NCBI RefSeq assembly: GCF_007097485.1
Contig: NZ_VKDE01000006.1
Coordinates: 62,001 to 126,000 of the forward strand
Origin: Carboxylicivirga sp. M1479
Lineage (GTDB): Bacteria > Bacteroidota > Bacteroidia > Bacteroidales > Marinilabiliaceae
Reading direction: 5' to 3'
DNA length: 64,000 bases
Positions 1-64,000 of this stretch are shown here, in pieces (within the stretch, counting starts at the first letter, position 1; every line of letters begins with the position of its first letter). The position numbers and the translations under genes were made by a program. The notes under the pieces are model-generated. The model had not been told where the DNA came from, searched no databases, and was given only the letters and a program-made list of their open reading frames with translations.

Positions 1-1
1 T

Positions 2-2923
2 GAAGAAAATACACCGAAAGATGAAAGAAAGTGTTTTTTATTCAATCGGGTATATGATAAAAAAAGACTATTAACACATTGCCGTTATCCACATACAGTT
101 ATAGTTGATATTGATGGAAAAAATCAAACTATGATGGATGCTTTAACCAATGATATGAATGTATCAACACACTCCGAAGCATTGGAAAAACTAAATAACA
201 TATTTAAAAATGATGAACATTGTTTACTTACCTCTTATTCAGCATCAGGTAAAGGTTTAAAGGCCGTTTTTCAGGTGATAAATGAATTATGGTTACGCAC
301 CATCAACCATCACCCACAAATCAAAAATTGGCTTGAAAAAGACATTAAAACACCAACTGAATTTAAAGCCTATCATGAAGATTTAGTATCAACATGGCAA
401 GAACACAATTATAATAGAGTATTAGAACATTTATCACAATACAATGTACAATACCATAAAGAATTGGGTGTTGAAAATAACTATTTAGATAAAGTTGCTT
501 CAATACCTGTACAAGTAATGTATAGTGTTAATTCAAAAGGTTTTCACATTAATAAAGATGCTTATTTACTTACATCAGATTTAAAAGATTTTGAAGAAGT
601 TAAAGAATTAGCAAAAAAGCGAAATAAGGCTATTTTAAAGGGTGAAAAATCATCCCATGACAAAAGCATCAATAATGAACAGATAGTTAAAATTAACCAA
701 TTCTATGTGGATAATTTAACCCACTATTTAAAAGGTTTATCAAAAAAAGAAGCAGGTAAGTTAATTAACAATGAAACACTTAAAACATATTGTGAACATG
801 GTCAATCATCGTACCCTATTCGTTTAGCTGCTAAACATCTAAATAATAAAGGTAGAAGGTTTATCTATGCTATATTCAAAAAGCATTATAAAGGTGATAG
901 ATTTGCTAATTTAACAATAGATTTTGAAACATTTAACCACCATCTAAATACATCAATAACAGGTAAGTATATTGAGTTATTATATAACAAGATTAACATC
1001 AACATACCCCTTTTAAATACCTCAAATAATAGTGATTTATTTGGTAATAATTACAACACACAATTATCTTTCAATATTTATGTAAGTGAAAGAAAATCAG
1101 AACTATTTAAAATATTTGATGATAATAAAAATGTAATACTAAAAGCAAAAGCAGGTGGCGGTAAAACTACACTGATTCAAAAGTATATTGATAACTGTTT
1201 TTCAAATGGATATAAAAGAATAGCTTTTGTTATTCCGAAAAACAGTTTAAACCACCAACAAAAAGAAATAATTACCGAACAAATCATTAATGAAGACTTT
1301 ACCAATGATTTCAAATTAGTTGAAAACTTTGGTAATGGTAATTACTTCAAAAATGAAGATTATGGTGAAGATGAAAATGTATTAATCTTATCATCTACAC
1401 CTAAATTACAAAACATCACTAAATACTGTGATTTAATAATAGTTGATGAATTACAGAATTTAGTAGCATATGCGAATGAAATCAAATCAAATCTAAAAGG
1501 TTATGATGGTAAGTTATTATTAATGACTGCTACCCCCGAACCTTATTTAATAGGTTTAAAAATGGATGAATACCACTATGTAAATCTTATTAAATCAAAT
1601 GATGAAAAAAAGAATATAATGGTACATCTATCATTAAACCATAACAAGTTATTAGATAGGTTAATAGATAAGGATAAGAAGCAAATGATTTTTTATAATG
1701 ATTTTGACGAACACACCAAAATTCAAACAAGAAATAAAGGTATTGAGTTCTTCAGCTTATCATCTCAAGAAAAAGAAAAATATCATTGCTATAATGTCAT
1801 TGAAAGTCAGTTATTAGATAACAATCGTAAATATATTTCAACATCATATATTAGTGATGGTATCAACTTCCAAAATGAAGAATGGGATGATTTAATAATA
1901 ATGGATAATGGTACTGTCTCAATATTTGAAATTTACCAACTATCAGAAAGATTTAGAAAAGTTGAAAATCTAAATATTTACTACATAGCTACACCACGAA
2001 TTTTTGGTCATTATCAACCAATTCTATTTAGTGAAATGACTAACCACAATTCATTTAATGAAATAGTTACGCAACTACAAATAGAAGAAAATGAGCTAAA
2101 CCGATTAAATAAAATAGGTATTGAATTAGTTGATAATAAGTACATGATAAATGATGGTAATGAATATATCTTAAATAAAGATGCTATCAAATTAGATTTA
2201 CTAACACAGTATTTTAATAGCATCTATCAAACTAACCAACAGGGGTTTAAAGAATTGATAGAATATTATTTTGAAGCTGAATTCAATTATAATGACCTGA
2301 AAGAAAAGATATCATCACAAAAGGTAATCAACCAATCAATTGATATTTATAAGAAATACCATAATGAATTAACAATGATTTATGATGAAATTTCCATTAA
2401 GCAGAAAATATCAATAAAAGATATTGTGATATTAAATGAACATCAGGATAGGATAAGAAAATACAACAATAGAAAAAAAGAAGTTGAATCTATAGAAATT
2501 GAAATTACTGATGATGTATTAAACAAAATAACATTGAACAAATCTAATTACACCAATTGGTTCAATAGAAAAAAGTGTGAAATGTTAGGTAGTAATATGA
2601 ATGGTGATAATTTGAATAGTGCTTCATTTTTAGAGTGGGAACAACAGAACACCATGAAAGATATAATAGTTAATTCACCGTTTTTAAAAGATTATGAAAG
2701 AGGTAAAACATCATATCAATATGTTGATTTAGATGATTTAGTGGATTTTATCAAACGCAGCAATGAAGTATATGAAAAATTTAAAACACAAATGAATTAC
2801 CATTTTGAATTGAATGCTACATCATTAAATAAATACATCAGAAATATTAAAAGGCATTTTATAACCAAACGTGTAGGGCGTGAAAAAAGAAATATAGTTA
2901 TAATAAAAAACCCTGATAACTAA
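2..2923 (+). CDS. VirE_N-like primase / SF2-type helicase fusion protein (5' end outside window)
   Basis: The reading frame is open from base 2, so the apparent ATG at 131 is internal and the true start lies left of the window. The first ~110 visible residues (VIVDIDGK, then SASGKGLK) resemble the VirE N-terminal / BT4734-type domain found in primase-like proteins of Bacteroidota mobile elements. A helicase core follows. Counting from the first visible codon, there is a Walker A motif AGGGKTT near residue 384, a Walker B motif VDELQ near 482 and a TATP motif near 508, then an SDGINF...QLSERFR segment resembling motifs V-VI. The natural inference is element replication. The gene is very AT-rich, and its stop codon lies inside the loop of the terminator shared with the convergent gene. 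The helicase class is well supported; the primase role is inferred. Confidence 0.75.
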   Translation, partial: EENTPKDERKCFLFNRVYDKKRLLTHCRYPHTVIVDIDGKNQTMMDALTNDMNVSTHSEALEKLNNIFKNDEHCLLTSYSASGKGLKAVFQVINELWLRTINHHPQIKNWLEKDIKTPTEFKAYHEDLVSTWQEHNYNRVLEHLSQYNVQYHKELGVENNYLDKVASIPVQVMYSVNSKGFHINKDAYLLTSDLKDFEEVKELAKKRNKAILKGEKSSHDKSINNEQIVKINQFYVDNLTHYLKGLSKKEAGKLINNETLKTYCEHGQSSYPIRLAAKHLNNKGRRFIYAIFKKHYKGDRFANLTIDFETFNHHLNTSITGKYIELLYNKININIPLLNTSNNSDLFGNNYNTQLSFNIYVSERKSELFKIFDDNKNVILKAKAGGGKTTLIQKYIDNCFSNGYKRIAFVIPKNSLNHQQKEIITEQIINEDFTNDFKLVENFGNGNYFKNEDYGEDENVLILSSTPKLQNITKYCDLIIVDELQNLVAYANEIKSNLKGYDGKLLLMTATPEPYLIGLKMDEYHYVNLIKSNDEKKNIMVHLSLNHNKLLDRLIDKDKKQMIFYNDFDEHTKIQTRNKGIEFFSLSSQEKEKYHCYNVIESQLLDNNRKYISTSYISDGINFQNEEWDDLIIMDNGTVSIFEIYQLSERFRKVENLNIYYIATPRIFGHYQPILFSEMTNHNSFNEIVTQLQIEENELNRLNKIGIELVDNKYMINDGNEYILNKDAIKLDLLTQYFNSIYQTNQQGFKELIEYYFEAEFNYNDLKEKISSQKVINQSIDIYKKYHNELTMIYDEISIKQKISIKDIVILNEHQDRIRKYNNRKKEVESIEIEITDDVLNKITLNKSNYTNWFNRKKCEMLGSNMNGDNLNSASFLEWEQQNTMKDIIVNSPFLKDYERGKTSYQYVDLDDLVDFIKRSNEVYEKFKTQMNYHFELNATSLNKYIRNIKRHFITKRVGREKRNIVIIKNPDN

Positions 2924-2944
2924 AAGCTATCAGGGTTTCATTTT
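2905..2944. terminator. Bidirectional terminator, stem AACCCTGATA/TATCAGGGTT
   Basis: A perfect 10-bp inverted repeat (2909-2918 with 2928-2937) encloses a 9-nt loop containing the stop codon of the upstream helicase gene. A-rich and T-rich flanks lie on both sides. It sits between two convergent genes and so can terminate both. The same stem recurs at 7525-7558. Confidence 0.85.
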
Positions 2945-2945
2945 G

Positions 2946-4238
2946 TTAATTCTCATGTGGGTTTTTGACTTTCTTTTCTTCCCCATTTTTACCAACATAA
3001 CTTGATGCTGCTTTCAATATACGTTCAACTACACCAACACTATCAAAAGTTAAAGCACCACTTTCATCTTCATTTCTATCACGTAATGGGTCTTTATGAA
3101 TTTCAGTTAGTACTTTGGTTAAGTATTCAGACACACTTTCATCACTACCACGCTTCTGTATTTCACGTGTAAAAGCTATAATAGATTTAGCTAATGTTGC
3201 TTTATACGCATAATCTTCAGCTATGTTTTTTTGTTTTATATAGCGTTTTGAACAAAATGTAGCACCAGCGATTGAAATACCAATTGCTGTTACTTTCCCG
3301 ACTAACTGTGGAATCCATTTTAAACCTTCTTCATAACTCGCAGTTGCTATAACAATAGTTAGAATAGTAGCAACTACAATTAAACCTATTGCTCCACCTA
3401 TCCAAGCGCCCAATATATAAGAATTTTTCGCTTCCGTGTATCTTGAAATAAATGATGCAGCAATACCTTCAGCATGTTTTAAATCTAATGCTGTTTCAGC
3501 TTTTTCTATTAATTCATTTATTTTATTCTCTTTTCCAACAACTTCAACTATGGAATTATGCATTCCCTCAATTTGTTTTTCGTAGTTTGATATGTTTTTA
3601 GCGAATGTTTCTATTTTTAGTCTTTTTTCTTCTGCGGCTTTTAATTCACTTTTAATTAATTCTTCTGTTTTAACAACTTCATCAAAACTTAATTTAGATT
3701 TTTTAACGACACTGTTAATTTCAGTTTCCAATTTACTTACATCTTTAGTATCGTTACCTAAATCAATTAGTAAGGAATCTAATTTAAGCCGACTTTGAGC
3801 AATATACCTTAAGCTTTCTTTCGCCTGTTCAATTTCACGTATTGATTTTTGGTAGTTTTTACGTGTTTTATTAATCTCTTTGGCTTCTGTTAGATAATCA
3901 TCAGTAGTTTTAGACATATTATCTAATCCTGATGTAATAATAATTTGTCGTAACATACCAAGTTGATCAATAACATGATTTACATTAGCAACATTTTGAT
4001 ATAATGATGTGTAGTGTTGTAATATCTGCTGTCGCTGCTGCTTAGTAATTAATTTAATTGTATCATTTTCTATAGATAGTAATAACTTCTCCCTAACATA
4101 TCTGTATCTCTCTGGTATTTCCGATACAAAGACTTCATTTCTTTCAATATGACCATTACTTTCCGTTTGCTTCACAAACGAATCATATAAGTCACCCTTA
4201 TCTAATATCTTCTTAAGATTTAATGTTGTTGCTATCAT
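2946..4238 (-). CDS. Membrane-anchored coiled-coil protein, unknown function
   Basis: This is a 430-residue protein without a signal peptide. Residues ~115-260 are rich in Lys/Glu/Leu with coiled-coil character. Two hydrophobic segments follow (about 275-300 and 313-330), and then a soluble tail of ~95 residues. The layout suggests an inner-membrane hairpin with long cytoplasmic arms. The gene is transcribed opposite to the flanking element genes and shares a terminator with the helicase gene, so it is an independent unit. Such isolated reverse-strand genes in mobile elements are often accessory cargo such as defence or exclusion functions, but no diagnostic motif supports that here. I do not recognise the family. 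Confidence 0.7.
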   Translation of the reverse strand: MIATTLNLKKILDKGDLYDSFVKQTESNGHIERNEVFVSEIPERYRYVREKLLLSIENDTIKLITKQQRQQILQHYTSLYQNVANVNHVIDQLGMLRQIIITSGLDNMSKTTDDYLTEAKEINKTRKNYQKSIREIEQAKESLRYIAQSRLKLDSLLIDLGNDTKDVSKLETEINSVVKKSKLSFDEVVKTEELIKSELKAAEEKRLKIETFAKNISNYEKQIEGMHNSIVEVVGKENKINELIEKAETALDLKHAEGIAASFISRYTEAKNSYILGAWIGGAIGLIVVATILTIVIATASYEEGLKWIPQLVGKVTAIGISIAGATFCSKRYIKQKNIAEDYAYKATLAKSIIAFTREIQKRGSDESVSEYLTKVLTEIHKDPLRDRNEDESGALTFDSVGVVERILKAASSYVGKNGEEKKVKNPHEN

Positions 4239-4403
4239 AACGCCTTTGTATTAGTAGAATTAGTGGAATAAGTATAATAATTATTTATTACACCTACGTC
4301 AGTAAAGGATAGTCCATAATAAATCTAAATAAAAATTTTCATCAAAATCGGCAAAAAATGAGTTTCACCATTTGATATATAATATCAAAACAAACTTATA
4401 ACC

Positions 4404-4574
4404 ATGAAAGAAGAATTAACTAAACGTGAATTACATGATGTATTTGACCAATTATTAAAAACAGGCGCAACACCATACGAAATATTACATGAATTTGAAG
4501 AATACAAATTCAATCAAATTAGGCTGAAGAAAATTAATAAGCTAAAAAATAATATCAGAAACAATGAACAATAA
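4404..4574 (+). CDS. Small hypothetical protein (56 aa)
   Basis: An ATG-started frame encodes a 56-residue, strongly charged, probably helical protein beginning MKEELTKREL. It overlaps the next gene by 11 bases, which is the same overlap as between the next two genes. That supports it as the first gene of a translationally coupled run. It starts ~165 bp from the divergent coiled-coil gene, leaving room for promoters. The family is not recognised. Confidence 0.6.
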   Translation: MKEELTKRELHDVFDQLLKTGATPYEILHEFEEYKFNQIRLKKINKLKNNIRNNEQ

Positions 4575-4761
4575 TAAAGCAGACCGAATATCAATAATTT
4601 CAATTGCCTTTATATTAACGCTATTAGTGTTATTTCTAATGGTAGCACCCATTTTACACCCTTTTTCATTGGTAGTGATACTATGTAGTGTTTATGTAAT
4701 AGGTGATATTATAATAGCTTATATGAGCTTAAAAAAAGAAACAGAAATGAATGAAAGATAA
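4564..4761 (+). CDS. Small two-segment membrane protein (65 aa)
   Basis: This 65-residue protein has a short polar N-terminus and two hydrophobic segments (about residues 9-30 and 33-54), ending in a charged tail. That pattern fits a small inner-membrane hairpin protein. It overlaps its neighbours on both sides by 11 bases. It is cargo of the integrated element and I do not recognise it. Confidence 0.55.
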   Translation: MNNNKADRISIISIAFILTLLVLFLMVAPILHPFSLVVILCSVYVIGDIIIAYMSLKKETEMNER

Positions 4762-4999
4762 TGTATATGAATTCGGTCAACATATAGCAACAATAGCTGA
4801 TAGATTAGATTTACCAGCAACTATTGTAAATCATGATAATAATAGCATGGCTATTAAGGTAAGAGTGATTTCACTGAAGAAAAAAGAAAGGTTATTATCA
4901 TCATTCAATTATGGATATTATAAAAAACTTGGCGTTATTGATACCTATGAAGATACTGATGGTATATTAGATGATGTATATTTTAGAATTATTTGTTAG
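4751..4999 (+). CDS. Small hypothetical protein (82 aa)
   Basis: This is an 82-residue soluble protein of mixed alpha/beta character with no recognisable motif. Its start overlaps the preceding membrane-protein gene by 11 bases, implying coupled translation. Base composition is AT-rich like the rest of the element. Confidence 0.55.
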   Translation: MKDNVYEFGQHIATIADRLDLPATIVNHDNNSMAIKVRVISLKKKERLLSSFNYGYYKKLGVIDTYEDTDGILDDVYFRIIC

Positions 5000-5028
5000 A
5001 TTTGAATTAAATATTAAATATAAAATCT

Positions 5029-5397
5029 ATGGATATACCTACAGGCTCTAAAACACTAGTTGATTTACTAAATAATGTCCAATTAGTTGAACACTATAGA
5101 GACTGTCTAGTACAACTTTATTCTTTTTCTTCTATAGGTTATAAAATAGATAAAGTAAGGTTAATTAAACACATAATGTACTTTGATTTCATAAATAAAT
5201 TCTATCAACTTGATGAGATAGAAAACAATAAAACCAGTATGTTATTTAATACAAAAGAGGAGAATGATGAACATGCAAATACATATTTAAAACTTTGTGA
5301 TGATTGCGTAAAAACAATGGTAAAAAATAAGACCTTCACAAAAGTACTTGATTGTATTTTAATTTTAAGTGATAATAGAGACGAAAGCGAATTATAG
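5029..5397 (+). CDS. Hypothetical protein (122 aa)
   Basis: This is a 122-residue, probably all-helical soluble protein with several Cys and Asp/Glu residues but no recognisable metal site. It lies 29 bp after the previous gene and 22 bp before the next on the same strand, so it is probably in the same operon. I do not recognise the family. Confidence 0.55.
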   Translation: MDIPTGSKTLVDLLNNVQLVEHYRDCLVQLYSFSSIGYKIDKVRLIKHIMYFDFINKFYQLDEIENNKTSMLFNTKEENDEHANTYLKLCDDCVKTMVKNKTFTKVLDCILILSDNRDESEL

Positions 5398-5419
5398 ATA
5401 ATAATTAAAACATATAGCT

Positions 5420-5854
5420 ATGAGCGAAAAGGAAAATTTGAAGAAATACAAAAATGCTGAAAAACTTAAAAATGCCAATTTAGGATATGATGTATTTAAC
5501 GGTAATGAGGTAGGTCGTATTGTTAATAATTTTATCACAACAACAAAACAAGCACAGTTTTATTATCGTGGTTTTAGTTCTGAAATTTCAGTTGATAATA
5601 CATATAAGTTCCTGCGTTATCTTTTTAAGTTTGGCAGATTTACACCTGAACAATTAGATCATGTTATTAAATTAGCTAATGACGAAAAGGATTTAAAAGA
5701 ATTAGATTTATTAGATAAATTAGAAGAACAACAAAAGCAATTAGCAGATAAGATTGCCAAAATCAAAGAAAAGAAAACAGCAAAGGGTAAAGGTGATGAA
5801 CTTAATGAAATCGTGAAAGATTTGAAACCTGCTAAAACAGAAGTAAAGAAATAA
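5420..5854 (+). CDS. Hypothetical protein with Lys-rich coiled-coil tail (144 aa)
   Basis: This 144-residue protein has a globular N-terminal half and a strongly charged C-terminal half. The C-terminal half (from about residue 90) is heptad-like, rich in Leu/Glu/Lys, and ends in a Lys-rich segment. It is the last gene before a strong intrinsic terminator, closing the first small-gene operon of the element. Function unknown; nucleic-acid binding by the basic tail is only a possibility. Confidence 0.6.
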   Translation: MSEKENLKKYKNAEKLKNANLGYDVFNGNEVGRIVNNFITTTKQAQFYYRGFSSEISVDNTYKFLRYLFKFGRFTPEQLDHVIKLANDEKDLKELDLLDKLEEQQKQLADKIAKIKEKKTAKGKGDELNEIVKDLKPAKTEVKK

Positions 5855-5879
5855 ATATTTATCTACAATAATGTTTTTG

Positions 5880-5907
5880 AGGTGGTCATATTGACCGCCT
5901 TTTTTTG
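5880..5907 (+). terminator. Rho-independent terminator
   Basis: A 9-bp stem (AGGTGGTCA with TGACCGCCT, one G-U pair) and a 3-nt loop are followed by a run of T. It closes the operon that starts at 4404. Confidence 0.85.
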
Positions 5908-6086
5908 TGTCTAATCATAAAATAGAGAAATAATTAATAAATTTTCTTTCATTGATATTCAGGTACTTAATGTTCTATATTAAAATAAATAGAAAAATAA
6001 ATAAAATAAAATGAAACCTTTTAGTAAAAAAAACAGTACCAGATGTAGAAATAAATATTTAAATAAACATTTTAATAAATAGATTT

Positions 6087-6284
6087 ATGAAAAAAGTAAA
6101 ACAAAATTACAAATTGAAAAAAGTAAAAGAACACACTTACATGTTATATCAAAGTGATAACATTTACACCAACATCATGATTGAAGCAATTAGTGATGAT
6201 GTAGCTGTTAGTGTAGCAAATGACCACATACCACTATTAGAAGGGTGTGTATTAGAAGAAGAAGTATTAATTAATTTAAAATAA
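6087..6284 (+). CDS. Small hypothetical protein (65 aa)
   Basis: This 65-residue protein has a basic N-terminus and an acidic C-terminus and shows no recognised motif. It opens the second small-gene run of the element, about 180 bp after the terminator. The next gene starts only 7 bases after its stop. Confidence 0.5.
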   Translation: MKKVKQNYKLKKVKEHTYMLYQSDNIYTNIMIEAISDDVAVSVANDHIPLLEGCVLEEEVLINLK

Positions 6285-6291
6285 ATAAAAA

Positions 6292-6474
6292 ATGGAAAAA
6301 GAGAAAACAATAACAATTACCTATCAACAACTATTATCATTTAGTCATAATTTATTAGAGATAGCAGGTTTTGATGATGAGCAACATAACTACTTGGTAC
6401 AATGCCAAGGTTATGATGAAGATTATGAAATTGAAGATGAAACAAAGGAATTTTTTAATAATAATTTAAAATAA
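6292..6474 (+). CDS. Small acidic hypothetical protein (60 aa)
   Basis: A 60-residue acidic protein beginning MEKEKTITITYQQ, with a C-terminal half rich in Asp/Glu. It has no recognisable domain. Tight spacing to the genes on both sides (7 and 6 bases) supports co-transcription. Confidence 0.5.
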   Translation: MEKEKTITITYQQLLSFSHNLLEIAGFDDEQHNYLVQCQGYDEDYEIEDETKEFFNNNLK

Positions 6475-6480
6475 TAGAGC

Positions 6481-6726
6481 ATGTACGAAAATTTAAGAAC
6501 ATTAAAAAAAGAAGAATTTAACAGATTAAGTAAAAGTGATTTATTTGATTTAATCCATGGTAAAAAGATTACAAAATCTAAACCATTATCAAAAAATCCT
6601 CAAAGAATGAGAAAAGAAGAATTGATAACACATTATCAGCAACATGTTAAAGTGATTGCCAATCTTCAAAAAGAAAATAAATTATTGAATAATAGAATAT
6701 TAACAATCAAAAATACATTAAAATAA
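6481..6726 (+). CDS. Small basic helical protein (81 aa)
   Basis: This 81-residue basic protein contains a segment (about residues 12-56) resembling a short helix-turn-helix of SAP or Rho-N type, with SKSDLFDLIHGKK and then RKEELITHY. A leucine-containing coiled-coil tail follows. This suggests nucleic-acid binding, but the similarity is weak and only by eye. Confidence 0.5.
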   Translation: MYENLRTLKKEEFNRLSKSDLFDLIHGKKITKSKPLSKNPQRMRKEELITHYQQHVKVIANLQKENKLLNNRILTIKNTLK

Positions 6727-6733
6727 GATAGAT

Positions 6734-7006
6734 ATGAAAGAAGAATTATTAGAAGAATTTATTAAAGTGTGGAATTCACAAATACAAGACCAATTCACAT
6801 CAGTTTATGTGTGTGAAGATTGTTTATCAACTGATGTAAAAACTTATTACAATATGGTTAGCATCAATAAAAACACAGGTGAATATGATGATATAGGTGA
6901 ATATGATTGTGATGTGTGTAATGAATGTGGTGAATATATTGAGTTAATTGAAGTTGAAAATATTGAAGAATATAAAGAATTATTAAAAGAAAAAGATAAT
7001 GGATAA
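6734..7006 (+). CDS. Small zinc-ribbon-like protein, paralogue 1 (90 aa)
   Basis: This 90-residue acidic protein has two cysteine pairs, CEDC near residue 28 and CNEC near 57, preceded by an extra Cys (CDVCNEC). The pattern fits a zinc ribbon. It closely resembles the next gene: both begin ELLEEFI, share CLST-VK, and end in LIEVE-IEEYK. The pair therefore arose by tandem duplication. The function is unknown; small zinc ribbons of mobile elements often bind nucleic acid or protein partners. Confidence 0.65.
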   Translation: MKEELLEEFIKVWNSQIQDQFTSVYVCEDCLSTDVKTYYNMVSINKNTGEYDDIGEYDCDVCNECGEYIELIEVENIEEYKELLKEKDNG

Positions 7007-7295
7007 AAAAGAATTATTAGAAGAATTTATTTCAGAATTTAAAAGACAAAACAATGATACATCTGATTTTGATTATGATGTATATGTATGTGATGAATGT
7101 CTATCAACTCAAGTAAAAGGATTTTACGATATGGCTATGTTATATCATAACAATCCATCAGATGTTGAAGTAGATGGTGAATTAATTGAAAACCATTGTG
7201 ATGAATGTGGTGGTGATTACGTTGATTTAATTGAAGTTGAGAGTATTGAAGAATATAAAAAAATGTTGAATGAAAAATATGGTGACAATGAGTAG
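6999..7295 (+). CDS. Small zinc-ribbon-like protein, paralogue 2 (98 aa)
   Basis: This 98-residue paralogue of the preceding protein has two CDEC pairs (near residues 30 and 68) and the same ELLEEFI start and LIEVESIEEYKK end. It overlaps the upstream gene by 8 bases and the downstream gene by 8 bases, assuming the downstream start at 7288. The three proteins are therefore probably made in a coupled, near-equal ratio. No specific function can be assigned. Confidence 0.65.
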   Translation: MDKKELLEEFISEFKRQNNDTSDFDYDVYVCDECLSTQVKGFYDMAMLYHNNPSDVEVDGELIENHCDECGGDYVDLIEVESIEEYKKMLNEKYGDNE

Positions 7296-7482
7296 AAATT
7301 TTTATAGATGTAAAAAATGTAAATCATTAGATATACAACAGAATGCAGGTGTATGGGTAGATGTAAATTCAGGCGTATGTGGTGAACCAGACTATGAATT
7401 TGGTGATGATGGTATATGGTGTGTTAATTGTGATGATTATACAGAATTAGAAGAATGTGTATTAATACCAAAAGGTGAATAA
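7288..7482 (+). CDS. Small zinc-ribbon-like protein (64 aa)
   Basis: This 64-residue protein has CKKC near residue 8 and CVNC near 47. That again fits a zinc ribbon, but it lacks the flanking sequence shared by the two upstream paralogues. I prefer the ATG at 7288, which gives the same 8-base ATG/stop overlap as upstream, over the ATG at 7270. It is the last gene before the terminator shared with the recombinase. Confidence 0.6.
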   Translation: MSRNFYRCKKCKSLDIQQNAGVWVDVNSGVCGEPDYEFGDDGIWCVNCDDYTELEECVLIPKGE

Positions 7483-7524
7483 CCAACTGAAAAATGAAAA
7501 CTTTTAATAGTATCATTTCAAATT

Positions 7525-7558
7525 AAAAACCCTGATAACGAAAGCTATCAGGGTTTTT
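7525..7558. terminator. Bidirectional terminator, second copy of the CCCTGATA stem
   Basis: A 13-bp inverted repeat (7525-7537 with 7546-7558) has an 8-nt loop, A-tract on the left and T-tract on the right. It lies between the convergent zinc-ribbon operon and the recombinase. Its core stem is identical to the terminator at 2905-2944. Confidence 0.85.
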
Positions 7559-7563
7559 TGTAT

Positions 7564-9414
7564 TTATTTATTTCTTCTATCATCTGATTTTACTATTTCC
7601 TTATATTCATTGTAATCATATACAGTACCATCATCTGTTAAATATTTCTGTAGTTCTATACGCTCTTTAAACTCTCTTTCAATTCTATTGAATGAAGTAC
7701 TATGTATCTTATCAATATCTTGGTAATATTGCTCTAAATGCTCTCTTTCTTCGCCTTCTGCTTGTTCTAATTTATCTAATCTTGATTGATGGTAATTATA
7801 CTCACGATTATTAAAAAATCTATTAAATCTAACTTCATTTAAAGGTACAATAAAATCTAATTTACCACCTGTTAAAAAATACCTTTTTAAACCACCTACT
7901 AATTCAACACACACTATTACATTATCACCTTTAAATGTATCTTCTTTGATAGTGTATACATGTAATTTACTAACAACATTATCAATCAATCGCCTTAATT
8001 TATCACTATCACCTTTTATATTAAATAAGAAAGATTTGTAATCATTGTACTTCTCTTTATACTTTAATAGATTGTTTATTTCTGATTTATATTCTTCAAT
8101 ATCACCTGATAGTTTAGATTGTTTCTTTTTGATTGTACCATGTTGTTTTTCAAGTAATTTAGCATCAATAAAAGATAAGCTACTAACATTTCTAATAAAT
8201 TGTTCTTCTTCTTTAACTGCTAATTCTAATTCTTTTTTTGATTCAGTTATAAAAATCTTAAAATCATTGATTTTATCATCAATATTATTCAATGATAAAT
8301 CTTTACTAAATGCGTGATGTAGTGAATTACCTTGATGTATTAGATATTTCCAAACAGCACTATTAAATTTATCAACCCTAATAGAGTGAACACCTTTACA
8401 TCTTTCAGAATATTTTAACCCATGGCATTTGTATCGGGTGTATGTTTTTTTAATACCCTTATAATTAGTTGTAGTTCTTGCTATGGTCATAGCACATCCA
8501 CATTCACCACATCTAACCATTTTAGAAGGAAATAGATAATTATATCTATTTGAATGACCAACATTACTACGTGATTTTCTAATTTCTGCTGCTGCTTCAA
8601 AAACACTATCTGAAATTATTCGTGGTGTTGGGTATGTACCTTGTTTGATATACTGTTTATTTGCTAATATCTTATTAATAGTAGTATCACACCATTTATC
8701 ACGCTTTATCATTTTTTTTCTACCTAATAATTTACCTTGATTATGTAGGTTTTGGTGTTTAGTTGGTATTTGGTGACTATCAAGATATTGCATTATCTTT
8801 TTACTACCGTATTTTCTATTTATATAAAGGTCAAAAATCAAATTAACTATCTTTTTTTCATCATCATTTATAGATATTACACCTGTATCAATATCAACAT
8901 TATAACCATATGAAGCATAACTCAAGCCTGGACTTAATCCATCATTTTTCCTTTTTAAAACACCTTTTTCTTTTCTTGCTTCAAGTGTAGATAACTCATT
9001 TTCAGCTATTGATGAAATTATTGAAAAAACCATTTTAGTGGATGGATCAGGTACATAATTACCATTTCTATCTATATGAAATAATGATATTTGTTCTTTG
9101 AGTGAAAATATATTAACCTGTAAATCAATTAGTTCATCAGTTACAGTCATCACATCGGAATTCTTACGACCAAAACGAGAAATTTCATGTATACCCACTT
9201 CATCCACATCATCTTTATTAGTCCTGATGTATTCCATCATTTCTTTATAAATAGGTCTATCAAAAATTGGTAATTTACCTGATTTCTTTTCTTCGTATAT
9301 TTTTAGAATATTGTATTCTTTGTTATTTGAATAATGTTTTTTTAACATCAAAGTTGATGATGAAGTATCTTGTTTTTTTGTAGACACTCTGGAATAGATA
9401 ATTACATTCTTCAT
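7564..9414 (-). CDS. Large serine recombinase (site-specific integrase)
   Basis: This 616-residue large serine recombinase would catalyse integration and excision of the element. The N-terminal resolvase domain carries YSRVS with the nucleophile Ser11 (ATG start at 9414; a TTG at 9420 is less likely). ISRFGRKNSD matches the arginine-rich active-site segment. A recombinase domain follows, then a zinc ribbon (CGECGC ... CHG ... C, about residues 300-340) and a long coiled coil (~380-470), all typical of the family. It is the outermost gene of the AT-rich region and abuts a truncated host gene, as expected for an integrase next to its attachment site. Family assignment is firm; target specificity is inferred from context. 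Confidence 0.93.
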   Translation of the reverse strand: MKNVIIYSRVSTKKQDTSSSTLMLKKHYSNNKEYNILKIYEEKKSGKLPIFDRPIYKEMMEYIRTNKDDVDEVGIHEISRFGRKNSDVMTVTDELIDLQVNIFSLKEQISLFHIDRNGNYVPDPSTKMVFSIISSIAENELSTLEARKEKGVLKRKNDGLSPGLSYASYGYNVDIDTGVISINDDEKKIVNLIFDLYINRKYGSKKIMQYLDSHQIPTKHQNLHNQGKLLGRKKMIKRDKWCDTTINKILANKQYIKQGTYPTPRIISDSVFEAAAEIRKSRSNVGHSNRYNYLFPSKMVRCGECGCAMTIARTTTNYKGIKKTYTRYKCHGLKYSERCKGVHSIRVDKFNSAVWKYLIHQGNSLHHAFSKDLSLNNIDDKINDFKIFITESKKELELAVKEEEQFIRNVSSLSFIDAKLLEKQHGTIKKKQSKLSGDIEEYKSEINNLLKYKEKYNDYKSFLFNIKGDSDKLRRLIDNVVSKLHVYTIKEDTFKGDNVIVCVELVGGLKRYFLTGGKLDFIVPLNEVRFNRFFNNREYNYHQSRLDKLEQAEGEEREHLEQYYQDIDKIHSTSFNRIEREFKERIELQKYLTDDGTVYDYNEYKEIVKSDDRRNK

Positions 9415-9475
9415 TTTCAATCAGTTTGATTATTGATATAACAAATGTAATTATTGTTGGGTTATTTTCCTATGA
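9415..9475. other. Probable right attachment junction of the integrated element
   Basis: AT-rich element sequence ends here and host-like sequence begins. The S9 peptidase fragment has family-like sequence only from about 9465 (SYDIGQSAHKN). Upstream codons in the same frame (IIDITNVIIVG) look unlike the family. The crossover point is therefore probably within 9440-9470. The partner site lies left of the window, so the core dinucleotide cannot be read. Confidence 0.6.
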
Positions 9476-9824
9476 TATCGGGCAGTCGGCGCATAAGAAT
9501 GTGGAAGAATACCGTCGTCGCTCACCAGCATGGAACACCCATAAATTTAAAAACACACCACTGCTCATTCATACAAATACCAACGACAACGATGTGCATG
9601 TGTTGGAAGTGGAGCATCTGATTAAATCCTTAAAGGCCGACAATAAAAAGTTTGACTATGAAATTTACCAGGATGTACCGGGTGGTCATTCTTTTGATCG
9701 TATGGACACAAAAATAGCCAAAGAGATACGAGTGAAAATTTACAAACACATGAACCAATACTTAAAACCTGAGAATCCGATTAATGATCTCAAGGATATT
9801 CAAAAAGCAGGCTATCGGTTTTAG
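9468..9824 (+). pseudogene. C-terminal fragment of an S9 family (prolyl oligopeptidase-like) peptidase, split by the element
   Basis: About 118 residues match the end of S9 peptidases of the dipeptidyl aminopeptidase type. They include YRRRSPAW, the TPLLIHTNTNDNDV segment with the catalytic Asp, and GGHSFDR with the catalytic His. The Ser-containing part and any export signal are missing. The remainder presumably lies beyond the far end of the inserted element. An in-frame TTG at 9426 exists, but the fragment cannot be a working enzyme alone. A terminator follows ~110 bp downstream. Confidence 0.8.
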
Positions 9825-9930
9825 AGGATTGTATTTAATTACCAGTATACCTTGCTCATAATTGGCATTCACCTTAACTACACTCAAAGGCTATACCTCA
9901 ACATTTAATAGCTAAAGCCATTAAAGAATC

Positions 9931-9963
9931 AAGCCCCTCAACTGAACCTTGAGGGGCTTTTTA
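9931..9963 (+). terminator. Rho-independent terminator after the peptidase fragment
   Basis: An 11-bp perfect stem (AAGCCCCTCAA with TTGAGGGGCTT) has a 7-nt loop and a T-run. It probably terminated the intact peptidase gene. Confidence 0.85.
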
Positions 9964-10115
9964 GTGCTTATCATTCAAACCGAGCTTATAAATTAGAACT
10001 TCTTCACGAGTATTTAAAGTATCTAAAAACCAGGCTTTAGAACCTGAAGTGAAGCAAGTTGTTTTGAGCGAGTTTCAATGCTCAAAAAATTTAAAAGGCA
10101 TTTTCAAATCAAACA

Positions 10116-10928
10116 CTACGGCTTCATTACCCCGTTAAAATAAATCACTTGAGTAGTATCTAAAGGTATTTCGTACGACACCTCTAACCCTGTAGGCATA
10201 GGAGAAACATGCATATTCAACTTAAATTCATCTTGCTTTGAGTATTTAATGGTGTAACTCTTACCAACACTAAAATCGTTTACTTCATAAAAGCATTTTT
10301 GCTTACGGCCATCTTTGAAATAAATGGTAGCCAATTCATCGGCCATCAACTCCAATTGATAAATATTATGTTGTTGTATGGAATCGGGCACTGTAAAGGG
10401 GTTATGACTAATCAAACCCGACTGATAAGCATCGCCTGTTGTTTGCATAGGGTTTAAAAATAATTGCCATGTACCAACCAGCTCCTGTTCGGTATTAGGG
10501 TATACCGCTTCGCCCAGTTTGCCACTCAAAATATTCAAGTACATTTTATTTTGCACTAACAAATCCTGCCTCTCCTCTACCACCCTATTGAGCGAATCCA
10601 CTAAATAAATAAGTGAATCTTCATACACGCGCATCTGGCTCGATAAACTGTTCCATACCGCATCAAAGTGCTCTGCACCTTTATCAATGGGCTCATTTAC
10701 CAAAGAGGCATCTAAAGCTTGTGTTTTTACATGTTGATAAAAGTTATCGTATTGCTTCCAATAGCGAAGTAGTTGCTCATAATCGCCTTTTAGTTTCATA
10801 TGCGAACTATACAAGGTATCTAAAGTAAACTGAATTTCTTTTTTGGTTTGAGACTGCACATCTGCTAATTGCGCACCACAGAGAATAAGTATACTAAGTG
10901 CGAGGCTTTTTATTTTAATAGAATTCAT
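10116..10928 (-). CDS. Secreted hypothetical protein (270 aa)
   Basis: A 270-residue protein with a signal peptide (basic MNSIKIK, hydrophobic core, probable cleavage after VQSQ). The mature part has a helical, coiled-coil-prone first half (residues ~30-140) and a beta-rich second half with a TWQLFLNP segment. I choose the ATG at 10928 over a GTG three codons upstream, because the signal peptide begins there. No family recognised; a periplasmic or surface location is inferred. Confidence 0.65.
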   Translation of the reverse strand: MNSIKIKSLALSILILCGAQLADVQSQTKKEIQFTLDTLYSSHMKLKGDYEQLLRYWKQYDNFYQHVKTQALDASLVNEPIDKGAEHFDAVWNSLSSQMRVYEDSLIYLVDSLNRVVEERQDLLVQNKMYLNILSGKLGEAVYPNTEQELVGTWQLFLNPMQTTGDAYQSGLISHNPFTVPDSIQQHNIYQLELMADELATIYFKDGRKQKCFYEVNDFSVGKSYTIKYSKQDEFKLNMHVSPMPTGLEVSYEIPLDTTQVIYFNGVMKP

Positions 10929-11059
10929 AACTAACACGGTTTAAGTTTTTTATCACTATTCAAGATAAATAATCAAGCGATCAATATCCAGTATCAATTG
11001 ACCAACGACCAATTTTTATTAACGAGCAGTATATAATACTCTTAACAAAGTAAATATTG

Positions 11060-11067
11060 TATATTTG
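11060..11067 (+). promoter_or_regulatory. Bacteroidota -7 box (TATATTTG)
   Basis: An exact match to TAnnTTTG lies 18 bp before the hydrolase start. No convincing -33 element is visible. Confidence 0.45.
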
Positions 11068-11085
11068 ACATAAACACCTAATACA

Positions 11086-12042
11086 ATGAAACTAACCACC
11101 CTACTCTTTATCATCCTGTTAGGCATCAACAGTAGTGCACAAACAACATTTGATGAATCGCCAATTTCAGTAGAAACAACCACCGGCACTTTAGCAGGCA
11201 CCTTATTGGTGGCTAAAGGTAAAAGCCCCTCTCACATTATAATAATCATACCGGGTTCAGGCCCTACTGATAGAAATGGCAATGCAGGTTTTACTTTACA
11301 CACCAACGCCTATCAAATACTAGCGCACGATTTGGCAGCCAAAGGCATCTCTTCGCTTCGGTTTGACAAACGTGGCATTGGCCAAAGCCATCAGGCCGCC
11401 ATCGCTGAAGAACAGCTACGCTTTGATAATTTTGTTGATGATGTACTGGCTTGGATAAGCTTGGTAAAGCAAGATAATCGCTTCTCAGAAGTATACTTAT
11501 GCGGTCACAGTCAGGGTGCTTTAATTGGTATGCTGGCAGCTCAAAAAACAAAAGTTGCAGCCTACATATCCATCGCAGGAGCAGGTTTTCCCATCGATGA
11601 AGTATTAAAAAAACAATTAAAACCCAAGTTACCTGATGCTCTTTACAGTGAAGCGGAATCTGCCATTGACTCGCTTAAAATGGGAGAAACAGTGAATAAA
11701 ATCAATCCCTATTTATACAGTCTATTTCGCCCTAGCGTGCAGCCCTACATGATTTCGTGGATGCACTACCATCCTTGCAGCGAGATACAAAAGCTTAACA
11801 TCCCTATACTACTCATTCAGGGTACAACTGACTTGCAGGTAACTGTAGAAGATGCTGAAAACTTAAGCATGGCAGCGCCCAAGGCTAAATTGGTACTTAT
11901 CGATGGGATGAATCACATACTAAAGGAAGCTCCTGCAGAGCAAAAAGCTAATATGGCAACATATACCAATGGACAGTTGCCTGTTGTACCTCAGCTAATT
12001 GATGAAATCGTGCTTTTTGTACGTGGTGATGAGGAGATATGA
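11086..12042 (+). CDS. Secreted alpha/beta hydrolase (serine aminopeptidase-like)
   Basis: This 318-residue protein starts with a signal peptide (cleavage near SSAQ). An alpha/beta hydrolase fold follows. It shows the oxyanion region IPGSGPTDRNGN, FDKRGIGQS, a nucleophile elbow GHSQG with Ser142, Asp249 in GTTDLQV and His277 in MNHIL, so a complete triad is visible. The class includes esterases and S33-like peptidases; the substrate is unknown. It is monocistronic as far as can be seen. Confidence 0.85.
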   Translation: MKLTTLLFIILLGINSSAQTTFDESPISVETTTGTLAGTLLVAKGKSPSHIIIIIPGSGPTDRNGNAGFTLHTNAYQILAHDLAAKGISSLRFDKRGIGQSHQAAIAEEQLRFDNFVDDVLAWISLVKQDNRFSEVYLCGHSQGALIGMLAAQKTKVAAYISIAGAGFPIDEVLKKQLKPKLPDALYSEAESAIDSLKMGETVNKINPYLYSLFRPSVQPYMISWMHYHPCSEIQKLNIPILLIQGTTDLQVTVEDAENLSMAAPKAKLVLIDGMNHILKEAPAEQKANMATYTNGQLPVVPQLIDEIVLFVRGDEEI

Positions 12043-12242
12043 ATTATCTAACGGCTTATGAAATATTAATTAATCAAAGAAATAAGCACATTAAGCATCA
12101 ATTATCATACATTCATCATCAAAAACAATCAAATCGCCATACAGCAAATCGTAATGTAAAATAAACACCTTACACTTATCGATTTAGCTACAATTGGGAT
12201 TCATCGCACACTATAACACCCAAACACAATAATCTTATTCCG

Positions 12243-12917
12243 ATGAACTCAAAACAAAACTGTAGCATTGCTATGCTGATGGCTGTCAATCAGGTGTTGA
12301 ACACCAATAAAAAACAACTGAACGACATTAAGGCCATGGTAACCTCCATGAAAGAATTTAATGTTATTATTGGCAAAATAAAGGTCATCCATCGACTCCA
12401 GTCCTATCATACATGCCATCGTTATTACGAGCAAACAAAAGACGATTGTGAGATGATTAAAACAACAGTGCAGATGGCAGCTGCCCTTTATGTATATGCC
12501 AATACCTTTGACGAAAGTGATCTAACATCGCGTGTTATGATTACACCAGCTGGACTGAGAAAAATGCCCAATAATAGTTTGAAAAACGTTTGCAAAAGCA
12601 TCTATCGAATCGCTCTTTCTGAAATTGATCACTTGTGCAAGTTTGGCATTAATAAAGCACTACTTGAGAAACTAAAACAGGAGATTGACAGTTTTGAAAA
12701 GAACACCGCACGACCCAAAAATAACATAATGACTACAACACAAATGCGGTTAGAACTTCAGGAATTACAACACAAAGCAGAAGAATTACTTACTAAACGT
12801 TTAGACAAAATAATGCTCTTACTGGAAGTAACTCAACCCAAAGCCTACAAAGCGTATTTAGATGCACGCTCAATAAAAGAAATGGAGAACTCTGTATTGG
12901 CAGATGAGGTCGTGTAA
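12243..12917 (+). CDS. Hypothetical cytoplasmic helical protein, paralogue A (224 aa)
   Basis: This 224-residue, all-helical protein has no signal peptide and is clearly related along its whole length to the protein at 15120-15806. Shared landmarks include AAALYVYA/AAAIYVHA, ITP-L--M, LCKFGIN/LADYGVT, LDKIMLLLEVTQPKAYK and a C-terminal ARSI/ARII. The family is unknown to me. The two copies lie ~2.2 kb apart and are separated by unrelated genes and a 21-bp repeat array. This copy is more basic and Cys-rich than its partner. Confidence 0.65.
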   Translation: MNSKQNCSIAMLMAVNQVLNTNKKQLNDIKAMVTSMKEFNVIIGKIKVIHRLQSYHTCHRYYEQTKDDCEMIKTTVQMAAALYVYANTFDESDLTSRVMITPAGLRKMPNNSLKNVCKSIYRIALSEIDHLCKFGINKALLEKLKQEIDSFEKNTARPKNNIMTTTQMRLELQELQHKAEELLTKRLDKIMLLLEVTQPKAYKAYLDARSIKEMENSVLADEVV

Positions 12918-13156
12918 AATAAATTCTATTATCAGCAAGGAGCTATTGAAGATGAGGACTAAATCGTGCTAAACAAGCGAACTAATAAATGAATTTTGAT
13001 AACTAATAACTGTTCAGCAGATACAAAGCTCAAAAGTTTGGTATTTTAGAAGTGAAATAGAAAGCATGAGGCTTTATATATTATAGTTCTGTATAATTTA
13101 ACGCAACCCAATTGGTATTTCAAAGTCTATATAGAAAACAGACTTAAAGAAGAATT

Positions 13157-13471
13157 ATGAATAACTTAAAACTCATAGGATTATACCTCTTATTTATTCT
13201 TTTTACTTCTTGTAATCGTGACGAAGTAAATTTACATGGAGAATTCGAATTTATTGCTGAATATTCAACCACAGTAATCACTGGAGGTTTCGTCGGAATT
13301 GCTGAAAGAACTTTTAAAATAGGAGAAGTATATAAAGGTACAGACAAAGGAGAGGCAACAATTAGAATAAGAATAGCAGAGCATACTAAATTAAATGAAG
13401 ATTGTCCGAAAAGTTGGTGTTATCAGGAATTTATAGAAGTTCCCAATGAATTTTTGAAATTCGTTAAATGA
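13157..13471 (+). CDS. Small lipoprotein (104 aa)
   Basis: A 104-residue protein with a lipoprotein signal (hydrophobic core, then LFTSCN, Cys at about residue 21). The mature part is short and beta-rich, with Cys residues in CPKSWCYQ that could form a disulfide. The function is unknown. The following ~300 bp to the next gene hold nothing I can identify. Confidence 0.6.
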   Translation: MNNLKLIGLYLLFILFTSCNRDEVNLHGEFEFIAEYSTTVITGGFVGIAERTFKIGEVYKGTDKGEATIRIRIAEHTKLNEDCPKSWCYQEFIEVPNEFLKFVK

Positions 13472-13772
13472 CTTGTAAATCATAAAAATATAATAAACTA
13501 CACACAATAAACCGCAATAAACCATAAGGGCTCCACATAAAGTGTGAACCATCTCAGCTTAGGCGACTAGCGTTAAAGCTTGATTTGACCTATACTAAAC
13601 TGGAAAGTTTATAGGCTTAAATTCCTTTACGCTTCAAAGCCACGTTCATTTTTCATCAAAAAGCTACGTGAATATTTACTTCCTATCTACTATTGAAGTT
13701 GAGCATTTGATTAATTACTCCTAATTTTAGTAAACGTCAATTATAAAGCAGCTCTGACTTAAAAATACAGCG

Positions 13773-14438
13773 ATGTACACTTCTAAAAACACAGGAAGAA
13801 TTGTCGGGATTTTATTCCTAAGTTTAATGATTGCATATACAATTGGTGCTCTTATAATCGACCCAATTCTAAATTCATCCAATTACCTAATTGAGGCTTC
13901 AGAAAGTAAGAACAAGTTATTAATAGGAGTATTTTTAGAACTACTTAATGGGCTTGCTTATCTGGGAATTGCAGTACTACTCTATCCAATCATAAAAAGG
14001 TTGAATGAGAGTTTAGCTATTTTATATGTTGGATTTCGAATTATTGAATTTGCCATGCAAATGCTTAGCGATATGAGTCCTCTTGTATTAATTACGGTGA
14101 GTCAGGACTATATTCTATCTAACATGCCAGAATCAAGCTCTTTTCAGCCTTTAGGTTCAGCATTATTAACACTTCGTTTTTGGGCTAATCAAATGGTATT
14201 TATTACCTATAGCCTTGGAGCTTTAATCTTCTATTACTCGGCTTATCATTTAAAACTTTTTCCACGACTCTTATGCATTTGGGGACTTATTGGTGCCCCT
14301 ATGGTATTAGTCAATGTATTTTTGGATTCTATAGATCATAGTCTTGTAATAGATTTAGGTGTAGTAATGGGATTGAACGAAATAGTTTTAGGCATATGGC
14401 TTATAGTTAAAGGCTTTAACACAATTCAAAGCAAATGA
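13773..14438 (+). CDS. DUF4386-like integral membrane protein (221 aa)
   Basis: This 221-residue protein has about six hydrophobic segments and an N-terminus of the type NTGRIVGILFL. GVFLELLNGLAYLGIAVLLYPI in the middle is the usual look of DUF4386 family proteins of Bacteroidota and Bacillota. The family has no established function. The gene stands alone and is followed directly by the 21-bp periodic array. Confidence 0.75.
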   Translation: MYTSKNTGRIVGILFLSLMIAYTIGALIIDPILNSSNYLIEASESKNKLLIGVFLELLNGLAYLGIAVLLYPIIKRLNESLAILYVGFRIIEFAMQMLSDMSPLVLITVSQDYILSNMPESSSFQPLGSALLTLRFWANQMVFITYSLGALIFYYSAYHLKLFPRLLCIWGLIGAPMVLVNVFLDSIDHSLVIDLGVVMGLNEIVLGIWLIVKGFNTIQSK

Positions 14439-14489
14439 CCTATTGCCTGAACCTATAAAACACACAGCACAATAGCTATCTACTGTTGA

Positions 14490-14909
14490 TAAGCCATTAC
14501 CTTCGTTCGGTAAATGGCGACATGCAGTTGCTAAATCGTTATTGCAAAGCACTAAAGCGATGTATTAAATAGCTGAACTATGTCAGTAAGTCATCAAACC
14601 CTTGCTGTAGATAGCTAAATAGGCTTATACGCTATATTAATCGCCTGCTAAAATGGCTAAACCCTATCCTACATTGTAATAATCCTATGTTGCACCCGAT
14701 AACATGCCATCTACAGTGGTTAAAACGCCATCTGCAAAGGATAAATCGCCTTTTACATTGGATAAAACCCACCTTGCAAAAGAAAGAACCCCTTTGACTG
14801 TTACTACAAACCATGTTGCTATACCTAAAACGCCATCTACATTTACTATTACCCCTTCGGCATTAGCTACCAGCCTATTCGCATTCAAACCCACCCTATC
14901 TACTATCAT
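14490..14909. repeat. Strictly phased 21-bp degenerate tandem array, about 20 units
   Basis: Units begin every 21 bp (14490, 14511, 14532, 14553 and so on to 14889), most with TAAA or a one-base variant. The commonest continuation is CGCCATCTACATT. No indel breaks the phase, although individual units are only ~50-70% alike. Because 21 is a multiple of three, spurious open frames with a 7-residue period appear on both strands here. A few positions (e.g. the unit at 14574) are poor matches. Confidence 0.85.
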
Positions 14910-15119
14910 TGTATATATTATGTATATGCATAAAAATTTCATTCATCAATAATTTTATTCTCTTCATCATAAAAATCGATACACTTATCACTAAACAGGC
15001 AAAAACAGCGATTCAGAGGTGTTACGTTTTTCGTTTTCTGCTATTAACTAAATGAAGGGCCTTTCTTCTCACACAAAGAGATGCCTCTATACTAAACTTT
15101 TAATTTTAAACACAACTAA

Positions 15120-15806
15120 ATGGATTCAAGACAAAACAACAAACAGGCGATGTATAGGGCCGTCAACAATGTTTTCAATACATTTCCGCAAGAAGTAGAT
15201 ACCATACCTGCTCTGAAAAGCAATGTATTGGCATTTGATGATTTGCTCAGCAAGATTGATAAAATGCACCAGGTGCAAATGGACTACTCGTCGGCCAATA
15301 GCAAACTGAAGCTAAAGGAAGAGGAAGAAATGATACAGGCTACTATTCAGGTAGCTGCGGCCATTTATGTGCATGCGCACAGCAACAACATGCCCGACCT
15401 TAAATCGAAAGTGAGCATTACTCCTTCGGACTTAAAACAAATGACTGATAAAGAACTGAGCACTAAGTGCCTGAATATTTATGAGCTGGCACTTAGCCTG
15501 GTTGATAATCTGGCTGATTATGGTGTAACTACCGAGAGTGTTGGAAAGCTAAAAAAAGAGATTGATGATTTTACAGCTTTATTAGCAGCACCACGCAGCG
15601 AAATAGTTACCCGCTCACAAGCTACGGGCGAGCTAAAGGAATTATTTGCTCAGGTCGACGATTTATTGAGAAATCAAATAGACAAACTGATGCTAATGCT
15701 CGAAATGTCTCAACCAAAGGTGTATAAAACTTTTAAGGCAGCCCGCATTATTGTCGACCTCAAAGGCAGTAAAGCCCAGGAGGAAGAAACAACGGTAGAG
15801 GTTTAA
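15120..15806 (+). CDS. Hypothetical cytoplasmic helical protein, paralogue B (228 aa)
   Basis: This 228-residue helical protein without a signal peptide is a full-length paralogue of the protein at 12243-12917. The best-conserved part is the C-terminal third (QIDKLMLMLEMSQPKVYK). It ends in an acidic tail (EEETTVEV). A strong terminator follows within 10 bp, so it is probably monocistronic. No family function is known to me. Confidence 0.7.
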   Translation: MDSRQNNKQAMYRAVNNVFNTFPQEVDTIPALKSNVLAFDDLLSKIDKMHQVQMDYSSANSKLKLKEEEEMIQATIQVAAAIYVHAHSNNMPDLKSKVSITPSDLKQMTDKELSTKCLNIYELALSLVDNLADYGVTTESVGKLKKEIDDFTALLAAPRSEIVTRSQATGELKELFAQVDDLLRNQIDKLMLMLEMSQPKVYKTFKAARIIVDLKGSKAQEEETTVEV

Positions 15807-15812
15807 TTTTAC

Positions 15813-15848
15813 AACTCCCCTTTGGGTGTGGAAAGGGGAGTTTGTTTT
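15813..15848 (+). terminator. Rho-independent terminator
   Basis: An 11-bp perfect stem (AACTCCCCTTT with AAAGGGGAGTT) has an 8-nt loop and a T-rich tail. It lies directly after the paralogue B gene. Confidence 0.85.
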
Positions 15849-15989
15849 AATATGTTGATAACTTATGGCTTATCAGCAAATAGAGTAAGAGGCATTTTGG
15901 TAGTTTAGGGGGAGAATAGAAATAGAAGAATGCTGTATCGATTAGTTAGACAAATATTAGCATATCCAATAACCCAAAAATATAATACG

Positions 15990-16715
15990 ATGAACAACCA
16001 GATTAAATTTATCCTAAGCATTTTAACATTATTTATACTCTTTATTAGTTGCGAAAAAGATGAAGTACAGCCCCAAGGAAAGACAAACGCTATTTTTAAT
16101 GAATCTTTAACCTATGGGACAGTTATCGATATAGATGGTAATGTTTATAGAACAATTGAAATCGGAAACCAGGTATGGATGGCTGAGAATTTAAGAGTTA
16201 CTCATTTTAATAATGGAGAATTAATATCTCGTGGCCTTATTAAAATGCATGGATACCCAAGTACAGCAGGTAATGAACCAGAGTATGGTAGTTACAATGA
16301 GACAAATGACAAAGACAGTATTGCAACATTTGGACTACTTTACAACTGGGCTTCAGTTTCTGATAGTCGTGGGATTGCACCAAAAGGTTGGCATATACCT
16401 TCCAAAGAAGAATGGGAACTATTAATATCAACACTAGGTGGTGGTACTGAAGCTGAATTAAAATTGAGAGAAGTAGGAAAAACACATTGGTATTATTTAA
16501 ATCTTGGAGATAATACGTCAGGTTTTACAGCTCTTCCTTCAGGTCAATATAATACAGGCAATTTTTATGGTATTGGAGACTGGACAGCTTGGTGGACATC
16601 AACTGGAATGGACGACTTAAGTGCTTTTGCAAAACAAAGTAGTACATTATACCCTGGTGAAATAAGGTCTACTCCTTTACACATGGGGTTGTCAATTAGG
16701 TGTGTGAAAGATTAA
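15990..16715 (+). CDS. FISUMP-domain lipoprotein (241 aa)
   Basis: A 241-residue lipoprotein with lipobox FISC (Cys at about residue 18) followed by EKDE. The mature part is a FISUMP domain (Fibrobacter succinogenes major paralogous domain). Its hallmarks are DIDGNVYRTIEIGNQVWMAENL, GLLYNW, PKGWHIPS--EW, SGFTALPSG, WWTST and a final SIRCVKD. I choose the ATG at 15990 because the in-frame ATG at 15930 would put extra residues ahead of the lipoprotein signal. The location is probably the outer membrane or surface; the molecular role of the domain is not established. Confidence 0.88.
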   Translation: MNNQIKFILSILTLFILFISCEKDEVQPQGKTNAIFNESLTYGTVIDIDGNVYRTIEIGNQVWMAENLRVTHFNNGELISRGLIKMHGYPSTAGNEPEYGSYNETNDKDSIATFGLLYNWASVSDSRGIAPKGWHIPSKEEWELLISTLGGGTEAELKLREVGKTHWYYLNLGDNTSGFTALPSGQYNTGNFYGIGDWTAWWTSTGMDDLSAFAKQSSTLYPGEIRSTPLHMGLSIRCVKD

Positions 16716-16761
16716 ATAACATTCGGCAAGTCGTTAGTGCCTATAAAAAAAATCAAGAACT

Positions 16762-17193
16762 ATGAAATTCAACAAAATTCTATTTGTAGCCTTTTTATTG
16801 ACCATTAGTGTCAATTGCTTTTCACAAATTTCTGTTACTAGTTATTCAATTTATTCATTAGGAATTAGCACAAGTCAGAATAAGACAATTAGTGGGGAAT
16901 TAAAAACTTTTGCCAACCGAAGCGTAGATGATCTTCTTTTTGAAGTTGACGTATTTTATAACTTTAAACCAAGTGACTTTCACAGGTTTTCGGTAGGTGT
17001 AGGTCTTAATTCTGAATTATTTGCAGGGTCAGACCCTATAAATGCATTTACAATACCTGTCCAATTGGAAATTTATCCGTTACAGGATTTCAAAAGGTTC
17101 TCAGTTTTATTCGAATTGACACCACAATTTATTATTGAAGATGATGTGAACGTGAGAAGTCTTTGGGGGCTTAGGTATACATTTGGCAACTAA
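16762..17193 (+). CDS. Small secreted beta-rich protein, outer-membrane barrel-like (143 aa)
   Basis: This 143-residue protein has a signal peptide ending CFSQ. The mature part alternates hydrophobic and polar residues in strands of about ten residues, and ends ...LWGLRYTFGN with a terminal aromatic-rich strand. That pattern is usual for small outer-membrane barrels of Bacteroidota. It lies 46 bp after the FISUMP lipoprotein gene and may be co-transcribed. Assignment is by pattern only. Confidence 0.6.
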   Translation: MKFNKILFVAFLLTISVNCFSQISVTSYSIYSLGISTSQNKTISGELKTFANRSVDDLLFEVDVFYNFKPSDFHRFSVGVGLNSELFAGSDPINAFTIPVQLEIYPLQDFKRFSVLFELTPQFIIEDDVNVRSLWGLRYTFGN

Positions 17194-17218
17194 AAGAATA
17201 AAGATTCATAATTATTCT

Positions 17219-17313
17219 TCCCCCGCTATCGCGCGAAAAAACGTTCGACGAAGTCAATCCTTTCGCGTGGTAATATTAAAACAAACTACACGAGGAGACA
17301 CGTGCGGCAGCAA
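17219..17313. repeat. REP-like intergenic repeat, copy 1
   Basis: About 95 bp, beginning CCCGCTATCGCGCG, containing GTCAATCCTTTCGCGTGG and ending GTGCGGCAGC. Related copies occur at 17846, 18727, 18956 and 19209. An inverted CACGAG/CTCGTG-type arm is seen in several copies and is degenerate here. Confidence 0.75.
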
Positions 17314-17412
17314 CTGATAGCACATTCCCCAACATATGTGTAAATGATTAATTACTATCTTTAATTAGATATATGAAGTTGAAATTGCAAGAATATAACA
17401 AAACAGAAATAG

Positions 17413-17832
17413 ATGAGTAAAATTAGAATAAAAAGAAATACTGGATGGGTTGGTACATGGAGTGCAATAGAAATTTATATTGACGATAAAAAAGTTGGCG
17501 CAATAAATAACCATGAAACCCAAGATTTTATAGTTAAAGATGGGAAGCAAGAAGTTTATGCAAAAAGTGGTTGGGATTGTAGCCAAAAAGTGAAGCTGAA
17601 TACTAGTGAAAACGAAATAAGAGTTCTGAAGCTGACTCAATTTAAATACCTAGCCTGGGCTTTGCCAATCATTTTCTCCTTAATGTTGTTTTATGGTCTG
17701 GGAAAAGATGCACTGAATTTAAACGGGTATTACTTCTCAATTATAATTTTCACATTGGGTTCTTATCCCTTATTCTACAACATAATCGGAAAGAATAATA
17801 TATTCAGGTTAACTGAAATAGATAAGAAATAA
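17413..17832 (+). CDS. Hypothetical protein with beta-rich N-domain and two membrane segments (139 aa)
   Basis: Residues 1-75 of this 139-residue protein look like a small beta sandwich (IRIKRNTGW...IEIYIDDKKVGAI), reminiscent of PEGA-like decorations. Two hydrophobic segments follow (about 80-97 and 105-125). No signal peptide is seen, so the N-domain is probably cytoplasmic. REP-like repeats flank the gene on both sides. The family is not identified. Confidence 0.55.
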   Translation: MSKIRIKRNTGWVGTWSAIEIYIDDKKVGAINNHETQDFIVKDGKQEVYAKSGWDCSQKVKLNTSENEIRVLKLTQFKYLAWALPIIFSLMLFYGLGKDALNLNGYYFSIIIFTLGSYPLFYNIIGKNNIFRLTEIDKK

Positions 17833-17845
17833 GGTGCTGCAAACC

Positions 17846-17905
17846 ATCAATCCTTTCGCGTGACAATAACAAACCACACAAGGTGACTCGTGCAGCTGCG
17901 AAGGG
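17846..17905. repeat. REP-like intergenic repeat, copy 2 (partial)
   Basis: This partial copy contains CAATCCTTTCGCGTGACAAT and a GTGACTCGTGCAG end, but lacks the CCCGCTATCGCG start. It matches the inner part of the copies at 17219 and 18956. Confidence 0.65.
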
Positions 17906-18017
17906 AAATTTATACACTTCGCTTAGCACGCTTAGTATGAATTATGTACTTTAGAACCATTAATTACGATGATTATAGGAACTACATTCATATATCATTC
18001 CATCAACACCAAAAGCC

Positions 18018-18692
18018 ATGAAACTAGATATCCTCTCACAATTCCTTTTGATAGCTCATCATCCAAGCAAAAAACGTTTTCTTGTTTCGGAACAGCACAT
18101 AAATCACGGCATTATAGGAGCAGCCTTGTTAGAAATGAACCTTGCAGAACAGCTAAAAGTCGAAAATGGTAAACTTCGATACATAAAAGGTGTAAGGTCA
18201 GATAATGCTGTCATTGCCGATATAGCAGGGCTTATTCGTGATTCTAAAAAAAACAGGAAAATAAGATATTGGATCAGCAAACTTAGTCGGAAATCGCACC
18301 ACTATAAATGGGCCATTCTATCCGATTTAGAGAAACGCAAAATCGTACACATTGAACATCATAAATTCCTGGGACTCATTTCCTATAAAAAAAGCTACCT
18401 GATAGAAAGCAATACACGCAACGAATTAATTTATCAGTTGAATAAAAAAGCTTTACACGGGAGAAACCTGGATAATGAAGACCTATTGATGTTAGGCCTG
18501 ATTGAAGCCTGCCAAATGCATCGAGTTATTGCTTCGGACCGACAGGAATTAAAAAAATTAAAGAAAGCCCTTAAGGTGATTATAAAAGACAGCCCGATTG
18601 CTGGTGCCGTGGACACAACCATTAAAGAAGTTCAGGCAGCCCTGTTAGGTGCCATGGTAGCAACTACCGTTATTACAACAGCCTCCAATTAA
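18018..18692 (+). CDS. GPP34-family protein (Golgi phosphoprotein 3-like), 224 aa
   Basis: This 224-residue protein has the features of bacterial GPP34 proteins: LSQFLLIAHHP near the start, GIIGAALLEMNLAEQL, an Arg/Lys-rich middle, and a C-terminal helical region with IEACQMHRVI and a small hydrophobic tail. Eukaryotic GOLPH3 binds phosphatidylinositol 4-phosphate on Golgi membranes. Bacterial members occur mainly in Actinobacteria and Bacteroidota and have no settled role. Membrane association is inferred. The gene is flanked by REP-like repeats. Confidence 0.75.
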   Translation: MKLDILSQFLLIAHHPSKKRFLVSEQHINHGIIGAALLEMNLAEQLKVENGKLRYIKGVRSDNAVIADIAGLIRDSKKNRKIRYWISKLSRKSHHYKWAILSDLEKRKIVHIEHHKFLGLISYKKSYLIESNTRNELIYQLNKKALHGRNLDNEDLLMLGLIEACQMHRVIASDRQELKKLKKALKVIIKDSPIAGAVDTTIKEVQAALLGAMVATTVITTASN

Positions 18693-18726
18693 CAAGTGCT
18701 ACCAATAACATTCAAGGCCAGATGTA

Positions 18727-19453
18727 AAAGCCTCCGCTATCGCGTGATAATATCAAACAAACCACACGAGAGGACTCGTGCGGCAGCGTAGAGGGATTTA
18801 TTATTCAACTAAAGCATTTAACAGCAAGCCGCTCAGCCGTAGGGCATTCATCTTTTGGAGCAGATAAACGCTATTTCTGCACCTATCTGCGTAATCTGCG
18901 GGAAATTTCTCTTTAATTAATTACCTCATCTATACTTACTGTCCTTTTGTATGATCCCCGCTATCGCGTGAAACATCGTTAACGAAGTCAATCCTTTCGC
19001 GTGATAATAACAAACCATACGAGGTGACTCATGCGGCAGCGTAGGAGGAATTTCTTATTCAACAAAAGCATTTAACAGCAAGCCGCTCTAGCCGTGGGGC
19101 ATTCATCTTTTGGAGCAGATAAACGCTATTTCTGCGCCTATCTGCGTAATCTGCGGGAAAGTTCTCTTTAATTAATTACCTCATCTACACTTACTGTCCT
19201 TTTGTATGATCCCCGCTATCGCGTGAAACATCGTTGACGAAGTCAATCCTTTCGCGTGATAATAACAAACCATACGAGGTGACTCATGCGGCAGCGTAGG
19301 AGGAATTTCTTATTCAACAAAAGCATTTAACAGCAAGCCGCTCTAGCCGTGGGCATTCATCTTTTGGAGCAGATAAACGCTATTTCTGCGCCTATCTGCG
19401 TAATCTGCGGGAAATTTCTCTTTAATTAATTACCTCATCTATACTTACTGTCC
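18727..19453. repeat. ~254-bp tandem duplication, three copies, the last running into the 3' end of the transglutaminase-like gene
   Basis: Anchor CTTTAATTAATTACC occurs at 18911, 19166 and 19420, giving periods of 255 and 254 bp. Each unit contains a REP-like block (starting CCCGCTATCGCG or a variant), an AAGCATTTAACAGCAAGCCG block, GGAGCAGATAAACGC and CTGCGTAATCTGCGGGAAA. Each then carries a copy of the last ~11 codons plus stop of the neighbouring gene. Copies 2 and 3 are nearly identical; copy 1 is more diverged and its REP block is shorter. Confidence 0.9.
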
Positions 19454-22076
19454 GTTGCGTATGGTCACTGTCGTAATCAAAAACCATATTGCCATTGGGG
19501 TACATGGTAATGGAGTTTAAAGGATACCACACAATGGCTTTTCCCACCTCAACACCATTCAGGCATTTCAGCTCATAAGTACCACTGGTAGGCTTGCTTA
19601 TTTGCAGGTGACTATTGTTTTTAATCTTCATCGAAAACAATAGAACATTGCGTTTCTTATAGGTTTCAATTTTCACCACACCAGCATCGTTAATCACAAA
19701 TTGCATGCTTAATAAACCTCGGTATACATCTGCATTGTTTTTGTAAAAATCAGGGTTATTCTTATTCATTAAGTTACGAACGGTAATACCTGATATGTGT
19801 CCGCCATTTTGCGACAAGAGCTGTAGTGTGGAGAACAAAGCGACCATGTGTCGATTGACAGATTGTTGCTCTAATTTCTTCATATACGACTCAATCTGAT
19901 CTTCGGCACTAAAAGAAGCACTCGACATTAAAATAGGTACATCCTTGGTCAAGCCCTCAATCTCTCCTACAACGCCACGCACAACCACTTCATTTTTGGA
20001 ATCAACCGTAATTTTTGGTTCGAAATTCACTTTATCAGTTGGAAAAGATAAGAGGTCTATTTTAGTTCCATCAGATTTGTACTTGCCATAAAACGCCAAC
20101 TTCTTACCCTCGGGTGCTTCAAAAGTGATGTTTTCATTTAAAATAGGCTGTGCCCTATTGGATAAGCCAAGCACCAAATGAGCTGGCTGATCGCTACTAG
20201 CCATTACCCGATTACCAATGTTTACGCGACCAGTATAATTGATTAAAGCATATACATTCCCCTGCTTACCCACGTTAAAAGCCTGGGTGAAAACATTATT
20301 ACTACAGGCCACAGGCATAAACCACTCCAAAGAGCCTCCCTGATCAAAAGTAGCAAACCATAAATCACGACTGCCGCCCACAGCAGCATACTGTTTGCTT
20401 CCTATGGTTATCACATCGGTAAACCACCCGCTTACCACATACTTTCCGTTTTCTGAAACAGTACGATCACCAACAAACAATTGTCCCTCATTACCCTGCT
20501 CCAATGATTGCGCAATCATTTGCCAAATATTATTTAGGCGACTATCATTATTAATCTTAATAGCCAAAGGCGTGTAGCCCTCATAGTCGGGCATTACCGA
20601 TCCAATGGGTGCATTAATATAGGTTGGGTCGGTAATAGTGTAAGGGCGCCCGTCAACCAAAATAGAATAACCTTCAACCTGCTCTGAGAAAGCAACAGCT
20701 GCAGCCATATGACTAAAATAAGTTAAAGCCACGGCATCAACACCCAATAACTCATTTACTAAGCGAGTGAATAGAACGGTGCGATCCTCACAATCAGAGT
20801 AAGGATAGTAGAATAACTCATCGGGGAAAAACATTTTTTCTTTATTGAACTGATCTCTATCCGTTTTATACTCAAAAGAATTATGTAAGTAATCAAGCAA
20901 ATAGCTAACAGCCTGCGTCTCACTTTTCCCTTTCAAACGAGGTTTTAAATACTCATATAAGGTTTCTTTTACCGTTGATGACATGGCAGCATTTAAATAG
21001 ACCGTACTCACTGTTTGAGGATATGAGGCTAAAAATTCCATGACTGTTTTATCCATATTCAGACTTAAAGCCTCTGTTTCGGATGGCAGTGTAGTAGTTC
21101 GTACCACAGCATTCTCTGCCTTATTAAAATTAAGCGCATAGGGCAAATGCAAGTCTACCTTATTGCTGGCTCCACCAAAATCCTGCTTATAAGTCATCAT
21201 GCCATCAATGCCCTTTTTAGCTCCCATCAAGTAAAAGTTACTACCCTCAATGTTGTAATAAGGTAATTCGTAAACCTCTTGCATAAAAGGCACCAATAAA
21301 TAAACTGAACTGGCAGCATAACCAATTTTAACCTGATAACCTGCTTGATTAAGCATGGCCCATTGCCACATAATTCGATTATTCTTATTCTTATACAAGA
21401 GCTTGGCAGAACGATCAACTAACTGATAAATACCCCAATCGTTAAGCTTCTTATCCTCGGCATAAGCTATTAACGATTCAACATAAACCTGGTAATACAC
21501 CGAGGTAAAGTCATCCCAATAATTAGCAAAAGAAGACGACTTAACAGAGTTTAGGCTGAGGTCTTTCATGCGCTGATCAATTTGCAATGTGGCTGTACTA
21601 CCAAAGAAATCAACACTCAATGGCACCGCGTATGATGAAGCGCTTGCTGGCACCTGGTAAATCGGTCGTATGGAATAAGCGGAAGCTTCAGATAAAACCA
21701 CTTCGGGCTGTAATGCTTCGGGTATGGCAACTGGCTCAAGATTATCAACAGGCTTCACCTCTGCTCTAACAGGCTTGTATTCGGGCTGAGCAATTGGCTT
21801 GGGCACTTCAACAGATTTCACTTCAGCCTCAGTTGGCTCCACCTCGGTAAAACCTTTTTTCAGATATTTTTTAAAAGCGGTATTCATTTTCTTTAAACGA
21901 GCATCGTACTCCTCCTGCATCCGCTTCATATTAGCTGCGTACTCCTTATTCATTTTATTGAGTTGTGCAGCATATTTCTCATCCATCTTTTTAAATGGAT
22001 CATCCTGATCAATTTGTCCAAAGGCCACATTTAACGCACTTAACAGCACGAGTGACAACAACACTAGTCGCTTCAT
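19422..22076 (-). CDS. Secreted transglutaminase-like protein with N-terminal coiled coil (884 aa)
   Basis: This 884-residue exported protein has its signal peptide starting at the ATG at 22076 (MKRLVLLSL...FGQ); the longer in-frame start would bury it. Residues ~25-75 form a Lys/Glu/Met-rich coiled coil with a repeated KMN-EYAA pattern. A Pro/Val/Glu-rich linker follows. A transglutaminase/protease-like core carries Cys429 (SDCEDR), His456 (FSHMAA) and Asp483 (TDPTY), a plausible complete triad. The C-terminal ~350 residues are beta-rich. The substrate is unknown. A -33/-7 promoter lies ~45 bp upstream. The last codons are duplicated downstream in the tandem repeat. Confidence 0.8.
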   Translation of the reverse strand: MKRLVLLSLVLLSALNVAFGQIDQDDPFKKMDEKYAAQLNKMNKEYAANMKRMQEEYDARLKKMNTAFKKYLKKGFTEVEPTEAEVKSVEVPKPIAQPEYKPVRAEVKPVDNLEPVAIPEALQPEVVLSEASAYSIRPIYQVPASASSYAVPLSVDFFGSTATLQIDQRMKDLSLNSVKSSSFANYWDDFTSVYYQVYVESLIAYAEDKKLNDWGIYQLVDRSAKLLYKNKNNRIMWQWAMLNQAGYQVKIGYAASSVYLLVPFMQEVYELPYYNIEGSNFYLMGAKKGIDGMMTYKQDFGGASNKVDLHLPYALNFNKAENAVVRTTTLPSETEALSLNMDKTVMEFLASYPQTVSTVYLNAAMSSTVKETLYEYLKPRLKGKSETQAVSYLLDYLHNSFEYKTDRDQFNKEKMFFPDELFYYPYSDCEDRTVLFTRLVNELLGVDAVALTYFSHMAAAVAFSEQVEGYSILVDGRPYTITDPTYINAPIGSVMPDYEGYTPLAIKINNDSRLNNIWQMIAQSLEQGNEGQLFVGDRTVSENGKYVVSGWFTDVITIGSKQYAAVGGSRDLWFATFDQGGSLEWFMPVACSNNVFTQAFNVGKQGNVYALINYTGRVNIGNRVMASSDQPAHLVLGLSNRAQPILNENITFEAPEGKKLAFYGKYKSDGTKIDLLSFPTDKVNFEPKITVDSKNEVVVRGVVGEIEGLTKDVPILMSSASFSAEDQIESYMKKLEQQSVNRHMVALFSTLQLLSQNGGHISGITVRNLMNKNNPDFYKNNADVYRGLLSMQFVINDAGVVKIETYKKRNVLLFSMKIKNNSHLQISKPTSGTYELKCLNGVEVGKAIVWYPLNSITMYPNGNMVFDYDSDHTQRTVSIDEVIN

Positions 22077-22118
22077 AATTATGTTATTTAGGTTAGTGAC
22101 TACCCTATTTGAGTAACA

Positions 22119-22148
22119 CAAAGGTAGGCTAAACAAAAAGTGTTCCAA
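22119..22148 (-). promoter_or_regulatory. Bacteroidota-type promoter for the transglutaminase-like gene
   Basis: Read on the minus strand, TTGG (22148-22145) and TACCTTTG (22126-22119) match the -33 and -7 elements, with 19 bp between TTG and the -7 box. The -7 box is ~43 bp before the ATG. Confidence 0.55.
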
Positions 22149-22149
22149 T

Positions 22150-22506
22150 AATTTTTTTTGTTTCCCGCTGATTGACCTGATAAATGCGGATTTTTATTCA
22201 CTTGGCTAAGGGCGCACTGATTAAGCAGTTTACCTGCAATACGCATTAACTATTTTATCAAGCACATTTTCAATTCATCAAATTACCATTTTTTCAATTC
22301 TCCAGTTCATCGATTTATCAAACAATTCAACCAAATCTATGTTTCATACGTTTTTTTTCTAGATTCATTCAATCGAACTTGGCACTATAAAATAAAACAC
22401 CAACATTTGCGTCGACTAAAATTCAACAACAGCTTAACTATCAGCTATAGTATTGAATCTTATGTCTTTTATCTTGTATCTATAAAAACAAATTATACCC
22501 ACTGTT
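22150..22506. other. Intergenic stretch, no gene seen
   Basis: This 357-bp AT-rich gap lies between the divergent transglutaminase-like gene and the RND operon. It has no convincing ORF or hairpin. There are loose repeats of CAATTC and TTATCAA around 22255-22335. It must contain the promoter of the efflux operon, but no clear TAnnTTTG box could be placed. Confidence 0.5.
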
Positions 22507-23619
22507 ATGAATAAAAAAGGAGTTTCACTGGCAATTGCGGTTGTTATTGTGATTTTTGCCGTTGTATTTTCCAAAATCATCTCGGCTTCAAAAAATGAAG
22601 CTGCAAAAGAACTTCCTGCTAAAAAAGGTGTTTTGGTTAATGTTATTTACCCTGAGTTAGAAACAATTGAGCACCACTACAAAGGCACGGGCAAACTAAG
22701 AGCCATTGATCGTTTTGAAATATTCTCACAAGTAGACGGTCAGCTATTACCATCGGCCAGAAGCTTTAAAGAGGGTAAGAGTTATAAAAAAGGCGAAGTA
22801 ATGCTTGAAATTGACCAACAGGAATTTTACATGACGCTACTTTCTCAAAAAAGTGACTTCATTACCTTAATCACTTCCATATTACCCGACTTAAAATCTG
22901 ATTACCCCGATTCTTATCCTGTTTGGAGGCAATATGTATCATCCATTGATGTTAATAAGAAGCTACCTGCCATACCTGAAGCTAAGAGCGACCAGGAGAA
23001 ATTCTATTTGTCGGGCAAAGGAATTTTAAGCAAATACTACTCGGTAAAATCAGGAGAAGAAAAAATAATAAAGTACACCATTCGAGCACCATTCTCGGGT
23101 GTTGTAACCTCTGTAAGCGCCGAAGCTGGAACAGCTGTTCGTCCAGGCTCTGCAATGGGCACCATGATTAGCACTTCGGGCTATGATTTAGAGATTACCA
23201 TTCCAATGGCTAACATGGATCAAATAAAGGTAGGTACGGAGGCAAAGCTGAGCTCTTCTGAAATTAGTGGTTTATGGACTGGAAAAGTAGTGCGCATAAG
23301 TGGAGATATTGATGAGCAATCGCAAAGTGTAAAAGTGTTTATTCGCACTAAAGGGCCTGAACTTAAAGAAGGTATGTATCTAAATGCTGAAATAGTGCAG
23401 CAACCTTTGCAAAATGCCATGCGCATACCGCGTAAAATGATCGACAATAACAATCATCTGTATACCATATCTGACAATGCACTTAAGCTACAACAGGTCC
23501 AGGTAATCACTAAGCAAGGTGACTACGCTATTATCAAAGGCCTTGAAGAGGGAACACCAATTCTTTCCACAGTTATTAAAAGTGCTTATGATGGCATGGC
23601 TGTAAGGGTTAATGAGTAA
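22507..23619 (+). CDS. RND efflux membrane fusion (periplasmic adaptor) protein
   Basis: This 370-residue adaptor is of the HlyD/AcrA type. It has an N-terminal membrane anchor or signal (residues 7-27). A lipoyl half (GTGKLRAIDRFEIFSQVDGQL) follows, then a helical hairpin and the second lipoyl half (IRAPFSGVVTSVSAEAGTAVRPG), and a beta-barrel domain (GTEAKLSSSEISGLWTGKV). It would link the inner-membrane pump encoded next to the TolC-like channel. It is the first gene of a same-strand run ending at 30032. The 109-bp gap before the pump gene leaves room for an internal promoter. Confidence 0.9.
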   Translation: MNKKGVSLAIAVVIVIFAVVFSKIISASKNEAAKELPAKKGVLVNVIYPELETIEHHYKGTGKLRAIDRFEIFSQVDGQLLPSARSFKEGKSYKKGEVMLEIDQQEFYMTLLSQKSDFITLITSILPDLKSDYPDSYPVWRQYVSSIDVNKKLPAIPEAKSDQEKFYLSGKGILSKYYSVKSGEEKIIKYTIRAPFSGVVTSVSAEAGTAVRPGSAMGTMISTSGYDLEITIPMANMDQIKVGTEAKLSSSEISGLWTGKVVRISGDIDEQSQSVKVFIRTKGPELKEGMYLNAEIVQQPLQNAMRIPRKMIDNNNHLYTISDNALKLQQVQVITKQGDYAIIKGLEEGTPILSTVIKSAYDGMAVRVNE

Positions 23620-23728
23620 TAATTATTAATGGTCAATGAATAATTGTTAATTAACTGTTCCCGTTCGGGGTATATCGTTTCGGGTTTCGACCACTGACTA
23701 ATCACTACTGACAAATAAACTATCAAAA

Positions 23729-26700
23729 ATGAAAAACCTCATAGCCTATTTTATGAAATTTCCAGTGGCTGTTAACCTTATATTGGTTATGACGCTTCTG
23801 TTTGGTTTCCTATCCTTAACAGGCATTCAAAAGAACTTCTTTCCCAATACCCCGCAACGTTTTATTTATGTTGACATCGTTTATCCGGGTGCTTCGCCTG
23901 AAGAAGTGGAAGAAGGAGCTATTCTTAAAATAGAAGAAAACGTTAAAGGCCTCGAAGGGATGGAACGCATCACTTCCGTATCGCGCGAAAACTCTGGTAC
24001 TGTAACCATTGAAATGGTAAAAGGCACTGATATGGATGAGGCTTTAATTAAAGTCAAAAACGAAGTAGACCGCATCGCATCATTCCCTATTGCCATCGAA
24101 TCGGTGGTAACCTATAAACATGATGATGTTAATTTCTCCATCAACTTTGTAATTACGCCCAATGAAAACACTAACATATCACTCAAATCACTGAAGGAAA
24201 CTGCTCGCAACATGGAGCACGACCTCTTGCGAAAAGATGGTATATCGAAAGTTAGTATCGGAGGCTATCCCAATGAGGAAATTGCCATATTACTGAAAGA
24301 AGATGCTCTGGAATCCTATAGCATTACCTTTAGTGAAGTAGCTCGTGCTGTTGCCTCTACCAACTTAATAATGACAGGTGGAAGCATTAAAGATGGTGAA
24401 GAAGAATTGTTTATTCGGGTACGAAACCGCGAGTATCAAAGCGAGGGTTTGGAAGACATTGTGATTCGTAATACACCCAACGGGGGAATCATTCGCCTTA
24501 AAGATGTAGCCACCATACAAGACCAATGGGCAGATGCCCCATCGGAGGTACTTTTCAATGGCAAGCAAGGTGTAGTGCTTACTATTCAGAATACTTTCTC
24601 GGAAGATATTATGACTGCCACAGATGCGGTAAAAGAGTACATTGGCGAATTTAACGAGAGTCAGGATCAGCTGACAGCAACAGTCATTCGCGACCAGAGC
24701 GACCTTTTGAATCAACGTATTGAATTGCTTGGTAAAAACGGCATCATCGGTATTGTGCTTGTCCTCTTGTTTTTATCCTTGTTTCTTAATCCGCGTATTG
24801 CTTTTTGGGTGGCATTGGGTATCCCATTTTCCATGTTGGGCATGTTCATCCTAATCCCAGGGACTCCGGTTACCATCAATATGTTATCCTTGTTTGGATT
24901 AATACTCGTACTGGGTATATTGGTAGATGATGCCATAATAGTGGCCGAAAACATTTACCGACATTGGCAGATGGGGAAAAAACCGATTAAAGCAGCCGTT
25001 GACGGTACCTTGGAAGTAACGCCTGCTGTACTGTCTGGTGTACTTACCACCATGATGGCATTCTCGGCTTTTATCTTCCTCGATGGCCGCATGGGCGATA
25101 TGTTTAAAGAAATATCCATTGTGGTTATTGCCATTTTGTTCGTCTCACTTATTGAGGGACTCATTTTGTTGCCTGCCCACGTAGCTCACTCCAAAGCTCT
25201 TAAACCCGATTACAAAAGTAAATGGGTGCAATACATGGGTTGGGCCGAAAGCGGATTGCTTAAGTTGAGAGACATTACCTATATGCCAATGGTTAAATTG
25301 GCAGTAAAATACAAAACCATCACTTTAGCTGCGTTTATAGCAATGTTTATCATGGCTATTGGTATGGTGCAGGCACGATGGGTTAATGTTACTTTTTTTC
25401 CACAGGTCGATGGCGATCATATATCCATTAGTTTAGCGATGCCTTCAGGTACCGACGAATCGGTCACCCAAAAGGAAATTGACAAAATTACAGAAGCTAT
25501 TTGGGAGGTAAACGAAGAGATGAAGCCGCTACAACCTAATAGTGCCGGCATCGTCAAACAAACATTCCAACAATTTTCCGGCAGTGGCAGTAAGGCCTCT
25601 GTTCAAATAACCTTGTTAGATGGCGAGTTAAGAGCATCAACAACAGATGATGTAACAATACGCATTAGAGAGAAAGTGGGAGACATTGCAGGTGCCGAAG
25701 CCTTGTTATTCGAGGGATTTAATCCCTTTGGTAAAGCATTAGTTATTTCACTGGTGGGTAACGACAATGAAACCTTGAGAAAAGCGAAAGAAGAATTTAA
25801 GCATGCTCTCAACAACATGCCAGAGGTAACTGATGTGTCAGATAACACCCCAATAGGTAATCGTGAGGTTGAGCTCACTTTAAAAGAGAAAGCACATCAC
25901 CTGGGCATCTCACTTCAGGATGTAATTGGACAAGTACGTGAAGCTTTTTGGGGCAATGAGGCTCAACGATTACAACGAGGACAAGACGAAGTGAAAGTAT
26001 GGGTAAAATATAGCGAAGACAACCGTAAATCAATCGGTCAGCTGGAAGATATGAAGATTCGCCTTGGCAACGGAGTGGCCTATCCCCTATCCGAACTGGT
26101 AACCATGAAAACAGTTAATGGTTATTCAAGTATTCAGCACCTCGACTTTGATCGTGAAGTACAAATTGAAGCCAACCAAAGCGACCCAACGGCTTCCTTA
26201 CCCGATATTATCAAGAAAATTGAAAACGAAGTACTAGCACCTATATACGCCAAGTACCCAGGGGTAAAAGCGAACTACGACGGTCAAAAGCGCGAAAGTA
26301 AAAAAGTAGGCGATTCAATGGCCAAGGTAATGCCTATCATTCTTTTACTCATGTTTTGCGTGGTTATCCTTACGCTTCGTTCGGTAACACAATCGATTCT
26401 GGTTTACCTGATGATTCCATTAAGTTTAGTCGGTGTAATATTGGGTCACTGGATTCACGGTATGTCTTTAAGTCTGATGTCGGGAATGGGTGTTATTGCC
26501 TTAATTGGTGTGATGATTAATGATTCCTTGGTACTAATTAATGCTCTCAATATCAATTTAAAAGATGGAATGACATATGAAAAGGCACTTTTAGAAGCGG
26601 CCCTATCGCGTTTCCGCCCCATCATTCTTACAACCTTAACCACTATTGCCGGTATGGCTCCAATGCTGCTCGAAACAAGTATGCAAGCACGCTTTTTAAT

Positions 26701-26896
26701 TCCAATGGCCATCTCAGTTAGTTATGGTATGGCCATGGCCACCACTACTACGCTAATACTTTTACCAGTGATGTTGTTAATTGCCAATGGCACACGCCTA
26801 AAGTGGAAACAAGTAATACTTGGACAAGAAGTAACACGTGAAGAAATTGAACCTGCTATTAAAGAAATTAAATACATTGAAGAATATGAAAACTAG
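23729..26896 (+). CDS. RND family inner-membrane efflux pump (AcrB/MMPL type)
   Basis: This 1,055-residue proton-driven transporter has about 12 predicted membrane segments and two large periplasmic loops, the full family length. The typical N-terminus NLIAYFMKFPVAVNLILV is followed by NFFPN. The TM4 motif LGILVDDAIIVAENIYR holds the proton-relay Asp pair, and the TM10-11 region has GVMINDSLVLINALN. The substrate cannot be read; a drug, bile-acid or lipid-like compound is possible. Its stop overlaps the next gene's start by 11 bases. Confidence 0.93.
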   Translation: MKNLIAYFMKFPVAVNLILVMTLLFGFLSLTGIQKNFFPNTPQRFIYVDIVYPGASPEEVEEGAILKIEENVKGLEGMERITSVSRENSGTVTIEMVKGTDMDEALIKVKNEVDRIASFPIAIESVVTYKHDDVNFSINFVITPNENTNISLKSLKETARNMEHDLLRKDGISKVSIGGYPNEEIAILLKEDALESYSITFSEVARAVASTNLIMTGGSIKDGEEELFIRVRNREYQSEGLEDIVIRNTPNGGIIRLKDVATIQDQWADAPSEVLFNGKQGVVLTIQNTFSEDIMTATDAVKEYIGEFNESQDQLTATVIRDQSDLLNQRIELLGKNGIIGIVLVLLFLSLFLNPRIAFWVALGIPFSMLGMFILIPGTPVTINMLSLFGLILVLGILVDDAIIVAENIYRHWQMGKKPIKAAVDGTLEVTPAVLSGVLTTMMAFSAFIFLDGRMGDMFKEISIVVIAILFVSLIEGLILLPAHVAHSKALKPDYKSKWVQYMGWAESGLLKLRDITYMPMVKLAVKYKTITLAAFIAMFIMAIGMVQARWVNVTFFPQVDGDHISISLAMPSGTDESVTQKEIDKITEAIWEVNEEMKPLQPNSAGIVKQTFQQFSGSGSKASVQITLLDGELRASTTDDVTIRIREKVGDIAGAEALLFEGFNPFGKALVISLVGNDNETLRKAKEEFKHALNNMPEVTDVSDNTPIGNREVELTLKEKAHHLGISLQDVIGQVREAFWGNEAQRLQRGQDEVKVWVKYSEDNRKSIGQLEDMKIRLGNGVAYPLSELVTMKTVNGYSSIQHLDFDREVQIEANQSDPTASLPDIIKKIENEVLAPIYAKYPGVKANYDGQKRESKKVGDSMAKVMPIILLLMFCVVILTLRSVTQSILVYLMIPLSLVGVILGHWIHGMSLSLMSGMGVIALIGVMINDSLVLINALNINLKDGMTYEKALLEAALSRFRPIILTTLTTIAGMAPMLLETSMQARFLIPMAISVSYGMAMATTTTLILLPVMLLIANGTRLKWKQVILGQEVTREEIEPAIKEIKYIEEYEN

Positions 26897-28211
26897 ATAT
26901 ACTGCCCTTGCCATTCTACTTAGCATATGCTTGACATCCTTTGCTCAGCAGGCACCCGATTCAACGGAGCAGCTGACCTTATCTAAAGCTGTTGAGATAG
27001 CATTGCTTAATAACTATGATATTAAAATTGCCAGTGCTGATCGTGAAAAGGCTAAAAACAACAACTCCATTGGCAACGCTGGATTACTACCATCGCTTAG
27101 TGTAAGCGGTGGCACCGACTACTCTAAGAGCGATACGAAAATGGAAATTCTGGGACAGCCAGAGACCATTGAGGTTGATGATGCTAAATCGATGAGTTAC
27201 AATGCTAATGCCAGGATTGATTATACACTGTTCGATGGTTTTGGCAATATTTATACCTACAGAAAACTACAAAGTGCAGATGCTCTTCAGGAAACCATTC
27301 TGCGTCAGCAAACAGAAAACACCATGGTACAAGTGGCAGAACGTTACTACCAGGTTTGTCGCTCACAACAGAATTTGCACTTGGCCAAGGAGTCGATGCG
27401 CATTAGTCGCGAACGCCTGCAAAAAGCACTCGATCAAAAATCCTATGGACAGGCCAACCAACTGGATGTATTAAATGCCGAGGTGGATATGAATAATGAC
27501 AGTACAACGGTATTACAAACCGAGCAAGCATTTATTCAAAGCATAAAAGATTTGAATTTAGTGTTGGGCGTTCCTATCCAAAACACATACGAGGTGGATA
27601 ATTCAATTACCTATCGCGACGATTTTAAGGCTGATGAAATTATTGCTGCCGCATTATTAAATAACACACGATTGGTGGCCCAGCAGCAGCAACAGCAAAT
27701 TAGTAATCTCGATATAAAGATTACCAGTGCCGACAAATACCCCACCTTATCGGCCTATGGCCAGTACGGCTACAATCGCCAGGACAATGATGCAGGCCAA
27801 TTGCTTTACAACGAAAATATGGGAACAACTGCTGGTCTTGCACTTAAATTCAATGTATTTAACGGACGACAGCAGAATACGCGGGAGAAGAATGCTAAGT
27901 TAGATTACATCAGCCAGCAAGAACGCACCTACCAGGTTAAATCGGAGATTGAAAGAGATGCATCTAATGCCTATACCGATTATATTTACAAGCGTAGAAT
28001 TGTTGAGCTGCAGCAAAGCAGTATGAAGCAGGCTCGCCTTAACTTTGAACAAACACAGGAGCTTTTTCAAATTGGGCGTGTCACATCCATCGAGTTCAGA
28101 GCTGCACAGCAAAATCTTTTAAACGTGGCGGCTCAGTTTAACGATGCTCAATACAAAGCCAAAGTGGCAGAATTTTATCTATTGCAATTAAGCGGACAAC
28201 TTATTCAGTAA
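26886..28211 (+). CDS. TolC-family outer-membrane efflux protein
   Basis: This 441-residue protein has a signal peptide (MKTRYTALAILLSICLTSFAQ). Two repeats of outer-membrane efflux domain follow, with the usual LSKAVEIALLNNYDIKIASADREKA start and the equivalent alpha-hairpin near the C-terminus. I choose the ATG at 26886, inside the end of the pump gene, because it starts the signal peptide; the longer ATG at 26838 would not. It completes the tripartite pump. The histidine kinase gene starts 5 bases after its stop. Confidence 0.9.
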   Translation: MKTRYTALAILLSICLTSFAQQAPDSTEQLTLSKAVEIALLNNYDIKIASADREKAKNNNSIGNAGLLPSLSVSGGTDYSKSDTKMEILGQPETIEVDDAKSMSYNANARIDYTLFDGFGNIYTYRKLQSADALQETILRQQTENTMVQVAERYYQVCRSQQNLHLAKESMRISRERLQKALDQKSYGQANQLDVLNAEVDMNNDSTTVLQTEQAFIQSIKDLNLVLGVPIQNTYEVDNSITYRDDFKADEIIAAALLNNTRLVAQQQQQQISNLDIKITSADKYPTLSAYGQYGYNRQDNDAGQLLYNENMGTTAGLALKFNVFNGRQQNTREKNAKLDYISQQERTYQVKSEIERDASNAYTDYIYKRRIVELQQSSMKQARLNFEQTQELFQIGRVTSIEFRAAQQNLLNVAAQFNDAQYKAKVAEFYLLQLSGQLIQ

Positions 28212-28216
28212 GCATT

Positions 28217-29272
28217 ATGGATGCTCTATTTATTAGAAACAATAAGCTTAAACTACTTCTTACACCCTTTATTCTCATTGGAATTATTGTAATTTCAATG
28301 GCCTTAACAGTGATATTCCAATATCGTACCATTACCGATATTAGCAATATGCCACTTGAAAGGATGATAATTGGATTTATAGAATCCCTCTTACTGGTTT
28401 TCTTTTATAATTATGCCATTCGTAAACTCAATGTTAAGTACCCTTGGAAACGTAACTGGCTAATACGGTCCTTATTGGACTTTGCCTTAGCCATTTTCAT
28501 TCCCGTACTTATCATTAGCATTATGAATCTGGGACTTAGTAAAGGGTGGATACCAAATCATCATAAAGATGAAGAGTTCAAAGTATTCATCTTTATTATG
28601 CCGCTAATGATTAGTGCACTTCTACTGGTAGTGGTTGAAATGATTATTGCCAGTGAAGAACGCACCCAGCTGGAAGTAAAGCTGGCGCACATAGAAAAAG
28701 AGCAAATCAACTCCAAGTACACCGCTCTCAAAGAGCAGCTTGACCACCATTTTCTTTTCAATAACCTAAGCGTATTATCATCGCTTATTTATGAAAGTAC
28801 CGAAAAAGCTGATCGCTTCATTCAGGATTTTGCAGCCATTTACCGCTACGTTTTATCGATAAACAAGCAAGACTTAGTAACAGTGGAAGAAGAACTGGAG
28901 TTTATTAAAACCTATTTGAATCTTTACAAATTCAGATTTGAGGATGGTTTTGAATATACTGTTGAACTGGATGATGAATCGAAACAATACCTTTTGCCAC
29001 CCTTATCCTTACAGGTATTAGTCGAGAATGTATTCAAACACAACATCGTATCGAGCAACAAACCACTTCGACTCTCTATTAAGGCGGTTGATAACACTTT
29101 AACCATTACCAATAACATTCAACATAAACACGACAGGCAAGCATCTACCAATACAGGACAGGCTAACTTGCTTGAAAAATATAAGTTACTCAACAGTGAT
29201 ATTCCTGTTTTTAAGGTTGAAAATGATCAATATATTTCGCAAATTCCAATGATAAAGCCAGCTCATGATTAA
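28217..29272 (+). CDS. LytS-type sensor histidine kinase
   Basis: This 351-residue kinase has four predicted membrane segments in the first ~140 residues and almost no periplasmic loop. A coiled linker follows, then the LytS/YehU His-kinase box DHHFLFNNL with the probable phospho-acceptor His178, and a short ATP-binding domain containing LPPLSLQVLVENVFKHN. Loop-poor sensors of this type probably detect signals in or near the membrane. The start is 5 bases after tolC and the end overlaps the response regulator by 8 bases. It therefore probably regulates the pump encoded in the same operon. Confidence 0.9.
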   Translation: MDALFIRNNKLKLLLTPFILIGIIVISMALTVIFQYRTITDISNMPLERMIIGFIESLLLVFFYNYAIRKLNVKYPWKRNWLIRSLLDFALAIFIPVLIISIMNLGLSKGWIPNHHKDEEFKVFIFIMPLMISALLLVVVEMIIASEERTQLEVKLAHIEKEQINSKYTALKEQLDHHFLFNNLSVLSSLIYESTEKADRFIQDFAAIYRYVLSINKQDLVTVEEELEFIKTYLNLYKFRFEDGFEYTVELDDESKQYLLPPLSLQVLVENVFKHNIVSSNKPLRLSIKAVDNTLTITNNIQHKHDRQASTNTGQANLLEKYKLLNSDIPVFKVENDQYISQIPMIKPAHD

Positions 29273-30032
29273 GGTATTAATTGCAGAAGACGAAAAGCCT
29301 TCAGCCCGAAAGCTGAAAGCCATGCTTGAAACAGTTGCTCCTGATTTCCAAATAATAGACATCTGCGAGTCAGTTGAAGAGTTAATTCTATTCCTCAATC
29401 AAAACACAGTTGACCTTATCTTCTTAGACATTCATTTGGCCGATGGAAATAGCTTTGAAATATTTAAAAACACCCAAGTTCAAACACCGATTATTTTCAC
29501 CACTGCCTACGATCAATATGCTATTCAAGCTTTTGAACACAATAGTATTGGATATCTATTAAAACCAATTGCAGCCGATAAACTTTCGCAAGCCATCCAA
29601 AAATTCAGAAGTAATTATCACGAAGACACACCTCCAACAATAGACTACGCACAATTGAGCAAAGCCATTGCGCTGCAGCAAAGCGAAACATCCTTTCGCG
29701 AGCGTTTTATGGTCTATTATCGTGGTATAATAAAAACCGTTAACACCAACGAAATAGCCTATATTTATGCCGAAAACAGAGGCGTATTTATCTGTACGCA
29801 TAAGGGGCGTATTTACGATATTAATCAAACCCTGGAGCAACTCAACGAAGAACTAAATCCACGCGTTTTTTTCAGAGCCAACCGCAAATTTATTGTGTCG
29901 ATAAACGCTATTGTTGAGGCACACCTTTATTCAAAAAGCAAACTCAAATTAGAACTCAAGCCACCAGTTGATAACGACGTTATTATTTCCAGCGAAAGAG
30001 CTTCTAAATTTAAACAATGGCTCTCGAAATAG
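29265..30032 (+). CDS. LytTR-family response regulator
   Basis: This 255-residue protein has a receiver domain with acidic pocket EDE near residue 10, phospho-acceptor Asp55 in FLDIHLADG, and Lys in YLLKPI. A LytTR DNA-binding domain follows (about 145-255), with the family's FFRANRKFIVSINAI segment. It is the partner of the overlapping LytS-type kinase. The efflux operon promoter upstream of 22507 is a plausible target (inference). Confidence 0.92.
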   Translation: MIKVLIAEDEKPSARKLKAMLETVAPDFQIIDICESVEELILFLNQNTVDLIFLDIHLADGNSFEIFKNTQVQTPIIFTTAYDQYAIQAFEHNSIGYLLKPIAADKLSQAIQKFRSNYHEDTPPTIDYAQLSKAIALQQSETSFRERFMVYYRGIIKTVNTNEIAYIYAENRGVFICTHKGRIYDINQTLEQLNEELNPRVFFRANRKFIVSINAIVEAHLYSKSKLKLELKPPVDNDVIISSERASKFKQWLSK

Positions 30033-30121
30033 GCAAACATTTAAGGCTTGGTATTGTTACATAAACAAAGGCTAACGCAGATAGCTTCTACTTTAATTTC
30101 AACAATAAACAAGCAACATAA

Positions 30122-31771
30122 ATGGGATTTTTCAGCACACTATTAAAAACAAAAGAAAAACCACTCACCCTCAACGTTAAAAATAACATAAGTTGCCCTC
30201 CGGTAACGATATTGTATGGCACAAAAACAGGCAATGCACAGTTTATAGCACAGCAGGCACACAAATATTTCCACCAATGTGGCATTGAAAGCGAGTGCCA
30301 TAATATGGCCAAATACGATGTGGGAAGATTACCTTCAGAAAACAAAGTATTAATCGTCATCAGCACCGATGGAGAGGGAGAATTACCGCCCAATGCCCGC
30401 CAATTTTCGCAGTTACTGGATCTTGCCGACATGCCTGCTTTAAACAACTTACAATATTCAATATGTGCCCTGGGCGATTCGAGCTACGATGTTTTTTGTG
30501 GTGCGGGCAAATTAATTGATCAACAACTAAAAAAATTACAGGCCAAGCCAATTATTAATCGGGTTGATTGTGATTTAGACTTTAAAAAATCGGCTTTACA
30601 GTGGATACAAAATACGCATGATACACTGGTGGGAATTAATAAACCTACTGAAACAATCTCAAAAGCAGAGTTGGAAGCTCCTGACTTTATGACTGCAACG
30701 TTAAAAAGTCGAAAACAATTAACAAAGGCTGATGTTGAACAAGCTGTTTATCATATTGAGTTGGATAATTGTCAGAACCAGGTAAAATATGCAGCGGGTG
30801 ATTGTATCGAAATAATTCCAAGTAACCCCCAAAAGTTAGTTGCCGAAATAATTAGCAAATTAAAACTGGATGGCTCGCAAACCCTAATTTCATATAACCA
30901 TTCATTGGAGTATGCACTCACTTATCAGTTCGAAATAACCAAACTAAGTCGCCTGGTTATTCGACGATATTTAAAAGTGTACAAGGGCAGTGAGCTAGAC
31001 AAGTTGTATAACAACAGAGAAGAGCTAAGGGCTTTCATCAGTAATTCCGATGTATTGGATTTAATAACCGACTATCCAGGCTCCATGGATGCCGATGAAT
31101 TTGTAAGTACACTTCAACCCATCAATTCACGTTATTACTCGATTGCATCGGGCTATCAAAAGAATCCTAAGCAAATCGACTTAACGGTAAAAACGGTGCG
31201 TTTTCAACTAAAAGAAAGACAATACCAAGGCGCTGGATCAACCTATGTTAATGAAAGCCTTGAAGAGGGCACCAACATTAATTACCGTCTGGTTGCTAAC
31301 CCATCGTTTCATCTGCCCGAAACCAAAGACACACCAGTTATATTAATTGGTGTAGGAACAGGAATTGCTCCTTACAGGGCTTTTCTACAGGATTTAGAAG
31401 CACAAAACATTCGAAAAAAAGCCTGGTTAATCTGGGGCGATAAACATCAGTCGTCTGACTTTTTGTATGAGGACGAAATAATTGACTACTACAAAAATGA
31501 CACACTCGCATTTATCAATACCGCCTTTTCACGCGATCAGGAAGTTAAAGAGTATGTGCAAAACCGTTTAGTTGATTATAAAGAGCGCCTGTTAGAATGG
31601 TTAGATAAGGGAGCTATCATTTACTTGTGCGGACATAACAAAATGGGCGATGCCATTAAGAAAACACTCATTGAGCTATACATATCGGAAAAAGGGATGA
31701 GTGAACAGGAAGCTAAAGCCAAGCTCAAACAACAACGCGACAACAATATTATACGTGAAGATTTATATTAG
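30122..31771 (+). CDS. Diflavin reductase (CysJ / sulfite reductase flavoprotein-like)
   Basis: This 549-residue cytoplasmic flavoprotein has an N-terminal flavodoxin domain (YGTKTGNAQFIAQQ for FMN phosphate; STDGEGELPPNA). A connecting and FAD domain follows with RYYSIAS. The C-terminal NADPH domain has GVGTGIAPYRAFLQD and a final region with CGHNKMGDA. It would move electrons from NADPH via FAD and FMN to an acceptor. No sulfite reductase haemoprotein or other partner is encoded nearby, so the acceptor is unknown. It is separate from the efflux operon (90-bp gap) and has its own terminator. Confidence 0.85.
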   Translation: MGFFSTLLKTKEKPLTLNVKNNISCPPVTILYGTKTGNAQFIAQQAHKYFHQCGIESECHNMAKYDVGRLPSENKVLIVISTDGEGELPPNARQFSQLLDLADMPALNNLQYSICALGDSSYDVFCGAGKLIDQQLKKLQAKPIINRVDCDLDFKKSALQWIQNTHDTLVGINKPTETISKAELEAPDFMTATLKSRKQLTKADVEQAVYHIELDNCQNQVKYAAGDCIEIIPSNPQKLVAEIISKLKLDGSQTLISYNHSLEYALTYQFEITKLSRLVIRRYLKVYKGSELDKLYNNREELRAFISNSDVLDLITDYPGSMDADEFVSTLQPINSRYYSIASGYQKNPKQIDLTVKTVRFQLKERQYQGAGSTYVNESLEEGTNINYRLVANPSFHLPETKDTPVILIGVGTGIAPYRAFLQDLEAQNIRKKAWLIWGDKHQSSDFLYEDEIIDYYKNDTLAFINTAFSRDQEVKEYVQNRLVDYKERLLEWLDKGAIIYLCGHNKMGDAIKKTLIELYISEKGMSEQEAKAKLKQQRDNNIIREDLY

Positions 31772-31799
31772 CATACATTCCAAACGAAACCAAGTATAG

Positions 31800-31832
31800 A
31801 TAAGGCACGCCAATTAGCTGTGCCTTATTTTA
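31800..31832. terminator. Bidirectional terminator between diflavin reductase and dnaB
   Basis: A 9-bp perfect stem (ATAAGGCAC with GTGCCTTAT), an 11-nt loop and T-rich sequence on the right; it lies between convergent genes. Confidence 0.8.
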
Positions 31833-31833
31833 T

Positions 31834-33378
31834 TTAAAAGGGCACATCGCTATTAAAACCTGGTCCTTCAGGAAACTCTGGCAAATGTTGCCCACCAGCA
31901 CCTGAGTCACCTCCTGCGGTCTCGTTCATTTTAGACCCAAAGGTTTGGGCTGGCGTAGCTGGCGCCATGGCATTATCATCAAATTCTGTATCTTCCACAT
32001 CCTGGAAACGGGCTAATTCGGCTCTAAATCGTAAACGCACATCAGCTGTAGGACCAGCACGGTGCTTGGCAATAATCAGCTCGGCCATACCAATCAAGGA
32101 GTTACCTTGCTCATCTTCAGTAATTCGATAGTACTCGGGGCGGTGGATAAAACACACCATATCGGCATCCTGCTCAATGGCTCCAGATTCACGAAGGTCA
32201 GATAACTGAGGTCGTTTTCCTTCTGCTCCTGCACGTCCTTCAACACCACGGTTCAACTGCGACAGAGCAATAATAGGCACATCCAACTCCTTGGCCAGTC
32301 CCTTTAGGTTACGCGAGATTAAACTCACCTCTTCCTGACGAGAACCAGGATTCATACCACTGGCATTCATCAGCTGCAAGTAGTCAATAATCACACATTG
32401 TATATCATGCTGCTTCTTTAGGCGTCGACACTTAGCTCGTAACTCAAAAACAGATAGACCTGCCGTATCATCCACAAAAATTGGCGCATCAATCAGGTTC
32501 TGAATCTTATGATCGAGCTGCTCCCACTCATAGGGTTCCAGATTACCCTTCTTAATTTTATCGGCCGATAATTCTGTTTCCGTAACTATTAATCGGTTAA
32601 CCAATTCGATGTTTGACATCTCCAAAGAGAAAATGGCAACAGGCGTTTTATTGTCCAGGGCCATCTTGCGTGCCATGGATAAAATAAAGGCTGTTTTACC
32701 CATCGCTGGACGAGCCGCAATAATAATTAATGCTGATCCCTGCCATCCCGATGTAATCTTATCAATAGCCGTAAATCCCGATGATACACCACTCATACCA
32801 TCCGCACGCTCCGATGCTTCTTTAATACGATCAATGGCATCCTGTATAACGGGGTTAATTTGCGTAGCATCACGTTTCATACTTCCCTGCGAAAGCATAA
32901 AAAATGTACTTTCAGCCTCTTCCAGCAAATCATTTACATCAATAGAGTCATCATAGGCCTTACCCTGCAAATCACTGGAAATATGAATCATTTGACGCTG
33001 CAGATATTTCTGCCAGATGATGCGCGCATGGTATTCGATGTGAGCAGCCGATGCGACCTTGGAGGTTAGTTGTGTCACATAAAACGGACCACCAACTTCT
33101 TCCAGCTTACCCATTTTCTTAAGCTGCTGAGTAACCGTTAACATGTCAACGGGCTGCTCATGCGCTTCCAAATCCATAATCGCTTTATAAACATGCTGAT
33201 GGGCTTCTTTATAAAAATGTTCGGGCTTCAACAACTCCGACACATTTAAAAAAGCTTCCTTCTCTAATAACAAAGCACCTAAAACCGCCTCCTCAAGATC
33301 TGTTACCTGTGGGGGCAATTTGCCCATTTCTAGACCTGCTGCAGGCTTTTTGCGATTTGAATACTTGTTATCTGCCAT
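31834..33378 (-). CDS. dnaB: Replicative DNA helicase DnaB
   Basis: This 514-residue replicative helicase has an N-terminal DnaB domain (PPQVTDLEEAVLGALLLE). The RecA-like motor has Walker A AARPAMGKTAF, Walker B VIIDYLQLM, then LSQLNRGVEGR and DLRESGAIEQDAD. The C-terminus is a low-complexity Gly/Ala/Pro-rich tail ending in GFNSDVPF. I choose the ATG at 33378 because the longer frame adds 32 residues without homology to the family. A TATCTTTG -7 box lies ~28 bp upstream. Confidence 0.96.
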   Translation of the reverse strand: MADNKYSNRKKPAAGLEMGKLPPQVTDLEEAVLGALLLEKEAFLNVSELLKPEHFYKEAHQHVYKAIMDLEAHEQPVDMLTVTQQLKKMGKLEEVGGPFYVTQLTSKVASAAHIEYHARIIWQKYLQRQMIHISSDLQGKAYDDSIDVNDLLEEAESTFFMLSQGSMKRDATQINPVIQDAIDRIKEASERADGMSGVSSGFTAIDKITSGWQGSALIIIAARPAMGKTAFILSMARKMALDNKTPVAIFSLEMSNIELVNRLIVTETELSADKIKKGNLEPYEWEQLDHKIQNLIDAPIFVDDTAGLSVFELRAKCRRLKKQHDIQCVIIDYLQLMNASGMNPGSRQEEVSLISRNLKGLAKELDVPIIALSQLNRGVEGRAGAEGKRPQLSDLRESGAIEQDADMVCFIHRPEYYRITEDEQGNSLIGMAELIIAKHRAGPTADVRLRFRAELARFQDVEDTEFDDNAMAPATPAQTFGSKMNETAGGDSGAGGQHLPEFPEGPGFNSDVPF

Positions 33379-33405
33379 ATGGAATTTGGAAAAATTTGCG
33401 GACAG

Positions 33406-33413
33406 CAAAGATA
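33406..33413 (-). promoter_or_regulatory. Bacteroidota -7 box of dnaB (TATCTTTG)
   Basis: An exact TAnnTTTG match lies 28 bp upstream of the chosen dnaB ATG, supporting that start over the longer frame, which would place the box inside the coding region. Confidence 0.5.
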
Positions 33414-33612
33414 CACATTGCAAGCAAAAGAGCGGTATAAAATCCATATTTTGATGAGATAAAGTAAGGCACAACAGAACCTCATCCCATCAGTCCCTCA
33501 TGCAAATTAAGTACCCAACAACACTAAATTCCAACACCTTACACCATCATCGAAAGTATTAGTTTTTATAAACCAAACAGATAAGCTTTCTTTGTCAAAA
33601 AAATACGAATAG

Positions 33613-34428
33613 ATGATCTGTTATCCCAATGCTAAAATTAACATAGGCTTAAATGTGGTAGAAAAAAGAAGCGATGGCTACCATAATCTGGAAACCATTT
33701 TTTATCCTATTCCACTGTGCGATGCCCTAGAAGCTGTTCATACATCCGAGGACAAGGAGCCATACACCTTTAGTTCATCTGGAATTAAAATCGATGGGAA
33801 GGATGAAGATAACATTTGCATCAAAGCCTTGCATTTGATCAAAGAACACTGTCAATTGCCAGCTCTAAAAATACACCTGCACAAACTTATACCCTTTGGC
33901 GCTGGCTTAGGTGGTGGATCGGCTGATGGTGCGTTTATGCTCAATCTGCTCAATAAAGAGTTTGAACTCAAGCTTAGCGACGAAATATTGCAAGCTATGG
34001 CTGCTCAATTGGGAGCCGACTGTGCTGTTTTTATTAAGAATAAACCAGCGTACGCTACCGGCATTGGCGATGTATTACAAACCATCGATTTAAACCTATC
34101 GGGCTATTACATGGCACTGATAAAGCCACCCATCCATGTTTCAACACCAGATGCCTACCAAGGCGTTATTCCCACTCCTTCCTCACATCCTTTGACCGAA
34201 CTTATTAAGTTGCCAATAAATCAATGGAAGCATCATATCAAAAATGATTTTGAGGCCTCTGTGTTTAAAAAATATCCTGAAATAGGTAATATTAAAATGC
34301 AGCTCTATAATAGTGGGGCGCAATATGCCTGCATGTCAGGAAGTGGCTCGAGTGTTTTTGGTATATTTAAAGAAGAACCACAACTAAAGGTAAAACCTGA
34401 TTATTTTACCTGGATAAAGAAACTCTAA
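33613..34428 (+). CDS. ispE: 4-diphosphocytidyl-2-C-methyl-D-erythritol kinase (IspE)
   Basis: This 271-residue GHMP kinase phosphorylates CDP-methylerythritol in the non-mevalonate isoprenoid pathway. It shows the N-terminal PNAKINIGLNVVEKRSDGYHNL, the ATP-binding glycine loop PFGAGLGGGSADGA and the C-terminal MSGSGSSVFGIF. The length is normal for Bacteroidota IspE. It is monocistronic and converges on the biotin carrier gene. Confidence 0.95.
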   Translation: MICYPNAKINIGLNVVEKRSDGYHNLETIFYPIPLCDALEAVHTSEDKEPYTFSSSGIKIDGKDEDNICIKALHLIKEHCQLPALKIHLHKLIPFGAGLGGGSADGAFMLNLLNKEFELKLSDEILQAMAAQLGADCAVFIKNKPAYATGIGDVLQTIDLNLSGYYMALIKPPIHVSTPDAYQGVIPTPSSHPLTELIKLPINQWKHHIKNDFEASVFKKYPEIGNIKMQLYNSGAQYACMSGSGSSVFGIFKEEPQLKVKPDYFTWIKKL

Positions 34429-34511
34429 GCCTAATTCATTTTTGAATGGCTAGAAGATCAAGCTACAAATCAACATTCGTAGATTTATATGCATATCTGA
34501 ATAAACTTCAT

Positions 34512-34541
34512 AAAAAAAGCTGCCCGAGGGCAGCTTTTTTC
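34512..34541. terminator. Bidirectional terminator between ispE and the biotin carrier gene
   Basis: A 13-bp stem (AAAAAAGCTGCCC with GGGCAGCTTTTTT) lies around a 2-nt spacer, with A and T tracts serving both directions. It ends at the first base of the convergent gene's stop codon. Confidence 0.88.
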
Positions 34542-34864
34542 TATTCTATCTCAACCATTAATTGGTTTTTCGGAATTCTATCTCCGGTGGCCACCTTAAT
34601 TGATTTAACAACACCTGTATGAGGCATGGTTATTTGGTTACGCATTTTCATGGCTTCCAAAATCAATAGTGATTCACCTTCTTTTACCTTCTGGCCCTCT
34701 TTCACAAATATTTCACAAATAGTACCTGGTATATAGGACATAATGTGATTTGGATTCGGATCAGTGTATTTAACACGGTTTTCGAATTTCTTAGTTAGTT
34801 TCGTTTTATACTTCATACTAAGTATAGCGAAATCAACTAAGCCTTCAGTTTTGTTTGTACTCAT
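34541..34864 (-). CDS. Biotin carboxyl carrier protein (biotin/lipoyl domain)
   Basis: A 107-residue protein whose C-terminal ~70 residues are a biotinyl domain with the biotinylation site EAMKM. The N-terminal ~35 residues are short and lack the long Ala/Pro linker of fatty-acid AccB. The gene starts 11 bases after the carboxyltransferase gene, so the two are subunits of one enzyme. No biotin carboxylase gene is adjacent. Confidence 0.88.
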   Translation of the reverse strand: MSTNKTEGLVDFAILSMKYKTKLTKKFENRVKYTDPNPNHIMSYIPGTICEIFVKEGQKVKEGESLLILEAMKMRNQITMPHTGVVKSIKVATGDRIPKNQLMVEIE

Positions 34865-34875
34865 ATTTCCTTCTA

Positions 34876-36420
34876 TTAAAATGGAGGAATACCATGTTTC
34901 TTAGCAGGACGGTGATCATCTTTTCCAGCTGATACCTCAATTGCGTGCAATAATAACGAACGCGTTTCATTAGGCTCAATTACTGAATCAATGTACCCTT
35001 TCGCAGCTGCTACATATGGATTAGCAAACTTCTCTTTGTACTCTTCGACTTTGATAGCTCGCATTGCATCCTTATCTTCTGCTTCATCAATTTCTTTCTT
35101 AAAGATGATATTAGCAGCACCCTCTGGCCCCATTACTGCAATTTCAGCAGTTGGCCATGCAAACATAAAGTCAGCACCAAGGTGACGCGAGTTCATAGCA
35201 ATGTATCCACCACCATAAGCTTTACGTAAAATAACAGTTACTTTAGGTACCGTAGCTTCAGAATAAGCATAAAGTACTTTAGCACCATGACGAATTACAC
35301 CTGCATGTTCCTGATCTGCTCCAGGCAAGTATCCAGGCATGTCTTCCAATGTAATTACCGGCACATTAAAGGCATCACAGAAACGGATAAAACGAGCTGC
35401 CTTATCTGAACTATCACAGTCAAGTACCCCTGCTAATACCATTGGCTGGTTAGCAACAAAACCTACCGTTTCTCCATTTAAGCGACCAAAACCAATAATA
35501 ATATTTGCTGCCCAAAGCTCCTGAATTTCGAAGAAATCAGAATCATCAACTATTGCTTTGATAACATCACGTACATCATATGGCGTTTTAGGATCAGAAG
35601 GAATAATATCCTCAATTTTTCCTTTAAACTTAGGTGGCTTTGGAGGGAAAGCTTTTGCCTTTTTAGAGTTGTTCCATGGAATGAATGTAACCAACTTCTT
35701 AATTTGCTCGAAACATTCGGTTTCGCTTTCAGCAAAGAAGTGAGCATTACCAGTCGTTTCGGCGTGAACTCGGGCTCCCCCAAGATCTTCCATCGAAATC
35801 TTTTCACCAAGAACTGACTCAATCACTCCTGGTCCGGTAATAAACATTTTAGAAATATTCTCAACTACAAAAACAAAGTCTGTTAAAGCTGGTGAGTAAA
35901 CTGCACCACCGGCACAAGGTCCTAGTATAACCGACAACTGAGGAATAACACCAGAAGCCAATGTATTACGGTAGAAAATCTCACCATAACCAGCCAACGA
36001 GTTCACACCTTCTTGAATACGAGCACCACCAGAATCGTTAATACCGATTAAAGGCACACGCATTTTTAAAGCGTGATCCATGATTTTTGTAATTTTACGG
36101 GCATGCATTAATCCTAATGATCCCCCGGCAACTGTAAAGTCCTGCGCGAAGATACAGATTGGTGCACCATAAATGGTACCTGTACCGATAATTACTCCAT
36201 CACCATGTAACTGCTTTTTGTCCATACCAAAATCACGTGCGGTATGCTCAACAAAGAGGTCATATTCGGTGAAAGAATCTTTATCAACCAGTGCAATAAC
36301 GCGTTCGCGAGCGGTCATTTTACCCATGGCTGCTTGCTTTTCTATGGCTCTATCGCCACCACCCTTTTGCACTTGTTCCTTTCGCTTCCGAAGGTCTAGG
36401 ATGTGTTTTTTCAATGACAT
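34876..36420 (-). CDS. Acyl-CoA carboxylase carboxyltransferase (beta) subunit, propionyl-CoA carboxylase / methylmalonyl-CoA decarboxylase type
   Basis: This 514-residue carboxyltransferase has the two-half crotonase-like fold of PccB/MmdA. Landmarks are QDFTVAGGSLGLMHARKI, GINDSGGARIQEGVNSL, GPCAGGAVYSPALTDF, GVLDCDSSDKAARFIRFCDAF, TLEDMPGYLPG and the C-terminal AKKHGIPPF. It would transfer CO2 between biotin and propionyl-CoA or a similar acyl-CoA. Without the partner subunits (biotin carboxylase, or the sodium-pump decarboxylase beta subunit) nearby, the direction cannot be settled. Confidence 0.9.
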   Translation of the reverse strand: MSLKKHILDLRKRKEQVQKGGGDRAIEKQAAMGKMTARERVIALVDKDSFTEYDLFVEHTARDFGMDKKQLHGDGVIIGTGTIYGAPICIFAQDFTVAGGSLGLMHARKITKIMDHALKMRVPLIGINDSGGARIQEGVNSLAGYGEIFYRNTLASGVIPQLSVILGPCAGGAVYSPALTDFVFVVENISKMFITGPGVIESVLGEKISMEDLGGARVHAETTGNAHFFAESETECFEQIKKLVTFIPWNNSKKAKAFPPKPPKFKGKIEDIIPSDPKTPYDVRDVIKAIVDDSDFFEIQELWAANIIIGFGRLNGETVGFVANQPMVLAGVLDCDSSDKAARFIRFCDAFNVPVITLEDMPGYLPGADQEHAGVIRHGAKVLYAYSEATVPKVTVILRKAYGGGYIAMNSRHLGADFMFAWPTAEIAVMGPEGAANIIFKKEIDEAEDKDAMRAIKVEEYKEKFANPYVAAAKGYIDSVIEPNETRSLLLHAIEVSAGKDDHRPAKKHGIPPF

Positions 36421-36590
36421 AATCCAAAAATTTGATTTAACCTACTATTAATCAAAATATATCTTTTAACACTTCAACTAATAATTTTCAAAGTGCATAA
36501 TTACGAATTTTATTTTTTTAACAAAAGAAATAAGGACAGATAGTCATTTCCAGTAACTACACTTTTTAAGCGTAAGCAACTAAAAACAAA

Positions 36591-37673
36591 CTATTTAGGA
36601 GCCCTCATATATAAATATATACCAACACAAGTAAATACAATATTGGGTAACCAAACGGCCAGCATAGGGTTCATACTTCCGTTAACGGCAAAGGTGGTTG
36701 AAATGGTCATGAACAAAATATACGAAAAACTGAGGGCAATGCCAACTCCAATATGAAGCCCCATCCCCCCTCGTACTTTACGCGAAGCCAGTGAAACGCC
36801 TATTAGCGTTAATATAAAGGCGCTAAACGGAGACGCTATACGCTTGTATTTCTCAATTAAAAATTCCTCCAGATTACCAACTCCCCGAGCTTTTTGTTCT
36901 TCAATATAAACATTCAACTCAGTATTGGTCATCATTTCAAAATACTTACGCTCCTCCTTAAAATCCTTTGGTGTTACATTTGGTATCAGCGTATCCATTT
37001 TTGAGCCACTGCTTATTTCATGCTGAATACCATCAATAAACTCACGCATCACGTAATTTCTTAATTGCCATCTTCCGGATGTTGTATCGAACTTAGCATA
37101 TCGGGCAGATATTTTAGCAACAAGCTCTTTTTCATTGTATTTTTCCAGGGTAAAATAATCGCCATTACCACTGTATGCCCTATATTTATCCATGTATACA
37201 AAAACACCGGGTTCAATTTGCATGTGAATTTTCTCCAGACCTTTTTCTTTTCTGTTCTTTACATACTCATTCTCAAACTTAATACGGGTTTGATTAGCTG
37301 GGGGAATAACATAACCACCTAACAAAAATGAAAACACACCAATAATTGCCGCCCCCAAAAAATACGGAAACATCATTCGTTTAAAACTCACTCCACTGGA
37401 TAGAATGGCAATTATCTCTGTTTGATAAGCCATTTTTGAGGTAAAAAAGATAACAGCAATAAATACAAAAAGAGGTGTGAAAAGATTGGCAAAATAAGGA
37501 ATAAAATTTTTATAATAATCAAAAACAATGGCATTAACAGGTGCCCCATGTTCGAAAAAATTATCAATCTTCTCTGTTAAATCAAATACCACCGATATAC
37601 TGATTATCAATAGTATGGCAAAGAAAAATGTTCCTAAAAACTTCTTAAGTATATATAAATCAAGTTTTTTCAA
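36591..37673 (-). CDS. LptF/LptG-family permease (YjgP/YjgQ)
   Basis: This 360-residue inner-membrane protein has about six membrane segments, three at each end, around a periplasmic beta-jellyroll domain (~105-260). This is the layout of LptF/LptG, which with LptB extract lipopolysaccharide from the inner membrane. LDLYILKKFLGTFFFAI at the N-terminus is typical. It follows tgt on the same strand (132-bp gap), an order common in Bacteroidota. Which of LptF or LptG it represents cannot be told. Confidence 0.88.
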   Translation of the reverse strand: MKKLDLYILKKFLGTFFFAILLIISISVVFDLTEKIDNFFEHGAPVNAIVFDYYKNFIPYFANLFTPLFVFIAVIFFTSKMAYQTEIIAILSSGVSFKRMMFPYFLGAAIIGVFSFLLGGYVIPPANQTRIKFENEYVKNRKEKGLEKIHMQIEPGVFVYMDKYRAYSGNGDYFTLEKYNEKELVAKISARYAKFDTTSGRWQLRNYVMREFIDGIQHEISSGSKMDTLIPNVTPKDFKEERKYFEMMTNTELNVYIEEQKARGVGNLEEFLIEKYKRIASPFSAFILTLIGVSLASRKVRGGMGLHIGVGIALSFSYILFMTISTTFAVNGSMNPMLAVWLPNIVFTCVGIYLYMRAPK

Positions 37674-37805
37674 ACCTTATTGTTTAATTATTCAAATTGC
37701 TGGCTTTGGGTACAAATGAACGAAAATTTAACCAATAGCCAGCTAATTAAATATAAGCACTACAATATAATAGACAATCATTGTGCATTGAACACTCACA
37801 ATATT

Positions 37806-38936
37806 TTATAATCGAGTGGTAAGTTTCTTCACCATTACCTCTTTCCATTGAGCAAAATCACCTGCTAAAATATGCTTACGTGCTTCTCCAACTAACCATA
37901 AGTAAAAGGTTAAGTTATGCTGACTACCAATTTGCGCTGCTAGCATTTCTTTTGAAACGTATAAATGGCGCAAGTATGCTTTAGAGTACCTCTGATCTAC
38001 AAACGAAGTTCCATTAGGGTCGACTGGTGAGAAATCATTCTTCCATTTCTCATTACGCATATTTAAGATACCTTCGGATGTAAATAGCATACCATTACGC
38101 CCATTACGCGTTGGCATAACACAATCAAACATATCAACCCCCAAAGCAATATTCTCAAGAAGGTTGGCCGGTGTTCCTACCCCCATTAAATACCTTGGTT
38201 TATCTTTTGGTAAGATACCGTTGACTAGCTCAACCATTTCGTACATCACTTCCGTTGGTTCACCCACTGCCAAACCACCAATGGCATTCCCCTCTCTGTT
38301 CTGAGATGCGATAAATTCAGCCGATTGAGTACGCAGGTCACGATAACCAGCTCCTTGCACGATTGGGAAAAATGTTTGTGAGTGACCATACAATGGTTCT
38401 GTTTGATCGAAATGATCAACTCCGCGCTTTAACCATCGATGCGTTAACTCCATCGATTTCTTTGCGTAGGCATATTCTGCATCACCTGGAGGACATTCAT
38501 CAAGAGCCATAATGATATCGGCTCCAATAACACGCTGGGTATCTACTACATTTTCGGGTGTAAACAAATGTTTAGATCCATCCAAATGCGAACGAAACAC
38601 AGCTCCCTCTTCGGTTAGCTTACGATTATCACTTAAGGAAAACACTTGATAACCACCACTATCTGTTAAAACTGGTTTGTCCCAACCGTTGAACTTATGT
38701 AATCCACCCGCTGCTTTTAAAATATCTAAACCTGGTCTTAAGTACAGATGATAAGTATTACCTAATATTATTTGTGCTTTTACATCGTCTTCTAAATCAC
38801 GAAAATGCACACCCTTAACGGATCCCACCGTCCCAACAGGCATAAAAATAGGTGTTTCAATTGTACCATGGTCGGTTGTAACTTTACCTGCTCTGGCACT
38901 GCTTTTTGCATCGGTATGTTGTAGCTCAAACTTCAT
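37806..38936 (-). CDS. tgt: tRNA-guanine(34) transglycosylase (Tgt, queuosine synthesis)
   Basis: This 376-residue enzyme exchanges guanine for the queuine precursor at position 34 of GUN tRNAs. Visible motifs are TPIFMPVGTVGSVKG, LTDSGGYQVFSL, GADIIMALDECPP, GGLAVGEP and DMFDCVMPTRNGRNG (nucleophile Asp region). An oddity: the usual zinc-binding CxCxxC near residues 300-315 is replaced by PNGTSFVDQRYSKAYLRHL with no cysteine. A TATATTTG -7 box lies ~55 bp upstream. Confidence 0.95.
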   Translation of the reverse strand: MKFELQHTDAKSSARAGKVTTDHGTIETPIFMPVGTVGSVKGVHFRDLEDDVKAQIILGNTYHLYLRPGLDILKAAGGLHKFNGWDKPVLTDSGGYQVFSLSDNRKLTEEGAVFRSHLDGSKHLFTPENVVDTQRVIGADIIMALDECPPGDAEYAYAKKSMELTHRWLKRGVDHFDQTEPLYGHSQTFFPIVQGAGYRDLRTQSAEFIASQNREGNAIGGLAVGEPTEVMYEMVELVNGILPKDKPRYLMGVGTPANLLENIALGVDMFDCVMPTRNGRNGMLFTSEGILNMRNEKWKNDFSPVDPNGTSFVDQRYSKAYLRHLYVSKEMLAAQIGSQHNLTFYLWLVGEARKHILAGDFAQWKEVMVKKLTTRL

Positions 38937-38990
38937 TATCCTGCTTATATTTTAAGGCCTTACCTCATTTTCTTTCCTTGAGGCAGCCTG

Positions 38991-38998
38991 CAAATATA
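38991..38998 (-). promoter_or_regulatory. Bacteroidota -7 box of tgt (TATATTTG)
   Basis: An exact TAnnTTTG match on the minus strand, 54 bp before the tgt ATG. A TTTG lies further upstream, but at 24 bp, longer than the usual 19-21 bp spacing. Confidence 0.45.
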
Positions 38999-39129
38999 CA
39001 ACAGCTTCTTATATATATAAAACAAAGCCAAGCATCCAATCCAATAAAAAAGCTTGCAAGCAAGTTTTTAGCATCAATCACAAATTTGACGAAGCAAGAA
39101 CAGGTAATTAATAAAAATATGTTGCACTT

Positions 39130-40266
39130 TTGACTAAAATTAATTTTGTGGAGCATACAATACTATACACATTAGTTGCCATCTTCCTATTCGCATGGCT
39201 TTTTCAGATTTTTTATCTTTTATTTTTCTTGCTTAAACCATCATTGTTTAAAGCAAATACAGTTGAGGGAAAGCAGTTACCTATATCTGTTATTATATGC
39301 GCCAAAAACGAAGCTGAAAACTTATTGCAATTTATACCATCTATTTGCCAACAGAATCATCCACAATTTGAAGTTATTGTTGTCAACGACTGCTCAACAG
39401 ATGATACAGAAATGGCTTTAGCACAATTAAAAACCAAATACAATAATCTATACTACACAAGTATCCCCTTAAGCCAACAGCATTATCAAGGGAAAAAATT
39501 AGCTCTAACACTTGGTATTAAAGCAGCCAATTACGAACACCTTTTATTTACTGATGCTGATTGCCAACCTACTTCGGATCAATGGCTAAGTCAAATGGCC
39601 AGTCAGTTTAGTGATACTAAAGAGATTGTAGTTGGACATGGTCGATACGAAAAAAGAAAAGGTTTATTTAACTTATTCTTGCGCTATGAAACTTTTTTTA
39701 ATGCGGTTCAGTACATGGGATTTGCCTTACGCAAGAAACCTTTTATGGCTGTAGGCAGAAATATGGCATTTACCAAGTCATTATTTGAAAAAAGCAATGT
39801 ATATGCCCAATACTTAAACGTTGCTTCTGGAGATGACGATTTATTTATGCGCCAATGTGCCAACAAGCAAAATACAAGCATTCAACTTAACTACGAAAGT
39901 CAAACAAGTTCCATTGCTCCCAAAAACATGGGCGAATGGCTTGATCGAAAATCAAGACACCTGAGCACTGCTCCATTCTATAAATTAGGGATAAAAGCAT
40001 GGCTTTTTATGGAGGCTCTAACTCGTCAAATATTTTGGGTCTTAACACTTTGTTCACTTTTTTTTCCTACTTTTGCGCCATTAGCATTCGGATTTTTCGT
40101 GAGCCGTTTAGTCGTTTTACACATTGTATTAGGCAAAGCAGCTAACAAAATGGGGGAAAACAAACTGTATTGGGCAACCATTCTTTTTGATTTCATGAAT
40201 CCGCTGTTAATCGGGAGCGTTTGGGTAATTAATGTTTTTAGTGCAAAGAAGAAGAAATGGAAGTAA
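39130..40266 (+). CDS. Family 2 glycosyltransferase, membrane-bound
   Basis: This 378-residue glycosyltransferase has one N-terminal membrane segment (~9-32) and two or three C-terminal ones (~290-370). The GT-A core shows ISVIICAKNEAENL, VVNDCSTDDTE, the DxD-type LLFTDADCQP and SGDDDLFMRQ. It would transfer a sugar from a nucleotide donor on the cytoplasmic face; the acceptor is unknown. The start drawn is TTG, and a GTG six codons later is an alternative; no ATG is available before the first membrane segment. It overlaps the sigma-factor gene by 10 bases. Confidence 0.85.
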   Translation: MTKINFVEHTILYTLVAIFLFAWLFQIFYLLFFLLKPSLFKANTVEGKQLPISVIICAKNEAENLLQFIPSICQQNHPQFEVIVVNDCSTDDTEMALAQLKTKYNNLYYTSIPLSQQHYQGKKLALTLGIKAANYEHLLFTDADCQPTSDQWLSQMASQFSDTKEIVVGHGRYEKRKGLFNLFLRYETFFNAVQYMGFALRKKPFMAVGRNMAFTKSLFEKSNVYAQYLNVASGDDDLFMRQCANKQNTSIQLNYESQTSSIAPKNMGEWLDRKSRHLSTAPFYKLGIKAWLFMEALTRQIFWVLTLCSLFFPTFAPLAFGFFVSRLVVLHIVLGKAANKMGENKLYWATILFDFMNPLLIGSVWVINVFSAKKKKWK

Positions 40267-40865
40267 ATCCGAATCTATCTGATAAGGCAAAATATGATTT
40301 AGACTTAGTGGAGGTAGCAGTCAAAGGCGATCAAAAAGCGTTCGCTGAATTAATGGGTCGCTATAGAGATGCTATCTATTTTATGCTATTAAAAATGGTA
40401 AATAATAAAAGTGATGCCGAAGATTTAACAATTGAAGCATTTGGCAAAGCTTTTAAAAACATTCATCAGTACTCTCCTAATTACGCTTTTAGTACTTGGT
40501 TATTTAAAATCGCATCCAATAATTGTATCGACTTCCTAAGAAAAAAACGAAATAATATTGTTTCTATTGATGGTGGCATTACTGATGACAAGGAAAACGA
40601 TCAGCCAATACATTTAAAAGACGAAACGCCCGATCCGGAAGAGCACCTGATTAAGCAGCAAAAGAAAGTGCTAATGCGTACGGTTGTTCAAAAATTAAAA
40701 CCACGCTACCGCATACTAATCGAATTACGCTACTTTAAAGAGTTTTCATATGAAGAAATAGCTGAAGAGTTAGATCTTCCATTGGGAACAGTAAAAGCAC
40801 AGTTATTTAGAGCACGTGAACTACTCTTTAACACGCTCAAAAACTCCGATATTAAATTAAATTAA
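40257..40865 (+). CDS. ECF-type RNA polymerase sigma factor
   Basis: A 202-residue sigma-70 family protein with region 2 (AFAELMGRYRDAIYFMLLKM...DAEDLTIEAFGKAFKNI...FSTWLFKIASNNCIDFLRKKR) and region 4 (LKPRYRILIELRYFKEFSYEEIAEELDLPLGTVKAQLFRAREL). A short acidic linker separates them. No anti-sigma gene follows, which is common for stand-alone ECF factors of Bacteroidota. The 10-base overlap with the glycosyltransferase suggests coupled translation. Confidence 0.93.
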   Translation: MEVNPNLSDKAKYDLDLVEVAVKGDQKAFAELMGRYRDAIYFMLLKMVNNKSDAEDLTIEAFGKAFKNIHQYSPNYAFSTWLFKIASNNCIDFLRKKRNNIVSIDGGITDDKENDQPIHLKDETPDPEEHLIKQQKKVLMRTVVQKLKPRYRILIELRYFKEFSYEEIAEELDLPLGTVKAQLFRARELLFNTLKNSDIKLN

Positions 40866-40917
40866 GTCACACGACTTACCTTTTACTTCTTCAGAATCTT
40901 TATTCTGCAAATTGCAT

Positions 40918-41538
40918 ATGGAATTAATAAAAAAATATTTCCCTAATCTGGATTCCTACACAGAGGATAAGTTAAGCCAACTGGGAGACTTATACACCGA
41001 GTGGAATGCTAAGATAAATGTTATTTCGCGCAAGGACATGGATCATTTTTATGAACGCCATGTACTACATTCATTGAGCATCGCTTCTTTTATTCAATTT
41101 GAAAAGGGCACACAAATACTCGATGTAGGCTGCGGAGGAGGTTTCCCAAGTATTCCTTTAGCAATTATGTATCCCGATTGTCAGTTTCACTCGATTGACT
41201 CGATAGGAAAAAAGATAAAGGTGGTAAAAGGCGTAGCTGAAGCACTTGGTTTAAAAAACCTTACAGCCGAACAAGTACGTGTTGAGAATCATCCCAAACA
41301 ATATGATTTCATTATTAGCAGGGCCGTAACAGCTTTTCCAGCTTTTGTCAGTCTGTGTCAAAATAAAATTCTACAAAAAAATAATAATGCCATCTCAAAT
41401 GGCATCATTTATCTTAAGGGAGGAGACTTTGACGAGGAACTTAAAAACTTTAAGAAACGAGCATCAGTAACACCTTTGGGCACCTATTTTGAAGAGGAAT
41501 TTTTTGAAACAAAAAAAATCATTCACCTTTCGATGTAA
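40918..41538 (+). CDS. rsmG: 16S rRNA (guanine(527)-N7)-methyltransferase RsmG
   Basis: This 206-residue SAM-dependent methyltransferase modifies G527 of 16S rRNA. Family landmarks are YTEWNAKINVISRKD, HVLHSLSI, the SAM-binding ILDVGCGGGFPSIPLAI, SIGKKIKVVKGVAEALGL and FIISRAVTAFPAF. The ATG at 40918 is preferred to a TTG two codons earlier. It stands on its own between the ECF sigma factor and rpmH. Confidence 0.95.
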   Translation: MELIKKYFPNLDSYTEDKLSQLGDLYTEWNAKINVISRKDMDHFYERHVLHSLSIASFIQFEKGTQILDVGCGGGFPSIPLAIMYPDCQFHSIDSIGKKIKVVKGVAEALGLKNLTAEQVRVENHPKQYDFIISRAVTAFPAFVSLCQNKILQKNNNAISNGIIYLKGGDFDEELKNFKKRASVTPLGTYFEEEFFETKKIIHLSM

Positions 41539-41588
41539 ATATTTACCAACAAACAACTAAGGGCAAAGTAAAAAAGCATTCATTTTTT

Positions 41589-41618
41589 TTTGGAAGATAA
41601 AAAAAACGTTTATTTTTG
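41589..41618 (+). promoter_or_regulatory. rpmH promoter (TTTG / TATTTTTG)
   Basis: A TTTG (41589-41592) and TATTTTTG (41611-41618), 18 bp apart, match the Bacteroidota -33 and -7 elements. They lie ~53 bp upstream of rpmH. Confidence 0.6.
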
Positions 41619-41670
41619 CAGTCCGAAAACGAAAGATAAGGCATTAGTCGAAAGATAAAAAAGCATAAAG

Positions 41671-41829
41671 ATGAAAAGGACATTTCAACCATCGAACAGA
41701 AAAAGAAGAAACAAACATGGTTTCCGCGAAAGAATGGCCAGTGCAAACGGTCGTAAAGTTTTAGCTTCAAGAAGAGCTAAAGGACGTAAGAAATTAAGTG
41801 TTTCAAGCGAAAAAAGACACAAAGCTTAA
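41671..41829 (+). CDS. rpmH: Ribosomal protein bL34
   Basis: A 52-residue, highly basic protein starting [20 protein letters not shown] with [20 protein letters not shown], the invariant bL34 sequence. It has its own promoter upstream and a strong terminator 23 bp downstream. It is not next to dnaA/rnpA as in many bacteria but sits in the arrangement usual for Bacteroidota. Confidence 0.97.
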
Positions 41830-41851
41830 TTAGTAGCTTACACAATATAAA

Positions 41852-41888
41852 AAGTAAAGAATCCTCATTTGGGTTCTTTACTTTTTTT
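41852..41888 (+). terminator. Rho-independent terminator of rpmH
   Basis: A 10-bp stem (AAGTAAAGAA with TTCTTTACTT), extended by CC/GG pairs after a bulge, followed by a T-run. Confidence 0.85.
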
Positions 41889-41919
41889 ATACCCATAAGT
41901 TTGGTAGCCAAAGTTTTGT

Positions 41920-41927
41920 TATTTTTG
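41920..41927 (+). promoter_or_regulatory. Bacteroidota -7 box (TATTTTTG) before the PASTA gene
   Basis: An exact TAnnTTTG match 65 bp upstream of the chosen ATG. A TTTG at 41900-41903 could be the -33 element, but the spacing (16 bp) is short. Confidence 0.45.
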
Positions 41928-41980
41928 AACAAACTAAGAAAACCGTAACTCAAATTAGCTTCTAAAAAGGCCAAATATAA

Positions 41981-41986
41981 AAGGAG
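41981..41986 (+). promoter_or_regulatory. Shine-Dalgarno AAGGAG deciding the PASTA start
   Basis: AAGGAG lies 6 bp before the ATG at 41993 and abuts the ATG at 41987. It therefore favours 41993. Clear Shine-Dalgarno sites are uncommon in Bacteroidota. Confidence 0.55.
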
Positions 41987-41992
41987 ATGCTT

Positions 41993-42781
41993 ATGTCATT
42001 CTTAAAAGGAATCATTAACAATGTGTTTGTTAAAAATATTGTTATCGCAATTGTCGTCATTACACTGGCTATTGCTGCAACATTTGTAAGCCTTAATGTG
42101 TATACAAACCATGGCGAATATTATCCTGTTCCTGATTTTAAAGGACTGACTGAAGATCAATTTAGTGAGCTGATTAAAGAAAAAGGATTCCGCTATAACA
42201 TCATTGACTCGGCTCATGTCGATGGCTATTTCCCTGGTGCGGTTATTGAACAAATACCGGCTCCCGGAAGCATGGTTAAGGAAAATAGAAATATTCATTT
42301 CACCATTAAAGCCATTGCTCCTGAACAAGTACAGATTCCTAATTTGATTGATTACTCGCTCAGAAACGCCAAAGTTATTTTAGAGTCATACGGCCTTGTT
42401 GTTGGTGAACTTATATATGTACCTAGCGAATATAGAAATTTGGTTATTCAACAACTCTACAAAGGCAAACCCGTTGAACCTGGCAAGGTAGTTTTAAAAG
42501 GATCGGTTATTGACTTGCACATCGGAAAAGGATTAAGTACCGAACGCACCAATGTGCCAGACCTGCAAGCCTTAACATTAAGCGAAGCTCAGGACTATAC
42601 TGTTTCTGTTTCTCTTAATATTGGTGCTGCTATTTACGACGAATCAGTAACAACGGCAGAAGACTCACTTGCCGCAGTTATTTGGCAACAGCAGCCAGCA
42701 GGCGAGTCAGGTGCACGCATTCCATTGGGGGCATCCATTGATGTTTGGTTAAGTGTTGATACAGCAAAAATAAATTACTAA
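41993..42781 (+). CDS. PASTA-domain membrane protein
   Basis: This 262-residue protein has an N-terminal membrane anchor (~12-36) and three consecutive extracytoplasmic PASTA domains (about 40-110, 112-180 and 182-258). Typical signatures are VPDFKGLTEDQFSELIKEKG, QIPNLIDYSLRNAKVILESYGL and VPDLQALTLSEAQ. PASTA domains elsewhere bind peptidoglycan fragments on Ser/Thr kinases and penicillin-binding proteins. Here there is no kinase or transpeptidase domain. The downstream rluD-like and ddl genes are in the order usual for Bacteroidota. Confidence 0.9.
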   Translation: MSFLKGIINNVFVKNIVIAIVVITLAIAATFVSLNVYTNHGEYYPVPDFKGLTEDQFSELIKEKGFRYNIIDSAHVDGYFPGAVIEQIPAPGSMVKENRNIHFTIKAIAPEQVQIPNLIDYSLRNAKVILESYGLVVGELIYVPSEYRNLVIQQLYKGKPVEPGKVVLKGSVIDLHIGKGLSTERTNVPDLQALTLSEAQDYTVSVSLNIGAAIYDESVTTAEDSLAAVIWQQQPAGESGARIPLGASIDVWLSVDTAKINY

Positions 42782-42869
42782 ACGCGGAACCTCCTCAAAA
42801 AAGCCTTGCGGCATCAAAGCAATTAAGGCTTGGTAAATAAACGATTAACAAATCAGTAAATAAATAAAG

Positions 42870-43922
42870 ATGACTGAGCACATACAAGAAGATGAATTTG
42901 AAGAATTAGAAGAGAGCAATGAGCTGTATGAGCATTATCGTTTTGAAACTGATCCAGGTCAAAAACCTTTGCGCATTGACAAGTTTTTGGTTAATCGTAT
43001 TGAGAATTCATCACGCAATAAAATACAAGATGCGGCTGCCGCTGGAAACATTCGTGTGAATGACATTCCAGTAAAGTCCAACTATAAGATTAAACCCAAC
43101 GATATTATTACCATTGTGATGTCGTTTCCGAGGCGAGAACTTAAAATCATCGCTGAAGATATTCCATTGAACATACCATACGAAGATGACGATTTAATCA
43201 TCATCAATAAAAACCCAGGCATGGTGGTTCACCCTGGCCATGGCAACTACACTGGCACCATGGTAAACGCTTTAGCATGGCACCTAAAGGACTTACCTTT
43301 ATTTAACTCAGAGGATCCTCGCCCCGGCCTGGTGCATCGCATTGATAAAGATACCTCAGGTTTATTGGTTGTAGCCAAAACAGAACATGCTAAAAACTTT
43401 TTGGCGCGTCAGTTTTTTGAAAAGACATCAAGCAGAACCTATGTAGCCATTGTTTGGGGACAACCAAAAGAAGAAGAGGGTACGATTGTAGGTAATGTTG
43501 GACGCAGTTTGCAAGACCGCAAACAAATGGCCGTTTTCCCCGAAGGAGACCGAGGCAAACATGCCGTAACCCATTATAAAGTTTTGGAGCGATTAGGCTA
43601 TGTATCATTGGTTGAATGCCGACTGGAAACAGGGCGTACTCACCAAATTAGGGCTCACATGAAACACATTGGTCACCCTCTGTTTAACGATGAACGCTAT
43701 GGTGGTCATCATATTTTAAAGGGTACTACTTTTACCAAATACAAACAGTTTGTTCAGAACTGCTTTAAAATATTACCTCGTCAGGCATTACATGCCAAAA
43801 CATTAGGCTTTGTGCACCCAACATCGAAAGAAAGTATTTCGTTCAATACGGAGATACCAGATGATATGATGCAAGCCATTGAAAAGTGGAGGGGATATAT
43901 AGCAGGCAGAGAAAACGATTAA
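42870..43922 (+). CDS. RluD-type 23S rRNA pseudouridine synthase
   Basis: This 350-residue protein has an acidic N-terminal extension, an S4 RNA-binding domain (RIDKFLVNRIENSSRNKIQDAA..IRVNDIPVK) and an RluA-family catalytic domain. The active-site loop is GLVHRIDKDTSGLLVVAKT, followed by LETGRTHQIRAHM. It isomerises uridines in rRNA; RluD-like specificity is inferred from the S4 domain and length. The ddl gene starts 25 bp downstream. Confidence 0.9.
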   Translation: MTEHIQEDEFEELEESNELYEHYRFETDPGQKPLRIDKFLVNRIENSSRNKIQDAAAAGNIRVNDIPVKSNYKIKPNDIITIVMSFPRRELKIIAEDIPLNIPYEDDDLIIINKNPGMVVHPGHGNYTGTMVNALAWHLKDLPLFNSEDPRPGLVHRIDKDTSGLLVVAKTEHAKNFLARQFFEKTSSRTYVAIVWGQPKEEEGTIVGNVGRSLQDRKQMAVFPEGDRGKHAVTHYKVLERLGYVSLVECRLETGRTHQIRAHMKHIGHPLFNDERYGGHHILKGTTFTKYKQFVQNCFKILPRQALHAKTLGFVHPTSKESISFNTEIPDDMMQAIEKWRGYIAGREND

Positions 43923-43947
43923 TAAAACTCAAACTCATCATTCTAAA

Positions 43948-44919
43948 ATGAAAAATATTGGTGTCATTTACGGTGGTTATTCATCCGAAATAATTGTATC
44001 AGAAAAGAGTAAAGAAGGCGTTATGTCCTTTATCGATGAAACCAGATACAACCGTTATCCCATACTAATAAGCCACGACAAGTGGTGCGCTGTAATTGAC
44101 AACCAGGAGTTCCCTATTGATAAAAATGATTTTTCATTTACCAAGGATGACAAGAAGGTAAAGATTGATTTTGCCTACATTACCATACACGGTACACCAG
44201 GAGAAGATGGCTTATTGCAAGGCTATTTAAGCATGCTTAACATCCCTCACAGTACCTGTGATGTGCAAGCTGCGTCAATCAGCTTTAATAAATTTGCCTG
44301 TAATACCTATCTAAAAGGTTTTGGCGTGGCCGTGGCCGACTCAGTATTGGTTCGAAAAGGCAATAGCTACAATGATAAAGACATTGTTGAGCAACTAGGA
44401 TTGCCTTGTTTTGTTAAACCCAATGCAGGCGGTTCAAGCTTTGGCATTTCAAAGGTAAAAGAGGCCAGCCAGCTCAAATCAGCCATAGAAAAAGCATTTA
44501 CCGAAAGTGATGAAGTAATAATTGAACAGTTTATTGGCGGCACCGAAGTAACCTGTGGCTTGTATAAAACTAAGGGCAAACAAGAGGTGTTTCCAGTAAC
44601 AGAAGTGGTAAGTAAAAACGAGTTCTTCGATTTTGAAGCCAAATACACGGCCAGCAAAGTAGAGGAAATAACACCTGCTCGAATTGAGGACGCCGCAAGA
44701 GACCGCATCCAATCCATTTCATCACTCATTTACGACATACTGGGCTGCAAGGGCATTGTGCGCATCGACTACATCATCAGCAATAACAAAATCTTTTTGC
44801 TGGAGGTAAATACAACACCAGGAATGACGGTGACCAGCTTTATCCCTCAGCAGATTGAAGCTGCCGGGCTTAATATCAAAAATGTATTTTCAGAAATTAT
44901 TGAAAACGAGTTGAATTAA
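43948..44919 (+). CDS. ddl: D-alanine--D-alanine ligase
   Basis: This 323-residue ATP-grasp ligase makes the D-Ala-D-Ala dipeptide of peptidoglycan. It shows the N-terminal IGVIYGGYSSE, HGTPGEDGLLQGYLSML, CFVKPNAGGSSFGISKV, EVTCGLY, ARIEDAARD and the C-terminal EVNTTPGMTVTSFIPQQ. Its stop codon abuts the stop of the convergent giant-protein gene with no bases between them and no hairpin, so transcripts from the two sides may overlap. Confidence 0.94.
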   Translation: MKNIGVIYGGYSSEIIVSEKSKEGVMSFIDETRYNRYPILISHDKWCAVIDNQEFPIDKNDFSFTKDDKKVKIDFAYITIHGTPGEDGLLQGYLSMLNIPHSTCDVQAASISFNKFACNTYLKGFGVAVADSVLVRKGNSYNDKDIVEQLGLPCFVKPNAGGSSFGISKVKEASQLKSAIEKAFTESDEVIIEQFIGGTEVTCGLYKTKGKQEVFPVTEVVSKNEFFDFEAKYTASKVEEITPARIEDAARDRIQSISSLIYDILGCKGIVRIDYIISNNKIFLLEVNTTPGMTVTSFIPQQIEAAGLNIKNVFSEIIENELN

Positions 44920-47900
44920 TCAACCAGATATAGTCATCTCAGTTTTATTCACATTAAATACATCAGCATAAATGAGGCGGTCGGTTTGCTCCGACTGCTC
45001 CAATCGATTCTGATACTCAGCAGGCAATCCGGCTATTCGACTAGGCCCTCTTTCATATTCCTCAATAATAATCTGATAAGCATCCTTCTTATACTTGCTT
45101 GGTAGTTTAAATTCTTTGCTTATTAAGTAACGGTTATTACTCACATATTTGGGCGATATACGAATAAGCAATGTCTCTTCTTGCAAATTCTTATCAACAT
45201 TACCATCGTTAACAGTTCCATAAATTGGTCGCGAATATTTCGTATCCTGAAAACTAATCTTCAAAAAATTGTAGTTTCCATACTTGACGTACTTTTCGTC
45301 ATATATAGTTCCTTCTATCGTAATTGTTAATTTATGATGTACATCCGCTTTATCAAAACGTATGGTTGATTGTCTTTCGGGAACCAACTGATTAAAATTA
45401 GCACTTACAACAGGTGACAAACACACATCCTGGTCTTCCTTTCTAACAGAATAAGGCTGATAGCGTGCCAATACCAACTTAACGAACGGGAAATACATAC
45501 TCTGCGGATTGATACGAATATCAGCAAACCACAGCTGCCGCTCATCATCAAACAGCACCGGATAAGCCACTACTTTGGCACGCTTGCTTTTATCTGGATA
45601 TTGCAAACTCTCATCTATCACCGGATTCATATAAAAATCTTCCAGTTTAGGAGAATGCGCCTGTGGTTGCACAGAATACAACAAGGGATCCATGCCCCAG
45701 CTGGTATAATCAGTATCGTACCCAGGCGATTTACTCACAAAATTGGTTGGATTATATCCTTTTTCAGGCAAGACAACACCTAACATCTCATCGTCGCCTG
45801 ATGAGTACCATGGACGCTTAATAAATATCCGTAAGCCTCCTCCCATGCGCTGATGACGCATAGCTGTCTCATTCTGTGTTTTTCGCCATTCAAATGTTGG
45901 AATGATATAATCTATCTCCGGTGCCTTTGGGCGTGCCGAACTCGGAATACTCACTTTTTCTTTCCATTCACTCACTCGGCCAGTTTTCAATTCAGGATTG
46001 GCAGCGAGTATTTTATCAAAGTACTCATCGTATCGTGAGGCGGCCAACAGACGATAATCAACCCAGCGGTGCCGTGTATCACCAAACTGATGCTTCAAAG
46101 GCGCCAGGCGAAGATTAATGCGTTTAAAGAAGTTGAATTTATATTCTTCCACATCAAATTTGACCCGATTAACCAGGTTGTCAACCGCCTTAACCTTTTC
46201 AGATTGAAGCTTCTGATAAGAAGAGTTCTGAGCCTGATAGTCCTTGTTAATGCGTTTGGCCTTAGGCTGTGGCTCTACTTCAAACTCAGACATACTTCTC
46301 ACTGCAAATACCTTCATTGGCTGTTCTTGTATGTTTTGAACAGGCGCCACCTGTAGTTTTTCAGGTTCAGGAACAGTACCTCGTGTAACCACATCGTCGT
46401 GGTAATTTATTATTGTATCCGGAATACTATTGCTTCCCTCCCGCTCTTTGATAGACACAGAAATACCATCATCCCATTGCTCTTTCCAGCGAGCCTGCAA
46501 TTCGACCTTTTCAGTACTCTCACCATGAATATCAAAGCGAATATTAATATCTGCATGATTGGTGGCAAAATCACGATTAGGCAATAAGTCCTCTATCACA
46601 GGTACATCAACAGGCTGCTGCACGGCATGCACCAATTCCATATCTCGCGAAGGACTCACCATCCAGTGGCGCCCCGAAAAGGCCAATTCTTTCGCCTCTT
46701 GAATATCACCTTCCTCCTGCGCCAACTGCCAGATAGCCGATAGTTCTTTCAAATCACTTTCGCGCCAAAACGTACTGAAACGAATTCGTGTACGTATACC
46801 CTTTGGCAGATAAAAAGTCAATTGTTTATCCGAGGCATTCCATTGTGCATTGTACTCCCCTTCTTCCAATTGAATGCGGATATATCCACTTTTGTACCAA
46901 TCTTCAGGTATCTCAATCGCATTCGTTTTATCAGGTTTAATTTCATCTTTTGAAAAGAAACTAAATAAACGAGGTTCAAACTCCTGGGTGTGGGTATTTT
47001 CACAATCATCGGCTAAAAACAAGGCAACACCGGCCGCCATTGGGTCAGGTAAATAAATAATCTCCACATCAGAAGGTTGATAGACCTTTTCTTTATTCTT
47101 CTCGTCCTGCTGATACAAACCTTCATGCTCCGTAATAATCTTATATATTTCTTTTGCTTTTTGCGCATCACCAAAGGCCTTTTCGAACATGCCATGACTC
47201 TCGGCCATTTGCTGACTATTCTTAGGTGGCAATAAATACCTCAGCGAATAAGCATCCTTCGGCTGATTATCAACTATAAAATTAGCTTCATAAGCTTCTG
47301 TCGACTGATCGAAATTGGAGCGAATCACCATACTCTCCAAAAACTCACCATCTTTTAATTGATTACCAACCAACACAATTGGACTCACCAAAGGTTCGTA
47401 ACGCAGGTATTTGATATTCGTTCTTTCTGATGAAGCTTTGTCACTTGTCTTTACTTCATGACTCACGCTGTTTCCTGCTAAATCTACCGTTCTGATGCGT
47501 AAGCGATAGGACCTTCCAAATCGCAGCATAGGCAAAGTACCTGCTACAGTTTTTGATTCGGCATGAATACGGAAATCCAGTTCACTATCATAAGCATACT
47601 TTATATTTTCAAGTGACTTTGATTTATGTACAAAATCCTTCTTTTCAGTCTCACCGTCCTGCAACTCATAATCGTCAGATTCATTGATGGCGTATCCGGG
47701 CTTGCGCACCGACAGGCTCCACCCTTCCCAGCGCGCCATGGTTTCAGATACAAACACATCATCAGGATCATCGGGATCTTCAGTCAGCCCCAACTGTATG
47801 AATCCTTCATCAGGAATAATGCCCTCAATCGGGTGAGGGGTATTGCTCTCGTCGTACCATTGATACATATCCTGTCGCCAGTGCAATGAATGCCAGCTAT

Positions 47901-49290
47901 CCGGTTCCTCCTCATAGGCTATATCCATTCGGTAGCCCTGCACCACATCATCAGAATACAAGGCCTTACTTGGCAATTTTAGCTTAAACGATTTTAATTC
48001 TAACTGCGATTTATTGGATTTAATAGTCTTTAAATCAAAGGACTTCACTTTCACATCCTTAAACTCATTCTTTAGCTCTACATTTCTTTCTATCCGCCTA
48101 AATAAATGTTCTGCCATACCGTTCTTGGTTATGGCAATACCGGCAGATCGCACATAAGGCAAGCCTTCTTCTTGCGGCGGCTCCACCTCATCAAGAATCT
48201 CCTGACGCACTACTTTACTGCGCGATATTTCACTTTTGACTTCATAGAAACGTGCAATCTCCTGAACCTTACTTTCGGTCATGTTATTTGTTTTTAAGGC
48301 AGCTCCGTCAGCATCAATCTGCACCACCTCAAATTCATTGGTATTCACTTTTACAAAACCCTGATTAAAAAGGGAATCTGCTTTATCACGTGTAAAAAAG
48401 CCATCATCCGTAATCTCATAAGCCGTATTTGGTATGGACAAAGCATAATCATCACTCAACTCCAGGTTTTGTGGCACAAGACTGATGGTGCCTTTTTTCG
48501 ACAGCTTATCATCATATGGGATGCTAAAATCCAACACAAAGCCCATTTTTCGCATGATCTGCGGATAACTATTGATGGTTGCAACCACATCGTGAAACTC
48601 AAAGCTTGGTTTCTCTAACTGTATCTTAGGCGTCGTTTTTATGGCTTTATCCACCTTATGAAACTGTCGCAACTCCGCAAAGTCACTTTTGGGATTCATA
48701 TCTTTTTCAAAGCTCTTAAACCTGTTGCTTCTGACTTTTTGGCGAATCTGCACATCCTCATCCTGCTGGCGCATCATAATAGGTGCCGTCGAAGCCTTGC
48801 GCGTTTTATTTTGCGAAACACGCTTGACCTCATCACCTTGCAGTTTATATTGACTAATAGCACCTAATTGTGACTCATCCACAAAGCGTTCTGGCTTTAT
48901 CTTTCGTGATGGATTAACAACAGCCTCCTCCTTAACTGTTTTAAGTATAAAATCCTGCACGTGCTTCACAGGGAAAGAATAGATACGCTTTTGAACGAGC
49001 GCTTCATCATCCTTAAAATCATCTACCTTAATATCAGCATGTAATAAGCGCTGAAAGAGTTCAGAATTAATCTGATTCTTATCCAGCTGAGCTTCCAACA
49101 AGGTGCCATCGTCCATTCGCAATCCAAAGTCAGCATTTAAAACTTTATCGGGCCAGGTCATTATATCCGGAAACGAAGCAAGCGTGGTATCACTAGGTGT
49201 ATTCAGCTTCACCGAAACAAAAACAGACAGCTTAAGAACATCATTGTTCAAATCGTGTTCGTGTGGTAATGTGGTTAGTATAATTTCCAT
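44920..49290 (-). CDS. Giant protein of unknown function, second gene of the two-gene locus (1,456 aa)
   Basis: A 1,456-residue, largely beta-rich, acidic protein with no signal peptide or membrane segment. I prefer the ATG at 49290 to a TTG at 49305, leaving 21 bases to the upstream stop. Recognisable blocks include ARWEGWSLSVRKPGYA (about residue 530), MLRFGRSYRLRIRTVDLAGNS (about 600), YLRYEPLVSPIVL, and LLPPKNSQQMAESHGMFEKA (about 700). The RIRTVDLAGNS block looks like a fibronectin/Ig-like strand pair. From memory, similar blocks occur in long uncharacterised proteins of other phyla, but I could not check. It is co-transcribed with the Tat-exported giant upstream and is probably its partner. 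Confidence 0.6.
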   Translation of the reverse strand: MEIILTTLPHEHDLNNDVLKLSVFVSVKLNTPSDTTLASFPDIMTWPDKVLNADFGLRMDDGTLLEAQLDKNQINSELFQRLLHADIKVDDFKDDEALVQKRIYSFPVKHVQDFILKTVKEEAVVNPSRKIKPERFVDESQLGAISQYKLQGDEVKRVSQNKTRKASTAPIMMRQQDEDVQIRQKVRSNRFKSFEKDMNPKSDFAELRQFHKVDKAIKTTPKIQLEKPSFEFHDVVATINSYPQIMRKMGFVLDFSIPYDDKLSKKGTISLVPQNLELSDDYALSIPNTAYEITDDGFFTRDKADSLFNQGFVKVNTNEFEVVQIDADGAALKTNNMTESKVQEIARFYEVKSEISRSKVVRQEILDEVEPPQEEGLPYVRSAGIAITKNGMAEHLFRRIERNVELKNEFKDVKVKSFDLKTIKSNKSQLELKSFKLKLPSKALYSDDVVQGYRMDIAYEEEPDSWHSLHWRQDMYQWYDESNTPHPIEGIIPDEGFIQLGLTEDPDDPDDVFVSETMARWEGWSLSVRKPGYAINESDDYELQDGETEKKDFVHKSKSLENIKYAYDSELDFRIHAESKTVAGTLPMLRFGRSYRLRIRTVDLAGNSVSHEVKTSDKASSERTNIKYLRYEPLVSPIVLVGNQLKDGEFLESMVIRSNFDQSTEAYEANFIVDNQPKDAYSLRYLLPPKNSQQMAESHGMFEKAFGDAQKAKEIYKIITEHEGLYQQDEKNKEKVYQPSDVEIIYLPDPMAAGVALFLADDCENTHTQEFEPRLFSFFSKDEIKPDKTNAIEIPEDWYKSGYIRIQLEEGEYNAQWNASDKQLTFYLPKGIRTRIRFSTFWRESDLKELSAIWQLAQEEGDIQEAKELAFSGRHWMVSPSRDMELVHAVQQPVDVPVIEDLLPNRDFATNHADINIRFDIHGESTEKVELQARWKEQWDDGISVSIKEREGSNSIPDTIINYHDDVVTRGTVPEPEKLQVAPVQNIQEQPMKVFAVRSMSEFEVEPQPKAKRINKDYQAQNSSYQKLQSEKVKAVDNLVNRVKFDVEEYKFNFFKRINLRLAPLKHQFGDTRHRWVDYRLLAASRYDEYFDKILAANPELKTGRVSEWKEKVSIPSSARPKAPEIDYIIPTFEWRKTQNETAMRHQRMGGGLRIFIKRPWYSSGDDEMLGVVLPEKGYNPTNFVSKSPGYDTDYTSWGMDPLLYSVQPQAHSPKLEDFYMNPVIDESLQYPDKSKRAKVVAYPVLFDDERQLWFADIRINPQSMYFPFVKLVLARYQPYSVRKEDQDVCLSPVVSANFNQLVPERQSTIRFDKADVHHKLTITIEGTIYDEKYVKYGNYNFLKISFQDTKYSRPIYGTVNDGNVDKNLQEETLLIRISPKYVSNNRYLISKEFKLPSKYKKDAYQIIIEEYERGPSRIAGLPAEYQNRLEQSEQTDRLIYADVFNVNKTEMTISG

Positions 49291-49311
49291 ATCAATGTGC
49301 TTCAATTGTTA

Positions 49312-52300
49312 TTACCCAGCAAATGCCATACAGTATTCCTGCCAGTCATCTTCATCAATCATTTCAATAAACTTAGGATCGGCATCTGCCCCTTTCAACT
49401 CACGACGCACCGTTACCGAAACCGTTTTACTAAAGAACAACACCTCCACTTTCACTTTGATGGTGGCCACACCTTCTAGCTTTTGCACTTTACCTTCTGA
49501 AAAGACAGCAATAAAAGCTAAATAGAACTCCATGGAGATGGATATAATTCCTAAAATAGATAAGTGTCCATTGATGCGTATGTAACCAATAATAGTTGAT
49601 GAGCCAATCTCTTCCACCACATCGCCATCAGGCGTAGGTAATACTTTCTCAATAATTTCAAACTTATAATAAATGCCACCCATGACCGATACTCCACCTG
49701 ATGCCACTCCCACGTTCAAGGAGATAGCGGCTCCAAATTCCAAAGCTGCTTCAATGGACTTAAGGCCTTTTAACGTGGTGATCATCATGAAGTAACCACC
49801 GCCACCAAAACAAGAGATGGTCAGCATAAATGGGTTCTCACGCTTGCAGAAGTTAAAGCCCATTTCCAATGGCGCACCGGTAAACGGCAAGGTAACGTGG
49901 GCTCCCAAACTAATGTTGCTAATCATGCATATCCCCACCTCCACATTAGGTATACCAATGGTAAAACCGGCCGTAACCTGCGTAGGCTGTAGCTTGATGT
50001 AAGGGCCATCATCAGAGAATCCAGTGCTTGGAATAATGTTCTGCAGGTTATTCACAAAACTCAATGCTCCCTTAAACTGAATAGGATTATCTGCATCAAT
50101 ATCCACCTTCACATTTGTTTTCTGCGCATTACCAGTTTTAAACTCCATAAAATTAAAGTTAACCGCTAGCAATGGCACCAGATCAATCCCAAACTTCTCA
50201 AAGCGAGCTGATCCGGTGAAAGAAGCCTCTTTAGAGCCATCAAATGGTTTTTCCAGCGATGTGGTAATGGTTAATGCTTTAGTCGGGTCATCCACCCGTA
50301 CATGCAGAATATCGTCAATAACCTTAATCGGGTTGGACTTAAACTCAGGCTGCCATTTATATTCGGCATAGAAAGCCTCAGCCGTCACAAAGGTTTTAAA
50401 GTTTGGTATTTTAGGAATGTTGCCATTGAGCATATCCAAGAGCTCATCCGTTTTATCCTTTATGTTTTGTTTAAGAACGTTAATCTGCTCACTTAAGTCT
50501 TCCTGCAATTCCCTGGCCTGATTCTCCAGATAAAGAATCTCCGTCTTGATATCCTCTATCTCGTGCTTAGTTTGCTTAGTCGCATTTTTAATACCATCAA
50601 AAGCATCGGCCAGATTCATGTCTCCCAGCAGTAAATCAAATATCTTAATAACGCCAAATATCTTCGCCACAGGAAAATCTTCCAAAGCCTTGAAGAAGTC
50701 ATCCGGATTAAATGCCAGAGCTTTACTATCCGTTAACTCGCCACCCACTGGCCCCTGCAACTTACTCAAGGCCGAAATACCCATATTGGGCGACATGAAG
50801 CCACCTGCTTTGTCGGAACCATTGGAAAAGTCCACCACCGCATCTTTCACCGAGGCAAAAACAGTTCCTTCATTGTTATCATCTTCCAACTGTATGGCAG
50901 CTGCCTGGCGTACCCCAGTCATCTCATTCAACTGTTTGATAAATACTTTGGCCTCTTGAATGATGGGATGAAACTTTATATCAGCCTCTCCGCTGGCAGG
51001 ATATACCTCAGCACCAAAATGAATAGTCTTAGTTTCAAAGGAGGTATCACCATCCAACATACTTTCGGCATAGGCTATGTCCTGCTCATTCAAATTCATG
51101 TTATTATACAATTCATTGGGATTGTATTTTTCAATGATCTGCTGAACCAGATTACTCTTTCGAGCTACTTTGTTTTCCAAAAACACCAGCGGCATACGCA
51201 AAGCATGCTCAAGACCTTCCTTATCGGTAACGACTAAATCAAATGGAAAGCCTTTTTTATTAACATTGATGTAAAAGTTATAAGATGTATTGCCACCGCT
51301 GCCAAACTTCTTGGTCTGGCCCGTTAGCGACATCACTTTCATCTCATTGCCACCCGAAGGCACATTAATAATAGGCTCTTCCAGCGGATTATCGATATTG
51401 GGCGTTTGAGTGGTATTAATCTGCACCGCCTGAAAAGCAAAGGGGATAAATTGACTATTCGGATTGTTACGCGCATAAACAACTTCCTTCTCCAACACAA
51501 CAATATACATACGCTGGCGATTAACGGCCGCTTTTGTCTCTTTGTGAAACTTACGCTCCGTTACCTTCACCAAAGCCGCCCGGTGTCCGAATGGAAACAG
51601 GTAACCCTCACGAACAACCTTCACATAATGGTCGCGCCCCAATGTTGCCAGGTGCTCCCACTCAATAATGTTCAACTCCGTATCCGCCGGCAAAGGCACA
51701 TCAAAAAAGGAATGCCAATCGAGGTAAGCACCCAGTGATGTGAGCATCAGATTTTTCACCTCCACCGCTTTAGGGTAATACTGAGGTATGGAATAGTTGG
51801 AGGTGGTATGCACCAGCACATGACGGTCGTTACCATCCAGAGAAGCCATAAAAGGCTTACCCAATGGTGGCAATATTTTATAATCGGCATTGGCTTCATC
51901 GGCCCACAAAGCCCTTATGGTTTTAAAAGCCGATAATTCACGTGTAGTCTTGCCGTTTTTCAACTTAACACCCAATATCGTATGCCACAGCTCAGCTACC
52001 TCGCCTTTATTAGTACTTAAATTATCAGCCGCTAAATTGAAATTAGCCGGCCCCTTACCTATTAGTTTCGATACTTCCTGATGCTCGCGCAGCTGTAATA
52101 CTTTTTTATGGATAAAATCACTGACCTGATTAGGCGATATATACATTAGGGTAGGTGCCTCGATGGAGGTGTCAGTTGGCGGCACAGGCTCTACATTCAG
52201 GTTAATCTTTTTTACCGCATGAATATTAAACCCGGGCTTAATGGTTTGAACCTTGTCCGATGCTAGTAATCTGCCCAACTGTCCATCATCGTACAATGTT

Positions 52301-54054
52301 GGTTTTACACTTTTATTGCGCGAGTGTGAATACAGCTTAATGGCATAATCTTTCGATTCTTTATCGAGGTATTCACGTTTTTTTGTTGGCACATCAGCCT
52401 TAGTAGTATTGTAGTTGGTTCGCCCCAGCTGCTTCTTTTGAGGTATTTTAATCCATGCACGTGGATTAACACGTAGCTTTAGATTTTTCCAACTCAAGAG
52501 ATGCTCAATAGACAAGGGTATGCCTTTACTTTTGGCAGGTAATTCGTATACCAAGCGACTTTTACGAGCACGCAAATGTTTGGCTGGCAAAGTAACGCTA
52601 TCGGAACTGCTGACACCCGGTATTTTGTTCGACTCAAAAAAGGCCTCTTCCAAGGTATGCTGCGAAGTAAAGGAGATAATGACCAGGCCTTTCTTATTCG
52701 AATTTGTTAACTCAGCAAAGGAGATGGCTCCCTGTCGCACCATTGAGAAGTTGTGCAATTCAAACTCTAATATCAACATGTCCTCAGGCCGAAGTATTCT
52801 AAATCGAAGTGCTTTCTTAGGTTTAAAAACTACTTTATCTTGCGCCACCACTAATTGACTAGTAGTCGTTTTTTTCTTCTTAACTGGTTCCTGTGGCTGT
52901 ATATCAATTAAGTCAGTTTCTTTGTTTGCACTTAAAACCGTGGCCCCACCAATGAGAGGCTGAAAATCTACTAATTGAGGCTGAAAACGTTCACTATCGA
53001 TACCTTGTAAACTCCCATAATATTCATAATCTGGCAAATCGGATGCATGATTTAAACGAAAAGAACCCAGATCACTTGGCAACCAACAATCAACAACACT
53101 CGCTGTCAGGTAAACCTGAGGCTCCTGATGCAAGTAATACTCAGTAAAAAGGAATGCTTTGGCAAAGGCCCTATCCATTTTGCCAATACGGTGATTGATG
53201 CGCCCTTCAGAATCATTGGTCCACATTACCAGCTCGTCTGAGAGCTGTAAATTAACATCAGGCAAGTGCGAACCGGCCTGCGCCAGGTGATGCGATGGCA
53301 AATGAATATTTACAAAACGGTACCATTCATCAAACTCTTCGAATTGAATATAGGTGCTTTCCAATGATCGCACCTTCAAAAATGAATCATCTTCAATAGC
53401 CGGACTTATACACATTGAACCAGTAAGGTATCGCCCACTTACATTTTTGAAAACAATGGATTGAGGCGACACAATGCTCATCTTCCAATCAGCGTTCAGA
53501 GTACAAGAGGAGCTAGTTTCAATTGAAATATTTGCTACTTGCTTATTAACAATGAGTAATGGCTGAATGCGTCCTTTTAGTTCTACACCACCGTCTAGCC
53601 AGGCTATAAAATCAACTTCCTGAGAAATGTTTAAGTCAGGTATTTCAATGCTACAGCGCCACTCCCCTCTGAGTAAGAATACACGTGCCTTGAGTGAAAA
53701 ACGAATATTAGTGTGGTGATACTTCAGGTTGTTGGCATGGATCAGATATTGCTCTTTGGTCTTCTCCAACCTAAGCTGATAACCATCGGAAAATACCTTA
53801 TCAGAAACTTCCCAAACAGTTTTACCATTGCGCACTACAGATAACTTATTCTTACGCTTTGTGATGACGAAGGGCTTGCGCGATAAGGCGAAGGCCGACT
53901 CTATCAAGGGGCTCCATGCGATGGCACCAAAGCCTATTATCTTTAGAAATGAGCGCCTTGATGATGACTGATCGCTCACTTGCTGATGCGTAACTTGCTT
54001 ACGACATGCTTTTACTTTTAAATACCTCAAACCCATAACATCCACATTTGGCAT
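49312..54054 (-). CDS. Giant Tat-exported protein of unknown function, first gene of the two-gene locus (1,580 aa)
   Basis: A 1,580-residue protein with a perfect twin-arginine signal: SRRSFLK at residues 32-38, a hydrophobic stretch and an AFA cleavage site near 56. It should therefore be exported folded or with a bound partner. The body is beta-rich. Around residues 805-840 is a conserved-looking block (GRDHYVKVV..GYLFPFGHRAALVKVTERKF). A coiled coil lies at about 1180-1240. The last ~300 residues are glycine-rich amphipathic strands (e.g. FGGGGYFMMITTLKG), somewhat like DUF6603 proteins or a surface-lying beta sheet; that likeness is weak. The following giant gene is 21 bases away. Function unknown. 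Confidence 0.65.
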   Translation of the reverse strand: MPNVDVMGLRYLKVKACRKQVTHQQVSDQSSSRRSFLKIIGFGAIAWSPLIESAFALSRKPFVITKRKNKLSVVRNGKTVWEVSDKVFSDGYQLRLEKTKEQYLIHANNLKYHHTNIRFSLKARVFLLRGEWRCSIEIPDLNISQEVDFIAWLDGGVELKGRIQPLLIVNKQVANISIETSSSCTLNADWKMSIVSPQSIVFKNVSGRYLTGSMCISPAIEDDSFLKVRSLESTYIQFEEFDEWYRFVNIHLPSHHLAQAGSHLPDVNLQLSDELVMWTNDSEGRINHRIGKMDRAFAKAFLFTEYYLHQEPQVYLTASVVDCWLPSDLGSFRLNHASDLPDYEYYGSLQGIDSERFQPQLVDFQPLIGGATVLSANKETDLIDIQPQEPVKKKKTTTSQLVVAQDKVVFKPKKALRFRILRPEDMLILEFELHNFSMVRQGAISFAELTNSNKKGLVIISFTSQHTLEEAFFESNKIPGVSSSDSVTLPAKHLRARKSRLVYELPAKSKGIPLSIEHLLSWKNLKLRVNPRAWIKIPQKKQLGRTNYNTTKADVPTKKREYLDKESKDYAIKLYSHSRNKSVKPTLYDDGQLGRLLASDKVQTIKPGFNIHAVKKINLNVEPVPPTDTSIEAPTLMYISPNQVSDFIHKKVLQLREHQEVSKLIGKGPANFNLAADNLSTNKGEVAELWHTILGVKLKNGKTTRELSAFKTIRALWADEANADYKILPPLGKPFMASLDGNDRHVLVHTTSNYSIPQYYPKAVEVKNLMLTSLGAYLDWHSFFDVPLPADTELNIIEWEHLATLGRDHYVKVVREGYLFPFGHRAALVKVTERKFHKETKAAVNRQRMYIVVLEKEVVYARNNPNSQFIPFAFQAVQINTTQTPNIDNPLEEPIINVPSGGNEMKVMSLTGQTKKFGSGGNTSYNFYINVNKKGFPFDLVVTDKEGLEHALRMPLVFLENKVARKSNLVQQIIEKYNPNELYNNMNLNEQDIAYAESMLDGDTSFETKTIHFGAEVYPASGEADIKFHPIIQEAKVFIKQLNEMTGVRQAAAIQLEDDNNEGTVFASVKDAVVDFSNGSDKAGGFMSPNMGISALSKLQGPVGGELTDSKALAFNPDDFFKALEDFPVAKIFGVIKIFDLLLGDMNLADAFDGIKNATKQTKHEIEDIKTEILYLENQARELQEDLSEQINVLKQNIKDKTDELLDMLNGNIPKIPNFKTFVTAEAFYAEYKWQPEFKSNPIKVIDDILHVRVDDPTKALTITTSLEKPFDGSKEASFTGSARFEKFGIDLVPLLAVNFNFMEFKTGNAQKTNVKVDIDADNPIQFKGALSFVNNLQNIIPSTGFSDDGPYIKLQPTQVTAGFTIGIPNVEVGICMISNISLGAHVTLPFTGAPLEMGFNFCKRENPFMLTISCFGGGGYFMMITTLKGLKSIEAALEFGAAISLNVGVASGGVSVMGGIYYKFEIIEKVLPTPDGDVVEEIGSSTIIGYIRINGHLSILGIISISMEFYLAFIAVFSEGKVQKLEGVATIKVKVEVLFFSKTVSVTVRRELKGADADPKFIEMIDEDDWQEYCMAFAG

Positions 54055-54572
54055 TTAAGGCAAGACCAGGTTGATGAGGTAAGTTACGAGATAATTGAAT
54101 GAAAGGGAAGAGAGAACTTAATAAAAGAGTAGTTAATCTTTTATTAGACAAATAAGGACATCTACAGCTCATATTGATGGGTCCCCCAAAAAAAACGCTC
54201 CCGCACGAATCCTTTCGTGTGGTACATTGCGCTAGCAAGTGAAAGCTCAACTATGACTAGGTGTGACCTCTTTCATATTTGAGTATTGCGCCGCAATTAT
54301 AAGTTTTGCAATCCTAAGCAGTTTACTTGTGAATTATACCAATATATTTTGAAATGAGACTTAAATTGTTTGAGCCAATATGGATTATAGTGGGTAAAAT
54401 TATATTGTAGTACAACAAACACATCGGCCTTGGCTGGTAAGCCATAAAAATAGGTTGATAATAACGGTTAAGAATCGTTTCTGTTTGAGCGTAGCGAGTT
54501 TTAACGATTTCAGTTATTCAACCGTAGTTTTATGAGCGTAACCAGGCGTAGCCAAAGATTTTTTTGCTTGCG

Positions 54573-54624
54573 TTTTTTCATCTTTGAAAAAATGAAGTCG
54601 GGGTTTGGGGTGGACAACCCCATC
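54573..54624. repeat. Hairpin TTTTTTCA/TGAAAAAA plus GGGGTTTGGGGTGG inverted stretch
   Basis: An 8-bp perfect stem with a 4-nt loop (54573-54592) is followed by GGGGTTTGGGGTGGACAACC and CC, whose ends can pair (GGGGTT/AACCCC). A longer AT-rich tract upstream (54470-54570) has the look of a conserved intergenic element rather than a decayed gene. Confidence 0.45.
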
Positions 54625-54984
54625 AAGATATAAAACATACAATCCACTAAATATCATATAGAGCCAATTGTTTTGAATATTTTGGACTTATGTGAGGCAA
54701 AAATTGTGGCACAGCCTTAGTTACGGAGATATTTTTCAACAGAACATATGTTCTAGAGCGAAAGAATAAGACGCGTTTCAATGTAGTATTGGTATTATTC
54801 TGTGACAAAGCAAATACTACACACAATGGCAATAAAACTCAAATAAAGAGGAATGACATAATTCTATAATGGTGAGAAAAACTTGTTGGATGAAATTGTA
54901 GTTATTAATAAAAACCACGCGAAAGGATTAGCGCGGCAGCAGAGGGTTGATTCCCTTCTTTGTCCTATGTTGTCTATAGATATG

Positions 54985-55133
54985 TCATCCCGCTGGGATG
55001 AAAATTATAAAGTGAATGAAAATACGCTATAAATGTTTTATTCAGCTGAAGGACAACATCATGTGCATCTGATGCCGGAGGCATCACATATCTATAAAAA
55101 ATATTCTACCAGAAATAATAACTCCAGCGGAGT
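54985..55133. repeat. Composite palindromic intergenic element, copy 1
   Basis: Three short palindromes in order: TCATCCCGCTGGGATGA (54985), TGATGCCGGAGGCATCA (55070) followed by CATATCTATAAAAAA, and ACTCCAGCGGAGT (55121). The same three in the same order occur at 58820-58961. Confidence 0.8.
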
Positions 55134-55476
55134 TGAAGATACATCAAAAAAATGCTCAACAAACAGAATTACTTACATCCTACAAAAAAAGATGCTGGAG
55201 GTACCCCACACGAACCACACAACACCGATTATCATCCCCTTAATACAAAAAAACTACACGATTTCTGAGCCTGCCTAGTACATCATCACTACTTAGTTAT
55301 TCTTTTAAGATGTTTCTGATTATACCTTTGCGGCATAACAAAAGGGCTATATAAACCCTTCGTACTTTCTAATAAACGTATTAATGTAAGCCATTAACAC
55401 TTAAATAAAAACAGTATTTTAAACACTATTAGCTTATTTAATTCGAATAGTATTTTATTTTCGAAAAAGATTTTCA

Positions 55477-55734
55477 CTACACTGACAATTCGAGTTCTGG
55501 CGATAGTTCGAGGACCTTCTTTAATTTTAATTTAAACAGACTTGAGGGTGTTTCATCCTCCCAATTAAGCTTACCATATTGCCTTAACCAGTTTAAAATG
55601 GTCATTTTACCGCGTATGCTATACTTCGCTCTCGCGACCGTTACACTTATCAGGCCGTGCTCAATCTCGTGTACAATATGTAACTTTAAAGGTACGCGAT
55701 GAGCTTGATCTACATTTCTACCTGGCTTGTTCAT
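55477..55734 (-). pseudogene. Transposase OrfA-like remnant (IS3-type helix-turn-helix)
   Basis: The 85-residue frame from the ATG at 55734 contains VPLKLHIVHEIEHGLISVTVA, then RAKYSIRGKMTILNWLRQYG. This is the helix-turn-helix pattern of IS3-family OrfA proteins. The family's C-terminal leucine zipper is replaced by an unrelated tail. No OrfB (DDE integrase) follows and no terminal inverted repeats were found, so this is most likely a dead fragment. A domesticated small DNA-binding protein is the alternative. Confidence 0.6.
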
Positions 55735-55850
55735 ACGTGATTTTTTTTTGAAGAATGATTTAGTTATCCTAAATACCATTACAGTATTAATAAATTGAAC
55801 AAGAAAAGGGAGTATTGGCAAATACCCCCTTTAATATGATATTATACAAT

Positions 55851-56876
55851 TTAGTCAGTAATTTCTAAATCAACATTTTTATTTGACCATCCATCCCATG
55901 TAAAATTGAACATGTCTACGTTAGTCATTAAAGCCTCGTCGTTAACTACAACTCTTACCCACTTGCTAGTACCAGCTTCAATCTTCGTATAATCAGTATC
56001 TAGCATAATCCACTTCACAGGCACATAATTACCACCTTCATAAGAGTAAATCTCAACAGCAATTGGCAAGCATTTCCCTACTGTTGCATCTGCATTTGAC
56101 CAATAAACAGTACCTAAATTTTCATTCGAAGTAAAAAAACGATCCCAATTATTTCTAATTTTAAGATAGTCGTAATCAACACCAACGTTATTCATATCAA
56201 CAGGTTCTTGATAAAACAAACGAGCATGATAATTATCTATTAGTGATGGCTTTTCAAATTCGAACGTTACGATCAACTGTCCAAAAGTGGTTGACATATG
56301 AATAGGAATTTGAGTAGGAGAAACAGCATATGCATCATTAATGACTATCGGACTAGACTCACCACTAAACTCAACATAAGGCACCACGTTTGTACGCAAT
56401 TGCTCTGCCATAACTGTTGGCGACCAGCTTCCACCAGGTCTAACATCTGTAAAAGCAACAAGACCAGGAGCAACCTCTTTGTAAACTCCACTTGGATAGA
56501 TCATATCACCAAAGAATACTTTATGATCACCATAAGAAGGTGTTGCAATAGTCGTGGCCTTAGTTGTTGCTGAAAAAACATTAGTTCCATACCATACATC
56601 AGAAAGCATTGGAGCTGCCATACCTGAAGCATCATCTACAATCGTAAAGTCAGCAGACACATCTGGGTGTACCGACTCGGCCAATATACTCATTTCACTA
56701 ACAGTAACAGGAATACTTCCTCTATTAAGATCTCCGCTTTTTAAGCCTGTTTCTGTAAGTCCATCAACAACATTAAATTGAACATCAGTAGTTTTTGTGT
56801 CACTTACTCTGTCTTCTTTCTGGCAAGCAGAAAATACTAATGCTGCGGCTGCAGCAAATAAAAATACTTTTTTCAT
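55851..56876 (-). CDS. Lipoprotein of unknown function (341 aa)
   Basis: This 341-residue protein has a lipoprotein signal (MKKVFLFAAAAALVFSAC, Cys18) followed by QKED. The mature part is beta-rich with several short Gly/Ser/Pro turns and few Cys, as in surface lipoproteins and fimbrillin-like proteins of Bacteroidota; no definite family was recognised. It stands alone between the OrfA remnant and the LuxR-type regulator. Confidence 0.7.
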   Translation of the reverse strand: MKKVFLFAAAAALVFSACQKEDRVSDTKTTDVQFNVVDGLTETGLKSGDLNRGSIPVTVSEMSILAESVHPDVSADFTIVDDASGMAAPMLSDVWYGTNVFSATTKATTIATPSYGDHKVFFGDMIYPSGVYKEVAPGLVAFTDVRPGGSWSPTVMAEQLRTNVVPYVEFSGESSPIVINDAYAVSPTQIPIHMSTTFGQLIVTFEFEKPSLIDNYHARLFYQEPVDMNNVGVDYDYLKIRNNWDRFFTSNENLGTVYWSNADATVGKCLPIAVEIYSYEGGNYVPVKWIMLDTDYTKIEAGTSKWVRVVVNDEALMTNVDMFNFTWDGWSNKNVDLEITD

Positions 56877-57038
56877 AGTTAATAAGTTTGAATAAAAAAT
56901 TTATAAAAATAATTGTTGGTTAATTAGTATGAGATTTAGGATTTGGGTGTTTTATTCTCAGACTTAAAAACCTTTAACAAACTTATGGTGGTATTTTTCG
57001 AAGTTCAATAACCCCAAAGCGGTATTTTACAAAAACAC

Positions 57039-57758
57039 CTAATTTAATAAACTAGATTGCCCTGCTATAAAGGCGAGGCTAGCCGTATTTTTCACATTCA
57101 GCTTCTTAAGTATATTCTTACGGTGCTTCTTGGCTGTGTGTAGGCTAATGAATAATTTCTCACCAACTTCCTTATCTGTTTTTCCTTGAACTATCAACTG
57201 AAGCACCTCTCGCTCACGTTCAGATAAAGCAATTATCATTTGTTGATAGTGTTCTACCTGATCGAGCTCATCCTCAGTATTATTTTGCAGGGGTGAGTGT
57301 TTCATTTGCACACCAATACGAAAGTGATTGGCATGACAGCCCTCAATCTCAGGTTTAACAACTAAAAACTGATACGAACGGTATGAACCGTGATTTTTAA
57401 AGCGAAGCACACCGTTTAAAAATGGTGCATGCCCTTTCTTTTGGGCAATACGCTTTACCACCATTAAACGACGTACATCATCATCATGCATGCGAGAAAC
57501 AATCAAACGCCGCATAGCTGGCCATTCAAATAGTTGTCTTTTTATTCCGTTACTTTCTAAAAAACGCTCATCCGCATAAACAATACCCTCCTTTTTTGTG
57601 TCGTATAAAAAGACACCCATATGCAATGAATCAGGAATCACCTGCAAGAAATAATTGGATTTGAGAAAGGTGTTAACAATATTCTTATAAAAAGCATACT
57701 TACGCAAGTTCCCCTTACATGCCTTATTTTTACAGATTTGTTCGCAATTGAAATTCAT
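57039..57758 (-). CDS. LuxR-family transcriptional regulator with PAS-like sensor region
   Basis: A 239-residue regulator (ATG at 57758; the longer frame adds 36 unlikely residues). The C-terminal GerE/LuxR helix-turn-helix is clear: LSEREREVLQLIVQGKTDKEVGEKLFISLHTAKKHRKNILKKLNV. The N-terminus has a Cys-rich patch (CEQICKNKACKG). A PAS-like region follows (about 40-150; MGVFLYDTKKEGIVYADERFLESNG). Such PAS-LuxR regulators are frequent in Bacteroidota. Control of the adjacent lipoprotein gene is possible but only inferred from position. Confidence 0.82.
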   Translation of the reverse strand: MNFNCEQICKNKACKGNLRKYAFYKNIVNTFLKSNYFLQVIPDSLHMGVFLYDTKKEGIVYADERFLESNGIKRQLFEWPAMRRLIVSRMHDDDVRRLMVVKRIAQKKGHAPFLNGVLRFKNHGSYRSYQFLVVKPEIEGCHANHFRIGVQMKHSPLQNNTEDELDQVEHYQQMIIALSEREREVLQLIVQGKTDKEVGEKLFISLHTAKKHRKNILKKLNVKNTASLAFIAGQSSLLN

Positions 57759-58725
57759 AGGTATAGAGTTTGGTAGATACTCCCAACAAGTAAAAGCCAT
57801 GTGAAAATAAAGAATAATTCTTTTACATAAGCAAAACAACATAACTTCAATAGCGTAATAGCACATTGATTCGTCACAAAAAAACAGCTATTCATGTATT
57901 TTTTTTTCATTTTTGTCAATAACATTTACTTGTTAGCCAAATAGAAAAAATTATTCAATTCCAACTTATGATAAAATAGCTCAAAACAGATCTTGTCAAT
58001 TAACTAATACCGCCCTTACACACAAAATACCTCTTCCTTACAAGGCAAAAAATTGGATACAATAACGTTTATGAGATAACTACATTTCTTTTCTTCGCTT
58101 AAGGATGATTCAAAATTGAAAGAACACCTGCGCTGTAAATACATAACGACAACCAAGGCAACTATCGAATGAATGCCCCCGGAGCAAGCTCTGAGGTATC
58201 AAGTGGCATTAATCAAAAATAAACTATATCTCAATTTACGTAGAAGAGTAGATATTTTAGAAAACCATGTAAAGCCCCTACTCGGGTCGTGCAGGGGATC
58301 GACTCGCAAATAAGTCAATAATTAAGTATAAATCACACATAATTTAGTCATTGTTTCATCAATTGTAATTGAGCAAACATTGAGTAAACTTCGAAGGAAC
58401 TTTGAAGATACTATGACCTTAATGCGAGTAAGTCCCCTGTTTGGTAACTGCCAGACCATACTATGCCTAAGATGAAATGGGAGCATAAGCATCAACTCCA
58501 TAGAAGTTACAATTTAGATATTGCTATTTTCTCTATATATACATGTGATGCCGCAGGTATCTTTTCAGTCTATTACGGCTGTATGTGAATTATTGTCGAA
58601 TACTCACGAAATACTTTATCATTAAGCATTACTGTACTGCTCTCTAAAGAAACAAATCGAATTTCTTCTAACTACTTGCCAACTCACCTTGTGTTAAATC
58701 CTAAAACGATCATCTTATGAGCTTG

Positions 58726-58961
58726 TCATCCCAGCGAGATGAAATTTTTATAGATGATTGGATATTCAACTCCAGAGGAGTTGATACCCTTTTCTTGACC
58801 CAGATATTTTATAGATGTATCATCCCGCTGGGATGAGTGACATGTCGTTGACGAAAGACTGTGACAACATTTAATACGACTGGGATCACGATTCACTGAT
58901 GCTGGAGGCATCACATATTTATAAAAAACAAGGCCTCTCGAAACAACAACTCCAGCGGAGT
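58726..58961. repeat. Palindrome cluster including composite element copy 2
   Basis: Five palindromes: TCATCCCAGCGAGATGA (58726), ACTCCAGAGGAGT (58769), TCATCCCGCTGGGATGA (58820), TGATGCTGGAGGCATCA (58898, followed by CATATTTATAAAAAA) and ACTCCAGCGGAGT (58949). The last three repeat the order seen at 54985-55133. The second-to-third distance is identical in both copies (51 bp). Confidence 0.8.
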
Positions 58962-59115
58962 TGAATCTCCATCTCACACCTTAATAAAGAATGATTAGCA
59001 ATGAATACCTAACAAAACATGCTCTCTTTTCGCCTATACCTTCACTTAAGCTATCCACGTTCTTCGGTAAATAATATTTGTTGTATTGGTGACTAATTAA
59101 CTGCTCGTCGACTCA

Positions 59116-59193
59116 GCATCGTAGCTGCATCGTACCGGCATCGTATCTTGTTCGGTACGGCTTCGCTAGCGCGCGTTGCCGAAGAAGATACGA
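59116..59193. repeat. Inverted repeat with triplicated GCATCGTA motif
   Basis: GCATCGTA occurs three times at 11-bp spacing from about 59117. The third copy runs into a 15-bp arm TCGTATCTTGTTCGG (59141-59155) that pairs with 59179-59193 with one mismatch around a 23-nt loop. No T-run follows, so it is not an obvious terminator. Confidence 0.65.
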
Positions 59194-59570
59194 CCAAGAC
59201 CCCTAGCGGACTCCTAGCAGACACGACCAGGCTCCAAACGAGCACCAAAAACCAAAACATCAGTCCCGCAATGCCCAGGTATTTTAAAGACTATTTATGG
59301 CTCTTAAACAATTCGACTGGTACGGTGTATCGAGACAGATGAGATCGTTGAAATTCACTCAAGCATTAGCGATTGAAAATTGGATGTTTAGATTGGTGTG
59401 CATGATCAGTCTACTCAAATCTTTCATCTCTCCCCTAATTTGGGCAAGCCAGAAAGTATCAAGTATCAAGATTTGAGTATCAAGACTATTGCCGGCTCGT
59501 TAAAAAATTCTGCCTAAAAATACAAGAATCATTAATAATAGAAGCAGGGAATTCGCTTATAAGCATTTTA

Positions 59571-59672
59571 ACCACCTCCCCACTTCGTGGTACTCCTCCT
59601 TGGCAATGAGGAGAGGGATGAAAAACCGTCCCCTCCTGAATTTTAGGAGGGGTGCCGACAGGCGGGGTGGTG
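59571..59672. repeat. GC-rich nested hairpin element
   Basis: The inner 8-bp stem CCCCTCCT/AGGAGGGG (59630-59652) lies within an outer ACCACC/GGTGGT pairing (59571-59672). I associate this CCCTCCT...GGCGGGGTGGTG design with multicopy intergenic elements of Bacteroidota, from memory only. Confidence 0.55.
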
Positions 59673-59959
59673 TAATTAGTTATAAAAGCAATTTCCCTGA
59701 TAATAAAAGCCTGAATAAGTAGGAAACGGATGTCATCTTTATGAGTTAACTGCTATTAATGATGACATCCGTCTGTGCTATTAATATGCCAGGCAAGCTG
59801 ATGAAATAGCTATCTCTCGCATATGGCACGGCGCGACAGTGAGTGATGAACACGCTAACACAAGAGCGATTGCATGCCTGTCAATCGGGCGGTTGAACGA
59901 TTGCACCCGTGATAAGTGTGCCAGATCAACAAATCAAAAAAGACAAGTAGAAGAAAGGC

Positions 59960-60089
59960 TTAAGCTTTTCACTCCTTTCCATTAGCCTTTTACTTAAAAA
60001 GGTTTAAGCTTTGCAACTAAAAGTCTTAAGCTTTATCATGAAAACCCTAAGGCTTTGAATGCATTGCCTAAGGGGAGTCGAAAAAATGG
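59960..60089. repeat. Phased 22-bp degenerate tandem array, six units
   Basis: Units start at 59960, 59982, 60004, 60026, 60047 and 60068 (steps 22, 22, 22, 21, 21). Most begin TTAAGCTTT or a close variant (TTAGCCTTT, CTAAGGCTTT). The second half of each unit varies but is A/C-rich. It resembles the 21-bp array at 14490 in period and in starting with TAA, but not in sequence. Confidence 0.75.
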
Positions 60090-60189
60090 CTTTTTTTAAC
60101 AAGAATGACGATCATTTGTCTGAGGATTAGAACAGACTATTTGGAGGACATACATTATAATATTAAGTGAATTGTGAGGTTTTGAGTAT

Positions 60190-60217
60190 GAAAAAAGCCG
60201 GCGGGTGCCGGCTTAAA
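60190..60217 (-). terminator. Rho-independent terminator of the lipoprotein operon
   Basis: An 8-bp stem AAGCCGGC/GCCGGCTT with a 4-nt loop, followed on the minus strand by six T. It lies ~25 bp after the last lipoprotein stop. Confidence 0.85.
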
Positions 60218-60239
60218 CATTACCTCTGATTTAAAATTA

Positions 60240-61787
60240 TCATGGATCAACTACGGTGAACATTATCTGCACTCTATTTGCTTCTTGTCCATCATAAAAG
60301 AAAATTGCCGCCCATTCACCTGGTTTAGGGATGTACCCACTACCTAGTGAAGTCGCATTATCACGTAGTGATTGTGCGTCGCCACTTACACCAACACCAT
60401 CGGTAATCGACCAAATGGCATTTTTAATTACATTACCATATGTTCCTGGTGCACTATAATCAAAGTCCCCAATTACATCTTTAATATGGTTAAACAAATA
60501 ATTTAACTTTTGAATCTTCAACAGATCAAGGTGTGTCTCAGATAATAAATCCGGATCAATATTAAGCGATGAATATGCTTTTACTGTATAAGGTGTATTC
60601 AACCAAATATTCTCAAATTTATCACCACACCATCCGCCTAATTTGGTGCCATTAGTAAGAAAATCATATCCAGTACTTGATGCTCCTGTAAACTCAAGAC
60701 CTACATAATATCCATCAAAACCACCTCGTACAATCATTGTCAAATCTCCTTGTGGTATATTCTGATGTGGCAAGAATGTATAATCAGGATCATCATATGA
60801 ACAATTACCAATTACAAAGTCTACAACTCCATCATCTGTATCTGCATCAAACATATTTGTTTGTGGATATGTAGGATCTGTAGTTCCAATTGCATCATCA
60901 TTAAACATCCAAGTTTGTTGTTCCACATATGTTAATTCATCACCTATTGGCAACAACACCTCAAGAACAAGCTTGTAATCTTCATCTTTTTCATCATAAT
61001 CTCCCCAGTATACTTGCATACAATCTCCAACTCCTGGCGTATTCCAATCTGCATTTGTATAAGTCCTAACTAATGAAAACTCAGTTTCTCCATCGGTAAG
61101 ATTCTTCTTATAAACACTTACTTGCATAATTGCTGCAAGGTCATAATTGCCTGCTTGACCAAAATATGGTGAATTATCAAAAATGTACTGCTCTAACTTT
61201 CCTGTGCATATATCACCGAAGAAACATAAGCTTTTAACCGTCATTAAATCTAATTTGAACCACGTAAATCCAAAATTCTCATAGAAAAGATCTTCAAAGC
61301 AGAGAACATCAATAGCAGCTTCTATTTTCTTAAATTTCTCTACAGTAACGACTAAGTCTAATCTTCTTTCAGGACTAGCAAAGTACCAATAGTCACTTTC
61401 AAATTCCGGGGCAGCCCTAACAACAACACCGCCATTATCAGGGTGTGCATCGTACACTAAAAATTTATTTATAGTTATATCAGTGGTTTCATCTTGCCCC
61501 ATTAATATTTTAAAGGGCTGAGTTACATATTTGTTATTCGCAAAAAATATTTCAACAATCTTATCTTCAGCTTCTCCAACAATACCAATAACAGCAAATT
61601 TCAATGGAGCATCACTACACTCAGGAAAATCGCCTGGTGTACCCGGTGCTCCTTTCAATGTCACAAAATCGGCTTCATTGACACTAAAAGACACTTCTGC
61701 GAATTGCTCTTCAGGTCCGCTTACTTTTTCATTACAGCTGCTTAGGATTAAAGCAAAGGCTGCCATTAACATTACAATTTTTCTCAT
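60240..61787 (-). CDS. Lipoprotein with thioester-domain-like C-terminus, paralogue 3 (515 aa)
   Basis: A 515-residue lipoprotein (signal MRKIVMLMAAFALILSSC). Residues ~20-340 are shared with the two upstream proteins: KYVTQPFKI, the acidic IDVLCFEDL-YENFGFTWF block and DFVIGNC. The C-terminal ~170 residues differ: GGWCGDKFENI...KLNYLFNHI...NAIWSITDGVG resembles thioester (TED) domains of surface adhesins. In those, Cys and Gln form an internal thioester; here the Gln position before AIW appears to be Lys, so the bond may not form. Location: outer membrane or surface. It is the last gene of the operon. Confidence 0.7.
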   Translation of the reverse strand: MRKIVMLMAAFALILSSCNEKVSGPEEQFAEVSFSVNEADFVTLKGAPGTPGDFPECSDAPLKFAVIGIVGEAEDKIVEIFFANNKYVTQPFKILMGQDETTDITINKFLVYDAHPDNGGVVVRAAPEFESDYWYFASPERRLDLVVTVEKFKKIEAAIDVLCFEDLFYENFGFTWFKLDLMTVKSLCFFGDICTGKLEQYIFDNSPYFGQAGNYDLAAIMQVSVYKKNLTDGETEFSLVRTYTNADWNTPGVGDCMQVYWGDYDEKDEDYKLVLEVLLPIGDELTYVEQQTWMFNDDAIGTTDPTYPQTNMFDADTDDGVVDFVIGNCSYDDPDYTFLPHQNIPQGDLTMIVRGGFDGYYVGLEFTGASSTGYDFLTNGTKLGGWCGDKFENIWLNTPYTVKAYSSLNIDPDLLSETHLDLLKIQKLNYLFNHIKDVIGDFDYSAPGTYGNVIKNAIWSITDGVGVSGDAQSLRDNATSLGSGYIPKPGEWAAIFFYDGQEANRVQIMFTVVDP

Positions 61788-61832
61788 GATACTGCGTATT
61801 AGATTAATAAATAAAAATATTGGGTATTGTAT

Positions 61833-63236
61833 TTAGTTACAATGAGGCACACTCAAGAACCCATTGTTATAATTATCGAGTACTTTAGCCCATGCAATTA
61901 GATCAACAACAGTCGGATCTGTAGGTGCCATAGCTGCAATTTGAGCAGGGGTATAATTTTGAAATAAAATAGTCGCAGAATTAAATTCACTTACAATATC
62001 TGAATCATCTGCACCTTTAAGTATATTAAGTTTAGCAGCTATGTATTGCCGTGCCAAAATGTAATACTTACTTGCATTGGAAGGGGTATTAATTACCGTA
62101 TGATACGATTGATTTGAAAGGAAAAACAATGTACCTTCGCCAATGCTCGCCCAAGTAGGGTCATATGGAGCAGGCCCCAATGCTGAATGTGTTCGCCAAT
62201 ATCCTTGAGTATACGTACAACCCACTTCATCTTGCGGGTATTCTACATCGGTAACTGTTACTAAACAATCTCCTATCACAAAATCATTGACTCCATCGTC
62301 ACCCGGATCAGGACAATTACCATCCGTAAAAATATATTCATCAATTAGAGTATACTCCACCCCATTATCTCCTGGTAACATCACGTAAAGTTCAAACTTA
62401 AACCACTCAACTACATCTTCATCGTTGGGCCAGTATACTTCTAAACAATTCCCTTCTGCTGGATAAGGATCCCAATCATTCGTAAATTCTCTAATCAAGT
62501 TCCAAACAGAACCATTCTCATCTTCACCAACTTTTTTAAACACATCAATCCGCATGATGGCTGGCATGTCGAACTGAATTCCATTTTGCTGATACTTATA
62601 TCTAGAATCCTCATACAAAGAGAAGTCTGTCACGCAAATATCTCCAAACCAACATTGAGACTCAACCCTTACCAAGTTTAACTCAAACCAAGTAAATCCA
62701 AAATTTTCATACCGCAATTCATCAAAACACAAAACATCAATTTCAGCTTCAACTTTCTCAAAATCTTTTATTGTGATCTCTAAGTTTAAATCATTATCAG
62801 GCGAAACAAATTCATAATACAAACTGCCAGGCAGAGGCGCAGCCCTGACTATTTTATCGGCTGGATCATGTCCATTTTTATTATCATCGTTATAAACGAT
62901 AAAACTCGTAATGGTTAGCTTATCTTCACTTAGGTTAAGTTCGTCCACTTCATCATAAAGACTTACTTTGATTGGTTGAGTAACAAATTTACCATTCGCA
63001 CTAAAAATCTCAACCTCAAAAGGGGTAGCTATACCATCAATCATAAATATTGCATAATCCATTGGCAAATCACTGCAAACTGGAACATCTGCCAGATTAT
63101 TTTTCAGTGTATTAAATCCTACATTATCTACCGTAAATGATATTTCAACCGCCTTCTGCTCCGGGCTTCCCACTTTTTCGTTACAGCTACTCAAAATAAG
63201 AGCGAACGCTGCCATTAACATCACTATTCTTTTCAT
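61833..63236 (-). CDS. Lipoprotein with CTYTQGYW C-terminal domain, paralogue 2 (467 aa)
   Basis: A 467-residue lipoprotein (MKRIVMLMAAFALILSSC, nearly identical signal to its neighbour). It shares the N-terminal ~330 residues with paralogue 3: KFVTQPIKV, IDVLCFDELRYENFGFTWFELNL and DFVIGDC. The C-terminus is a different domain beginning CTYTQGYWRTH and containing SKYYILARQYIAAKLN and a final FLSVPHCN. Domains with this CTYTQGYW opening appear in secreted proteins of several phyla as far as I recall, with no known role. The gaps to its neighbours are 33 and 45 bp, so one operon. Confidence 0.75.
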   Translation of the reverse strand: MKRIVMLMAAFALILSSCNEKVGSPEQKAVEISFTVDNVGFNTLKNNLADVPVCSDLPMDYAIFMIDGIATPFEVEIFSANGKFVTQPIKVSLYDEVDELNLSEDKLTITSFIVYNDDNKNGHDPADKIVRAAPLPGSLYYEFVSPDNDLNLEITIKDFEKVEAEIDVLCFDELRYENFGFTWFELNLVRVESQCWFGDICVTDFSLYEDSRYKYQQNGIQFDMPAIMRIDVFKKVGEDENGSVWNLIREFTNDWDPYPAEGNCLEVYWPNDEDVVEWFKFELYVMLPGDNGVEYTLIDEYIFTDGNCPDPGDDGVNDFVIGDCLVTVTDVEYPQDEVGCTYTQGYWRTHSALGPAPYDPTWASIGEGTLFFLSNQSYHTVINTPSNASKYYILARQYIAAKLNILKGADDSDIVSEFNSATILFQNYTPAQIAAMAPTDPTVVDLIAWAKVLDNYNNGFLSVPHCN

Positions 63237-63269
63237 GTTGTTATGTTTTAGGATTATTAATATCTATGA

Positions 63270-64000
63270 TTAGTCGCAATGCTGCGAGCATAACACCCCG
63301 TTGTTAAACAGATCGAGTGTTTCGGCGTAATAAACCAGTAGTTCTTTGTCCTCCTGTGTTAATACAGTTGATGGTGTCACACGCCTCAATAGTTCTTCGG
63401 CATCAATGTATGCCTCTTGAACATCGGAGCAGCCAACAACACTTAGGCTTACCCCTCCAACTTCCACATTGAGCATGGCTGCGAGGAATTGATGAGCCAG
63501 TATATAGTATTTGCTTTCCGATGGTTTTTTCTTGAATACTTGATCATTCGTGAGTGTGGTATTCAGGAATAAATCGTCAGGCTTGGGTTTTGTTTCATCA
63601 CCCCAATAATGCAATCCCGTTTTTTTATTCGTTCCCGTATGATTCTTCCAAAAACCTTGGGTGTAAGTACACTCGTTGTAGCTTCGGTTATCACAAACGC
63701 CAAACTGCAAATTCATGATACCATCTGTACCCGCATCTGGTGCTTCAGCATCCCAAAAAGCATAGGAATTATAGAACTGGTACTCCAGACCACCTTCGTC
63801 AGTAGCCATTAGTACATACACATCAAAACGGAAGAGATCGCTCCTCTCTTTATTATCGGGCCAAAACACTTCAAGGCATACATTTTCACCGTATGTTTCA
63901 ACACTATTATTGGAATGGGTGATTAATAAGTCCCAGTTCACATCATCTTCGTAATCGCCATCGGCAGCACCAATATAGTTGAGTACATTTACTTTTAAAA
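63270..64000 (-). CDS. Lipoprotein with CTYTQGFW C-terminal domain, paralogue 1 (5' end outside window)
   Basis: The frame stays open from the GTG at 63941 to the window edge (codons reading LKVNVLNYIGAADGDYEDD), matching the middle of paralogue 2. The gene therefore continues to the right and the apparent start is internal. The visible part contains CLEVFWPDNKE, like CLEVYWPNDED in paralogue 2. The C-terminal domain follows: CTYTQGFWKNH, SKYYILAHQFLAAMLN and LCSQHCD. It is the first visible gene of the three-lipoprotein operon. Confidence 0.75.
   Translation of the reverse strand, partial: LKVNVLNYIGAADGDYEDDVNWDLLITHSNNSVETYGENVCLEVFWPDNKERSDLFRFDVYVLMATDEGGLEYQFYNSYAFWDAEAPDAGTDGIMNLQFGVCDNRSYNECTYTQGFWKNHTGTNKKTGLHYWGDETKPKPDDLFLNTTLTNDQVFKKKPSESKYYILAHQFLAAMLNVEVGGVSLSVVGCSDVQEAYIDAEELLRRVTPSTVLTQEDKELLVYYAETLDLFNNGVLCSQHCD

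Follow-up and report, generated by a model that had tools for sequence, protein, structure and literature searches.

Tat is an export route for folded proteins, and in the Escherichia coli complex PaoABC partners that carry no signal ride on the subunit with the Tat signal, as described in PMC4273604. The same paper states that no upper size limit of Tat has been determined. Of two reviews, one, from 2026, cites FdnGH (142 kDa) to illustrate how large known Tat substrates can be, and the other gives a range of "up to 150 kDa" (PMC13186574, PMC6708511).

We analyzed a pair of giant genes, here called A and B, in a 64,000-nucleotide stretch of the genome of Carboxylicivirga sp. M1479 (hereafter the window). 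As in the Tat hitchhikers PaoABC, HybOC, and FdnGH of E. coli, a subunit bearing a twin-arginine (RR) motif is accompanied by a signal-less partner, and genes A and B are adjacent. Whereas the known hitchhikers are cofactor-containing enzymes, A and B showed no redox or cofactor family, their interaction is putative, and their predicted masses of 177 and 169 kDa compare with totals of 135 kDa for PaoABC and 142 kDa for FdnGH. The window's A shares with ordinary Tat substrates the RR motif, an uncharged segment, an AxA-like site, and the presence of TatC in the host; it differs from them in its giant size and, in the Bacteroidota copies, in a conserved extension of approximately 23–42 residues before the RR, and one plasmid pair has its own tatA. 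Cargo of Type IX secretion also includes large envelope-type proteins of Bacteroidota, but the A-B family is found in Pseudomonadota and Actinomycetota as well. NCBIfam, which we take to hold models of the Type IX sorting domain, gave no match at all for A or B at E values up to 1, a C-terminal sorting domain included.

Layout and sequence character of the locus

The original prediction described two same-strand genes of 1,580 and 1,456 codons, 21 bases apart and convergent to ddl. Both were found as intact open reading frames with this spacing (Table 1), and the end of B lay directly against ddl (43948–44919). B would have 1,461 codons if it started at the alternative TTG at 49305 instead of the ATG at 49290. 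For A, the ATG at 54036 (residue 7) is a more likely start than that at 54054, since homologues begin there with MGLRYL or a similar sequence. The predicted masses of the two proteins sum to 346 kDa. Conservation across three phyla, Bacteroidota, Pseudomonadota, and Actinomycetota, ruled out A and B as chance reading frames.

Table 1. Positions of genes A and B and of their sequence features in the window
Feature	Position	Strand	Size or basis
Gene A, giant protein with predicted Tat signal	49312..54054	−	1580 aa (1574 aa from conserved ATG 54036), 177 kDa
N-terminal extension and predicted Tat signal peptide of A, residues 7–56	53887..54036	−	Sequence; RR in 20/25 aligned Bacteroidota N-termini
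SRRSFLK of A, residues 32–38	53941–53961	−	Sequence
AFA cleavage-like site of A, residues 54–56	inside 53887..54036	−	Sequence
Coiled-coil-like segment of A, approximately residues 1144–1205	50440..50625	−	Weak coiled-coil-type matches, Pfam and PDB
C-terminal domain of A, approximately residues 1225–1580	49315..50382	−	Best conserved part of A (alignment, 20 sequences)
Conserved C-terminal tail of A, WQEYCMAFAG	49315..49344	−	Alignment of homologues
Gene B, giant partner, export signal not recognizable	44920..49290	−	1456 aa, 169 kDa
Conserved GTLPMLRFGRSYRLRIRTVDLAGNS stretch of B, residues 584–608	47467..47541	−	Aligned with distant B-like family

The beta-rich repeats that had been proposed for A were not borne out as repeats, as self-comparison of A and of B gave no internal sequence repeat in either protein. 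The C-terminal domain of A is probably beta-rich, since a low-confidence structure model consisted mostly of strands in this part; the two fragment models, for which the alignment input was three close sequences, had mean pLDDT values of 35.6 and 28.9. The proposed glycine-rich C-terminus held in a moderate form, with 17% glycine in residues 1381–1460. In the C-terminal tail of A, AFA or CFA stood within the last 10 residues in 27 of 31 homologues, the four exceptions being rhizobial and Ruegeria plasmid copies of the Tat type.

Neither A nor B gave a family over the cut-off in Pfam or NCBIfam. When the window's proteins and their homologues, 17 A and 18 B in all, were searched against Pfam at E 0.01, the only match was in one Streptomyces B, a peptidoglycan-binding insertion that was set aside as just below the cut-off (22.1 of 23 bits). 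In PHROGs, B had no match and A had two weak coiled-coil-region rows (E 0.06 and 0.11), and in PADLOC the two proteins gave weak rows or none. PDB profile searches with A and B likewise returned weak rows, none over the cut-off: those of AvrSr35, a viral fusion protein, and pantothenate kinase were considered noise at E 0.14 or worse, as was a trimeric-adhesin row (E 0.009) that covered the coiled-coil stretch alone. No toxin or defence family was matched in Pfam, NCBIfam, or PADLOC, and no cofactor family that could explain the use of Tat was found in Pfam or NCBIfam. No homology was detected between A and B when they were compared with each other. A structural protein of a phage or an injection machine was also considered and rejected, as the PHROGs search, a search of phage records with A (no match), and scans of viral contigs with two peptide patterns each (no relative confirmed) gave no support to it. 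A word search of open-licence papers showed no description of the pair among the papers listed, which falls short of proof. The proposal of an undescribed system thus fits the searches made: A and B are protein families without a match in the libraries searched, and the mode of export proposed for them is of a known kind.

Distribution and co-inheritance of the pair

Whether homologues of A and B occur alone was checked in Bacteroidota. Among 100 relatives, A was present in 11 genomes, one of them the window's, and B in the identical 11. When 395 genomes from across the phylum were searched, A was detected in 19 (again with the window's genome) and B in 21 at E 0.001, of which 18 were below 1e-80 and three near 1e-4. 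All 18 genomes with a strong B match were among the 19 with A, and the A match of the sole exception, G330, lay 125 bases from the end of its contig, on the side where B would be expected. In the fetched B-bearing loci of the phylum, A was directly upstream wherever the contig extended far enough. A and B therefore co-occur in Bacteroidota and are adjacent as far as the contigs reach.

Among 72,556 plasmid records searched by tblastn, A was found in 14, B in 13, and both in 10, from Rhizobium, Sinorhizobium, Cupriavidus, Diaphorobacter, and Streptomyces. Two of the four A-only records (L137 and L138) had at the place of B a giant gene missed by tblastn, a third (L136) had two shorter ORFs there, and the remaining one looks like a remnant, as do two of the three B-only records. 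Most single-gene plasmid records therefore look like diverged or broken pairs. In three plasmid pairs the summed mass reached 523–572 kDa, with A alone accounting for 331–363 kDa.

For comparison of the two proteins, we used a set of 31 pairs comprising 7 from the genus, 3 from the same family, 11 from the phylum, and 10 from plasmids. Loci truncated or broken over contigs (L048/L049, L072, L094, L100, L107, L109, and L113), loci in which A or B was frame-broken or split (L056, L104, L108, and L136), repeat genomes (L026 and L027), remnants or ambiguous cases (L111 and L139–L142), a distant pair described below (L112 and L114), and a second Cupriavidus record were omitted, while L098 and L099 were kept although their B reaches the edge of the contig. 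The assignment of B in L137 and L138 relied on its location and on 23 alignment columns that did not vary among all 24 rows. The order was A then B on the same strand in all 31 pairs, with a spacing of −4 to +45 bases in 26.

The distance matrices of A and B were correlated with r 0.966 across the 31 pairs from three phyla, and none of 10,000 permutations of the labels exceeded 0.457, the highest value obtained. The correlation was 0.941 after near copies were removed (25 rows) and 0.990 inside the genus (7 rows, p 0.0015); inside one family it was weak (0.69, p 0.035, 5 rows). Shared ancestry by itself raises such correlations, so that these values indicate joint travel of the two genes and not contact between their products. 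In the six other members of the genus, identity to the window's proteins was 52–78% for A and 60–81% for B, and B was the more conserved of the two in every one of them. The pair is real and old, a two-gene unit of wide distribution that has no description in the sources searched.

Two of the three genomes with a weak B match, G175 and G260, contained a distant pair of approximately 1760 and 1400 aa in the same order as A and B (L112:7852–17357 and L114:6871–16350); the third was G220. In hhalign, the second protein of this pair aligned with B at 91% probability over 160 columns, and the first aligned with A at 31% probability over 83 columns, at the C-terminus. From these alignments, the distant pair, which has no Tat signal, is probably a sister family to A-B.

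Export signals and neighbouring genes

The SRRSFLK motif and AFA site that had been noticed at the N-terminus of the window's A were present, separated by an uncharged stretch. Among the 31 A sequences, 24 had an RR at the signal position, and in 22 of these it was followed by an uncharged 13-residue stretch with a mean hydropathy of 1.13–2.10; the other two (L052 and L054) had no such stretch after the RR. When any RR in the first 110 residues was counted, the number was 26, those of L058 and L061 not being at the signal place. A Tat signal was missing from A in 7 of the 31 pairs. In the alignment of Bacteroidota N-termini, all sequences outside family f59 carried the RR, whereas the five f59 sequences retained the N-terminal extension and the domain and lacked the RR segment. 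Mapping of the trait on the B tree needed three changes, the placements of which are unsure owing to long branches. Five alphaproteobacterial plasmids and one from Streptomyces likewise encoded an A with a Tat-type signal.

TatC (PF00902 over the cut-off) was detected in all 38 genomes tested, including the window's genome and the f59 hosts. Lack of a host Tat system was thereby ruled out as the reason for the Tat-less A of f59, and the seven A without a signal, together with TatC in the f59 hosts, indicated that export is not essential to the A family. On plasmid pC of Sinorhizobium meliloti, tatA begins 49 bases after B (Pfam TatA_B_E, 36.7 bits, cut-off 21). The conserved RR, the general presence of TatC, and the tatA beside one plasmid pair uphold the Tat reading of A, and from such sequence features a Tat export route for A in most lineages is well supported.

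The first 70 residues of the window's B, which had been described as having no export signal, contained no RR and no run of 13 residues free of charge. In the same region of the 31 B sequences, an RR occurred in 4 and an uncharged stretch in 9. Because hydropathy alone separated the proteins poorly, with B reaching up to 1.25 and Tat-type A going down to 0.90, we added a combined test for an RR followed by an uncharged stretch, which was negative in all 31 B. In L061 and L098, B had an uncharged stretch that matched some A signals in hydrophobicity, with no RR before it, so that a complete lack of signal is not demonstrated for these two.

The statement that there are no accessory genes agreed with the loci seen in this genus and failed in other families, where accessory genes recur. 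In the window, a variable island (55477–63998) with a LuxR-type regulator (57039–57866) and several lipoproteins lies between ddl and genes on the side of what is presumably gcvP. At the ddl site of nine genomes of the genus, seven had ddl followed by the gcvP-adjacent gene with no A-B between, G009 had the LuxR-lipoprotein island without A-B, and G004 had ddl in other surroundings; in G004 and in G007, which was one of the seven, A-B was at another place. The LuxR and lipoprotein genes were dropped as parts of the system on account of G009. Within the genus, the gene positions show that A-B behaves as a two-gene cassette. Separately, a trio of short palindromes (CATCCC..GGGATG, ATGCC or ATGCT..GGCAT, and AACTCC..GGAGTT) occurs at 54986–55134 and again in the same order at 58821–58962, flanking the lipoprotein and LuxR genes; these look like interspersed repeat elements.

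In other Bacteroidota families, a protein of 620–700 aa that had no family match in the libraries looks like an outer-membrane barrel. Strong matches to it were found in 11 of 31 genomes searched: its gene was near A-B on the same contig in eight, on a contig with another piece of A in G480, and on other contigs in G311 and G464. Four genomes of the window's family gave weak matches (E 4e-22 to 1e-5), and the window's genome gave none. A second neighbour gene encoded a conserved N-domain of approximately 280 residues. RCC1 repeats came after it in both proteins scanned and, as judged by BLAST, in the full-length relatives of these, and were missing from two short versions. This N-domain had no library match and no detectable homology with B. 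Genes of these two kinds were beside or near the pair across L094, L095, L096, L101–L103, L105, and L106. In G027, the gene of an unrelated 440-aa barrel-like protein (L050:5313–6635) stops 26 bases ahead of the A ORF. On the plasmids, an ORF for an astacin-like peptidase overlaps B by 4 bases in Rhizobium phaseoli, and the Ruegeria pair is accompanied by a peptidase annotated as M35 and by small proteins that look secreted. Such exported-looking neighbours favour a function of A-B outside the cytoplasm.

Interpretation of the pair

The original prediction was partly confirmed in what it observed, the locus being real in outline, and partly supported in how it interpreted the pair. We infer that A and B would form a single, very large complex in which each is an obligate subunit. 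A would bring the sole recognizable export signal, a twin-arginine signal peptide after the conserved N-terminal extension; B would bind A in the cytoplasm, the two folding together, and the signal would deliver A to Tat, so that B would cross the inner membrane as a hitchhiker in the folded assembly. Outside the cytoplasm the pair would provide a scaffold for structure or binding, and lineages may have added exported partners of their own to it: the barrel-like and RCC1-propeller proteins in several Bacteroidota families, and the metallopeptidases on one rhizobial and one Ruegeria plasmid. In signal-less lineages, the complex would act inside the cell or exit by another way. Piggyback export of B is plausible, and for the whole reading, a single complex exported folded by Tat with B riding on A, we regard the chances as evenly balanced. 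The main objection to it is size, since 346 kDa, and 523–572 kDa on the plasmids, is far above 142 kDa.

B might instead be a cytoplasmic folding chaperone or an export-proofreading partner, with A exported alone. The lack of an RR-type signal in every B and the position of B beside A throughout the pairs compared are what a dedicated chaperone would show, but B is also retained in all seven pairs in which A has nothing to proofread, and it is nearly as big as A and better conserved across the genus, whereas known Tat chaperones are small. These points weaken the chaperone role that had been suggested for B, and we consider it unlikely. The retention, size, and conservation of B also weaken the suggested immunity role, under which A would be an exported toxin-like protein. 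Adjacent genes, a patchy distribution, and plasmid copies suit a toxin with its immunity partner; immunity proteins, however, are usually small and variable, whereas B has 1456 aa and is the more conserved member, no toxin or defence family was matched, and every B in the Bacteroidota sample had A alongside where the contig reached. This arrangement is thus very improbable.

A further alternative concerns A itself. The RR segment could be mainly a membrane anchor or dispensable; the A-B complex would then act at or within the cytoplasm, and some lineages would have Tat export as a side feature. The seven signal-less A speak for this, as do the five f59 sequences, which preserve the extension and domain and lack the RR segment. 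Against it are the RR in the other 20 aligned Bacteroidota N-termini, its recurrence in Pseudomonadota and Actinomycetota, and the tatA and secreted proteins that adjoin pairs, and we judge that it probably does not hold.

Returning to the export of a folded A-B complex, few cargoes of this route may be as large as the pair; if the reading is true, a Tat cargo of 346–572 kDa would be several times the largest known. More tentatively, and with the balance of doubt against it, the pairs could found a class of giant envelope machines with two subunits that has not been described before. Such machines would occur on plasmids and in at least three phyla, would pass through Tat whole and folded at 346–572 kDa, and in one case would be equipped with a dedicated pore-widening TatA. 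A alone, at 177 kDa and at 331–363 kDa in three plasmid copies, offers a test case for a Tat cargo more than twice the known size, and the pair bears on whether Tat passes oversized cargo with or without a signal-less partner. Two large gene families that are absent from the libraries searched would thereby gain a first testable role.
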